Shown: positions 1-64,000 of the stretch, one piece after another
Numbering within the stretch: position 1 is the stretch's first letter
Layout of the letters: the number at the start of each line of letters is the position of its first letter
NCBI GenBank assembly: GCA_001972305.1
Contig: BDDD01002923.1
Span: 65,443 to 129,442, forward strand
Direction: 5' to 3'
Origin: Cephalotus follicularis
Taxonomy: Eukaryota; Streptophyta; Magnoliopsida; Oxalidales; Cephalotaceae
DNA: 64,000 bases
The notes under the pieces: generated by a model
Told to the model about the DNA's origin: nothing
What the model saw: only the letters and a program-made list of their open reading frames with translations
Databases searched by the model: none
Translations under genes and position numbers: made by a program

Positions 1-402
1 GGCACCATAATGCCTAAAACAGTGATCAAACCTACCCCCTTGCACCTGTTTCTGTCAGCACTAAAATGCGTCTGATATTTGATATTACGCGTCGATGCTT
101 ACCCATAGCATTGATGCTTATATTGTTTTTAACTCATTAGCGTCGACGCTATCACATGGCATCCACGTTATGAGTGCATGTCTTTTACGTGCACAATTGC
201 ACTCCTTGGTGTCGAGGCTCTGACCTTAGGTGTCGATGCCTAAGGTTGTTTTCAACCTTTTTCCAATTCATATTATACCTTTAACAATCCTTACTCAATT
301 GGGTAACACTGGCAAATTGAAAATCCATCATTTCTCATCAATTATGATAATTCTGCAATGAGAATTTCAACAATGCATTTAATGGAAATTCCTGGCGTTA
401 CA
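1..402 (-). mobile_element. Ty3/gypsy LTR fragment, minus orientation
   Basis: The right edge reads ...GGAAATTCCTGGCGTTACA, the inverse of a Tekay/Del-like LTR start (TGTAACGCCAGGAATTTCC). It is closely similar to the start of the LTR at 1447. Immediately to the right, integrase coding sequence begins in mid-domain, so this is an LTR inserted into an older Ty3 integrase. Its left end lies outside the window. The right flank ACAAC (403-407) would be the target duplication, but the left copy cannot be seen. It carries a GCGTCGACGC palindrome cluster. Confidence 0.75.
89..242. repeat. Type A palindrome cluster (GCGTCGACGC)
   Basis: GCGTCGATGCTT lies at 89-100 and GCGTCGACGCT at 140-150, with diverged copies such as GCATTGATGCTT and GGTGTCGATGCC between and after them. 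Most differ from GCGTCGACGC by C-to-T or G-to-A changes at CpG positions. The cluster lies inside the LTR fragment at 1-402. Confidence 0.75.
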
Positions 403-1446
403 ACAACGCAGTGTGTGTTATCGTTGATAGACTCACAAAGGCATCTCATTTTCTACCTCCACTTGTTACTGATTCGACGAGCAAGTTGGCTCGAATATAT
501 ATAAAGGAGATTGTGAGAATGCATGGTGTTCCGATGAGCATTGTATGTGATAGGGACTCGATCTTTACTCCCAACTTTTGGAAGAGATTCCAGGCAGCCT
601 TTGGGAGGAAGCTGAACTTCAGCACAGCTTGCCACCCACACACAGATGGACAGTCAGAGCATACCATCCAGACCTTGGAGGATATGCTCCGAGCTTGTGT
701 GATCGATTTCGCTGGTACTTGGGAAGACTATATTCCCTTGATAGAGTTTTCATATAATAACAGTTATCACTCGAGTATCGGTAAGGCTCTGTACGAGGCT
801 CATTACAGAAGGTAGTGTAGGTCACCCATCTGTTGGGATGAGGTTGGCGAACGACCATTGCTTGGGTCGAATCTGGTTGAGGAGACTTTTGAGAAAGTCA
901 ATGTTATCAAGGAGAAATTGCTTGTACCTCAAAGTTTGCAGAATAGCTATGTTGATAGTGTGAAGAGAAGACCTTTAGCTTTTGATGTTGGAGGCCATGT
1001 GTTTTTGAAAGTATCTCCTTTGAAGGGTGTACAAAGGTTTTGGAAGAAGGGCAAGTTAGCTCCATGCTACATTGGACCCTTTGAGATTCTTGAGAGAGTT
1101 GGGCAGGTAGCATGCCAACTCGCCTTACCTCATGCACTGTAAAATATGCATGATGTCTTCCACGTATATATGTTGAGAGGATATATCCGAGATCCATCAC
1201 ATGTTTTTGATTATGACTCAGTTCCTGTGCAAGACGATCTTTCATGCGAGGAGTCACCGGTGAGGTTCCATGATTGGAAAACACATGTATTGAGGAATCA
1301 AACCATACCTACGGTGAAGATTCAATAGTAGTTCCATCGACCGGATATGGCAACCTGGGAACGGCAAGATGATATTCAAGATTGCTACCCTCACTTATTT
1401 TAGAAACATTATAATTCTAGGATGAATTCTTTGAAGGAGGGAGGAT
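403..1446 (+). pseudogene. Ty3/gypsy pol 3' end: integrase and chromodomain (fossil)
   Basis: The translation shows an integrase core (VIVDRLTKASHFLPP, then HGVPMSIVCDRD, and [20 protein letters not shown]), followed by the conserved C-terminal region around GHVFLKVSPLKGV and IGPFEILERVG. It ends in a chromodomain-like tail near 1345-1401 (ATWER...CYPHLF). This order is typical of plant chromoviruses. The part upstream of the integrase is cut off by the LTR at 1-402. The region is broken by a few changes and cannot encode a full integrase. A purine-rich tract follows directly and then the 3' LTR, so this is the 3' end of a plus-strand element. Confidence 0.9.
1432..1446 (+). other. Polypurine tract of the Ty3 element
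   Basis: The purine-rich run TGAAGGAGGGAGGAT directly precedes the LTR start TGTAATGCCC at 1447. This is the expected site for priming of plus-strand DNA synthesis in LTR retrotransposons. Confidence 0.7.
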
Positions 1447-1603
1447 TGTAATGCCCGGAATTTCCATCCAATGTATTATTGTAATTCTCAATGTAGTTTA
1501 TCTGGATTAATGAGAAAAGATGAATTTCTAAACTTATGATGTTGATTTTGGGGTAAAGCAATGTTAAAAGGTTGAATTGAAATTGAGTTGAGAAATTGGG
1601 CCA

Positions 1604-1733
1604 AAGCGTCGACGCCAAGGAGGGTAAACACGTGCGCTTAAGACATGACCCTAAGCGTCGACGCTAAGTGATAACGTCAACGCTCAGAAGCGAACGAGTT
1701 AAGCGTCGATGCCAATGGTTGGCGTCAACGCTT
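1604..1733. repeat. Type A palindrome cluster in LTR U3
   Basis: AAGCGTCGACGCC lies at 1604 and AAGCGTCGACGCT at 1653, followed by decayed copies (AACGTCAACGCT, AAGCGTCGATGCC, GGCGTCAACGCTT). It sits upstream of the purine-rich leader of this LTR. Confidence 0.8.
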
Positions 1734-2479
1734 AAAGGCGAATATCAGGCATGTTGAATCACTGACATAAAACGTGTTGAAGGGCAGGTATCCAGGCACT
1801 TTAACCTGTCAATGGAAACGTGTTGGACATGCTTGCATATCATAAGGCATGCGACGCCAGGAGGGAAGAAAAGAGAGGACACCTGTGTGCCATGCAGTGA
1901 GGGTAGGCAAGCGCCATGCATGTGCGGTAGATGAAGGAAGAAAGGGGGAGGAAATACACAACACCATAAATCGTGTCTTTCTTCTTCTCCTTCGTACGTT
2001 ACCTGGAAAGAAAGAAAAGAAGGGAAGAACAGAGAAAATCAGTGAAAGAATTTGTAGAGAGAATAGTGAGAAATCAGGAAAGAAAAGAGAGAGAGAACCT
2101 TAAACTTTCCATTGTTGGCCTGGTTTGAGCTTGGAAGCATTGGGAGCTTGGAGCCGAGCTTGGATTCGAAGTGACCAAACTAGACCTAGAAAATTGAAAA
2201 AGCTATTGTTCGGACAAAGAGAGGTGGAATTCCGGTTACTAACTTGGAATCAACAGGTAGAGATTATATACTTGCAAATTTGAGTTCAAAAATAGTGTTT
2301 GTTCATTCATGAAATGCATGAGTTTGTGGACTATGGATTGTTGCATGGTTGCTGCTATTTGTAAACTGGCCATGCATGTTGTATTCTGAGTGAATATCGA
2401 GCTAGATTGCATGTATGATTGTTGGATTCCATTGGTATAGTGTTGGAACGAAAAAGATGATGTTCTGGATTGTATAACC

Positions 2480-2900
2480 ATGGACGCTTACGATGGAAGC
2501 TTCGATGCTTTGACATGTTATGCGAAGAATGTATACTAGTTTAACCATAAATGTTGACGCCTATAGAACACGTGGACGCCCTGTTTCGAAAATGCGTACT
2601 GGTTGATGATAAACGTCGACGCCTAGAGAAAGCTTCGATGCCCTGTTCAGATAATGCGAAGATATGAATACGCGGACGTCGACGCCTGAGGTCCTACCTC
2701 AAAGCGTCGATGCCAAAGTGATAAGCGTCGACGCTCAAGGATCCTTACGTTGAAGCGTTGACACAGAAGACAATTGTTAACGCTTAGATTTCTGGTTAAA
2801 GCACTGACACTATGAAATTGAGCGTCGACACTTAGAGGACATAAGCGTCGATGGTTAGAGGACATAAGCATCAACACCTAGAAGATAAACGTTGATGCTT
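2480..2900. repeat. Type A palindrome cluster, about fifteen decayed copies
   Basis: Repeated variants of GCGTCGACGC fill this stretch, for example GCGTCGATGCC near 2704, GCGTCGACGCT near 2725, and GCGTCGACAC, GCGTCGATGG, GCATCAACAC and ACGTTGATGC starting at 2822, 2845, 2868 and 2889. Neighbouring copies are often 21-23 bp apart. It is a second cluster in the same LTR. Confidence 0.85.
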
Positions 2901-4084
2901 AAGCTACTGTTTTGGATGATTTCACCTGGATTGTGTACGTTGACCCCGAAATGACTATAGATGCATTTGAGCATATGTTTGCATTGCACTTTCCTATGGA
3001 TTGGATTATGGTATGGATTGAATTATGAACTGGATTGTTATTGCTTCTAAAATGTTTTACCATTTTAGGAAGTTGCATTCATGATTTATTATAAATCATC
3101 AATTTTACATAAAATGTTACTTTCAAAATTGGAATACATTTTCAAAGGATTGATACATATTTTGAATAAATATGTTGTGACAAGTATTTTATGACGCATA
3201 AACTACTTGAAAGAGGATAGTTATATATTTGAACAAATATATGTTTTTAAGTATTTATTTATATAAATTACTTGACTTGGATTGTGATTGGATTGTTGTC
3301 GGATTAGTCGTGGTGGTGTAGATGCCGCTGACACTAATGGCAGGGTTGGACTCTATGGGCCACGAGATGGCTGGAGGAACCCATGATGTTGGTTACTAGA
3401 CATAGTGCGAAGTAACATTGGATTGTGACCTGTTTCGAGTCGTCCGGAGACGGAACTGAAGTAAGGAGTTGGGTATCTGGGCTAGGAGATGGCGATGCCT
3501 TCGTGTATTGTTGGATTGTATGGTTTTAGCCACTTGGCATGGTTTCTCACCTATTGATAGATATACATATATAGATATATATGTATATATCGTTATATAC
3601 TATGTATTGCATCATGATGAATTCATTGCATGACATTCATTATCATTGACCCCAAATTTATTTATATCTTTCCTGCTTAGCCTGCAGTTTGGCTAACCCT
3701 ATCAAATTACAGATTGATGCGGTGGGATCGATATCGCTTGAGCGTGGGAAACCAAAGAGAAGATGGAATTATGTTTCCTTGAATAAATGTTAAATTGGAT
3801 AATGTATTGAGAGATGTTTAATTGGGTTTACTGTATGGACGAATTAATGTAATCGACTAAATATTGTTCTTGCTCCGTTTGAAGGAAATTAACAATGATG
3901 ATATTTTACTGTTGTAACATGTAGTATGAGATGCATGTTACGTGTTAATTCAGCATATGTTTAATGCTTCCGTAATTGTTTATATGATTGGAAAGTTTTA
4001 AATTTTCTCGAATAATTGTTAAGCTGAATATTTTATGTTAAATTGCCATGACCTAGGAGTTGTTATAGAAACGGGGTGTGACAG

Positions 4085-4231
4085 ATACGGAGTGCGAGTG
4101 TGATGACAAATCGTATGAGTTGTCATGCGAGGTATATACGGAGTGTGGCAGCGGTGACAAATCGTATGAGTAGACATGCTAGGTCTATACAGAGTGTGTT
4201 CGGCATGACAAACCGTATGAGTAGACTCCAC
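4085..4231. repeat. 51-bp minisatellite, about 2.8 units
   Basis: Units begin with ATACGGAGTG at 4085 and 4136 and with ATACAGAGTG at 4187. Each contains GACAAATCGTATGAGT or a close variant, and the spacing is exactly 51 bp. The array begins two bases after the LTR end at 4083. No coding role is apparent. Confidence 0.85.
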
Positions 4232-4616
4232 TGACTGCGTTGAAAACCATTTATTCACCAACGTTCTTACTCACCGACAATATGTTTGTGGATTTTAATC
4301 AGATAGAAAAAGTGTGTGTGCAGGCAGAACATTGAAGAACAAATCAAATATTCAAGGATTTTTATTAATGGAATTGAAGCAATACAATCTAGGATTTGTT
4401 CTTGCCCTAGAAACCTTAAAGGGTTAGCTAGAAAACATTAAAAATACACTACATCAACTCAAAGGGTGGCTACAAAGCTTGTCACTAGCTTGTACACATT
4501 TTTATGACCTGCCTTATAGTGTATTTATACTTACAAACTCATTAAAAACGGAAGTAAGATAACCTAGTTACAAAACTGGGAAAATATCTAAAACTTTCCA
4601 ATTCTACTGCTGTCGT

Positions 4617-4999
4617 AAACGTCGACACTTAAGTCTTGGGCGTCGAGGCTTTGGGTTTTTGAGTTGACGCTTTGGTACATTGAAGCGCTAACCGTCGACT
4701 CAAATGTAGCGTTATTTGAGCAAACTTGAGTGTTAAGCGTCGACGCTTAACTTGTGAAGGCAGGAGGTGTTGACGCTTTTTTGGTTGCACGTTAACGTTT
4801 AAGCTACTGTTTGATGTGTGCAATCTTGGCATTGACGTCTTAATCATGGCGTTGACGCCAAAACATTTAATTCCTAGCACGTTGACGCCAAATGGATTGG
4901 TGTTGATAAAAATCATGAAACTGTAGAATTGTTCCAACTGAAGTGCAAAGCGTCGACGCTTTCTTTGAAACCATCAGCGCTTAATAGTTATGCATCGAC
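4617..4999. repeat. Type A palindrome cluster
   Basis: AAACGTCGACACTTAAG near 4617, AAGCGTCGACGCTTAA near 4736 and AAAGCGTCGACGCTTT at 4948-4963 are the best copies. GGCGTTGACGCC, GGCATTGACG and similar decayed forms lie between them. Confidence 0.8.
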
Positions 5000-5127
5000 A
5001 CTTAGCTCTGTTTTCTGTAGAATTTTGCCAATCTTCGATCTTTTGATCTCCAATTCGCACCACTTTGAGTAGAATTCATGCACTTTAATCTTCTTGGCTT
5101 TGTACCTGAAAATCATCACAACAGAAC

Positions 5128-5361
5128 CAAAGTAGTCTATCCCAAGCATAAAAATATCACAAATAAATTATTAAAAACAACACATTTTTATGCTAAACAA
5201 ATACCCCCATACTTAGACTTTGCTTGTCCTTAAGCTAACAAAATGGAAAGATAAAACTAGAAAACAAAAACAAAAACTTAAAACATAATCAAAGTAGTGT
5301 ATCCGAAAGAATAAAAATATCACAAATAAATCATTAAAAACAACACAATTTTATGCTAAAC
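5128..5361. repeat. Pair of about 71-bp direct repeats
   Basis: 5128-5198 and 5290-5361 share CAAAGTAG, ATAAAAATATCACAAATAAA and TTATGCTAAAC in the same order with a few differences. The second copy abuts the copia LTR fragment at 5362. This may be a local duplication at the edge of an insertion. Confidence 0.75.
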
Positions 5362-5832
5362 ACCTCCCTTTGTGAGCATAAGGAGTTACTAGAAGTAAAA
5401 ACCAGAAAATCAGCTCTTCGTGGGAAGGAAGAACTTGGTGAAATTGGAGGCTGTTTTCTTGAGGAAAATGGCTGCTGATTTTTGAAGGCTAGGAGCAGAA
5501 GGTATTTGCATCTTGGAGTTGTTAGAAGCTTAAAGAATTCAAAGGAAGTCTACCCAAGCTTGTACCAACTAAGAGAAGGAGCCTCTATAGTTGGTATTGT
5601 CTCCTAAAACTCTCTTTGTAGCTTGATCATCATATAAGCATGTATATGTGATGTCTATTTGATTATGTGATGATGTGGGAGCTCCTTAGACCTGGAATTG
5701 ACAAGATTGGACCTGTTATAATAGTGGTGTTGATGGGTAGTCTTCCGCTGTGCCAAATAAGAAAATTTAAAATTGCACCTCTTAACACCCTATGTCCGAT
5801 TTTTACACTGGGGAGGAATATCAATTCCCAAT
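5362..5832 (+). mobile_element. 3' part of the copia 1 5' LTR
   Basis: This stretch is a diverged copy of 29405-29872. Both contain TTGTGAGCATAA, GAAAATCAGCTCT, TTGAAGGCTAGGAGCAGAAGG and CTTGATCATCATATAAGC in the same order. Both end ...TTCCCAA(C/T)A, the expected inverted-type end for a copia LTR starting TGTTAG. The left part of this LTR is missing or displaced by the sequence ending at 5361. Confidence 0.8.
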
Positions 5833-6515
5833 AGCGGTATAAGAGCATACCACATGAATCATATTGGAATTATGATGCGTTGGATGATGACTAGTTAGAA
5901 GTTTAATTAGAGGTGTGAGTTTTTTGGTTAAACTCAATCTTATAGTGCCATAGTGTAATTTTGGTGTTTTGAATGGTTTTGAGTGAAATTGGATGGAATT
6001 GAAAACTATTTGTATTGTTATCTAATTTAAATTAGCATTGGATGTTGATTTGACCATGTAGATGAGTTCTTTACAGGATTTTCCCAAAAGATGGAATGTG
6101 ATTCGGAGTTCGTTTGACTAGGTTCGTAGACATATGGAATTTTTGTGCACAACTTGGATTGTGCAGATTTTTCTGTACTTAATATGTGCAGGGTAGTGTT
6201 TAGTAGCTTGAGACGGTGGGAGCATTAGTGCTACCATGGTCTTGCTTCATGATACTCTTGCATGTAATCCTTGGTGAATGCCTTTGGTTTATACTTAATG
6301 GACAATGGTTGAAGAATGTAGGAATTGCATAGCCCATTTGGTTTGGACTTGTGTTTGGAACCTGCATAGTGCAGTTTGTGATTGCCATATGTTTGCAAAG
6401 TGCAGATATGTGGAATACCTTAAGTCAAAACATTGGGAAACCTGCAATTTTTGGCATAGTGTCATTCTACAGGAGTGTAAAGCGTCGACGTTTTTGGTTA
6501 AAGAGTCGACACTTA
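5833..6515 (+). other. Copia 1 leader, first part, with decayed primer-binding site
   Basis: GCGGTATAAGAGCATACC follows the LTR end directly and resembles the initiator-Met primer site TGGTATCAGAGC in a decayed state. The rest is AT-rich and noncoding. A GTGCAGATTTTT/TGTGCAGGG stretch is shared with the second copia leader near 35760-35800. The last 37 bases begin a type A palindrome cluster that resumes after the nested LTR. Confidence 0.6.
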
Positions 6516-7144
6516 TGTCACACACCGAATAGTGGAGAAACCCCCATGACCCGATGCGTGATATACCGTCCCTTCAATCTATGCAATCTCATATAAATCA
6601 TACTCCAAAAGTGCTATAAATATAGAACTTTAATCAACCGTGCTACATCAGCGGAATAATCAATTTCAATATATTCTAACTCTTATAATCTCCCAAAAAT
6701 CGGTCATGTAGTATCCATTTATCGGACCTATACCGCCTGTAAAATAAACCACAATTCATATGTTGGGCTTAGCCCTCAACAAACCACACTCCCATAGGAG
6801 GAAATCCATAAATATACAATACACATGTGGAGATAACCATTCAAATACCTCGAATGAAGAACTCATCCAAATCCAATACATCAACACACATATCTTAAGG
6901 ACTGCCACATGTTGGCAGGTCGATAACTGAAATAAAACATGTCTCTATATTGTCTCTTACAACTCATATATGTACAATCCATATACCTGACCTTAAGCAA
7001 GACCATATACAATATGGCTAACAAGATCTGCTATAGAAAACCCGTCCATCCCAGTCTATTTCACTGTAGTCCATCACTGGTGCCTAACTCATTCCATTAC
7101 AATGAAATGGTTCAGCGACATATAGTCGGGTAGGATATACTACA

Positions 7145-7227
7145 TGCCATGTAATGCGACAGTATAATAGTGTGCCGTGTGATGCAATAGTATAAAGTAT
7201 GCCGTGTGATGCAATAGTATAACAGTA
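7145..7227. repeat. 27-28-bp tandem repeat, three units
   Basis: Units start TGCCATGTAATGCGACAG (7145), TGCCGTGTGATGCAATAG (7173) and TGCCGTGTGATGCAATAG (7200), each followed by TATAA. The repeat lies inside the solo LTR at 6516-13210. Confidence 0.8.
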
Positions 7228-7947
7228 TATGCATGTTATATGCACGAATACCAATTGCGGACAACTTCGATATACCAACCGTCCCTAAGCGGGGCTATAC
7301 CTGGCTAGTCCTAATCACATCAAAGGCCATAGGCCTGCAGACACTCCGTAAAAAATCAGTAATCATACATAGGGACAAACAATCTGTAGGGTCAAGTACT
7401 TCCCTGCCTCTCCGGGTTGAGATAGTACCCCCACCGCCCATGCACCCTCTGTGCCATAGCCATGTGGAGCATAGGGTAACACCAGCCACATAATCCGTCT
7501 GTAATGATATTCCCCAAGGTACCACCCTTAATACTAGTCCTGAAGGTACTAGCCTGTAATAGAGATCTCTGCAAGCTATGCCATGTCTGTATGCATGACA
7601 TACCGTATCCATCAACAATGCGGTGATGCTCGAAATCACCCAAAAATGGAGGATTCCATATCTGTATAATATGTGGCCTACACCCATAATACTTTATGAC
7701 GAAAATGAAGATTATGAATGGGTTATCATGTTAGGTCTTAACAATAACAACCATCAATCATAATCGTATCGTACCCATAGCCCGTATCCGTGTAACCCTA
7801 GAAATGATAGGGACCTAATAAAAGGATCAAGTAGGATCCACATCCGTTAAAACAGTTTATAAAGCCATTTTCATAACCGTTTTCCGTAACTGTTTTTCGT
7901 AACCGTTTTTCGTAAACATTAGGTTGGTCCCTATCGAAGTTAATAAA

Positions 7948-8120
7948 ACAATGGAGAGGAAGTCCAACTAGAATATCCGCGTCCAGATGTTCCAGTGGAA
8001 CTATCCTAACAATTTTTGAAATCCATTTTGAAATCCATAAGACAATGGATAGGAAGTCAACCTAGGATGTCCGCATCCAGATATCCCAATGGAACTATCC
8101 TAACCATTTTGAAAACCATT
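7948..8120. repeat. 94-bp tandem duplication
   Basis: ACAATGGAGAGGAAGTC at 7948 and ACAATGGATAGGAAGTC at 8042 each begin a copy containing CCAGAT, TGGAACTATCCTAAC and a poly-T/ATCC run. The two copies are offset by 94 bp within the solo LTR. Confidence 0.75.
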
Positions 8121-8335
8121 TTTGTAAAACCCTTTGAACGTTTATAAAACCCTTTTATTGAACTTTCTTTAAAGATTTACTTGAAAGTAAATTTTGGAGA
8201 CCAAAAGTGTTAAACAAGGATTTCCATAGGCTACAAGGCCTTAGGGAGGCTATCTATGGAATACATTTTAAAATAAAACAGTTTGGAATTGAAAATCATG
8301 TAAAACAGTAAAGTTTGGCTGAAACAGGGCGTTAG

Positions 8336-8447
8336 GCGTTGACGCTATTGCGCTAGGCATCGACGCTATTGCTAGGTGTCGACGCTGTTGCGCTAAGCGT
8401 TGACACTTAGTGCCTAAGTGTTGAAGCTTTATGCTAGGTGCCAACAC
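8336..8447. repeat. Phased type A palindrome array, six copies
   Basis: Copies start at 8336 (GCGTTGACGC), 8357 (GCATCGACGC), 8376 (GTGTCGACGC), 8397 (GCGTTGACAC), 8418 (GTGTTGAAGC) and 8438 (GTGCCAACAC). The spacings are 21, 19, 21, 21 and 20 bp, close to two helical turns. Each copy is a TCGA-cored palindrome or a decayed version. Confidence 0.85.
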
Positions 8448-8746
8448 ATGCCGTTTTAGAAAGATAAGGCATTGACGGTGTAATATCCCGTTTTTCCGTA
8501 TAGAATTTTTGGGCTTTTCGATTTGTTTCGTGTGGGCTGCCGATTCTTTTTCGGTTTGTGGACTGCCCATTTTTCGGTTTGTTTTGCTTTTGGCTAGGCT
8601 AAGCGGGTTTTGGCATTAGCCTAGTGGGTTTTGATATTAACTCTATGATTAAATAAAACAATTTTTGGCTTTTTATTTACTTGTTAAAAACCATTTTCAG
8701 CATTGTAAAAACAAAAGAAACCCTATTTTGCATTAAAAAAAAATTC

Positions 8747-8815
8747 TTGTTTCTCTCCCTCCCTCTCTCTTTCTTTCTCTCTCTCTCTCTCTCTCTCTCG
8801 TTCTCTCTCCCCTCG
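8747..8815. repeat. CT-rich microsatellite in LTR
   Basis: A long pyrimidine run with a (CT)n core lies just downstream of the AT-rich U3 of the solo LTR. It probably belongs to the CT-rich early transcribed leader seen in related LTRs. Confidence 0.85.
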
Positions 8816-9719
8816 CACCCTCTGTCACCGGCGACGCCATCGATATGGCACCGACGAAGGCACCGGTCGAACCGCCACAGCCTCCTGAGTCCACCGCACC
8901 CAACCCCTGCACCGGCCGACGTCTCCACCGGCGTGCGCAATGTCTTCTCTTCCCGGATCTGTTTGGCGTCGATTCTCCCACTCTGGTGAATGGCACGACA
9001 AGGCAATCACATATTCGGCATCCTGGCAAAGAGAGGAAGCGAGCCCGACCGGCCTCGACCCTTGACGACGCCAGAAAAGCAGGTCAAAGGCGTTCGTTCC
9101 AGCCAAACGCGGCGGTTTCATGGCAAACGTGCCCCAGATATGTCATCCCCGGCCTCAAATGGTCCAGATCGGCACTTTTTGGTGACTGACAAGCGACGCG
9201 TGACAGTCACGCGCCGGCCAGCGGCGGCACGTGAGCCCATGCCCCGGCGACCCTCCGGCGAGAAATTTTTTTGGACAGTTTCCGACTCCGCTCTTCGCAT
9301 TGGTGTGATCCGTTCCAGTTCCGCGATGTGATTATGGCTCTGTGATCTGTTTCGACTGCTTTTGATAAACTCTGAACCCTTTTCCGTTAAATTCTGTTTT
9401 CGGTTAAATTATGTATTTATGTAATCGTTTTACGATATTATGAGCTGAACTAGTATTATGATTCGAAATTGGATGAATTGGACAAATTGGACTTACCTTA
9501 GCGAATTCGAAAATATGTTTAGATGAGACTTCTGCGAATTGGACGTATTAAACCTATTGATGTCTTATATGGTCATGATTAGTGTATAATGACCCATGAG
9601 TTGATGTCTGATTTTATTTCATGTCCTTATGAGAACGATTTTATTTCTGTTATATATTTGCAACAACCGATGAGTGGTCTAGAGAAGTCTCGATACATAT
9701 TCTCGAGGTTGTTTTGGTG

Positions 9720-10430
9720 ATTGCATGAGGTACGGATTTCTATCGTTCCTTGGCTATCTGGTTATCAAACTAAAATCAGTTTTATTCTATGATCTCGTTT
9801 TATAGACTTGGTTATGTTTTATTGTACGGATTCTTTGTTCTTGGCTAACTCCTTCGGTTTTACTGAAATGAATTCAATTATATTTTTGTATGGATAACTC
9901 TTTCTTTGATACCCTCCTACTGGTTTGTTAATGAATAGATTTCAGCTTTATCATTCGTTATTGTACAGATTCTCTTTGCTTTGGATTTCTCAGTCGGTTT
10001 TGTTTAAATGAATTCGGTTTTATCTGAATTTAATCTGTTGTTAAAATGTACGGATTTTTTGCTCTTTGGCTATCTGTTTTATTGGAACTATCTCGTTTCA
10101 CTTTTATATTTTTGTACGGATGTTTCGTTCCTTGATATCTCATTCGGTATTGTTGGGATAAATTCGGTTTTGTTTTAGTATATGAAGTACGGATTTCCTT
10201 CTTTCTTTGATATCCTTCTGATTTTATTTGAGATAATTTCAGATTCTGTATTTGGTATGAATTCCCTTTCTTGGCTATCCTTCTGATTTTATTTAAGATA
10301 ACTTCAGATTCTGTATTTGGTATGGATCTCATTTCTTGGTTATCATCGATCGGTTTTTGATTGAATAAAACCCGTTTTATTGCCTAATGGATATGTACGG
10401 ATTTTTTGTTCCTTGGCTATCTGACATTCG
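9720..10430. repeat. Degenerate tandem repeat of TACGGATT...TTGGCTATC units
   Basis: The phrase TACGGATT(T/C)(T/C)TT...CTTGGCTATC recurs with CTGATTTTATTT or CGGTTTT...GAATTC, roughly every 50-110 bp. The two best copies, around 10200-10270 and 10265-10330, share CTTCTGATTTTATTT and TTCAGATTCTGTATTTGGTA. The inverse counterpart is the tandem region near 46375-46590 of the LTR at 42862. Confidence 0.65.
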
Positions 10431-13142
10431 AACTGAAACTGTTTTGCTATGCATCTTCGTTTATGAAATCAATGATGTTTCATGATTTTATTACGTTTCG
10501 AATTTAAAGTTGGTTTGACATTTTAATTTATTCCGACTTTATCGATACGATATGTTATGATACCGTTGTGAGCGGTTTTCGAATATGTTGTGTGAAAACA
10601 TATTTATGTGATTTAAATTGATAAATCAATAATTTTAAAATACTGAGTATTGTACCCACCTATGGGGCGTACCATAGGCACGTCGTGGGTCTAGCACGGG
10701 GACGTGACACTTCCGTAGCAGTGTGATTAGGCTACGGCGTCTCTGAGTGTATGAACAAATCCCATGAGGTGGATTTGTGGATCCGCTATGTGATAGAGGT
10801 GTATGAATCGGTTCTAGTTTATGATATGTGATCTAGTGAATGATCAAATATGTGATCAGATGGTTGATCTGATATATGATATGTGAGAATTGACTGTGTA
10901 GTGTCGTACACTTCAATTCTAGTGGGCATGTGGAATTAGCTACTCCCTTGCCAAATTTATGTTATGTGATATGTTATGTGGCTCAGTATGGAACTTATGT
11001 TTTGAAAGATTTGTCATACGTTTTGAAAGTTATGGATTTGGTTTTTATGAAAGTTCATATGTGTTTTCAAAGAATGTTTAAACTAATTTATTGCTTAAGA
11101 TTTCTGTTTTGAGTTAACTTTGAAATCTTACTGCTTTTAAATTATCGTTTATAGTTTACTTCTTTGTTTTGTTCCATAAACTGTATGTTTCGTACTGTTC
11201 ATAAACTGCTTTCTTTTGTTCCCTAAATTGTTCTATCCTGTTTCGTAGAGTGTTTCGTTTCGTGAAATGTTTTGTACCGTATCGTGTTTGTTTCAGATAC
11301 TGTATTGAGCATGATATTGTTTTGTTTCGGATACGGTTTCGTTTTGGTAAACTGCTTTGTTTAGGATACAGTTTTGCTTCGTTCTGTTATGATTCGTAAT
11401 TGATCTGTTATGATTCGTAACTGTTCTATTTTGTTTCGTAACCGTTCTGTTTTGATTCGTATCTGTTTTGATTCGTATTTATGTTGTTTCGTAATTGATT
11501 TGTTTCATAAACTATTCGTAAACTGTTTTATGACTCTATATCTGTACTGAGGTTTGCTCAGCCGCGTTTTTTGTTTTCCATGCGGCAGGTTTTCAGGGAC
11601 AGCATGGGCAAGTGTGATGAGAGAGTTACCCTATGTCAGAGGATCATCTAGGAGTTTGATCCGGTTATGTTCTTAGTAGTGTTATGGTCGTGTATAGGCC
11701 AGTTATCTAGACAGTATTGTGATTTTTGATTTATGACAGTTTTCAGATTATGTTTCAGATTTAGTTTATGTTTCATGATTATACATGTTTCAGATTTTTT
11801 TAGAACCACCACGTATTGATGATGATTAAGATTAAGATCTTTGATATGTTTTTAGTTCAGTTTTGTGTGACACACCGATCCCGAATCGGGAGTGATCCCG
11901 GTTCTGAATCGGGGGTGTTACAGACGGTCTCACACAAGGCATCAATAGTTTTGGCAACGATTGCAGTTCGTCAACAGTTGCAAAAATCAGGTTGAAATCC
12001 ATTCCAAGTTTGTTTACATTTCGGCTCAAAGGAAAACATAATCTCCAAACATAAATTGGAACTCAAAACAAGTTTTAAACCATTGAAATCCATTTTATAT
12101 CCATCGAATTGAGAGAAGGAAGAACTGGGTAAGGAGTCCCAATTCTCCAACTTCTCTAAATTCTTTGTTTAGTCCATTATACCCATACACAGTTCCTTAA
12201 GCCATGAAATCATCAATCATGCATAACCGTAACAATCCATTTAGCACACAATCATCAATTAACAACCATATTAGTCCATACAATCCATTTAAAATGCATG
12301 AATGCAAGCAAGATAGTATAAAATACCTGTTAATAATTGAGCTTGAAAACCTCCTATCCTTGGCCACTTTCTTCACATTGCATATACCATACATTTTCGT
12401 TACACCCTACACACAAGAATCACACACTATCGCCACTAGAGCTCCGGCCAAATTCCTGCCAACACACGGGAGTTCCGACCAGGCCATAAACATCCCTCAA
12501 ATTAGACGATCGACACATCACCGCTAGAGATCCGCCGTGACTCGCTGCAGAACGGGCGATCACTGTTGACAGTGAATCCAACTCACTGAGTTGACTCGCT
12601 GGACTTCAACAACTCTGGCTTCTTCACAAAAAATGTCACAAACCTTCAGTTCCATGCGTCTTTGCCCAAGACTCACCGAGATTTGGCATTGGTACATGTC
12701 GCCGGATCTCTGGCCAGGTCACTCGAGCTCCGGCTATGCCATAACTGGCCTAAAAAACCTTCAATCAACCCGTTCGTAACCAAAACACGTCGTGACTCGA
12801 CGCCAAAGGTTGTGTCACTGGCGGCAATGAGCCAAGGTGACTAAGTTGACTTGGGAACGAGCCAAGGAAACTAAGTCTGGCAGAAAAATGCCTTAACTAT
12901 CATCAGAATGGGTAAAGCTTATCCTTAAGACAAAGACCGGCTCCACCCACGTTGATATCGACGTCAAAAAATGCTCGGCCTAGATGACAGTGATGGCAAA
13001 GTGTCAGGGAGAAGGAAAAGAGAAGAGAAGAAGAAGGGCGTTACCGTCAGTAGTGGAGGCTTCAAGTCACCCATTTCTTTCTCCGATCACCGGCACTTAG
13101 AATCTGTCTCCTCCGATGCTCTCTCCCTCTCGCATTTCAGTT

Positions 13143-13159
13143 GGCGCAAGGGATGCGCC
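13143..13159. repeat. GC-rich hairpin next to TATA-like box
   Basis: GGCGCA-AGGGA-TGCGCC forms a perfect 6-bp stem with a 5-base loop. It lies just downstream, in minus-strand sense, of a TATA-like TTTTATATGAG near 13170. A similar pair of hairpins lies near the equivalent place in the LTR at 29971-33284. Confidence 0.65.
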
Positions 13160-13210
13160 TTGCTCATATAAAACGCGTCATGGTGTTTTTTTTAAATTCG
13201 GGGCATTTCA

Positions 13211-13478
13211 GCTTAGGCACTAATCGTCAATGTTTTTTTGTTAAAGCGTCGATGCTTTCCTAAGCACCAGGGTTTTAGCGCTGAAGACTTTGTTGAGCGT
13301 TAATGGTTTGTTGTAAACTGTCGACGCTTAGGCATTACGCGTCAACGATTTTGGTTAAAGTATCGATGCTTGCCTAAGAGCTGAAGGAAATGTTGAGCGT
13401 TAATGGTTTGTTGTAAACTACTGACGTTTAGGCACTAAGCATCGACGCTTTTGCCAAAGGCGTCGATGCTTAGACAAT
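13211..13478. repeat. Copia leader: type A palindromes in a higher-order tandem repeat
   Basis: Copies of CTTAGGCA start at 13212, 13327 and 13427, marking units of about 115 and 100 bp. Each unit carries type A palindromes (AAAGCGTCGATGCTTT, TGTCGACGCTTAGG, AAGCATCGACGCTTTTG), and the first two carry TTGAGCGTTAATGGTTTG. The same pattern occurs at 6479-6515 on the other side of the nested LTR, so the cluster predates that insertion and belongs to the copia leader or something older. Confidence 0.75.
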
Positions 13479-14806
13479 AAATTACACCGTTGCTAAAAGT
13501 TTTGAATTTTTGGGCTAAGGCACTTAGAGGATAATTGATCATTTCTTGAATTAGTGGGAGTTAAACCCATAAACAACCTCTGATATTAAATTTTTTAATT
13601 GGTTATTGTGAGAGGCATTTCTGTATTGTTTTAAAGTTTTATTAGATGTACTTTTATACTCTTCTGCACAATGGATGGCCTATAAGGACAAGACCTAGTT
13701 TTTGTTTTCTTTTGTGGATGATTTTATCTGCTATTCATTAATGGTCTGTAATAAGGTGCCCGCGTGCATCATTTAAAGTTTTCTCTTCTATATCCTATCT
13801 AGAATAGGATCTATTTTCATCTTTTATATGTACTATCTTCTTTAATAATTTGTATGTTATTTTATTCAGAATGTAAATTAAATTTGTAAAAGAAGACCTT
13901 GCAAGGAAGGATGGACAAGAGGAGAAGAGAAGAGAAGTACAATACCATTGAAGTCCATGGATGCATGGTTCTATATGTAAGTGATAGATTTAATCGTTGC
14001 ACATAGGAAGACAAATTAGTGACTTTGGGCTCAAGTCATTACTTATAGTGAGGTCCTTTACCATTCCATTGATTTATTTTAGAAATAAATCCAAGGTGCA
14101 TAAGATGGATAGTCCAAATACACGTCATGCGTACAAAGCCATAATTAATGAAACTTGGGTAATGAAACCAATGAATTAATTAAGGGCTTGGTAATTAAAA
14201 TGTGAGACCCCAAATTCCCTCAACTGATTAATAAGTCTGACGTAGGAACCCATGGAGTAGTTCCCCGTGGCCTTCCACAGTCTTCGTTGAGTGGTGTAAG
14301 TGGGTTAATGGTTTGTCATGAGAAAGCTGAGTCTAGTAACCTGTGGAAGCCATGTCAACGTCGGTGTAGGACACCGCAAAGGGTGACTATGTTTTAGCAC
14401 TTGGACACGCGTACGTGTGGGTGTTAAAACTAGTGCATTCCACTGAAGATTGTGGGTGTTTGACTTATCTTGATTCTAATGGGTTGTTATGCCAAAGCTA
14501 AGGCCACATTGAATCAGAGGCTGAATTTTATGGTTGTATCGTTCAATAGATGCAAATTGTCAAGATAGCCTACCCATTAGATATATTATGGTTGGACACG
14601 CGTATGTGTGGCCATAATATGATTGCGATGGATTCCAATCCCCACTAGGAAGTTAGACTTCTCGAATTCCATATGGGGGTATGGAATACGATTAGAATAG
14701 CAGAAGGAACCATAAACACTAAAGACTAAGTGTTATGGTTGTCATACATTAAAATTGCAATAGATGCTGACTCAACTATATGTTTCCTTATCCAGACTGC
14801 TATAAA
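13479..14806 (+). other. Copia 1 leader, second part (noncoding)
   Basis: This is a noncoding stretch before gag. Two blocks match the leader of the second copia. Around 14200-14300 (ACCCCAAATTCC, GGCCTTCCACAG, CTTCGTTGAGTGG) matches 36880-36980. Around 14460-14720 (GATTCCAATCCCCACTAGGA, then GGGATACGATTAGAATAG or close variants) matches 39140-39400. No open reading frame in it looks real. Confidence 0.7.
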
Positions 14807-15039
14807 ATGGCTTTACAAACCGCTATGTCCCTCATTCTAGAGAACAACAAATTAATAGGACGAAACTTCATCGATTGGCAGCGCAACCTCAAGTTCATTC
14901 TAACGACCAATAAATTGACGTATGTGATGAAATGGGGGACTCCATCACTAGGTGATGATCCTACACCTGATTAGTGCATCCATTTGGCCAAGTGGTAGGA
15001 GGACAACGAGCAAGCTCAGTGTTTAGCCCTTATGGGGAT
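14807..15039 (+). pseudogene. Copia 1 gag N-terminus (fossil)
   Basis: From the ATG at 14807 the translation reads MALQTAMSLILENNKLIGRN, then NFIDWQRNLKFIL and TYVMKWGTP, the usual start of copia gag (LxxNNYxxWxRNL). The homologous gag of the second copia starts at 39527. It is cut here by the Ty3 element starting at 15040, and gag text resumes at 24068. Confidence 0.85.
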
Positions 15040-17016
15040 TGTAACGCCCCCGATCCAAGATCACTTTATACTCAAAGTGAGCTACGAGGATTTGTGCGAT
15101 ACGTGGGGTGTGTAACCTTTATCCATTTTAACAATATAACTTATCAATACATTCTCATAATCTTAAATATGTCTTACAATGTTCAACACTAAATTCTAAA
15201 CATCATAAACCATATCGTCTACGTTTATATATATATATCATCTGTCATAATACATTTCACAGCGGAAAACATTAACATATTACATCAAAAGTATTTTATA
15301 CCAAACATCATTGCATACCATAATTCCTTTCCAAAACTTCTTTTATGAGCTCCATCAAAAGCTCGAATTTCCATGTTCAACCATTTCCTAGAAAATTTTA
15401 GTTGAAAACAAAAACATTGAAAATAGTGAGCATCAAAATAGCTCAGTAAAAATTATCGTAATACAACATCATTAAAATTTATTTTCTTGTATATTTTTAT
15501 AAAAAAAAATTAGTACATTTCACATTCATTCCTTTTTTGATCATATCTCATGAATCAACACATTTCATAAATAACTGAGGGATTTTTCTAAACTTAAATA
15601 ACCCAATTGAACCATGCTTCACTGGGGCCTTGTGCACTCCCCGATTACTATACTTACATCATATGCATGTCCGCGAGTACTCTCCGCTCCATTATCCCTC
15701 TTTGGATCGCAATGCAAGAGCTGTTCATCTCAATTCATTACCTTTTTACATTTCGCAAATTCATTTCTTAATACTTTGAGTGATCAGCTCAATGTATTCA
15801 TAAAACAGAATTGTCAAATATTTCAAAAACTGATTTTTCGTATAGAAACATTAATCTTCTGAGAAAAACTAAAACAGTAAAGTTAAAGTACACATTTCAA
15901 CGAATTCGGGATCATAAAATTCACAAAATTAGCTGGAGAAACGAGGTTGCAATGAATTTTTAAAGCTGCAGGATCCATATGATAGCAGAATATGAGCAGT
16001 AATTTTAAACATAGATTTTCGTCAAGATATCGATAGAAATTCGTAAAACATGCTGCATAACAGTTGTAGACGACATTTTTAGGTTTCCAAAACATTCAAC
16101 CATGCGTATTTTCATCAAGAAACAAAAGAGTTATGAATAAAACAATCTACTGCATGATTCCAAAAAATAACAGAACATTTGATACTTTAGAAAAATTGAG
16201 TAGGAATCCTTACTTTCAATCAATCTCCTTCTCTTCCTCACTTAGCTAAATCATCCTATCATATCTCAGTAGAAAACAACATCTTCTTAGGTTAAAACTG
16301 CATATATATATATAAGGAGAGAGACTTTGGATGCAAGCATGTGAGTCACCATGCTAGTTGCCCATGTGACTAAATTCTCCACCTACAAATTGATGACACT
16401 TGTCCCATATCATCATTCTACTCATGACGCATGGCTGAAATATCTAATTCCTTCACACCCTAGCTTGACATGTGTTAATTAATTAATATAATTAACTCAC
16501 AAAAAAGAGAAAAAGCTAGATATTGTAACTTATATGTAGTCCAAAGCGCTGGCGCTTTGAATTACAGCGTCGCCGCTTTACGGGTTTTCGTCAAAGGTCA
16601 AAATACATTGGTTCTTAATGTGTCATCGTTCGTATTGAAAGCGTTGACGATTGACATTAAAGCGCTGACGCTTTATACCAAGCATTGTCGGTTTGAAGGT
16701 TTTGCCTAAGATGAAAACGCACTGGTATTAACTGGCGTTGGAAGGGTACAAAGCGTCATTGGTTTGCCACCAAAGCGTCGACGCATATGTGGAGCCATCA
16801 GCGTTTAAACAAGTTTGTCTTGGAAATTCAGTCGACGTTTAATGTTAACCATTGGCGCTTTATACCACTGTGTCGACGCTTTATACCTTTGTAGTCCACG
16901 ATTTCAACATAATACATGATACCAAACACAAAACAACATGCACCATAATAAACACGACATAAAGCAAACATATTTCCATAAACAATATCTTCAACGAAAA
17001 AATTCCAGTCATTACA
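15040..17016 (-). mobile_element. 3' LTR of the Ty3 element (1977 bp)
   Basis: Read forward it starts TGTAACGCCCCCGATCC and ends ...CCAGTCATTACA, matching 22158-24067 along its length. A TATA run near 16300-16315, with a purine-rich leader beside it, marks the likely minus-strand promoter. A type A palindrome cluster lies upstream of that promoter. Confidence 0.92.
16543..16885. repeat. Type A-like palindrome cluster in U3
   Basis: AAAGCGCTGGCGCTTT and AGCGTCGCCGCTTT lie 21 bp apart (core starts 16546 and 16567). Further copies follow: AAAGCGTTGACG, AAAGCGCTGACGCTTT and AAAGCGTCGACGC. The outer half-sites AAAGCG/CGCTTT are kept while the four central bases vary (CTGG, TCGC, CTGA, TCGA). Confidence 0.8.
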
Positions 17017-18250
17017 TTCTACACTTCTTACAAAAATTTTGTCCTCAAAATTGTTACACAGCAACCTTAAAAAGATGAGGGAATTTTTTTCTCACTATCT
17101 CTTCCAATTCCCATGTGGCTTCATCGACTCCATGATTCCTCTACAACACTTTTACCAAAGTAATTGTCTTGGTCCGCAGAATTTGTTCTTTATAATCTAG
17201 GATTTCCACCGGTTGCTCGTCGTAGGACAAATCTTCCCACACTTGCATTGGTTTGACTGTTAGAACATTAGATGGATTGGCCATATATTTCCGAAGAAGC
17301 AATACATGGAACACATTGTGAACGTGAGAGAGACTTGCTGACACTTCAAGCCTATACACAACCTCCCCAATGCTTTCCTGAATCTCGAATGGTCCAATGT
17401 ACCGAGGACTAAGCTTTCCCTTCTTGTCAAATCTCATCACCCCTTCCCATGGTGATATCTTTAAGAAAACATGATCTCCCACTTCAAACTGTATCTCTCT
17501 TTGTCTTTTATCCACGTAGTTCTTTTGTCTACTTTGGGCAGTTAAGAGGCGTTTATGAATTAACTTTACCTTTTCTGTAGTTACTTGTACCATTTCTGGT
17601 CCTAATAGCTTCCGTTCTCCTACTTCCTCCCATCAAATAGGCGTTCGACACCATCGTCCGTAAAGTGCTTAAAAAGGTGCCATTTGAATACTTGCCTGGA
17701 AACTCTTATTGTAGGCAAATTCAATTAGAGTGACATGCTACTCCCAACTCCCTTGAAAATCTATAACACAGGCTGTTAGCATGTCTTCCAATGTTTGAAT
17801 AGTCCTTTCTGACTGCCCATCGGTCTGCGGGTTGTACGCCGTACTGAAATTTAGCCTTGTACCCAAAGCATTTTATAGGCTCTTCCAAAATCTTAAAGTG
17901 AAACGGGGATCTCGATCTGAAACAATCGATACCGGCGCTCCATGTCATCCAATAATTTCTTGCTCATCAAAATTTGCCAATTAACACAATGAATGACTGT
18001 CCTTGATCGTTAGAAAATGAGCAAACTTCGCTAAACGATACACAATCACCCATATTGCGTTATTCCCCCTAGCTGTCCTTGGAAGTCCAGTTATAAAATC
18101 CATACTGATATGTTCCCACTTCCATTCGGGTATGGGAAGCGATTGCAGAGTCCCCTTTGGCAACTGATGCTCACCTTTAACTTGTTGGACACAAAGTCCG
18201 CAATTTCTCTTTTCATATTGTTCCACCAACATAGGTCTCATAAATCCTTA
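17017..18250 (-). pseudogene. Ty3 integrase and chromodomain (fossil)
   Basis: Minus-strand translation shows a zinc-binding part ([17 protein letters not shown]), the start of the core ([29 protein letters not shown]), and the C-terminal region (GDHVFLKISPWEGVMRFDKKG, HNVFHVLLLRKY). A chromodomain-like tail with EATWELEE-type text lies toward 17070. It lies next to the 3' LTR, as expected for a chromovirus. Several breaks are present. Confidence 0.9.
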
Positions 18251-18357
18251 TACAACTTTGTACTTCTAGGGTGGACTGAAAAATTCAAACTATATGCTTC
18301 TGTCAACACTTCATTCTTCAAATCCGCATTGCCTGGGACACACAATCTTGAATCGAA

Positions 18358-19815
18358 TCATAATACTCCATTGACTCCCAAATTAAAATGTGATGCTTTT
18401 CCATTTCGCACCCCCTCCGCTATCTCCTTAAGCTCCAAATCGTCAAACTGATATTGTTTTATTCTTTTAATCAGAGCTGGTTGAGCAATGACTTGAGATA
18501 AGGAAGCTCTTTCTCCTTGTCTTCTAACATCCAAGTTCAATCCTTGGAAATCTCTTACTAACTCCTCCTGTGTGGTAATCATCATCGTCAAATTTCCCGT
18601 GTTTTTTCGACTCAGGGCATCGGCCATGATATTTGCTTTTCTCGAATGATATTGAATAGTGTAGTCGTAATCTTTAAGGAGTTCCAAGCATCTCCTTTGC
18701 CTTATGTTTAAACCTTTCTGGGTGAAAATATATTTGAGGCTTTTGTGATTAGTGAAAATTTCACACTTTTCACCATACAGATAGTGCCGCCAAATCTTTA
18801 ATGCAAAGAGGACTGCAGCCAATTCAAGATCATGGGTAGGATAATTCTGTTCATGCACTTTAAGCTGCCTAGAAGCGTAAGTGATCACCTTTCCTCATTG
18901 CATCGAAACGCAACCAAGTCCTTTGCGAGACGCATCGCTATACAACACATAGCCTTCCGATCCAGAGGGTAAGGCTAATATTGGTGCATTCATCAATATC
19001 TCTTTTAATTCCAAGAAACTCCTTTCACATTGGTCAGACCATTCGACTTTGACATTTTTATGCGTCAATCTTGTAAGGGGGTTCGCAACGCGAGAGAAAT
19101 TTTTGAGAAACCTTCGATAGTAGGCTGCCAATCCCAAGAAACTTCGTATCTCGACTACCGTTGTTGGTCTCTGCCACTCTCTTATCGCCTTTGTCTTAGT
19201 GGGGTCTACTGAGGTACCATCCCGTGTGATCACGTGACACAAAAAGGATACCTCCTGCATCCAAAATTGGCATTTACTGAACTTAGCGTAAAGCTGTTCC
19301 TTTCTCAGTGTTTGTAACACACTGGTCAAGTGCTCTTCATGCTCTTCCTGACCCTTAGAGTATAAAAAAATGTCGTCAATGAAAACTATGACAAACTGAT
19401 CCAAGAGTTTGCTGAATACCCTGTTCATCAAATCCATAAATATAGCTGGAGCGTTTGTTAATCCAAATGACATTACCAAAAACTCGTAATGACCATATCT
19501 TGTTCTAAAAGCAGTTTTCGGTACATCTTCCTTCTTAACCTTCACTTGATGGTAACTCGATCGAAGATCAATCTTTAAGAAATATTGAGCGTTCTTTAGT
19601 TGATCAAATAGATCGTTGATCCTTGGCAGTGGGTATTTATTCTTAATTGTAACTCGATTCAGTTCTCGATAATCAATAAAAAGTCTCATTGTCCCGTCTT
19701 TCTTCTTTATGAACAACATCGGTGCACCCCATGGTGATACAGTCGGTCGGATAAATCCTTTATCTAAAAGTTCTTGCAATTGATTCTTCAACTCATTCAA
19801 CTCAGTTGGCACCAT
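18358..19815 (-). pseudogene. Ty3 reverse transcriptase and RNase H (fossil)
   Basis: RT motifs appear in order: [62 protein letters not shown], and the catalytic FIDDI within [13 protein letters not shown]. The connection and RNase H follow ([62 protein letters not shown]). This is the best-preserved part of the element, and RT precedes integrase as in Ty3. Confidence 0.95.
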
Positions 19816-19930
19816 ACGATAAGGACTCTTCGAAATAGGAGCCGTTACAGGGACTATGTCAATTGTAAAATCTACTTCTCGATCCGGAGGTATGCTAGAT
19901 AGATCTTTTGGAAATACATCCGTAAACTCC

Positions 19931-20480
19931 TTAAAATATATGAACGTCTTCTATCTTCGTCTTCTTTTCACTAATGTCCACCACATAGGCAAGATAACCT
20001 TCACATCCACTTCTCAACAACCGTTTAGCTTGAATTGTTGAGATGAAGTTTAAAGGTTTACTAATACCCGTACTTCGGAAGATAAACTTGGATTGATTAG
20101 GTATAACAAATCTCACTTCCTTATTAAAACAGTTGACACTAGCATGATTTGCCGAGAGCCAATCCATGCCAAGTATTATGTCAAAATTCAGGATCGCTAG
20201 AGCTATTAGGTCTACTAGCAACTTCCTATCACAATATTCTATTTCACATGACCTATGTACTTTATCTGCTGTCATGGTATTTCCATATGGTGTTTCAACT
20301 ACTAAACCTATCTCCAAATCTTGTGATGGGGTACCTAAATATCGCACAAAAGATAAGCACACAAATGAATGTGTCGCTCCTGTATCAAACAATATATGGG
20401 CAGTTTTGGACCATACAGGAAAAGTACCTGTCACCACGTCTTTGGGATTCTCCACCTCATCAGTTGTCATAGCATATGTC
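19931..20480 (-). pseudogene. Ty3 aspartic protease region (fossil)
   Basis: HILFDTGATHSFVCLSFVRY contains the DTGA(T/S) active-site motif of retroelement aspartic proteases. It is followed by FDIILGMDWLSANHASVNC, a very conserved plant Ty3 protease segment. It lies between gag and reverse transcriptase on the same strand. Confidence 0.93.
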
Positions 20481-20559
20481 CTAGCCGGTGCTCTTTGTTA
20501 TGCTCCGCCCTCTCCTTTTCCTCCCATATTTGATCTAGTACATTGGTTTGACATATGCC

Positions 20560-21487
20560 CTTCCTGACCACAATTTTAGGATCTGATTGATCGTTGAGCT
20601 TGATTTTTCCATGGCTGACAGTCCCCTACCTGATGTCCTTGCTTTCCACACTTATAACAAGCTCCTGTCCCTTGTAAACCCTTACCACGATGAACCTTTC
20701 CACATTGCTAACAACTTTTAGGGTCAGACTTCACTTTCTTATTCTTGTTGACATAGGATTCACCTGCCTTCCTCTTTCCTTGTCCCTGATCTGCACGTTT
20801 TTGTTGATATTTTTGATTGTCCATCTCTATCCTTAACGCACACCTCAAGACTGCTTCGTAGGTTTGCAGGTCTTGTACTATCAATAGCCTTCAAATGTGA
20901 AGTTTTAGACCTTGGGAAAACCTGACTGCCCTCCTTTCTTCGGTTGCTACCTTGTGAGCCGCATATCGAGACAGCCTTGCAAAGTTCGCCTCATATTGAG
21001 TCACGGTTTTGGACTCACCCTGGTCCAATTGGAGGAAGTCCTCCTCAATCTTGTCCTTCATTTGCTGAGGAAAATATTTGTCCATAAATATTTTCTTAAA
21101 CTCTTCGTATGTCATTGCTTCTAACTCCCGATGCGATTTTGTTCTCTCGATCATGTTCCACCATTGATCGGCTTCTCCTTCTAACTTGTAAATTGAAAAT
21201 TCTACCTTCTGACGATCAGTGCAATTTAACGCTCTGAAAATCTTCTCAATCGCTTGAATCTACGTCTCAGCTTCCATATGATCAATCGTTCCCGATAAGG
21301 CCTTCGGATTTTTTCTCGCGAACTACTCAAGGGTTGGCCTTGCTGGCAAAGGCACTTGATGATTATTATTGTTATTGGCAATAACCCGAGGCAATTGACT
21401 TAACACCACGGTTAGTGAGTTATTTTCTCCATCTTCTTGTACATTCTCATTTCTTCTTTGACCGCGACCTCTTCTTGCTTTAACCAT
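20560..21487 (-). pseudogene. Ty3 gag with zinc knuckles (fossil)
   Basis: The likely start at 21487 gives MVKARRGRGQRRNEN. The retrotransposon gag core appears at 20891-21154 (MTYEEFKKIFMDKYFPQQ, KTVTQYEANFARLSRYA). CCHC-type knuckle text (CYKCGKQGHQVGDC) lies near 20600-20670. The nucleocapsid would bind element RNA. The region has several breaks. Confidence 0.88.
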
Positions 21488-22157
21488 CTAGTTATCATTC
21501 AAAAATTTGTTATTAACCGTAAACAATTCTACTCATACATTAGGCAGAACAGTTAAATTCTAATACTCAACATCTGACAAGGAACTAACACGTTTTATGT
21601 ATCTTACATTTTCTCTATACATATCTTACTATCTTACACTACCTTCATACATATCATACAAAGTTTCTTTCTTAACACTATAGTCCTCATCACTAGAAGC
21701 ATTATCATCGAGTATCTCCTCTTGAATTCGCCTTATCATCATCATCAGATTCTCTCTAACTCGCATGATTATTCCATTAATTCCCCATATATACCTTAAA
21801 AGGACTTTAAACCTGACTTAATTTCCCTGATGATTTTGTCTTTTCTTGCTATTTCTTGGCTATACTCGTCCTTCACTTGACATCGTTCTTCACTTGACAT
21901 ATATATATGTATAGAATTCTTCTCAGTTATTTGCTATTATCTTTCTCAAATTTTCTTTTTCTTCACGCAATTCTTGATTATTAGCCATTAAAACTTGTAC
22001 TTGCCATTCCACGGGTTCAGATGATCCATAATGAGAGAATCTCGTACTAGCATCCGAGTTATAAGATTCCCTCGTTGTTGACATCTGAAAATCAGGTTAG
22101 CAAATACACTATTTATATCCTCAAATATATTAATAATCTACTCTCTGATACATTTCT
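21488..22157 (-). other. Ty3 leader with primer-binding site
   Basis: This is the noncoding leader between the 5' LTR and gag. Next to the LTR, minus-strand ATGTATCAGAGAG (about 22141-22153) resembles the initiator-Met tRNA complement TGGTATCAGAGC. No other structure was noted. Confidence 0.7.
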
Positions 22158-24067
22158 TGTAACGCCCCTAATCCGAGATCACTTTATATATAAAACGAGC
22201 TACGAGGATCCGGTGTGTTACGTGGGGTGTGTAACTTTAACCATTTTAACAATATTACTTATCAATAAATTCTCAGAATCTTAAATATGTCTTACAACAT
22301 TCAACACTAAATTCTAAACATCATAAACCATAACATTCATCTCTATACGTCTACATCTATATATATAAATCATCTCTCATAATACATTTCACAGCGAAAA
22401 ATATTAACTTATTACTTCAAAAGCAGTTTATACCAAACATCATTGCATAACATAATTTTGTTTCGAAACATCTTTTATGAGATTCCTCAAATGCTCGATC
22501 TTCCATGTTCAACCATTTCCTAGAAAATTTTAGCTGAAAACAACAACATTGAAAGGAGTGAGCATCAAAATAGCACAGTAAGAATTATCGTAATACAACA
22601 TCATTAAAATTCATTTTTGGGTATATTTTTATTAAAAAAAACTTGCACATTTCACATTCATTCCTTTTCTGATCATATCTCATGAATAAGAACATTTCAT
22701 AAATAACTAAGGGGTTTTTATAAACTTAAATGACCCAATTGAACCATGCTTCACCGGGGCCTTGTGCACTCCCCGATTACTATCTTTACATCGCATGTAT
22801 GTCCGTGAGCACTCTCTGCTCCATTATCCCTCTTTGGATCACATTCCAAGAGTTGTTCATCTCAGTTCATTATCTTTTTACATTTCGCAAATTCATTTCT
22901 TAATACCTTGAGTGATCAGCTCAAAGTATTCACAAAACAACATTGTCAAATATTTCTAAAACTGATTTTTAATATAGAAACATTAATTTTCTGAAAAAAC
23001 TTCAAATATTAAAGTTAAAGTAGACATTTAAACGAAGTTACAATGATATGAGCAGTAATTTTAAACATAGATTTTCGTCAATAAATCAACAAAAATTCAT
23101 AACACATGCAATATAACAGTTGTAGACGTCATTCTATGGTTTTCAAAACATTCAACAATTCGAATTTTCATCAAGAAACGATAGAGTTATGAATAAAATA
23201 ATCTGCTGCATATATCTAGAAAATAACAGAATATTTTATACTTTAGAAAATTTGAGTAGGAATCCTTACTTGATTCAATTTCCTTCTCTCCCTCACTTAG
23301 CTGAACTATCCTATCCAATCTCAGCATAAAACAACCTCTTCTCAGTTTAAAACTACACATATAAATATAAAGAGATAGACTTGGGATGCAAGCATGTGAG
23401 TTACCATGCTAGTTGCCCATGTGACTAAATTCTCCACCTACAAATTGATGACACTTGTCCCATATCATCGTTCTACTCATGACACATGGCTGAAATATCT
23501 AATTTGTTCACTCCCTAGCTTGACATGTGTTAATTAATTAATATAATTAAGTCACAAAAAGACAAAAAGCTAGATATTGCAACTGATCTGCAGCCCGAAG
23601 CGTCGGTGCTTTGAATTAGAGCGTCGCCACTTTACTGGTTTTCGTCAAAGGTCAAAATAAATTGGATCTTAAAGCATCGTCGTTTGTATTGAAAGCGTTG
23701 GCGGTTCACATTAAAGCGCTGACGCTTTATACCAAGCAGCATCGGTTTTAAGGTTTTGCCAAAGATGAAAACGCACTGGTTTTAACCAGCGTTGGAAGGG
23801 GACAAAGCATCATTGGTTTGCCACCAAAGCGCCACCGCTTATGTGGAACCGTCGCGCTTAAACTAGTTAGTCTTGGAAATTCAGTTGACGTTTAATGTTA
23901 ACCGCTGGCGCTTTATACCACTCTTTCAACACTTTATACCTTTGTAGTCGACCCTTTCAACATAATACATGATACCAAACACAAAACAACATGCACCACA
24001 ATACACAAGACTTAAAGCAAACATATTTCGATAAACAATATTCAACAAAAAAATTCTAGTCATTACA
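22158..24067 (-). mobile_element. 5' LTR of the Ty3 element (1910 bp)
   Basis: Read forward it starts TGTAACGCCCCTAATCC and ends ...CTAGTCATTACA. It is collinear with 15040-17016, with scattered differences and small length changes. Confidence 0.92.
23597..23938. repeat. Type A-like palindrome cluster, partner of 16543-16885
   Basis: Examples are AAGCGTCGGTGCTTT, AGCGTCGCCACTTT, AAAGCGCTGACGCTTT and AAAGCGCCACCGCTTA. Comparing site by site with the other LTR, many differences are C/T or G/A at CpG positions. Confidence 0.8.
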
Positions 24068-27000
24068 GGGGTGACGTTGTAGCTGCAACACCGGTACGAG
24101 AAGATGGAGACCTTATCCACTATACTACTCCATCTCCGGAAGATGTATGGGGCTGAGTCTATGACTCGGAGGTTTAATCTCTTGCGCAAGCTCTTCAAGG
24201 AGTAGATGATAGAGAGAGCTTCGTTCCATGACCATGGACTGGAGATGATAGACATGATTGAGCAACTTGCTCAGTTAGGGATTGTCATGTATCACGATAT
24301 GTATATAGATCTTATCCTTACGTCTCTCGCTTGATCGTTCTCACAGTTCGTGGAGTATTTCCACATGATTCAGATAGAAGTAACTCTTACGGACTTAGTT
24401 TCTATGTTGAGGATGGCAAAGGTTAATTTTGACTATGTAAAGTCAAAGTTCCCACCCAGGAGGGCACGCTTGGAGCTAGTGGGTGCATTGCAAAGAATCA
24501 TTTGAAGTAACAAGCTGCTGAGGGTGCCTACTTTTGGTGTGGTAAGACTGGACACTGGAAGAAGGATTGTCGGGTTACTTGTGCTACAATCTCTACTGAT
24601 ATACAACATGTTGCGAGTCCATCAGGTGTGTTCATGATTGAACTGAATCTAGCTTTGAATATCAGTTCTACATGGGTATTAGATACTGAATGTGGAACTA
24701 ACCTATGCAATTCATTGCAGGGGTTAGTAAAAGTTAGACAGCTTGGAGTTGGAGACTTGGATCTACTTCTTGGTGATGGATCTAGGATCACTCTTGAGGC
24801 TGTAGGGATTTTTTACATTACTTGGAGTAATGGTCTTGTATTAACTCTTGTTCCATGCTATTTTGTGACAAACGTTGTAAGGAATATTGTAAGGGTATTA
24901 TACTTATTGAGCTTACAGCTCAGATTCCAAAACATTCAATGTTTTGTATATTCTAACAATGTTTGTGTTGGTAATGGTTTTATCGACAATGGATTATTTG
25001 TTTTGAATACTGATCAATCTAAAGTCCTATCCATTTAGCAAAGTAATAAGAAAAGACTTATAGAAACTAAAACCTATACTTGGCACTGTAGACTTGGACA
25101 TCTTAGTTATGCCAGGCTTACACAGTCGGTTAAGGATAATCTATTAGATATCCAAGACTTGGAGTCCTATCCAAACTGTGAATCCTGCTTATTGGGAAAG
25201 ATGACAAAATCTCCCTACTTTGGGGGAAGGAGAAAGAGCAGCGGACTTAATAGGATTAGTCCACACCGATGTATGTGGTACTACATCGGTTAGTGCATGA
25301 GAGGGTTATATCTACTTCATAACCTTTACAAATGATCTATCAAGGTTTGGTAATGTGTATCTAATGAGACACAAGTTAGAATCTTTTAAGAAATGTAAAG
25401 AGTTCTGACTTGAAGTAGAAAAGTAGACTGGTATGCAAATTAAAATATGTTAGTCAGACAGAGGTAGCGAGTACCTATCAGCTGAATTCCTAGGTTATCA
25501 TATAGATAACATAATTCATTCTCAAAGGACACCTCGTGGAACACCACATAATAATGGTGTGTCCGAAAGAAGGAATCAGACCTTATTGGACATGGTTTGG
25601 TCAATGATCTCTTTTGCCGATTGAACCCACCCATCTCTGGGGTTGTGCCCTAGATACAACTGCATGTATTTTGAATCGAATTCCTTTGAAATCTGTGCCC
25701 TCAACCCCATACGTGTCATTGTCAAGGAGGAAACCTAGCCTGGGCCATTTAATGGTTTGGGACTGTCTGGTTTATGTCAAGAGGCTTGACACAAATAAGC
25801 TGGAAGCGCGGTCGGATGATTGCAGGTTTGTGGGGCATCCTAATGAAACTAAAGGATACTACTTCTACCATCCTAGCGAACAAAGTATATTTGTTTTGCG
25901 TAATGCTATGTTCCTAGAGAAGGAATACCTTCTTGAATGAAACTGTGGGATCCAGGTGGAACTCTAGAAGTTGCCACAAGTAGAGACCACGCAGGAAAAG
26001 GAGGAGTTGGGGGTTAGACCTTCAACAGACACAACTGAGGTTAGACCTCAAATTGAGATTGAATCTTAATCATGCAAAACTCCTTTGAGGAGATCAGGCC
26101 ACCTGAAGGGTATGGTTTCCTTGTTGATGGTACTGATGAAATCAACGTCATAGAGGACGACGAGCCTACCGGCTATTAGAGGGTAGTGCAACATAATAAA
26201 TTTGAGGCATGGCTAGGAGCCATGAAATCTGAAAAGGATTCCATGTAATCCAACCAGGTTTGGAATTTGATTGAAGCACATGAAGGCATAGTTCCTATTG
26301 GGTGCAAATGGATCTTCAAAAAGAAGATGAACGCAGATGAAAAAATAGAGACATATAAAGCTCGATTAGTGGCGAAAGGGTATAGACAGTGGTATAGTGT
26401 CAACTATACTGAGACCTTCTCACCTCTCACCATGCTCAAATCCATTCAGATTTTGCTTGCTAATACCACTCATTATGATTATGAGATATGGAAAATGGAT
26501 GTCAAGACGACATTATTAAATGGGCGTCGTGAAGAGGACATTTATATGTTCCATCCCAAGGGGTTTACGTCCATCGTGCATCTGCACATGGTGTACAATC
26601 TCGATCGGTCCATATATGGACTGAAGCAAGCATAATATAGCTAGATCGTGGGTTCTAATGAAGCGGTCAAATATTTTGACTTCTTTAAGAACGCGAATAA
26701 GCCATGTGTGTGCCGAAGTTAAAATTGGACCTAACAAAATTATGGATTCTCTACAAAGAATTACATCCTACTTATTATAAACATCATAGGTGTGTGATTT
26801 TTTGTATGGAATGCTAAGAATTTCACCATCATGGATTTGGGAGAAACCACCTATATGTACTGGGTATGAAGATATTCAAGGAAGATCTAATAGGTTGTTT
26901 GGGTTTTCCCAAAGCCAGTACATCAGCATAGTGCTGAATTTATTCAACATGCAGAATTCTATTTTGGATTTTGGAATTCAATTCTCCACTAAGGGTGTTC

Positions 27001-27700
27001 TTGGAGAAACCTAATGAAAGAACATGTATGGACCTGATCTATTAAGCGAGGCTGAATGATCGGTCACGAATACCATGTTGTGTACTTGGCCTGATTTCAT
27101 GCTTATGACAAGTAGCTATCAGTCCTATTCCAATTTGATTACTTGAATATGGTAATGGGAATCTTGAAATACCTTAGAGGCACAAAGGATGTCTTCTTGG
27201 ACTAAGATGGAGTGAATTCGTTGAAATTGGAGGGCTGTATAGACTCCAGTTTTGATAGTGATCCTGATTATCACAAATCAGTCTCTAGGTATAATGTTTG
27301 TGATGAATCGATGAGCTGTGAGCTGGCACAACTCTAAGGGTAAGACAATAGCGGATTCCTCTACATAAGTCGAGTACATAACAGCCTCGGATGCAGCCAA
27401 GGAGGGTGTTTGGATGCGCAAGTTCATTATTGAACTCGGAGTTGTTCATACCATCAGCAGTCTGGTTCCAATATACTATGACAATGATAGGGTTTAGCAC
27501 AGGTAAAGGAACATCGAGTGGCACTATCATTTAATCCGAGAGATCATTGGTAGGGGAGACATTCAGCTTGAGAGAGTCCCCTCGGAGGAGAACACAGCAA
27601 ATCCATTGACAAAAACAATGCCGCCAGGGCTTTGGAGCATCATCGTGCGACGATGAGCTTAAGCCATAGAAGACCATGGCTTGGGGATCAAGTGGGAGAT
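24068..27700 (+). pseudogene. Copia 1 gag remainder and pol (fossil)
   Basis: Domains run in copia order. Gag ends in a zinc knuckle (FWCGKTGHWKKDC, near 24530-24572). Protease text follows (SSTWVLDTECGTNLC, near 24670-24710). Integrase spans about 25080-25940 (HCRLGHLSYARLTQ, CESCLLGKMTKSP, HTDVCG, GVSERRNQTLLDMV, then VWDCLVYVKRL). RT lies near 26260-26640 (GCKWIFKKKMN, ARLVAKGYRQ, KMDVKTTLLNG) and RNase H near 27130-27660 (NTANPLTK-like text). Integrase before RT identifies Ty1/copia. The region is heavily broken, with more than ten breaks. Confidence 0.92.
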
Positions 27701-29872
27701 TGTTAGATTGGGTGATTCGGCAAGCCAGTTGTTGGGATTTTGTATCGGACCTATCTATGTATATAAACAATCTTTTTTCATATATATGACACATGCTATT
27801 TTAATTATATTAATATTGGCATAGTCACTTGGGTTTAATCACTTAATTAAAGTAGTCCAAATTAATCTACTTACACTTGTGATGCCTGGACATAAGGTTG
27901 GATGTCAAGCATATAGGCTGTGGGAATGGCTACCTTATTCCTTATGTCGGATTAGTTCCAAGTCATAGGATCACTTTGCGGGCATTAGTGAACCGGATAG
28001 ACATGCCCGTACGTTTCCTGCTCTCAAAATTGTAGGATGGATTCACTCACTAACATATGTGTTGGACACTAATGCAAGTATGGGATGCGCGTTGGAGAGT
28101 GTACACTGAACAGGATGCTCGTGGGAAACATTATTTGGATAGTCGCTATTCTCGTGTCAGTAGTGATTCCCACTTGTTGCGGTTGTCTATAAGTGCTAGT
28201 CACTTAGCGAGTTTTCGAACTAGTCTGATCCTTATACCTGAGTGACAGCTCTATATGGTATTGAAAATTTTATGCTTTGATCTCCACCTTACAAGTTCCT
28301 CACACGGGACTGGCAATCGGGTGGTCTTTGCGTACGATCGAATCCATAGGAAAATATGCGAGTGCATAATATGGGATTGTCATACCTAAGCGAAGGTGAT
28401 CGGCCCCACCATGGTCCGATTGTACTTTGGACTTATGAAATCCTTAGCCATGGTAGAGGTGCACTAGAAATTGGATTTCTGGAGAGTCTACCAAAAGTCC
28501 TAGAAATTAATTAGATATTTTAGCCACAGACGTAAAATTAGGGTTGACACATATCCTTACCATATACCTCAGCGGCGCCAAGTATGACGAGGGATTATAG
28601 TACACACGAATTGATGAATTAGAAAGTCACCTGTCATGGTGGTATGGAATAAATTATGAGAAAATTAATTAGTTTAATTTTTCATCCGGATAATATTGGA
28701 TACTAGGCCGAGAGCATTTTAAATAGGTTTGAAACTATTTAAAATGGCTTAACCAAACCCTAGGGGCGTTTCGATAATTTATGAACACCACCAAAAATAA
28801 CTGAGACTTTAAAGGGTCCTTACTCGATAATGATATGTTCATAATATGTTGGACATATTAGTCTCGGTGACAATTATAAAATCAAATATTGTTTACGTGG
28901 ATTTTGTGAGTTGCGTCGATATTGGATATTAACGTATAACACTACCTCACTTAATCTTATCTAATTAATATATGAAGGGACATATGGCATCATTTCAATG
29001 GATTGGACTCATTAATATGATGAATTGTCTGGTTTCTTCGAGTCTAATTGACATGTGGCATTCATTGGATTGTTCTAGTGAACATGTGACATGCAAAGAA
29101 TGTGTTAGACTCATTCTTTGACATATGTACAAGCCAACCATCAAAAAGAAGTTAGGATAACGTTCTCCATGCTTGAACCAGCTAGCCTCTCTCTCAAAAA
29201 CGTTCCACCAAGATTAGCAAAATGGTTTCCAACAGATTATATTATAGAGAAAATATAAAGAAAAGAAACTTAGGGTTTCATCTACCTTGTTTAATTCAAG
29301 CTTAGAGCTTGCGCTATTCTCTTCTTCCCATCTTGATTTTGCTCACCAAGCTTGTAGGTACCTAGGGTGGATTGATACTGACATCCTCAGTCAATTTCAA
29401 TACTCCTTTTGTGAGCATAAAGAGTTACTAGAAGTAAAAACCAGAAAATCAGCTCTACTTGGGAAGGAAGAACTTGGTGAAATTGGAGGATGTTTTCTTG
29501 AGGAAAATGGCTGCTGATTTTTGAAGGCTAGGAGCAGAAGGTATTTGAATCTTGGAGTTGTTAGAAGCTCAGAGAATTCAAAGGAAGTCTACCCAAGCAT
29601 GTACCAGCTAAGAGAAGGAGCCTCTATAGTTGGTATTGTCTCCTAAAACTCTCTTTGTAGCTTGATCATCATATAAGCATGTATATGTGATGTCTATTTG
29701 ATTATGTGTTGATGTTTGAGTTTGTTAGACCTGGAATTAACAACATTGGACCTGTTATACTAGCGGTACCGAACGGTAGTCTTCCGCTGCACCAAATCAG
29801 AAAACTTAAAATCGCACCCCTTAACACCCTATGTCCTATTTTGACAGTGGGGATGAATATCGATTCCCAACA
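27701..29872 (+). mobile_element. 3' LTR of copia 1 (2172 bp)
   Basis: It starts TGTTAGATTGGG directly after the purine-rich AAGTGGGAGAT (27690-27700), the usual copia polypurine tract, and ends ...GATTCCCAACA. Its last 470 bp match 5362-5832. No coding content is seen. Confidence 0.88.
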
Positions 29873-30774
29873 CCTTCTGGAAAAATGTTCCAAGTAGTAG
29901 TTTCACTTTCTTAGGGCAATTGAAGAACTGGATAGACTGGCCGTATTATGCTTTCTCCCAGGTTCAGTAGTGTCACACCCCGTTCCCATAACAATAGTAA
30001 TAATGGTAGCAATCAACATAATATCCGGCTTATACAGTTTTACGCGGATATTTAAACCTTTCAGAACGATTAATAACTTGCGGAAGCATTCAATTATAAG
30101 CCGAAATAACAACGTAACACGCATCCCATACTACGTGTTACCAAAATACGACATTTTATTGTTAGTTGCCCTCAAAACGGAGCGTGATCAAAACAAGTCG
30201 ATACAATATTTCATTAAATACAGAATCCATACTTAAAGATTATCCATCGAATACGATGATACATTATCCCAAATTAGTAAAGCCATAAACTATTATACAT
30301 TTCCAGTACAATATTCCATCATTTCAATAACCAATTGATACAATCATCCAACGGATAATTCTTAACCAGCACGTCTCATCATTCTCTTAAAACACGAGTA
30401 TGATTATCACAATACAATACAATTAAAACAACACTCAGGAAAGAAGCTTCCAACACAGCTTCAGCAGCACTTGTCCGATTGCCCCTGTCAATCTGAAATT
30501 GTAGGGGGTTAGCCTTTGTCCTCACTCGGCTAAGTAGAGAAAGTATAAATACCTTTCGGGATCAACAATAATGTAAATCATGTAATGACTGCATAATGAT
30601 GCAGTGCAATATATATATACAGTATGTATTTGTATATGTATCTCGATCAATAGTTACGCAACCATGCCAAGTGGCTACATCAACACAAATCATCAGTCAT
30701 GTCACTAAGGACCAATCAATTCAATCAGTATTCGATAACCACCACCCGTAGGTTAGTATTATCTCACGTCGATG

Positions 30775-30930
30775 TTAACCGGCCCATAGGCGGAGGAAAG
30801 CTCGATCAATAACTGACACTAACTGGCACATAGCGGAGGAAAGTTCCACAAACAAATGAGTCTAACCGGCACATAGGCGGAGGATAGCTCATAGTGTGGA
30901 TGTCAACCGGCACGTAGCAGAGGAAGACCA
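30775..30930. repeat. Minisatellite of TAACCGGCACATAGGCGGAG units
   Basis: Four units carry TAACCGGC(C/A)CATAGGCGGAGGAAAGCTC-like text near 30777, 30824, 30862 and 30905. Weaker copies lie near 31065, 31082 and 31383. Related sequence (CTTCCGGCACATGGCGGGAAG) lies in the LTR at 43098-45444 near 43712. Confidence 0.75.
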
Positions 30931-31465
30931 TCCGGTGTGGTGTCCCTAGCCATCTCCTGGCCCCTAGAGCACAACCTGCCATTAGCGTAAGTGACAACCT
31001 CCATCACCGCACTAACAGCGTAACAATCACAATCAATCGAACAATTCAATCATTGATGCTAACCGGTCCCGAGCTAGGAAAGCACACAGCTAACCGTCCC
31101 GTGGTGCTAGGAAAGCTCAATCAATCCAAAAATCAATCCTTTCCAAGTAATTCATAAGTTATAAAATACTTGAAATAATACATTTATTCAAAATGTAAAC
31201 AGTCTTTGAAATCACGTTTCAATCCTTCGAAAATATACATTTAACAAATATACATTTTCGTGTAAAATAATGATTTGTTATAAAATCATGTAGGCACTTC
31301 TAAAATGATAAAACACTTTAGAATTCAATCACATTTCAATTCACAATTCAGTTCACAGTTCAATTCATACCGACATCGACGCTAACTGGCACAAGGCAAG
31401 GAAAGCTCAACCAACCCACAATAATATGCAAGCAAACATATGCTCAAAATGCAACCGACCCTTTC

Positions 31466-31835
31466 GGCGTCGACACCTAACTTCTAGGTGCCAAATCGTT
31501 CATATTAGTCACTTAAGCGTCGCCGTTTAACCCTAGGCGTCAACGCTTATACCCTTTAAGCGTCGGCGCTTTAACCAGTAACTTAAGTGTCAACAATTGT
31601 CCTTGACGTCGACGCTTCAAGGTCAGGATCCTTGAGCGTCAGCGTTCATTGCTTTGGCGTCGACACTTTGAGGTAGGACTTCAAGCATCAACATCGACGT
31701 GTCCATCACTACGCATATTCAAACCAGGGCGTCAACACTTTCCTTAAGCATCGACGTTTATCGCGAAGCTAGTGTACACACCTATGCGTGACGGTCCATA
31801 GCGTCGACGCTTATCGTTTAAGCATCAACGGTTAG
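31466..31835. repeat. Type A palindrome cluster in solo LTR
   Basis: GGCGTCGACACCTAA, AAGCGTCGCCGTTTAA, AAGCGTCGGCGCTTTAA, GACGTCGACGCTTCAA and AGCGTCGACGCTTATCG are the clearest copies, with decayed ones between them. Confidence 0.8.
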
Positions 31836-32883
31836 AGAAGATCAGAAACATTTTCTCTTTCCGCACGTTCAATACCAAGAGATCAACATGCATAATCACA
31901 CATGAAATTCAATCCACAACCATTTCAATCACAATATGCAATGTAGGTTAGCTACTCATAGCAACCCTAACACAAATCACACCATTCACACACCAAGGGA
32001 AAATCATCCCAAAACGTGCATGCAATTCAATCCACAAAATTCACGCATTTCATCAATGATAAACATCATTCTTGAACTCAAATAAGCAAATATAAATCCC
32101 CTACTATTAACCCTACCTCTGATTCCGAGTTAGGAATCGCAGTAGCAACAGCACAGTCGAGCCGCAGGTTCAATTGCCGAACCTTTCCAATAACCGTTGA
32201 ACCGAAGCCGGTTCTTGCTAATTGATCCTTTCCACTGCCAAATCCAATTGCCGCACACACTGCACATACAACACATTTCGTTATGATCAACGCACACAAA
32301 ATATTGCCGTCGCCGAAACGTCGGCCGGATTTCGGCCAACTCATCCAGCTTGTGAAACACACATCAACGGGTTCCACATTGAATGGTCTACTCAAAACCG
32401 GTCAAGACTCGCCGAGAATCGGCACCGAACGCCGCGCCATGGCCGGCAGCGAGTCGTGACTCACCGAGTCAACTCACCGGACCTCCACAGGTCCGACCAC
32501 CACCCAAAAACGCCACACATTCACCAGTTATACACACCCATGCCCGTGACTCACCAAGACTCGGTGCTAAAAGCGCGGTCCAAGGCGGCAGTGAGTCAAC
32601 TCAGTCAACTGATTTCGGCCATTTCCGGCCGAATCATGCCTCGCTGGTGGTCAAAATAGGAAGAGCGGGCCTTCTAGATGAAAACCCCATCCATCCCTGA
32701 TGCCAACGGTGCCGGGAAACGTCGGGAAGAGGCTCGCACTGTGGTGACAGAGGAGAAGAAAAGAAGAGAAAAGAGAAGGGGGAAGGAGGAGTTACCGTCT
32801 GTTGGCATGCCTGGGTTGACCGGGGTGCTCTCCCGGTCTGGTAGCTGGCTCCGGCGTCCTCTCCCGATCTCTCTACCGCACTC

Positions 32884-32969
32884 TCTCCCAATCTCTCTCT
32901 CTCTCTCTCTGGCCCGGGCGCCTGGTGCGCCCGCTCTCTTTCTTTTGCACGGGCGCGTGATGCGCCCGT
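32884..32969. repeat. TC microsatellite and two GC-rich hairpins near the LTR promoter region
   Basis: A (TC)n run (about 32891-32910) is followed by CGGGCGC-CTGGT-GCGCCCG (32915-32933) and ACGGGCGC-GTGAT-GCGCCCGT (32949-32969). The second stem is 8 bp. Both lie in the part of the minus-oriented LTR that should be the start of the transcript. Confidence 0.7.
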
Positions 32970-35900
32970 GTCTCTCCCCCTCTCCTCTTATCATTTTGCT
33001 TCTCCCTTAGTATTTTCTGGCAAAATACTAAGGTCTGGGTCCCGATTTTTCCGCGAATCGCGACATAAATTATCCGAACAGCCACCAAAATAATCGCAAT
33101 AAAAATACAAACATTTGGGCTTTATTGTCGCGCATTAAAAATAGGCTTCATTAGCCGTTTTGGCCAACACAATTACGAATTCAACGCCTAATGCCTTTTT
33201 ATTACTCTGGGCTTCTATCGATTTTATCACAATTGTACACGCACCAATTTCATAATAATTATTTATGAAATTCAGGGCGTTACAAGTAGAGGATGCATTA
33301 TCTCATTGCTATTTGGGTTTACCATAAAACTAATACAGGGTGCATGCTGGAAAGGATGTCACTAAACTGACCCACCATAGGAAACCTATTTGGAGAGTCA
33401 ATACCTTTTTCAATAGAATTCCTATAGTCTCGGTAGTGTATAGTCAATGGTGACTAGTAGACCATACGTGACATGCGTTGTTTCCTTAGACCATAGAGGC
33501 TGGCATGCATTGTGTAGTAACTGCTTGGCTTTGATTTTTACCTTCCCCAGCTCTAGCCTCGAGCTGGAAAAAAGGTTATCTTTGGGTCTTATTGGACCTG
33601 TATTGAGATGTATGGGTGAGTTCGCAACAAGAGATCGTCACACCCGCATTGAGGGTGACTGGCTCTATAATATCTGTGAACGTTGCACACTTAATGTCCT
33701 GCCCAAGCATTGGGAGATTAGAAACGAGGTTTCCAGGAATGTCTCCCAATAGTATCAATGCGTTCATAGATTTATAGTTATCGCGACTTTACCTAGGGTT
33801 GACATTGATCCAAACCATAGTCCGCGGTCGGAGCCAATAACGATGAGGCATACATGACACATAAGCCAATGATAGGATAAAGTACTGGCGAACTGACTAA
33901 AGAATGATAGAAGTGGAACTTCGCTCCACGGATCCGGGGGATGATTGGGAATCATACTTGGGCTATTTTTAGAGTTGGGTACTATTAGGATGGTCGTACC
34001 ATAACTCATGAATGTTATGGGAAATTTATCTTCGTACCGGAATCCAACCATGCATACGGGTCCCCCCAGATTTTTTAATAGGTTGACGTGTGTGCGACAC
34101 ATGTCATTTAGTGAGAGGTTAGCATCTAGGAGATATGACTTTGCTAGAGAACATTTTGTTTGCTAAACATATATAAATTCTTTAGAAGTGAGTTCAAGCA
34201 TCACCATAATGGGAAGTTTCGAGCAAAGGGTTGTTTGTTCAACTAAAGTGCATTAGGCATTTGTTGGGAGTGAGAGCTAATGGGTTTAGAGGCTTGTTGG
34301 GCTTGGGATTTACTTCCCTTTGTAGGCCGAGCTTGGGCCTTCAAAGTGCCAAGGAATGGTTGACGCAAGTGGGCATGCGTAACCCAAATAACTAGCCTAC
34401 CATTCTTGACTTTTCGTTGGCGTGTTCATCGCACTTCATGAGAAAGGCTTAACTTTCTTTTGCTTCAAGAAATGGCTGGATTTTTTTGAGGGAATATGGC
34501 CGGCCTTGTGTGGTCAATTAGAGAGAAAGGATAAGTGTAAGTCAAGTCTCATAAATGAATGTAAGAGATATTTATAAAGTGAGACTTACTTAACCCATAA
34601 TAATTATTCTTAGCACACTCCACTTTCTTCTCATCTCACTCGTAGAAATCTCTCTCTCTTTTCTTCTGTTATTGCCGTGAGTGTAGTCTCCATTAGTGGA
34701 CACACAAAGAGCTTTAAGCCCTTGAATGGAAGAAGAATAAATCATCCTCCTATCACCCTCCAACTTCACAATAGGTAGAGATAGTTTTCTCTTTGAATTC
34801 TATCTTTACTTATAGTGAGTTTTAGTTTAGGTTAAACACTTAGACCTCCAACCTTCACAAAGGTTTCCTACCATGAGTAGTGGAGTAACTTTGGTGAAGA
34901 TGGAAGCTTGGATTTAAAGTTAGAGGGAGCACATCAAGGAAGGAGTGAAAGACATAGTTATTGGAATCTATCTTTCTCTCTTTTGGTATTGTTGTTTATT
35001 GTTAAATTTTTGGGTTTTAGGCTAGGTTTTCTAACCCTAGACAAACCCTTAAAAAACCTAGAAAAACCTAAGGCTTTTGATGTGTCATGGTTCGGGTTTG
35101 GAGGCTCTTGGACTAGGGTTTTGGTGTGCAAACCCATGCAATAATTTTTGAGAGGCCGAAGCTAGGCTTAGTGAAACCCTAGCTCCAACACGTGCCATAC
35201 TATTGCTTGGAATGTTTAATTGGTTAAATCTAAAGCTACATTAGAGATCCTTGGACAAATTGGGACTATCATGGGCATAGGAATTTAGGAAGTCTCATTG
35301 CTTGGAGACTTGGTGGATGTAAAATTTTAAAATGCAACCCTAAACCCTAACGACCTAAATTGTTCCAACCCTAATTGAGCCTACACCACAAGTGATATCA
35401 ATGCCCCAAATTAGCTTCAATTGGACCTCAATTTGATGTCTAGTGGCTTTCTTTGATGTGTCATTGTCTTGGCTGAAAGTTGCATTCTTAACTCTAGAGT
35501 GAAATTAGTAATTTTTAGGTCAATTGGAATGTTCAATTAATTCTAGTTGATTTTACCAATTGGTTGAACTAGTGTAGATGACTAATTATTTGGATTGTTT
35601 GATGATCCAAAGATTAATGCATTGCGTATTGATGATGCAAGGGGCATTCTAACATCCGTATGTATGATTTAGGATCTTGAACGAATCTTAGAAAGTCATT
35701 AAATTGGTGTTTAAAGTGTCAGGAATTTCTGCTGGAAAACTGCTTATGTGCAAAAAAATTTGTTCTGATTTTCTGTACTGTTATGTGCAGATTTTTGGGC
35801 AGTTACCTAAATAGAAAATTGGGCTGGTTAATGACAGTCTGAGTGCAGGATGTTTCTGACAGTTTCTCGCAGTTACTGCCAAGAATCTGGCAGATTCTGC

Positions 35901-37026
35901 ACACATACTGACAGTTTGTAGCACAATTTCTATAAGTTTCCTGCAAGTTTCCTATAAGCTTCATGTAAGCTTTTCAATACAGTTTATGTGCGATCTTCGC
36001 ACAACTACTGGTAGGAATACTGTATGAAGTGAATAGATACATACCACGGTCTTCGGACAGAGATTTAACTCACTTATGCATATAATTCTCTCAAATAATG
36101 CAATATATTTAAGAGGAATAATATTATTATTCAAGAGGATTAATAATATTTGCATTCTTTTCACTCAAAATAAATCCGATGGTGGGACCATTAATAAATA
36201 TAGTTGGGAACTATAAAAAGGGTTACTAAATTCTAATTTATCTAGTGGGAGTGGAATTTCATTTTGGCTGATAATTAATTTGACAAGCCATTAAATATTA
36301 AATTGTCACGTGTTTATTCATCAAATATATATAGGATATATTTTTTGAATTTCTTGTGCATGGCGATAGGCTTGGGACTAGACCTAGATTTTTGGTTTCA
36401 TCTATGGATGGTATTTAAATTCTTTATTACCGTCGTGTTCATTTGGTTTGTGATAAGGTTGTCTGGGCGCGCCAATAATTTTTCATATCCAATATTTCTT
36501 AGAGTAGAATTTATCCTCTCCCAATTAATTGTATTCTTATTCTTTTAAAATACTAGTAATGCAATTTTAAGAAGAGATGCAATAAATCTTGAAGAGAGGA
36601 TAAAGAAGGTTACGAGACCAAGTAAAGGCCATGTATGCACGGTGAAAAATGTTGTAATAAAGTACTTGTTAAATAATATCACCTAGGAGACTGAGTGTTC
36701 ACGTTTGTCTCACGTGATCACTATAATAGTTAAAGTCTTAAGTCATACCTTTTTTTAGGATACATTAGATGGATGATTTTTCAATATTTCCAAACACGCC
36801 CAAGCATGATAAGCCATTTCAACTGGGATTTGGAAGATAAAATTTATCTTAATAATGGCTATGGTAAAATTTAAAATTTGATGAGACCTAAATTCCTCCA
36901 AATGCAAAATAATGAGTCCATAAGTGGTGGGGTACAAGGGTGTCCCGTCGTTGGCCTTCCAAGACCTTCGTTGAATGGAGAGGGGATATGGGGGATAGCA
37001 CAACCTCCGTTGAGGTCCTCCATATG

Positions 37027-39139
37027 ACAATTTTTATTCAATTTCCATGTGCCAGCACTGGAAGGAAATAACCATGTTTCGGCACTCTGACGCACTCCCG
37101 TGTGGATATCAAAACAGGTGCATTTCTTTGAGGATTGTGGGTACCCGGTCAATTTTGGGCCAAGGATGCTATGCGGCCAGAAATTCGGCCATATCAGTAG
37201 AACTCCGACAAGGCTATATTCGGCCCAAAAATTCACTGATCTACACACTGGTGCCGCTGTCTTGCCGTTACTCGCTCTGAAAAACGTAGTCAGTGTCGAC
37301 AGTGATTCCAACTCACTAAGTTGACTCACCCGGAAACCACCATGTCAGCCACGCCAATATAGTCATCCAAATAATCCGATATGTCCATTGCTACCAAAGA
37401 CCCGCTATGACACAGTGCATAACGCCCGGTCACAGCGATCACCATGTCGTATCGCTGAGTTGACTTAGCTGGAAAAGAGAAGCCGACAGTGATGCCAAAG
37501 CTCCAATCTTTGGTGTCAGGGAGAAATGAAGGAGAAAGAGGGAGAAGGAGAGGAAGAACCGTGATAAGCGGCTATGGAGATACGGAAGCAAAGCTCGCTA
37601 TCTCTCTCTCCTCTTCCCGGTCAGGCGCCATAGCCATTGACGCGCATAAAGACCCACACCAGTTCTCTTTTTTATGTTATGTGTTTTATAAACTAGAGAG
37701 CCATAAAACGCGTAACACATTTTTTTCTTAGCGTCGTACATACACATCCAACGCGTATTTCCTTATGTTATACATTGTCTTATGTGTATGCGCCATGCAT
37801 TACACATGAGCGCGTCTAACGCGTTGTAATCATTTCTTTTCCTTTTTAGCATCGTGTACCCATTATGTATTTTCTCCCCTTAATTAAACTTCTCTGTATA
37901 TATTAATTAAGCATCTAGGGGTTCAAAGTGTCCCACTAATGTCCAATAAAAATATACTAGTCACTAAACTAGATTTACCACCAAGTAACATGTGTGCAAC
38001 ACATATCACTTTCTGATAATTAGGCAGGTCCCCGAAAGTTCGAATCAAAATCTGAAACGTCGGTAAATTACCATAGCGCCCCCGCACTTAGGTAAAGTTA
38101 CTAAAAATAGTCCCCGACTATGTTAAGACCCTGAAATCATGTCCAACATATTCCAGGTGTGGAAATGAATCACAAATTCATTTCCCACAATTTAAGTCCG
38201 TCTCTGATTAACCAAGTACTTTTTCCTATCGATGATTATCGTGTACTATAATCACTCGTCATCTTCGCTCGCCCGCGACCTATGGTAAGGATACGTGTCA
38301 ATCTTAGTTTTGCAGGGTGCGTATTAATCCGTAAACTCATTACGACTATCTACGAAAATTTATAGAAACCTTGTTTCCCATCCCTGGAACCTGCGTACGT
38401 ATTTTCATCCTGTAATGCGTACTGATAGCATAAAGCCTATCACCCTCACTACAGGCGTGACGATTCCATCTTGCGTACTCACCTACCTTCATGCGGATTC
38501 GGTAAGACCCAAAAATAGCCTGTTTGAAGCCCTGCGAAAGGACTTTGTAGGGCAAAGATCAAAGTGAATCTTCCTCCATATAACATAGAGCAGCAACTCA
38601 GGTCTAAGGATTAGACAGGTTCTCTTAGGTCCTGCTAGGCACCTGATGCCTATACACTACCGTCACAGATAGGAATTGCTACTGAGACATGATTAGCGAC
38701 CATCCAAATAGCATTCCTATGGTGGGTCAAGTTCAGTGTAGATGCTCCCAGCACGCACCACGCATTACCTTTAGGGCCCCTCCCAAGTGGCAACGAGATA
38801 CTCCACCAACCCATTTGCGGGAACAAGCATAACGCGGAAAGTCTATCCAGTTCACTTGCACCCTATATAAATGAAACTAGAACTTGGAACAGTTCAGTCA
38901 CAGGGAATAAGGTAGTCATTCTCATAGCCCCTGGCCCGAGATCCAACCCTTGATGTGAGTGGGCACCATATGTGTAAGCAGGTAAAATGCTTCAATGATG
39001 TGATAAACCACATACGGCTTGCCAATAATAAATAAAGTATGCACATATGTCACATAAATGGAATAAGACTGTTTTAACCAAGAGATAATTATGGCTACAC
39101 CTAGCCACTTAGTGGCTTGACGGGTCACCATCTCTAACA
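37027..39139 (-). mobile_element. Copia LTR, minus orientation, nested in copia 2 leader
   Basis: The right edge reads GGGTCACCATCTCTAACA, the inverse of a copia LTR start (TGTTAGAGATGG), and matches the right edge of the LTR at 41583-51146. The two are collinear from about 37170 (shared TTCAACTCACT-like text, GCCACGCCAATA, TCCCACTAATGTCCAAT, then CATAGCGCCC). The left edge is uncertain. ATATG occurs at 37022-37026 and at 39140-39144, but no TG start is seen there. It is solo or truncated. Confidence 0.7.
37700..37835. repeat. Type D motif group (ACGCGT / TCTAACGCG) in copia LTR
   Basis: AAAACGCGTAACAC, CCAACGCGTATTTCC and GAGCGCGTCTAACGCGTTG occur here. The last is an imperfect palindrome centred on TCTA. 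Counterparts lie at 42555-42690 in the related LTR. Confidence 0.55.
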
Positions 39140-39526
39140 ATATGACTTATACTGACTCCTATGGTTTGTCATGCCCAACGCTAAGACCATATTGAGTCAG
39201 GAGACCAAATGTTGTATCGAATCTTACATTTCATGGCGGGACCCTAATTTAAATTGACATTTATGTCTACCTATCTTTCTATTGTGGTTTTTCATGCTCA
39301 ATGCTGACACCATGATATGTGAGATAGATTCCAATCCCCACTAGGAAGCGGGGCTTTCCGGATTCCACATGGATGTGTGGGATACGATTAGAATAGTGGG
39401 AGGCGCTATAATTTCAGAAGACCAAAAATTATGGTAATAACATGTAAATGGAATAATATGCTAATATTCTCTCTATATTTCCTTCAATAGGTTGCTAGAA
39501 CACATATACTCTGCAATATCACTCAA

Positions 39527-40160
39527 ATGGCAGATAACACCAATAAAACACACATGTTTGAGACTCCTAAGCTTAAGTATCCTACTTTTACTGAATGGAA
39601 ACGCATTTTGCGTCATGTTCTCACGAGCTGGAATATTATTTATGTTATGACTAAGACACCTGCCGGGCTAGGGACCGACGGATCCGAAAAGCACAAAGCC
39701 AGTGTGGCTAAGTGGTGGGACGACGATTATGAAGCTCGTAACCTAGCAATTGTTGGCATGATTCCACGATTGCAAATGCATGCTATGCACTCACAGACCT
39801 TACGTGCCATGCTTAAACGACTCGATGAGTTGTATGGTACATAGTCGGGGACTGTTAAGGTTGATTTTGACCAGGGTGGTTCAAGATCATATGTGATGCC
39901 TTAACTTCATACTGGAACAATCTCTGAGAGAGATAGATCAGATGGATCAAGTTCCAACGGTAAACCCCAAGGGAGAGGAATATTGTGCAAGGGGATACCA
40001 TTCAAGAATGTACTTGGACCAAGCTTTTAAAGGAGAATGCCTACCACTACTGTTGTATGCCAAGGCATTGGAAGAGAGAATGTAGAATGTTCCTAAAGTC
40101 CAAAGCTGGAGGTACCTCAGGGTCTGGTATTTACATACTCCATGTTGCTTACAATGTCAG
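39527..40160 (+). pseudogene. Copia 2 gag (fossil)
   Basis: MADNTNKTHMFETPKLKYP starts at 39527, with FTEWKRILRHVLTSWNIIYV matching the NFIDWQRNLKFIL region of copia 1 gag. A CCHC-like knuckle near 40045-40090 (CCMPRHWKREC) closes gag. It is broken downstream of the first 100 residues. Confidence 0.82.
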
Positions 40161-42554
40161 TTCAACATGGGTATAGGACTCAGGTTGTGAGACTAACGTT
40201 CGTAACTCTTTGCAGGGGCTAAAGAGAAGCTCGACGGTTGTGAGCTGGAAAAGCTATGGACAGGCGCTGTGGTGATGGATCAGGGATTCACACCGATTTT
40301 GATATGTGTTTTTGATATGTATCTGGCCGAGTGGCTTTATGTATACGGACTAATCCCTTGTAATAATGTTGAGAATTTTGTTCAAAACTTTATTAGCTTA
40401 TCCTATATATATATATATTATGGGCTGAGAGCCTTTTGTTTAATACATGTGGAATTTAGCTATAATTTTTTAGTGAAGCTTCAGTTGGTACTGAACATCT
40501 ATATAATGGGATATAAGTCTAAGATACTAGTTAAATAATATTTTTAACTATTAAACAAGAACTACAAATAAAAGACCAATGAGAGACACATGAAGTACAT
40601 CCTTCATGCATTTGGCATTGTAGATTAGGTCATCCTAGCGAGGCTCGATTAACACGATTGGCTAGGGATGGACTTTTGGACATCCAGGACCTGGAGTCCT
40701 TTCCAACGTGTAAGCCATGTTTGATTGGCAAGATGACCAAATCTCTCTTCTCATGTCAAGAGGAAAGGGCAGTGGACATATTAAGAATAGTCCACACTGA
40801 CATTTATGATTCTATGTCGGACAATGCACATGGAGGTTTTCGTTTGAAATCCAGAAAGCAGCCGAAGAAAACCATCTCATGCAAATAGGGTTTAGGGTGA
40901 CTAATTTTAAGATTTTGATTTCGGCAATCGAATCACCGATAACACATGCCATGAAATGTCCCAATTATCACCAAGGATCACTATAGGTCAATTAAAAGAC
41001 CCTAAAGAAAAATCCAAGAATTGCTAAGGGTCGGCTACATTAGGGTTTTCAAACCCTAGAATCGGCCAAGAGGAAAATGGGCATTGGGGTTGCACACAAA
41101 CCCTTAATGCCATTCAACCTAAACCCTAACCCTAAGAACATCAAAACACATAGCTAAGGCTCGGTAAAGTCCTAGAACAACCTGCATAAACTAACTCACA
41201 CACCACATCAACAAAAAAAGAAAAGCTTAAGGAGAAAGATGATTACCTATAGTCTTTGCACCTCCAAACTTTTGGTGATTTCTTCCTTTGATCTCCAAGC
41301 TTTCCTGCTTCACATTAAAGCTCCCCAAAGGCACGACAAAGAGGATATATGAAGGTGTTTTGAGTGAATCTTCTATCCGTGAAATTCTTATCAATAGAGG
41401 TGGATATTTAGGTGTAATCTCCACCTTCAAAGATGTTTAGGAAGGTGAGACGAGAAGGATTTTGGTTTCTCTCTTTTAGAACTAACAAGTTCTTGAACTC
41501 CAACAATGGAGAACCAGCTCCCACGACAATGGATAAGATAAGAGAGAAAATAGAGAGTCAGCCAAAACAAGAGAGGAAAAAGTGTTGGGAAACCCTCACG
41601 GTTCCCGGTCGCTTATGGGAGTAGGATGCGCAATGGAATAATTTTAATTTTTCAAAAACTACCAAGACAGTAAGTCAAGGATTAATTTGTAACCTATATC
41701 AAAAATTGATGTACTAGGGTCTCCGTTTAATATTCAATCAAACAATTTAATTAGTCAACCATGCATAAATAAACCAAATATAATTCGGCATAAACATAGT
41801 AATTAGAATCATACCAATGTTTGGAGGCTCCATCATCTTTGCCGCTACAAGCTTGAAGCAGCCTCCTTAATGACGGCAGCACTGTTCACCACCATGACCT
41901 CCAGCAAGAAATCTGGCGAACTCGCCAGGGCACCAACCAAGCAACTTTTGGCCCACAAATCCACCGATCTACACAGTGGAACAGGTAACTCACCGTGGAG
42001 CGTGTAGCCATAGCCAGTAGTGAATTCAACTCACTGAGTTGACTCGTCCGGCAACCACTACTTCAGCCACGCCAATAATTTCATCCCAATCTTCCGATCT
42101 ATCCATTACTATCAAAGACCCACCGTGAATTGATGAGTAGCGCGACGTCACAACCTTCAACGTGTCAACTCGCTGCATTGGCTTAGTCGGATGCAACAAC
42201 AGAAAATCGTCCAGGATAAACCTAATGTAACATCAATATAGGTAGAGCAAAGGCTAGCTCTAACTACAATGACTACCGGTGGCAAATAGAAGCGGGCAGT
42301 GACGCTGTTGTCGACAAAGCTCCAAGATTTTTTTTGGGTAGAAAAGGACAGGAAGAGAAGAGAATAAAGAGAAAGAGAATAAGGTACCCTGTTACCAGCC
42401 ATGGTGAAACGGCGTGCTACTCGCTGTCTCTCGTCTCCTTCCCCGATTCGGCGGCTTGCGCCGCTCTCTTCTCCATTTGTGTTTTGTTTGTCTTGCACAT
42501 TAGAGAAGAAGACCCCGATCTCATGTGTTATTCGCTGACGTATATGCATTGCAT

Positions 42555-42690
42555 GCCCAAAACGCGTCTAAAGCGTTTTTCCTTTTTGACGCCGTGTGAA
42601 TATTACAATGCCAGAATAAACAATGCGTCTAACGAGTTAATAATCATTTCCTTTAGCGTTGTGTCCTTATCCATCAATGCCTCTAACACG
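42555..42690. repeat. Type D motif group in copia LTR
   Basis: AAAACGCGTCTAAAGCGTTTT, ATGCGTCTAACGAGTT and ATGCCTCTAACACGTTTTCC share a GCGTCTAA(A/C)GCG(T) core at roughly 60-bp intervals. GCGTC...GACGC-like half-sites resemble type A with a TCTA centre. Confidence 0.55.
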
Positions 42691-44298
42691 TTTTCCCTTT
42701 TTTTCTCCCCATATATAACTTCTCTTTATATAGCAATCAGACATCTAGTAGGATAATTCACAGCCATGTAGCATTTAAATATCCCACTAATGTCCAATTA
42801 ATACATACTAGTAAAACAACTAGATTTACCACCAATTGACATGTGTCCAACACATATCACTTGTAACACCCATATACGGTTGGGAGTGCTTACAGGACAT
42901 ATAAATCTTATCAAAGCATAAACCAATCTTTATTCAAATAACATGGTGGTTTCAAAAATCTGAAAACATATATAAAATCCTTAACATAAATTCCAAAACC
43001 AAAATACTTTTCATAACACTGGTCAACATATGATCATAAAACAACTATTATTCATTTGACAAGAGCAGACTCCTAGGTGATCCTCTGACATAGGGTATGT
43101 CACACCCCGTTTTTCACAATAACAACATATATATGGTTATCAGGTAATAATCCAGTATTAATAAAATCCAAAAAAATTAAAACCTTGCGGAAGCATTCGA
43201 TATACTGGATTAATTTATAAATATCCGCACGCAGCCCATACTACATGCTTACAAGTACAAAAAAGTTATATGTTACATATCTGAATTGTATATACAACAT
43301 AACGGAGTATGATGATTATTACAAAACTCACATAACATTTAAACAACAACCTCAAATACAACCAAACCTCTGAGTATAGCTTCAGCAACACACCTCCAAT
43401 CTCCTCGTCAATCTGTAACTATAGGTGTTAGTCGTTGTCCTCACTTGGCTAAGTAGGAGTTATGCATGAATATGAATATACATATGTAATCATGCATGAC
43501 AGTTTATCATTTTAAACATTATATATGTGTATGTCAATATATAAGAATCCATGCCAAAAGGCTACAATCAATCACTTATCACGAATACCACATAAGGGTA
43601 TAGTCAATAACCACACTGGGTGGGTGTCATCTAGGGCTACCTCCTAGCCCAACCGATGCACCACCTAACTACCACCATGCGCTCCGACGATGATAGAAAA
43701 TGTAAACACTACTTCCGGCACATGGCGGGAAGTTAACACTCACGATCTGCATTGCAGATAAATTGGGTGAATAAGCTAGAGCCAACTCCTGGCACATTCG
43801 CTCACCATCGTAGTCTCGTGATACACTTCGATCACTAAACCATCGGCTTCACTTCAATAACAATCATTTCATAGATATTACATATATATGATGTAATATA
43901 ATAATTCTCTTTGGAAAACAATAAAGCAATATAATTTTCTTCAGGGCATAAACACTACCCTTTCAATCACTTTCCATATTTTGGAAAAACACTTTGAACA
44001 ATAGTATTTATATAAAATACTTTGATAGAGATATGATATCTATAACAGTAGCAATATCAGTAGCAATTAACAATACAATTGCATAACAAGAGATCATGGC
44101 AATTCATTGATCATAATGGCCAACACACTCAATATCAACTTATACAAGTTACAACATAAGGCTATAAGTTGTTCAAACTTTGTATTATAATTACACATAG
44201 CAGGGGTTGATTATTTCAATCATCCCTAATGCAAGCTAGTGCAATTTACATGTAATTCAGCCTAAATAGTACATTTTAGTGGCAGAATATCACTTAAT

Positions 44299-44455
44299 AG
44301 TTGACTGTTTCCACTAACACTCGACTGTTTCATTACAAAGTCGAATGTTCCTCAAGAATAGCCGACTGGATACATTCAGTAGTCGACAGTTTGTCCTTAA
44401 CAGTCGGCTGTTTACATTGAGTAGTCGACTGTTATTCTCAACAGTCGACTGTTTT
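44299..44455. repeat. Phased type B palindrome array (ACAGTCGACTGT), eight copies
   Basis: Right half-sites (GACTG or close) start at 44303, 44323, 44343, 44364, 44385, 44406, 44427 and 44447. The spacings are 20, 20, 21, 21, 21, 21 and 20 bp. The best copy is ACAGTCGACTGT at 44441-44452. All are centred on TCGA or one-base variants. Confidence 0.88.
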
Positions 44456-45188
44456 ATGCAGAACATGCATCCAGGGAGAAACAGAATAAGGATGCTCATA
44501 ACCCAATTCATTCCATTCTCAACATTCAATCAATATAACTATTAGGACACGATATGCATACAATATATTTCAGAATCATGTCATTGATCCTACCACCTAC
44601 CTCAATCGCTATCCCAGAATCAGTTAGATGATTCTTGTCTTTGAGTTTCAATATATTCCCAAATCGAATCAACTTCAGCAATCCAGCAATTAAACTATGT
44701 GTGCATGTTAACTGGAGATATATGTAGAACAAAATCAGTACATATGCACCTATTGAACAACTACAACAACAACTGAAATCATACACAGAAGCTTACCAAT
44801 TATTTTAAGCTTCAAGATTCCACTTGGAACTCCTTTTTTCAACGTGCAATCAATACAACATACGATTGCCTCTTTCTCAGAAGACTTGTAACCCCTCAAT
44901 TCACTCATACAACCTCTGTTATAAAGGAAATCGTATTCCAGTAATTTATTTCAGTCATTAACTCAAGGTTTCAACCTTTTCCTTTCTCTCTCTCACATGC
45001 ACATTTTCTTCATTCAATTTATGTTTTGCAGGTGTAGTGACTCAAGACACTAATGCACCAGTGTAGGCAGTTGGTGACACGTTTTGTGCCGCCTCTCTTT
45101 GAAATTCTCGCCAACCAACACCTGTCAACGATGAAGACACGCCACTGCTCTGTTTCACATGCCATGCACAGACACCTGTCTGAGCTCG

Positions 45189-45270
45189 ACCAGTCGACCA
45201 TTTTATCCGGCAGTTGACTGTCCATTTATGGTAGACCAGCCCACTGTTACCCAGTGACAGTCCGCTGTTA
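45189..45270. repeat. Second type B palindrome group in the same LTR
   Basis: ACCAGTCGACCA, CAGTTGACTGTCC, CCCACTGTT and CAGTCCGCTGTT occur near the U3 end of the minus-oriented LTR. Confidence 0.7.
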
Positions 45271-46376
45271 GGTGTCAATTTTGTTTCCTTAAGCTTATTA
45301 CACTACTTTCATTTCAATTCAAATTAGTCCGCAACCATTCAACAACTACAATCCACATGATAAATTGGACATTCAATCTCAATATTATGTATATTTTATT
45401 CATCGTTGTACAATATACATTAATTGAAAATTGAGGTTATTACAGGGTAACTCTCTCATCACACTTGCCCCGGATGCTCCTGATAACCTGCCGCATGGAA
45501 AACAAAAACGCGGCTGAGCAAATTTCAGTACGGATATAGAATATAAAACGATAAACATTAATTTAAAAGATAGAACAGTGTCTGAACTTTAAAATCAGAA
45601 TTTTCATGCACAACATGATTAAATACTCTTTCATAATGTAAAACATAATATTCGTATAAAACAATTATAAGATTTCATAATTTACGAATTTCATAATTTC
45701 ATAATTCTGTACAGAGCATCGGTGTGTATATATATATGCAAGAGGTTTGCGACGCCCACATGCCAGTCAGAACGACGTGTACGGCCCTACACAGTTAATT
45801 CCCATATCCGAACATAACATATTTTACCTAGGGCCTACCCATACGCCTCTTTCAAAAATATCACACTCAGGCGACCAAATATCGGATTCATAATCCTATT
45901 CACAGAATATCAAAACGGTAGAGATGTCATAGACTGATCACACCGCCACGGATTGTGTCATGTCCTCCGTGCCAAAGAACATGCCTATGGGACCCCATAG
46001 GTAGGTATTACTATGTATGTCATTATTGCAAAATATTGATTTATTCCAAAACCAATTCAAAACATATACATATATATATGGTGTTTTCCGAGCATATCCG
46101 AAATTCATTATCATATTCGCATTATAAAAAGTCAACATACTTTTATAACCAAAAATCATACTCATTTAATTCCCCAAATAATTAAAAGAGTTAAGAATAG
46201 AAAAATATGTATTTTTTTCATGTAAATCAGAATATGGAAATCAAAACGAAATATCAGTACATTATTCATAAAATAATGTTTTACTATAATAAAATCAATA
46301 AGAGTGTCAAAGAACGAATCATCCGTACAACATTCATAAAAGTAAAACTGAATTTGTTCCAATAAGATCGAAAGAA

Positions 46377-46590
46377 GATAACCAAGAATGAGATATCCGT
46401 ATTAAAAGTAAAACTGAATTCATTTCAATAAAACTGAATTCATTTCAATAAAACTGAATTCATTTCAATAAAACTGAAGGAAAAAAAATCCAAGAAAGAA
46501 GATAACCAAGAATGAGATATCCGTATTAAAAGTAAAACTGAATTCATTTCAATAAAACTGAAGGAAAAAAAATCCAAGAGCGAAGAATCC
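46377..46590. repeat. 20-bp tandem repeat inside a larger duplicated block
   Basis: AAACTGAATTCATTTCAATA is repeated at 46411, 46431 and 46451 with a partial fourth copy. The larger block GATAACCAAGAATGAGATAT...ATCCAAGA occurs at about 46377-46496 and again at 46501-46579. It corresponds to the inverse tandem region at 9720-10430. Confidence 0.9.
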
Positions 46591-46863
46591 GTACCTTAGC
46601 CGTTCAAATGCAAACAATTGCAAGAACGGATCAAAAGTAGACACGGAGTCAACCCTACCTTTACCACATATATTTTGGTACCCTAATCATGCAAACCCAT
46701 CCGAATTTCAAAATAAAATAGGCGAATTATAAAATTCCAGAAGGAAAGACATCGATGTTCACATCATAGGCAATAACGCATGCAATATAAGCATTAACGC
46801 TTAAGCAAGGCTTCGACAAAGCACAGGACAAAGCATTGAAGAAAACATGAAAATGCACGAAAA

Positions 46864-47012
46864 AAGCGTCGACGCTCAAAAAAAGCGTGGACGGTTAAGA
46901 CACAAGCGTCGATAGAAAATGAAAACAGTTGACGCTTTAACACATGCAGGACGATTAAAACAGCTTTTCTATGCACATGCATTGACACATAGGGTATAGG
47001 CGTCGCTGCTTT
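46864..47012. repeat. Phased type A palindrome array
   Basis: Sites start at 46866 (GCGTCGACGC), 46885 (GCGTGGACGG), 46906 (GCGTCGATAG), 46926 (CAGTTGACGC) and 46946 (GCAGGACGAT). The spacings are 19, 21, 20 and 20 bp. It lies in the LTR at 42862-50023. Confidence 0.8.
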
Positions 47013-47852
47013 AGGTCGAAAACATGAAAACGCAGTGTTATATCAGTTGCAACTGTAACACCCCACGCCCGCAGGGCAGACACGTGGCATTATTCTCAAT
47101 CCAAATCACAATACAGTGGTTGGGACTAGCAATATAAAAATGTGGAAAACAAGTCTTCAGTCCTTCAGTCCGCTGCTACTTGCTGCCCTACCTATGCCGC
47201 GCACAAAAGTACAATGCAAGCCCACCCCGACGGATGGGGTTAGCCACACTGGCTAAGCAGAAACCTCATGCAGCATGTATGCATGTACAATGTGCAATAT
47301 CAATGTGCTGTGTACAATATCAATGCATGACATGGCAAATGCAAGTGTACAGTTTGCGATCAGACTACCCGTATGACAATGGCCCATAATAGAGCATACG
47401 GATAGGATCTATAACAGTCAATCAATAGCAGACACTCAATGCTGGTGTATAAAACACCCAATCAATCAATAAATATCCTATAGAGCATGCGACCCCGGGT
47501 CAATACAATGTCAATCAGTTAGCAGTGATCAATCCCACGGAAGGTAATCCTTCAAAAAGGGTGGGAGATCTATCTATGTTTCTCAGACTGATCAGGTCCG
47601 AAACACATAGATCTTCCAGCGTATGGCTGGGCCAATACAATCTTGATGAGCTACACCAAAGGAGCTACTGTTACTGTTAGGGAGCTACGGCCCTCAAGGA
47701 GCGTCAATTGTCAATCAATCATGCTCGTTTGCAATACAATACAATCAAAGCAACAATACAATAAATGAAACGATTGACGGAATAGGTGGACAGAGTCAAC
47801 AACCTAACCTGCCGACACAAATTATAAGATCGCTCTATAGGATACATACAAT

Positions 47853-48119
47853 TCAATCAATCATGTCAATACAATGTCAAGTAAAGTTAATAAGTGGTGT
47901 TGTCTAATGGAGAAATGGGAACGTGCATCCATCGTACCGACTTAGACTCACAACAACACTTATGACTCAAGCAATCGATCAATCTATCAATACAACGTTG
48001 AAGCAAAGTCAATAAGTCGTGGTGCCTAATGGAGGGATGGGAATGTGCGTCCATCGTACCGACTTAGACTCACAACAACAGTTATGATGCAAGCAATCAA
48101 TCAATGTGTCAATACAATC
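47853..48119. repeat. 122-bp tandem repeat, two units plus a partial
   Basis: Units start at 47853, 47975 and 48097 with TCAATC-like text. Each full unit contains AATAAGT, CTAATGGAG, CCATCGTACCGACTTAGACT and CACAACAACA. The offset is exactly 122 bp. Confidence 0.85.
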
Positions 48120-48233
48120 ATTAAAGCCGTTTGCAAACACTTGAACACCTCAAGTGAGGCTCTAGTCAAGTGACAATGTGAAAAGAAGTTGAAAACCAGC
48201 TTTAAAGTAGCTAAAAACTCCTTTCAGTCCATC

Positions 48234-48560
48234 AAGCGTCGATGTCCTTGGCGAAAGACGTCGACGCATCATTAAAATGGTGGAAAGACATCGATGTCTT
48301 TCTCTATTTGTATAGAGATATGGCCGAAAGGCGTCGATGTCTTTGATGAAAGATGTCGACGCGTTTCAATAAAAGTAGCCTGGGAATGCGCATCGATGTT
48401 CAGCATCGATGTCTTTCTTGGGGAGAAGACATCTGGAGGCAAAGACGTCGATGTCTCTCAAAGGTGTTGATGTCTTTACTGTAGAATCAAGGATATGGCA
48501 TTATAAAGCGAAAGACATCGATGTCCATGGGCTGGGGTCAATGTCTTTGCTGGGTAGGGT
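48234..48560. repeat. Type C palindrome cluster with A-C hybrid copies
   Basis: Pure type C is AAAGACATCGATGTCTTT (48284-48301). Hybrids are AAGCGTCGATGTCCTT (48234), AAAGACGTCGACGCATC (48254), AAAGGCGTCGATGTCTTT and AAAGATGTCGACGCGTTT (near 48325-48366). About twelve copies have a TCGA or near-TCGA core. Confidence 0.88.
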
Positions 48561-49810
48561 CGATTTTTTTGTAGAAAACCAGCCAATCTCAAGTCAAAAT
48601 CCAATTTAAAGCCATTCTTTGAAAACTAAGCATTAAAATCAATCATTTAAGGTTTGTAAAACTTGTTACAACTTTCAAATTTCAGTTTCAATCTTCCTAG
48701 ATTGGTTAGATCAAGGAAATCAATAAAAAAAACCCTAGTTTTTCAATTCGACACAATACAATCATTCATGCAATTCAATCAATCACACAATTAAACAATA
48801 GGCAATTCAAGTAGGGAAGTCCTACCTTTAACGAAGCTTCAAAAGTTGAGCTTCCAATCAACAATCGGCGAAAATCACCCAATAACCCGCTACATTCTTG
48901 TTCAATCGGCAAGCCGCAACTTGCAATCGCTATCCTCGTTGATGGAGATGCAATTCCAGTTGCAAGATGGAGATGGAGGCTACCAGCAAGAGAGAGAGAA
49001 TGAGAAGGATAGAGAGAGGGAGAAGAATGAAAGAATGAGAGAATGAGAGTGAGAAATTGACTTATATGGTCAATTCGACCAACTCTCCGAAACTCAACCC
49101 AAAATCCTGACTATTCATGCATATAACCAATACACTAACAATAGGTATAGGAATACCTCAATTCCATACAATGGAATACGGTCTGATACAGTACAATACG
49201 GTACAATTTATGCATGAACAGTATAAAAGGGAATTCGGGTCATCTCAATCACCATGAATAAAATTCAGTTTTCTTAAACATAAATCCTAATATGGTAATA
49301 TATAGGTTCTAAATCATGACTTCTACATTTGAAAAATACCAGTATAACATTTCAAATGCATAAACATGTAGATTACAGGTTGAACATGGCAAAGGAAACT
49401 TTTCAAAACATGGTTTCTCAAACTCCGTGATTAGAACAGTTTTCATGGATTAACAACATAGTTTTGATCAATCTAATAGCTTAATATTCATCAAGAACAG
49501 CAACATATGACAATAACATAACCATTATCATGACATACCTCAAGATGATGAGAAAACAATGATGAAAATGGTGCAAGAAAATGGCTGCCTCTGCTGGTTT
49601 GAAAAACAATACAGGAATGGTGTTTTAAAAGGATGGAAATCATGAGTTTAATGATGGTAAAAACGTGTTTTTGGATTAAAGCTTTCCTTATACGCAGATA
49701 ACGCGTCCAACACAGATAGAAAAACAAATAACCGGATTATAGAAAGAATCCCACCTTCCTAATAAAGCTACTGGTCACACCGACCATGAACAAATAAGGA
49801 AAAATGGCTA

Positions 49811-49893
49811 AAGCGTCGACGGTCATGCAAAAGCATCAATGCTTAACCGTTTTAGTACAAAAGCGTCGACGTTATAACAAGGCGTCGACGCTT
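49811..49893. repeat. Type A palindrome group
   Basis: AAAGCGTCGACGGTC, AAAGCATCAATGCTTAA, AAAGCGTCGACGTT and AAGGCGTCGACGCTTAA are present. This is the second cluster of the LTR at 42862-50023, close to its U3 end in minus sense. Confidence 0.8.
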
Positions 49894-52663
49894 AACACCT
49901 AGAACATAAAATTAAAGAGTTTATCGAAATGAAATCAAACCGTCCAACTGTACATAACATATAGCATACGACAAAAAGTAACATACAACAATAAACACAT
50001 AGGCAACGAAACGGGATATTACATCACTCTTCGATAATCAGGCAGAACTTGAATGTCCGAATCAAAATCGGCAACGTCCTTAAATTACCATAGCGCCCTC
50101 GAACTTAGGTAAAGTTGCCGAAAATAGTCCTTGACTATTTTAAGACACTGAAATCATGTCCAACATATTCCAGGCGTGTAAATTAATCCCAGATTAATTT
50201 CCCAGAATTTAAGCCCGTCTCTGATTCACCCGGTACTTTTTCATGTCGACTGTTACCATGTACTATAATCCCTCGTAATCTCGGCTCGTCCACGGCCTAG
50301 GGTAAGGATACGTGTCAACCCTAGTTTTTACTGGCGCTTATACATCCGTAAACTCATTACGACTATCGTCGGACCATTCCTGAAACCCCATTTCATGTCC
50401 CTATAACCTGCACAGGTATTTTCAGTCCGTAATGCATACATAGAGCATAAAGCCTATCACCCTCGATACAAGTGTGACGATCCCATCTTGCGTACTGGCC
50501 TACATTCATGCAGATTCGGTAAGACTGAAAAATACCCTATTTCCAGCCCCGTGAAAGGGCGGAGATCAAAGTAAAACTTCCTCCACATGACATAGAGGAG
50601 CAAGTCAGGTCTAAGGATCAGACAAGTCCTCTCAGGTCCTGCTAGACACTAAGTGCCTATACACTACCGCCACAGATAGGAATTGCTACTGACACGGGAT
50701 TAGCTATCATCGAAATAGCATTCCTATTGTGGGTCAACTTCAGTGTACATGCTCACATCACGCACCCCACATTAGCTCTAGGGTTCCCCCTGAGTGGCAA
50801 TGAGATACTCCACCCTCCAACTCCTGGGAGTGAGCATAACGTGACAAGTCTATCCGGTTCATTTATACCCCATATAAATGAACCTACGACTGGGAACAGT
50901 TTAGTCATAGGGAATAAGGTAGTCATCCTCATAGCCCCGGGCCCAACATCCAACCCTTGATGTGACTGGGCACCATATGTGTAAGCAGATGAAATGCTTC
51001 GATGTTGTGATAAAACACATACGGCTTGCATATCATAAATAAAGTATGCACATATGTCACATAAGTAATGTGAGACTATTTTAACCAAGAGACAATAACA
51101 GCTACACCCAGCTACTCAGTGGCTTGATGGGTCACCATCTCTAACAAGATGCATGTGTTATTTTCATAATGATGTGAATTTGTGTGTAGCCGTGTGCCTT
51201 AATGCAAGATGCCCCAAATATCTCTTACATATTATTCTCTAAACCAATGAGAATCAAGCAACATGCACATACCCATTTCTCTCACTTGATGGTCGGCCAA
51301 GGAAACTTGTGGAGGAAGCTTTAGATTGCTTAGTCATTAAGTAAGTTGACTTGTCAGCTAACTAAGAACATTAGCTTCCAACTAGACAAAGTCACTAAGT
51401 ACTTATTCAGTTTTGACTCCATTTGGGCCAGCCCAATCCATGCATTCCCAATGCTAGGGGTTGGACCAAATGTATTCTCTCTTGATAAAATTAGAATATT
51501 TCATATTTCACCAAAAAACCCCTTGGCCCATAATGATCTATTTATTGTGTTACTTGATCCCACTTGCTTAGAATTGAATAAAGTCTAAGAAAATGGATAT
51601 TCTCAGGCCAAGTATCACCTCACAGGTGTTATCCTCTCACTAAATGTCATGTGTCACACACACGACAACATGTTCCAAAAAAAGAAGGGACCCGAAATCT
51701 TGGTTGGACCTTAGGAGGACTATAAGTTTCCTAGATTATCGCAAGAGTTCTAGCACGACCACTCCAATAGTCCCCAACTATTCGAATGACACTGGTATGA
51801 TTCCCAATAATCCCCCAGATCCACGGAATCAACTACGTCTATAAGTCAACATCCAGTAAACTAGTACTTTAATCCAGTTATCAGCATATGTGTCATGTAT
51901 CCTACGTCATTCTTGGCTCTGAACGAGAGCTAGGATTCAGAATGATGTCACCCTTAGGTAAAGCAGCGATAACTATAAATCCATGCATGCACCGAGACTA
52001 TTGGCAGACCTCCCCGAAAATCCCATTTCAAGTATGCCTATACCTGATCAAGGTTTTGAGTCTACAAAATAATATAGAGCTGATCACCCTCTTTGCGGGT
52101 GTGACGATTCCTTATTGCGCACTTGCCCATGCATCTCAATGAAGCTCACAAAAGGAATAAAGAAAGACCTTTTTGCAAGCACGTGGCTAGTTCTGGGGAA
52201 GGCAAAAATCAAAGCCAAGCAGTTACAACACAATCCATACCAGCCGCTTAGGTCAAAGGATACAACGTAGCCCATGAATGGTCTACTAGTCACCATAGAC
52301 TATAGACTGTCGAGACTATAGGAATCCTATTTATATAGGTATGGCTTTCCAAATTGGTTTCCTATGCTGGTCTGTTCAGTCACATGCTTTCTAGCACGAC
52401 CCCGCATCAGTTTTACAGTGAACCGAAATGGCAACGCGATGATCCATCTCCCACACAAAGTGGGACAAGCATAATATAGCAAGTCTTTATGGTTCATCAA
52501 TTTCCCTAAGAAAGTGAACCTATGACTTGGAACGTTCTGTCATAAGGGAGTAAGGATCACATTCTCATAACCTCCCAGGCATGAGATCCAACCATTTTAA
52601 CGACAGGGCACTATACGTGTATTCAGTCAATGTTAATCAAATGATTCATTGAGGATGGGATGG

Positions 52664-52685
52664 GATATATATATATATATATATA
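52664..52685. repeat. (AT)n microsatellite
   Basis: A simple AT dinucleotide run of about 22 bp lies inside the copia 3 LTR. Confidence 0.9.
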
Positions 52686-52813
52686 GCAGGTGGCCATTAA
52701 CTACAGAAATAGGCACAGAAAGATGAAAAAGATTCAGATTGTATAAATAGAAAGTGTTTATACAAGCATAAGGCCACCTCGTGGCATGCTGGGATACCCC
52801 TACTCTAACAATC

Positions 52814-53165
52814 GCTCACTAGACCCTCAAGCCACAAAGTCCTATAGCCTAAGCCCATCGGACCGCGGTGTCACTTGAGTACCGTAATCCTCAAGACTTT
52901 GGTCAGTGCGTCTGCCAAATTTGCCTCCGTGTCAACTCTCACTATGGTGATGTCCCATCTAGCAATGATATTCTGGATCAGATGATACCTGCGTTGCATA
53001 TGCTTGGAGCGGTGGTGAGACCTTAGTTCCATGGCTTGTGTAACAGCCCCATCGTTGTCACAGTACACCACAACTGGACGTGCGATGGTTGGAACTACAT
53101 CAAGTTCATTAATGAACTTCAGAATCCAAACAGCTTCCTTTGTGGCATCTGAGGTAGCTACATAT
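52814..53165 (-). pseudogene. Copia 3 RNase H end of pol (fossil)
   Basis: Minus-strand translation shows SDATKEAVWILKFINEL, VYCDNDGAV, RSKHMQRRYHLIQNII and ANLADALTK, the conserved C-terminal part of copia RNase H. It is followed by the inverse polypurine tract and LTR edge at 52813. It is cut at 53165 by the Ty3 array, and the rest of the copia is not in the window. Confidence 0.92.
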
Positions 53166-55903
53166 TGTAACACCCCCGGACGGCGGGAGTCGTCACAGGG
53201 TCGTATCATACATAACATTTCTGATTGTTTATCAAAACATAAGTTTATTTTATTAGCCAATAACAGCCAAAACGTGGCAGTCTTATCAAAACAATAATAC
53301 TTAACCATTTAACATATTACGTAGCTGCGGAAAATTCAAAACATAAATCAGTTTCAATTTAAAAACATAAAACATAATTATCAATGTTTGACAACTAAAC
53401 ATAAATCATAAGGATCACACTCCTAGGGATCCTAACACAAGAGGTAGTCATCACTCGTCACACTTTCCCCCGCTGCTCCAGAAAACCTGCGGCATGGAAA
53501 ACAAAAAACGCGGCTGAGCAAACCTAAGTACGGATAAGGGAAATAAAACAGTAACCGGTAATTTAAAAACATTAATATTTCAATAATAACGTAACAGAAA
53601 TCTTTAACAGTTTAATCATATTCAAATGACAATTGCATATTTTTCGAACAATTACGGAACGTTATAAACCATAGTTCATAAAACATACTGAGCCATATTC
53701 ATATCACATATCATAAATTTTGGCAAGGGAGGCGCTAATTCCACATGCCCACTAGAATTGAAGTGTACGACACTACACAAGTCAATTCTCACATACATAT
53801 ATCCGATCACACCTCGGACCATATATCTGAATTCACTTCAGATCACATAAACTAGAATCGATTGATACGCCTCTATCACACATAGCGGATCCACAAATCC
53901 ACCTCATGGGATTTGTTCATACACGCAGAGACGTCGTAGTCTAATCACACTGCTACGGAAGTGTCACGTCCCCGTGCCAGGCCCACGACGTGCCTATGGT
54001 ACGCCTCATAGGTGGGTACAACACTCAGTATTTAATTCAAAATAATTGATTTATCAAAATCAACTTAAATCAAATAAATATGTTTTCTCACAACATATTC
54101 AAAAACCGCTCACAACGGTATTATAACATATCATGTCATAACATATCGTATCCTAACACATCGTACCATAACATATTGTATAGATAAAGTCAGAATTAAT
54201 TAAAATGTCAAACCAACTTTAAATTCGAAACGTATCAAAATCATGAAACATCGTTGATTTCATAAATGAAGATGCTTATCAAAACAGTTTCAGTTTGAAT
54301 GTCAGATAGCCAAGGAACAGAAAATCCATACCTTATGTGCTTACACAGTACTTACGAATAGGCGATCAAAAACAATTTCTCCTTTGAAGCACACAATCTA
54401 AAAGGCATTCAAAATCATACGTGTAGGAGTCTAATACGCATCAGAAGCATTAAACAGACTCTTAACAATGTTTGGAAAAGATTCGGATCGATTCGGGGAT
54501 CAAACGAATCAAAATAGTTGAAAACAACACATTCCAGGGCAAAACAGTCAACTAAAACAGGGATCCAGTCGACTAGGGAGGCTTGGCAGTCGACTATTCA
54601 TATGGTCCAGTCGACTACACAACCCAAAATGCGGGCAGTCGACTGTGTTCATACCTCCAGTCGACTACACAACCAAGGCAGTCGACTGCATTCATGTGGC
54701 AGTCGGCTACCCAACCATTCCAGCCGACTGTCCACAGAGACAGCTGACTGTTCGGGGCGACAGAACAGTTGGAAATTCGACGATTTGCTACTGAAAATGG
54801 TTCAAATGGTTTCTACGTTAAAACTAGAGACATATGGACATAAACATATGATCATATATGACTTGTAGGTGACATAGAAACACAGAAACGACATATAAAC
54901 AATTGGATAGTGATTTAACTTACAAAAGGAAGTAAGAAGACAATGGATGTATATGACCAGATTCTGTTTCTAATTGATTTCAGATGTTGTAAAACAAGTT
55001 TATGACACATATATGAGCATAAAACGTGTTGACAATATCACTAACACAATGACAACACATTTAGACATGAATCAATGACCCCAAGACACCATGAGCACAA
55101 AAACTCAAAGTAAGCCATTGAAACAAAATTATCACTGGGGAAAACGAATTTACTAACCTGTAACGATATTAGAGAACCCAGAAAACAGTAGGAACACCAC
55201 CACAACACTATCAAAAATTGGCTGTATACAGAACAGGGGCCAAGGAATACAAAATAAGAACATGCTTAGACATGCACGATAAACCAAGTGAATTTAACCC
55301 AAAAGAAGCAACCAAGGATTGAGATTACCTCTTCAGACTTAAGGAAACAATTGCACAGCAGCTTATTGCACACCAACAGGGCAGATTCGGCTGTGACTTG
55401 CAAGAAAGATGAGGTATCATATAAAATAGAAAAGGCACTCAAAGAAAGGAGAAACGAGGAGACATGATTTGACAAAAGGGGGAAGAAAGGAGACTTTTCT
55501 GGATTTTGAAATGGGGAAAGGAGAGGTTTAGTATGTGAAATAGATGGTGGGGAGAAAGATTTACGGGAAAGAAGGAGGAAGTGGGAGGAAAGTAGGAGAA
55601 AAGTGGGAGAAAATGTTAAAATAGGAAAAAGGAAAATTAAAGAAATAATAATAAAAGGAATTAAGGATTTTAAAAATAAAAGAATAGCAATTTGTTTTTA
55701 ATAATTTTGGATTATAATAAAATAAATAAGACTCAAACCCAACATAGCATAACATACCCAAAATTTCGGACTGGTAACAGTCAGCACAATTCACATAAAC
55801 CCAAATCGTACGGCAGCCGGACTTTTAAAATTAAACAAAATTAAAAGCCCGAGAATACATATAAAATCCATAAAATATATTTACGAACGAACAGGGTATT
55901 ACA
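53166..55903 (-). mobile_element. 3' LTR of the Ty3 array element (2738 bp)
   Basis: It reads forward TGTAACACCCCCGGACGG ... CAGGGTATTACA and is almost identical to 58583-61319. The box CGCGGCTGAGCAAA lies near 53508 and a GCTGCGGAAAATTC box at 53324. A TATA-like minus-strand signal (CTATTTTATATGATACC) lies near 55412-55430. Confidence 0.95.
54545..54749. repeat. Phased type B palindrome array, ten copies
   Basis: CAGTCGACT or close variants start at 54545, 54566, 54587, 54608, 54636, 54658, 54679, 54700, 54721 and 54741. The spacings are 21, 21, 21, 28, 22, 21, 21, 21 and 20 bp. The right halves vary more (ACT-A or ACT-G). Confidence 0.92.
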
Positions 55904-55922
55904 TCACCCCCCATAAAAAGAA
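55904..55922 (-). other. Polypurine tract of the Ty3 array element
   Basis: The minus strand reads CTTTTTATGGGGGGTGA immediately before the LTR (inverse of 55904-55920). A similar inverse tract follows the LTR copies at 61320 and 62196. Confidence 0.65.
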
Positions 55923-55956
55923 GATTTCGTCCCGAAATCACAAACACAAACATACC

Positions 55957-56530
55957 TCAAACAAACAAGTGAGGATAACGCTCCCGAATATGCTCCTCAA
56001 GCTCCCAAGTAGCCTCACGTTCGGGATGATTCCTCCACAGCACCTTCACAAAAGAAACGGTCTTGCTTCGTGTCACCCGTTCCTGTCGATCCAGAATAGC
56101 CTCAGCCTCCTCGTCACAAGATAGATCCTCAAGAATACTGTCCAATGGATAGTAAACCACATGCAGAGGATGATACTGATAACCCCTCAACAAATATACG
56201 TGGAACACATTATGGACATGTGCTAACTGCGGAGGCAAAGCTAACCGATAAGTGACCGCGCCGATCTTTTCCAGAACTTCAAAAGGTCCGATAAACCGGG
56301 GACTCAACTTTCCTTTCAGCCCAAAACGTCGGACTCCCTTCCAAGGTGAAACTTTCAAGAACACATGTTCACCCACCTTGAACTCCAAATCCCTCCGATG
56401 TCTGTCCGCATAACTCTTCTATCGAGATTGAGCCACTTTCAATCTCTCCCTTGCTATTGCCACTTTCTCCGTAGTGATCTACACTAGCTCAGGTCCCTCG
56501 ATAACTCGTTCTCCAACTTCATCCCAACAT
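55957..56530 (-). pseudogene. Ty3 integrase C-terminus and chromodomain (fossil)
   Basis: Minus-strand text reads GEHVFLKVSPWKGVRRFGLKG, RFIGPFEVLEKIGAVTYRLA and HNVFHVYLLRGYQ. A chromodomain (VKVLWRNHPEREATWELEEH) follows, ending YPHLFV. Chromodomains are known to steer chromovirus integration toward particular chromatin. The integrase core is not visible in this copy. Confidence 0.9.
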
Positions 56531-56531
56531 G

Positions 56532-57115
56532 TCAGAGCATGACACTTTCTCCCATACAGAGCTTCAAACGGAGCCATATCACACCATGCTTATCCACACG
56601 GAACTCTGATTGATTACCCTTTTCAACATTCTGGACTAAGGCCCAAAGCATACCATCATCGCTCTGAGCTGTCTTAATCCGAGATATAAGAGTAGGCTCA
56701 ACATTCATTGCAGCAATACAACCATCAGAACCCCGAACATACAGATGCAAATCCATCCGCTCCATATCAGCTATCAACTGCGGCTGAGTAAACAAAGCCG
56801 CTACACTCCCATAACTCTTCCGACTTAGAGCATCAGCTACCACATTTGCTTCACCAGGATGGTACTGAATGTTCAAATCATAGTCCTTCATAAGTTCTAA
56901 CCACCTTCTCTGACACATATTAAACTCTTTCTGCTCAAAAGATATACTTGAGACTCTTATGATCCGTAAAGACGTCACAAGTTTCTCCATACAAGTAGTG
57001 TCTCCAAATCTTCAACGCAAACACTACCGCTGCCAACTCGAGATCATGTGTAGGATAGTTTACTTCATATGGCTTCAACTGTCTCGAGGCATAAGCTATC
57101 ACATGACCGTGCTCG
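56532..57115 (-). pseudogene. Ty3 RNase H portion (fossil)
   Basis: [20 protein letters not shown]-type text lies near 57040-57110, then KSLKYIF-like text, [20 protein letters not shown] and [14 protein letters not shown], the end of Ty3 RNase H. The region continues with the linker toward the integrase ([23 protein letters not shown]). Confidence 0.88.
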
Positions 57116-57440
57116 AAAGAACCAAAGCTGGATCAAGCAACTGAGAAAACATCCCAAGATGCCGAACAAAAGACCTCGCTACAACCAAGTGGGTCGATCC
57201 AGTATCATACAAAACGTAAGCCCTACGGTTACCAACATAAATAAAGCCCAAATTAGTACCTGGTGCGTTAGCTGCCTGCTGAGTCGTGATAGCAAAGACA
57301 CAACCTCCTAAGTTGCGCTGTCCATGATCTGCATTATTCCCCTTCCTTTCCTTCGCACGAGGGTCAGGACAATCCTTCACGAAGTGCCCTTTCTGTCCAC
57401 ACACAAAACAGGCCTCGATAGCCTTGTAGCATACTCCCAC
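57116..57440 (-). pseudogene. Ty3 zinc knuckle and protease start (fossil)
   Basis: A CCHC knuckle (CFVCGQKGHFVKDC, near 57365-57410) precedes GFIYVGNRRAYVLYDTGSTH, which carries the aspartic protease DTGS motif and continues VVARSFVRHLGM. It lies between gag and the RNase H part. Confidence 0.9.
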
Positions 57441-58411
57441 TAGATGTTGTCTACCACACAGATCACACTTGGCAATCTGGACATCCGCAGCTCCCTGTGT
57501 TTGCCTTTGGTCATTACCGGGATATTGCTACCCCGGTTATCATTTCTCTTCCCACGCTTGCCATTCCTATTCTTATACTGTCCAGAACCTTGCCCCTGAG
57601 AATCACCTCTGTTTCTCTTTCTGTCAAACTCCTGTCGAGCAGCCTGGAAATCTAACCTTTCCAGCTCAATGTTCTTTGCCGCATTGGCCACATCAGATAC
57701 ATCAGCAAACCTGGTGTTAATCAATTTACCTCAGAGCTGATAGTGCAACTTCCACTTGAACTTTTCTGCCTGCTCCAATGCTGTCCCTGCCGCAGAACCA
57801 GCAAAACCGGCAAGCCTAGTGAAACGGGTCAAGAACTCTGTCATCGACTCTCCATCCTTCTGTCTGGTATTGATAAACTCTCTGGCATAAGCCTCCTTAT
57901 CAGTGGTGGGAAAGTACTGCTGATAAAAGACCTCGCAAACCTCAGACCAGGTCAAAGTCTCCGCATAGTTGCCACCCTTAGCCAAAACCACAGCTTTCCA
58001 CCATTTCTGAGCATCACCCTCAAGCTTGTACACAGCTAACTTAATCTTCTGTTCATCACTGCAACCAAGCACATCAAAGATCTTGTCCATATTAGCAATC
58101 CAGTGCTCAGCTTCCACCGGAGTCACGGTTGAGCTGAAAGACAGTGGTCTCTGCTTCTGGAACCGCTCTAGCCAAACATAAGTGGGCATATCAGTCCTGT
58201 CCCCAGCATCTCTTCCCAACTGGACATCAGCTGGAGCATCATTAGCAGCAACTGGCTCCCTACGGTCCTGATTCAGATTCTGTTCATTCAACACGTGTCG
58301 TATCTCCTGAGCGACAGCCTGACGTACAAGCTCCTCCATAGTAGGCTCATTTCTAGCTTTCTGAGCCTCAACGGGTGCAGTCCTCCGAGCAGCATTCCTT
58401 GTACGTGCCAT
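57440..58411 (-). pseudogene. Ty3 gag (fossil, well preserved)
   Basis: From the start at 58411 (MARTRNAARRTAPVEAQKAR) the translation has the gag core: RPLSFSSTVTPVEAEHWIAN, CSDEQKIKLAVYKLEGDAQK, WSEVCEVFYQQYFPTT and GESMTEFLTRFTRLAGFA. A basic Q/R/N-rich region follows. Gag proteins form the virus-like particle. The start is chosen because MARTR is the common start in this clade, although the frame stays open to 58471. It carries at least one break near its C-terminal part. Confidence 0.9.
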
Positions 58412-58560
58412 GTACGAAAAGGCGCTTAAACATAAAACATCACAAGGAACAAAACAGAAAGTAGAAAACATATCAGAAAATCAAAACCGAAATAACCTAA
58501 CCCGGTGTCTACCCAATCTCATAGGTCTAACCTAGTTAGGTCTTCTAAGGAAACCAAAAC

Positions 58561-58582
58561 CTAATTCTCTGATACCAAAATC
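58561..58582 (-). other. Primer-binding site, initiator-Met type
   Basis: Minus-strand TTGGTATCAGAGAATTAG follows the 5' LTR after a short GATT spacer. TGGTATCAGAG is the usual complement of the plant initiator-Met tRNA 3' end. Confidence 0.85.
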
Positions 58583-61319
58583 TGTAACACCCCCAGACGG
58601 CGGGAGTCGTCACAGGGTCGTATCATACATAACATTTCTTATTGTTTATCAAAACATAAGTTTATTTTATTAGCCAATAACACCCAAAACGTGGCAGTCT
58701 TATGCAAACAATAATACTTAACCATTTAACATATTACGTAGCTGCGAAAAATTCAAAACATAAATCAGTTTCAATTTAAAAACATAAAACATAATTATCA
58801 ATGTTTGACCACTAAACACAAATCATAAGGATCACACTCCTAGGGATCCTAACACAAGAGGTAGTCATCACTCGTCACACTTTCCCCCGCTGCTCCAGAA
58901 AACCTGCCGCATGGAAAACAAAAAACGCGGCTGAGCAAACCTCAGTACGGATAAGGGAAATAAAAACAGTAACCGGTAATTTAAAAACATTAATATTTCA
59001 ATAATAACGTAATAGAAATCTTTAACAGTTTAATCATATTCAAATGACAATTGCATATTTTTCGAACAATTACGAAACGTTATAAATCATAGTTCATAAA
59101 ACATACTGAGCCATATTCATATCACATATCATAAATTTTGGCAAGGGAGACGCTGATTCCACATGCCCACTAGAATTGAAGTGTACGACACAACACAAGT
59201 CAATTCTCACATACAAATATCCGATCACACCTCGGACCATATATCTGAATTCACTTCAGAACACATAAACTAGAATCGATTCATACGCCTCTATCAGACA
59301 TAGCGGATCCACAAATCCACCTCATGGGATTTGTTCATACACTCAGAGACGCCGTAGTCTAATCACACCGCTACGGAAGTGTCACGTCCCCGTGCCAGGC
59401 CCACGACGTGCCTATGGTACGCCCCATAGGTGGGTACAACACTCAATATTTAATTCAAAATAATTGATTTATCAAAATCAACTTAAATCACATAAATATG
59501 GTTTCACACAACATATTCAAAAACCGCTCAGAACGGTATTATAACATATCATGTCATAACATATCGTATCCTAACACATCGTACCATAACATATTGTATA
59601 GATAAAGTGAGAATTAATTAAAATGTCAAACCAACTTTAAATTCGAAACGTATCAAAATCATGAAACATCGTTGATTTCATAAACGAAGATGCTTATCAA
59701 AACAGTTTCAGTTTGAATGTCAGATAGCCAAGGAACAGAAAATCCGTACCTTATGTGCTTACACAGTACTTACGAATAGGCGATCAAAAACAATTTCTCC
59801 TTTGAAGCACACAATCTAAAAGGCATTCAAAATCATACGTGTAAGAGTCTAATACACATCAGAAGCATTAAACAGACTCTTAACAATGTTTGGAAAAGAT
59901 TTGGATCGATTCGGGGATCAAATGAATCAAAAGAGTTGAAAACAGCACGTTCCAGGGCAAAACAGTCGACTAAAACAGGGATCCAGTCGACTAGGGACGC
60001 TTGGCAGTCGACTATTCATATGGTTCAGTCGACTACACAACCCAAAATGCAGGCAGTCAACTGTGTTCATACCTCCAGTCGACTACACAACCAAGGCAGT
60101 CGACTGCATTCATATGGCAGTCGGCTACCCAACCATTCCAGCCGACTGTCCACAGAGACAGCCGACTGTTCTGGGAGACAGAACACTTGGAAATTCGACG
60201 ATTTGCTACTGAAAATGGTTCAAATGGGTTCTACGTTAAACTAGAGACATATGGACATAAACATATGATCATATATGACTTGTAGGTGACATAGAAACAC
60301 AGAAACGACATATAAACAATTGGATAGTGATTTAACTTACAAAAGGAAGTAAGAAGACAATGGATGTATATGAACAGATTCTGTTTATAATTGATTTCAG
60401 ATGTTGTAAAACAAGTTTATGACACATATATGAGCATAAAACGTGTTGACAATATCACTAACACAATGACAACACATTTAGACAGGAATCAAAGACCCCA
60501 AGACACCAAGAGCACAAAAACTCAAAGTAAGCCATTGAAACAAAATTATCACTGGGGAAAACGAATATACTAACCTGTAACGATATTAGAGAACCCAGAA
60601 AACAGTAGGAACACCACCACAACACTATCAAAAATAGGATGTATACAGAACAGGGGCCAAAGAATACAAAATAAGAACATGCTTAGACATGCACGATAAA
60701 CCAAGTGAATTTAACCCAAAAGAAGCAACCAAGGATTGAGATTACCTCTTCAGACTTAAGAAAACAATTGCACAGCAGATTATTGCACACCAATAGGGCA
60801 GATTCGGTTGTGACTTGCAAGAAAGATGAGGTATCATATAAAATAGAAAAGGCACTCCAAGAAAGGAGAAAGGAGGAGACATGATTTGATAAAAGGGGGA
60901 AGAAAGGACACTTTTTTGGATTTTGAAATGGGGAAAGGAGAGTTTTAGCATGTGAAATAGATGGTGGGGAGAAAATTTACGGGAAAGAAGGAGGAAGTGG
61001 GAGGAAAGTAGGAGAAAAGTGGGAGAAAATGTTAAAATCGGAAAAAGGAAAATTAAAGAAATAATAATAAAAGGAATTAAGGATTTTAAAAATAAAAGAA
61101 TAACAATTTGTTTTTATTAATTTTGGATTATAATAAGATAAATAAGACTCAAACCCAACATAGCATAACATACCCAAAATTTCGGACTGGTAACAGTCAG
61201 CACAATTCACATAAACCCAAATCGTAGGGCAACCGGACTTTTAAAATTAAACAAAATTAAAAGCCCGAGAATACATATAAAATCCGTAAAATATATTTAC
61301 GAACGAACAGGGTATTACA
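58583..61319 (-). mobile_element. 5' LTR of the Ty3 array element, shared with the next copy (2737 bp)
   Basis: It is nearly identical to 53166-55903. It is followed to the right not by host DNA but by the inverse 3' end of another internal region (61320-61426). It therefore serves as 5' LTR of one copy and 3' LTR of the next. Confidence 0.93.
59963..60170. repeat. Phased type B palindrome array, partner of 54545-54749
   Basis: It has the same ten-site layout, starting CAGTCGACT at 59963 and 59984 (21 bp apart) and ending CAGCCGACTGTT near 60170. A few sites differ from the other LTR by single C/T or G/A changes. Confidence 0.92.
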
Positions 61320-62302
61320 TCCACCCCCCCTAAAAAGAAGATTTCGTCCCGAAATCACAAACACAAACATACCTCAAACAAACAAGTGAGGATAACGCTC
61401 CCGAATATGCTCCTCAAGCTCCCAAGACTGGGGAAAACGAATTTACTAACCTGTAACGATATTAGAGAACCCAGAAAACAGTAGGAACACCACCACAACA
61501 CTATCAAAAATCGGTTGTATACAGAACAGGGGCCAAAGAATACAAAATAAGAACATGCTTAGACATGCACGATAAACCAAGTGAATTTAACCCAAAAGAA
61601 GCAACCAAGGATTGAGATTACCTCTTCAGACTTAAGAAAACAATTGCACAGCAGATTATTGCACACCAATAGGGCAGATTCGGTTGTGACTTGCAAGAAA
61701 GATGAGGTATCATATAAAATAGAAAAGGCACTCCAAGAAAGGAGAAAGGAGGAGACATGATTTGATAAAAGGGGGAAGAAAGGACACTTTTTTGGATTTT
61801 GAAATGGGGAAAGGAGAGTTTTAGCATGTGAAATAGATGGTGGGGAGAAAATTTACGGGAAAGAAGGAGGAAGTGGGAGGAAAGTAGGAGAAAAGTGGGA
61901 GAAAATGTTAAAATCGGAAAAAGGAAAATTAAAGAAATAATAATAAAAGGAATTAAGGATTTTAAAAATAAAAGAATAACAATTTGTTTTTATTAATTTT
62001 GGATTATAATAAGATAAATAAGACTCAAACCCAACATAGCATAACATACCCAAAATTTCGGACTGGTAACAGTCAGCACAATTCACATAAACCCAAATCG
62101 TAGGGCAACCGGACTTTTAAAATTAAACAAAATTAAAAGCCCGAGAATACATATAAAATCCGTAAAATATATTTACGAACGAACAGGGTATTACATCCAC
62201 CCCCCCTAAAAAGAAGATTTCGTCCCGAAATCACAAACACAAACATACCTCAAACAAACAAGTGAGGATAACGCTCCCGAATATGCTCCTCAAGCTCCCA
62301 AG
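60551..62302. repeat. 876-bp tandem duplication
   Basis: 60551-61426 and 61427-62302 are near-identical direct copies offset by exactly 876 bp. Each spans the promoter end of the LTR plus the first 107 bp of the adjoining internal region. Each begins ACTGGGGAAAACGAAT and ends CTCAAGCTCCCAAG. The two copies share changes that differ from the other LTR (53166-55903), for example CACCAATAGGGCAG, so the duplication is local and recent. Confidence 0.95.
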
Positions 62303-62870
62303 TAGCCTCACGTTCAGGATGATTCCTCCACAGCACCTTCACAAAAGAAACGGTCTTGCTTTGTGTCACCCATTCCTGTCGATCCAGAATAGCCTCAGCC
62401 TCCTCGTCACAAGATAGATCCTCACGAATACTGTCCATTGGATAGTGAACCACACGCAGAGGATGATACTGATAACCCCTCAACAAAGATACGTGGAACT
62501 CATTATGGACATGACCTAACTGCGGAGGCAAAGCTGACCGATAAGCGACCGCACCGATCTTTTCCAGAACTTCAAAAGGTCCGATAAACCGCGGACTCAA
62601 CTTTCCTTTCAGCCCAAAATGTCGGACTCCCTTCCAAGGTGAAACTTTGAAGAACACATGTTCACCCACCTTGAACTCCAAATCCCTCCGATGTCTGTCT
62701 GCATAACTCTTCTGTCGAGATTGAGCCGCTTTCAATCTCTCCCTTTCTATTGCCACTTTCTCCGTAGTGATCTGCACTAGCTCAGGTCCCTCGATAACTC
62801 GTTCTCCAACTTCATCCCAACATGTCAGAGCACGACACTTTCTCCCATACAGAGCTTCAAACGAAGCCAT
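62250..62870 (-). pseudogene. Ty3 integrase C-terminus and chromodomain, second copy (fossil)
   Basis: [40 protein letters not shown] and YADRHRRDLEFKVGEHVFFK precede the same chromodomain as at 55957 (WRNHPEREATWELEEH). The integrase core is missing, as in the first copy. The remaining frame is open over about 200 residues. Confidence 0.9.
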
Positions 62871-63521
62871 ATCACACCATGCTTATCCACACGGAACTCT
62901 GATTGATTACCCTTTTCAACATTCTGGACTAAGGCCCAAAGCTCACCATCATCACTCTGAGCTGTCTTAATCCGAGATATAAGAGTAGGCTCAACATTCA
63001 TTGCAACAATACAACCATCAGAACCCCGAACATACAGATGCAAATCCATCCGCTCCATATCAGCTATCAACTGCAGCTGAGTAAACGAAGCCGCTACACT
63101 CCCAGAACTCTTCCGACTTAGAGCATCAACTACCACATTTGCTTCACCGGGATGGTACTGAATGTTCAAATCATAGTCCTTCAGAAGTTCTAACCACCTT
63201 CTCTGACGCATATTCAACTCTTTCTGCGCAAAAGATATACTTGAGACTCTTATGATCAGTAAAGACGTCACAAGTTTCTCCATACAAGTAGTGTCTCCAA
63301 ATCTTTAATGCAAACACTACCGCTGCCAACTCGAGATCATGTGTAGGATAGTTTACTTCATATGGCTTCAACTGTCTCGAGGCATAAGCTATCACATGAC
63401 CGTGCTGCATCAGAACACACCCCAGACCCTTCTTAGAAGCATCGCTGTATAGCTGGTATCCACCCGACCCAGATGGTAAACGAAGAATTGGTGCTGACAC
63501 AAGACCATTCTTCAATTTCTA
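62871..63521 (-). pseudogene. Ty3 RNase H portion, second copy (fossil)
   Basis: [40 protein letters not shown] and [13 protein letters not shown], then [20 protein letters not shown], are classic Ty3 RNase H. It extends further toward reverse transcriptase than the first copy before the sequence changes near 63521. Confidence 0.9.
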
Positions 63522-64000
63522 AGTTCCCACTATCTCGAATTGATTAAGGCAGCAATTCGTTACACCTTACAACTTCGTGATTGACCTCAATCACAAGACC
63601 TTGACCTCAAGACCTTAGAGGATTCTCCTCTTTTACAAGTAAAATGTGAAAGTGTTTACAAGATAACCTCTCAAATAGGTTGATATGAATAATGCAGCTC
63701 TCAATATGAAATACTCAGACAATCTCAAAGGATAGAGCTTAGAAGCTATTTAGAACACTATGGAGCACTTTGAGCTTTTTACATACTAGAATGCTTGGAT
63801 TTATCTCTCTTGATAGAGCTTGGATTTATCAAGGATAGAGCTTTGTAGAGTTCTTATTTTTATTCTGAGGTTTCAGTCTTCCTTTTATAGGTAGAAAAGG
63901 TTTGTAGCCGTTGCATAATTCATGGAAGCTTTTGATTAATAAATGTGTAGTTTCAATCTTTGATTTTTGTCTCTGCTGACATAAAGACGTCGATGTCTTT
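63522..64000 (-). mobile_element. LTR-like sequence of unknown family, minus orientation
   Basis: No coding sequence is seen. Read on the minus strand, a TATA box (CTATAAAAGGAAGAC, near 63880-63895) has a type C palindrome, AAAGACGTCGATGTCTTT, at 63983-64000 on its upstream side. This repeats the arrangement at 4518-4999. The window ends inside the palindrome group. Confidence 0.45.

Follow-up and report, generated by a model that had tools for sequence, protein, structure and literature searches.

Positions 8336-8447 of a 64,000-nucleotide stretch of Cephalotus follicularis DNA (the whole stretch analyzed, hereafter the window) contain palindromes set about two helical turns apart, and the question raised by this locus is whether such palindromes form an array of protein-binding sites, remain from tandem duplication or give rise to small RNAs. 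The first-pass annotation had described six sites here, and their starts (8336, 8357, 8376, 8397, 8418, and 8438) were confirmed, with spacings of 21, 19, 21, 21, and 20 bp. All are A-type sites, related to GCGTCGACGC (longer A-type consensus, AAGCGTCGACGCTT). In order, they read GCGTTGACGC, GCATCGACGC, GTGTCGACGC, GCGTTGACAC, GTGTTGAAGC, and GTGCCAACAC, with 1, 1, 1, 2, 3, and 4 mismatches to GCGTCGACGC, respectively. None of the six is a perfect palindrome, two of the six keep the TCGA centre, and the last two sites match poorly. At 8469-8478, 31 bp beyond the sixth, there is one more site, a decayed seventh (GCATTGACGG) into which a solo LTR cuts.

The solo LTR (8479-11922, plus strand) is a 3.44-kb, high-copy sequence that starts with TGTAATATCCC, ends with GGGGTGTTACA and has GACGG on both flanks, one copy of this target-site duplication being at 8474-8478. 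It was inserted into the array and is not part of it. A genome search with positions 8200-8700 gave 5,727 candidates, of which 40 were scored, one being the window itself; all 39 other scored copies start at query base 271-282 (approximately 8470-8481) and exclude the array. Relatives of the array, together with an LTR-end-like motif at 6516-6526, suggest that the array is a piece of an older LTR that has been interrupted. The Ty3 LTR location originally proposed is thereby modified: the array adjoins the high-copy LTR that begins at 8479, lies outside it and probably was part of the older one. Locus L006 has two stretches related to the solo LTR, about 5.8 kb apart.

Stretches homologous to the array, with similar left flanks, were detected in loci L041, L043, L026, and L042. 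The TRF program reported a 21-bp unit in the array, with 3.7 copies and 77% matches (8329-8404). The first spacer (TATTGC.CTA.) occurs once in L026 and L042 and about three times in the window, showing that a 21-bp unit was duplicated in tandem here, which accounts for part of the growth of the array. The diverged spacers described in the first-pass annotation are a property of many other arrays, while the spacers of the first units of this array are similar, and spacers approaching the palindromes in similarity, which would point to recent duplication, were found in part of it (8329-8404) and not generally. The first six spacings were 21, 21, 21, 29, 19, and 26 bp in L043 and 21, 21, 20, 29, 19, and 25 bp in L041 (sites with four or fewer mismatches counted), and the spacers of these two homologous arrays differ while the spacing is nearly the same.

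The window is densely packed with nested Ty3 elements, with matches to Tf2-1-like SH3, reverse transcriptase, protease, gag, and chromodomain sequences. Fourteen of its 15 long open reading frames were compared with Pfam, and nine had hits (gag, protease, reverse transcriptase, RNase H, SH3, chromodomain, a copia-like piece, and one weak hit) and five had none. Within this setting, A-type sites recur in many places. A putative 3' LTR (1447-4083, plus strand), recognized by terminal motifs and the purine tract GAAGGAGGGAGGAT just upstream, contains two array zones, 1606-1731 (about 160-280 bp from the LTR start) and 2499-2898 (about 1.05-1.45 kb from it). The array at 4619-5001 is homologous to arrays in L027 and L028, and sites at 13246-13469 include two pairs 21 bp apart. 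Element A carries an array in its 3' LTR (array, 16567-16879; LTR, 15040-17016, minus strand), about 140-450 bp from the LTR start, and another in its 5' LTR (array, 23600-23725; LTR, 22158-24067, minus strand). The array at 31373-31810, which is homologous to that at 2499-2898 and to L014, lies in a putative LTR whose 3' end on the minus strand is at 29971.

Arrays with other arms were also detected. A B-type array at 44298-44451 consists of eight AACAGTCGACTGTT-like sites spaced 20, 20, 21, 21, 21, 21, and 20 bp apart. Another (YAGTCGACTG) at 54545-54750 lies about 1.15-1.36 kb into an LTR of a chromodomain element (53166-55903, minus strand) and has ten sites in two runs, with spacings of 21, 21, and 21 bp and of 22, 21, 21, 21, and 20 bp; the same array is present at 59963-60168 in the other LTR (58583-61319, minus strand). 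A putative LTR at 47054-50023 (minus strand), recognized by terminal motifs only, contains a C-type array (AAGACRTCGAYGTCTT-like) at 48236-48526 and A-type sites at 49813-49891, about 140-210 bp from its start. The array that had been listed at 46866-46946 with spacings of 19, 21, 20, and 20 bp was recovered at 46866-46935 as four sites with the first three of these spacings; the weaker fifth site next to them fell below the threshold used. The region at 53166-63406 comprises two chromodomain Ty3 copies in partial tandem, with LTRs at 53166-55903 and 58583-61319, and includes an 876-bp duplication (60551-61426 and 61427-62302) that is 99.7% identical. A perfect 20-bp tandem repeat of TAAAACTGAATTCATTTCAA (46409-46478, 3.5 copies) has no TCGA palindrome.

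Measured from the start of LTRs in which it was recognized, the sites occupy positions of about 140-450 bp and then of about 1.0-1.9 kb, a two-zone placement based on the LTRs at window position 1447, L030:570, and L014:2971, element A having only the first zone. The LTR at L014:2971 has single sites at 438 and 708. By eye, a splice-donor-like sequence (GTAGG or GTAGAG) was noted about 240-305 bp before the second zone in three putative LTRs, at about 2257 (plus strand), 32115 (minus strand), and 48825 (minus strand), which suggests a possible intron in the LTR.

The palindrome-array pattern is found throughout the genome of the source plant. The window contains 10 exact GCGTCGACGC sites, 36 with at most one mismatch and 72 with at most two; 20 Markov sequences gave on average 0, 0.2, and 5.6, respectively. 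The changes in the 72 window sites are mostly C to T or G to A. In the source assembly (1,577,397,061 bases, 9,746 contigs), GCGTCGACGC occurs exactly 73,186 times and its reversed control 10-mer 121 times. Twenty 10-kb stretches picked by contig number (200 kb in total, 23 kb of it N) contained 140 sites with at most two mismatches, compared with 18, 22, and 33 for three control 10-mers.

The two-turn spacing of these sites is firmly established. Among the 54 consecutive spacings in window clusters of three or more sites, 18 were 19-21 bp, compared with 3.31 expected and a maximum of 12 in 2000 placements. Exact GCGTCGACGC pairs 10-40 bp apart (gaps of 0-30) numbered 4,236 genome-wide vs. 7 for the control, and pairs with gaps of 21-51, a range that overlaps the former, numbered 3,796 vs. 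4. The first 50 of the 4,236 pairs, which are the first places listed and not a random draw, had spacings of 19 (4 pairs), 20 (13), 21 (22), 22 (2), 23 (2), and 25 bp (2), with one pair each at 29, 31, 32, 33, and 40 bp; 43 were thus at 19-23 bp and none below 19 bp. These 50 pairs had 44 distinct spacers, and 19 different inner 5-mers were found among the 22 pairs spaced 21 bp apart. Loose single-linkage clustering (edit distance of 3 or less) merged 32 of 37 short spacers into one group, which we read as a reflection of shared AT-rich ends, as 11-mers with such ends join easily. In the twenty 10-kb stretches, 90 consecutive spacings did not exceed 125 bp, and 36 of them were 19-22 bp. In L025, the A-type array at 1598-1697 repeats an off-phase 25-bp step (spacer TTTGTCTAATGATAC) adjoining 20-bp steps, and this 25-bp step recurs among the exact pairs with gaps of 21-51.

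The sharp 20-21 bp peak proposed earlier as a check for TCGA-centred sites was present. In the window plus 22 loci, TCGA-to-TCGA distances peaked at 21 bp (39 pairs) and again at 42 bp (20 pairs), the bins from 25 to 60 bp averaging 5.39, and the exact pairs listed from the genome peaked at 21 and then at 20 bp. Ten other 4-mers showed no 21-bp peak in the same sequences, and ACGT was mildly raised at 19-22 bp (6-8 vs. 2.67).

Helical phasing at longer range is suggestive. For TCGA distances above 25 bp, with copies kept in, the raw spectrum had a 10.25-bp power of 2.97 vs. a 99.9th percentile of 2.45. When similar spacers were dropped, spacings of 26-125 bp showed a 10.5-bp periodicity (R of 0.33, p of 4.8e-5, n of 94), and other thresholds and A-type sites alone gave R values of 0.23-0.27 (p of 1.4e-5 to 2.4e-3), these p values being uncorrected for the nine or ten periods looked at. 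At spacings of 26-70 bp, the signal was weaker and periods of 11-12 bp fit equally well or better than 10.5 bp. Exact pairs 31-54 bp apart showed no clear helical phasing and were dominated by spacings of 45 and 50 bp; after strict de-duplication with a loose similarity threshold, nine of 50 were left (p of 0.19). The proposal that the sites are bound on one face of the helix is favored by the two-turn peak and by the modest periodicity beyond 25 bp, a periodicity that the exact pairs lack.

Arrays with different arms (CAGTCGACTG and AAGACRTCGAYGTCTT) share the TCGA centre and a spacing of 20-22 bp. Palindromes of 14 bp centred on TCGA, with no more than one pair broken, number 28 in the window, compared with 1.8 in local Markov sequences; AT-rich cores were raised as well (ATAT, 26 vs. 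10.6; TATA, 18 vs. 6.4). Thirty-nine chains of three or more sites were detected (22 A-type, 14 B-type, and 3 C-type); two loci figure under A as well as under C, and one element contributes each of its two LTRs separately. Their spacings were mainly 21 bp (62), followed by 20 (25), 22 (14), 19 (9), and 23 bp (6). Six control consensuses gave 0, 12, 0, 1, 2, and 0 chains, and those with 12 and 2 share a GTCGAC core. Flank similarity placed 31 arrays in five groups, with different arms present within one group, although groups built by single linkage may be joined through nested elements. Recurrent sites with conserved spacing and unrelated spacers are the general picture, with some similarity kept among A-type spacers: adjacent A-type spacers were more alike than background (0.189 vs. 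-0.073), and adjacent B-type spacers did not resemble each other more than spacers taken from different arrays did (0.121 and 0.128).

Conservation of the sites differed between close and older relatives. In two close pairs, the two LTRs of element A and two close copies, the sites were less identical than the rest (78 vs. 89% and 79 vs. 90%), and a third pair had 92 vs. 91%. Between older relatives, identity was higher in the sites (70-83 vs. 53-74% in family F1 and 68 vs. 63-65% in F2). Since the sites have no protection in close pairs, selection can be inferred only between older relatives. When sites were defined in a single member of each pair, their identity exceeded that of the remaining sequence in 14 of 14 directions of seven homologous pairs. 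The single tests are weak (fraction of rotated masks at or above the observed value, 0.007-0.28), some sequences recur among the pairs, which are therefore not independent, and the alignments may be anchored on the sites. An eighth pair (L037 and L038), arbitrary and non-homologous (sites, 0.40 and 0.35; rest, 0.42), was dropped afterwards; had it been kept, the tally would be 14 of 16. Insertions and deletions were rare in the LTRs (26 gap events vs. 427 substitutions in three pairs), so the spacing could partly persist by inertia.

Within sites, transitions exceeded transversions in most pairs. Summed over three pairs, changed CpG positions made up 13 of 108 in the sites vs. 82 of 423 elsewhere in the LTRs; one pair had slightly more CpG change in the sites (3 of 20 vs. 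18 of 157). Sense-strand decay in 101 sites of seven LTR pieces summed to 58 C to T and 59 G to A changes, with single pieces leaning either way (e.g., 14 and 5, or 8 and 14). In both the CpG and the strand counts, the LTR ends used for element A are a few bases short of the listed coordinates. The W-box is TTGAC, and there was no sign that it was created by deamination of these sites, the central CpG having changed in 15 cases and the flanking ones in 12 and 24.

We consider it probable (about 0.6), from the sequence features, that these are cis-regulatory arrays in Ty3 LTRs in which each palindrome would be a dimer site and the two-turn spacing would allow packing on one face. A dimeric protein, supplied in trans, would bind the DNA at each TCGA-centred palindrome of 10-16 bp, and dimers bound at neighboring sites about 21 bp apart would pack, possibly cooperatively, on one face of the DNA. 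The first zone, about 140-450 bp from the LTR start, would be upstream of the likely promoter and the second, about 1.0-1.9 kb in, downstream of the splice-donor-like sequence; an effect on transcription is predicted. Units would be added by local tandem duplication; selection on active elements would then hold the sites and their spacing while the spacers drift, and dead copies would lose sites chiefly by CpG decay. What was observed directly are the sites with their spacing and arm types, how they are conserved in a few relatives, and where they lie in a few LTRs. The arms differ between arrays (GCG, CA, and AGACR), suggesting that specificity diverged while centre and spacing stayed constant. 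More speculatively, and in our estimate doubtfully, the TCGA centre and two-turn spacing could serve as an unchanging scaffold, with the arms acting as an address for each family that a fast-evolving protein reads; the Ty3 families would then have diverged by array-wide switching of arms with the geometry kept. The arm-reading protein may then be a host repressor or a VANC-like anti-silencing factor from some element.

Passive minisatellites, in which a 21-bp unit multiplies within LTRs through slippage or unequal exchange and leaves palindromes and spacing as functionless relics, would account for the TRF unit and the multiplied first spacer of the array at 8336-8447, for the likeness of adjacent A-type spacers, for the rarity of insertions and deletions, and for the lack of site protection in close copies. 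Such an origin does not explain why neighboring B-type spacers are at background similarity, why the first 50 listed pairs have 44 different spacers and none closer than 19 bp, why sites outlast spacers between older relatives despite three CpGs per site, or why three arm types have centre and spacing in common, and we regard it as improbable, albeit worth keeping in mind. A simple 21-bp minisatellite, with spacers as alike as sites, was not found for B-type arrays and was found in part at 8329-8404. Palindromes that form cruciforms or hairpins, or that attract methylation as a silencing signal, would be CpG-rich, as these are, and would be consistent with the excess of transitions; however, site CpGs change no more in sum than other CpGs of the LTRs, which speaks against a methylation magnet, and such palindromes have no need of a two-turn spacing. 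We therefore consider a structural or methylation role distinctly unlikely.

A function at the RNA level, through hairpins of neighboring palindromes or phased 21-nt small RNAs, seems very unlikely. The spacing is close to 21 and some pairs are near-perfect inverted repeats (L012:7854), but the spacing jitters from 19 to 23 bp, C to T and G to A changes on the sense strand are equal in sum, and 82 pairs of adjacent sites gave about equal within-site, inner, outer, and direct similarity (0.57, 0.57, 0.57, and 0.59-0.61). Neither strand-biased (G.U-tolerant) decay nor inverted symmetry at the level of pairs was seen, and the small-RNA source suggested in the first-pass annotation is not upheld. 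A hairpin between neighboring sites, hinted at by a few asymmetric pairs, was likewise rejected on the 82 pairs and the strand symmetry. No Rfam match at the gathering threshold was present within the window. Strand-symmetric decay, equal direct and inverted similarity, and ordinary CpG change together make protein binding at the DNA level the best reading.

Should the arrays indeed bind protein, then sites numbering in the tens of thousands, with a known geometry and spread through the genome, would mark the recruitment of a host factor by Ty3 elements or their recognition by it, and the different arm types would allow co-evolution of the factor and the LTRs to be tested. The genome would then hold a large reservoir of phased binding sites.

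No report of such arrays was found in the consulted portion of the literature on LTR palindromes, U3 tandem repeats, chromovirus LTRs, and palindromic motifs, in which the only plant match to AGCGTCGACGCT was a Taxus MYC coding sequence. One candidate precedent was set aside, as the part consulted concerns palindromes at insertion sites, a different matter (PMC6911290).

The nearest parallel in logic is the VANC system of Arabidopsis VANDAL elements, and we do not claim that the arrays belong to it. VANDALs are Mutator-type DNA transposons that encode VANC. Motifs for this sequence-specific protein build up in VANDALs as tandem repeats that change rapidly; the repeats occupy noncoding sequence, both upstream and in introns, and related elements have different motifs (PMC5735166, PMC10398659). 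The VANC motif is given as YAGTATTAY, and the main text of that article, as consulted, has no word starting with "spac" or "palindrom" (PMC5735166). Arrays of short noncoding motifs are common to both cases, bound by a protein in VANDAL and predicted to be so here, and those described here may likewise differ between related elements, whereas YAGTATTAY is not a TCGA palindrome and the arrays described here are in Ty3 LTRs rather than in DNA transposons. Plant LTR elements such as Tnt1 and Tto1 have repeated short enhancer motifs in U3, ahead of the LTR promoter; each such set is confined to a single Ty1/copia family and is not known to consist of phased palindromes. Short cis-elements repeated ahead of an LTR promoter are a feature in common with Tnt1 and Tto1, but the arrays here are phased palindromes found in many of the LTR families of this genome. 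Generic LTR minisatellites resemble some arrays, including that at 8336-8447, in their tandem units of about 21 bp, but many of the arrays described here repeat the sites and their spacing only, and not the spacers.
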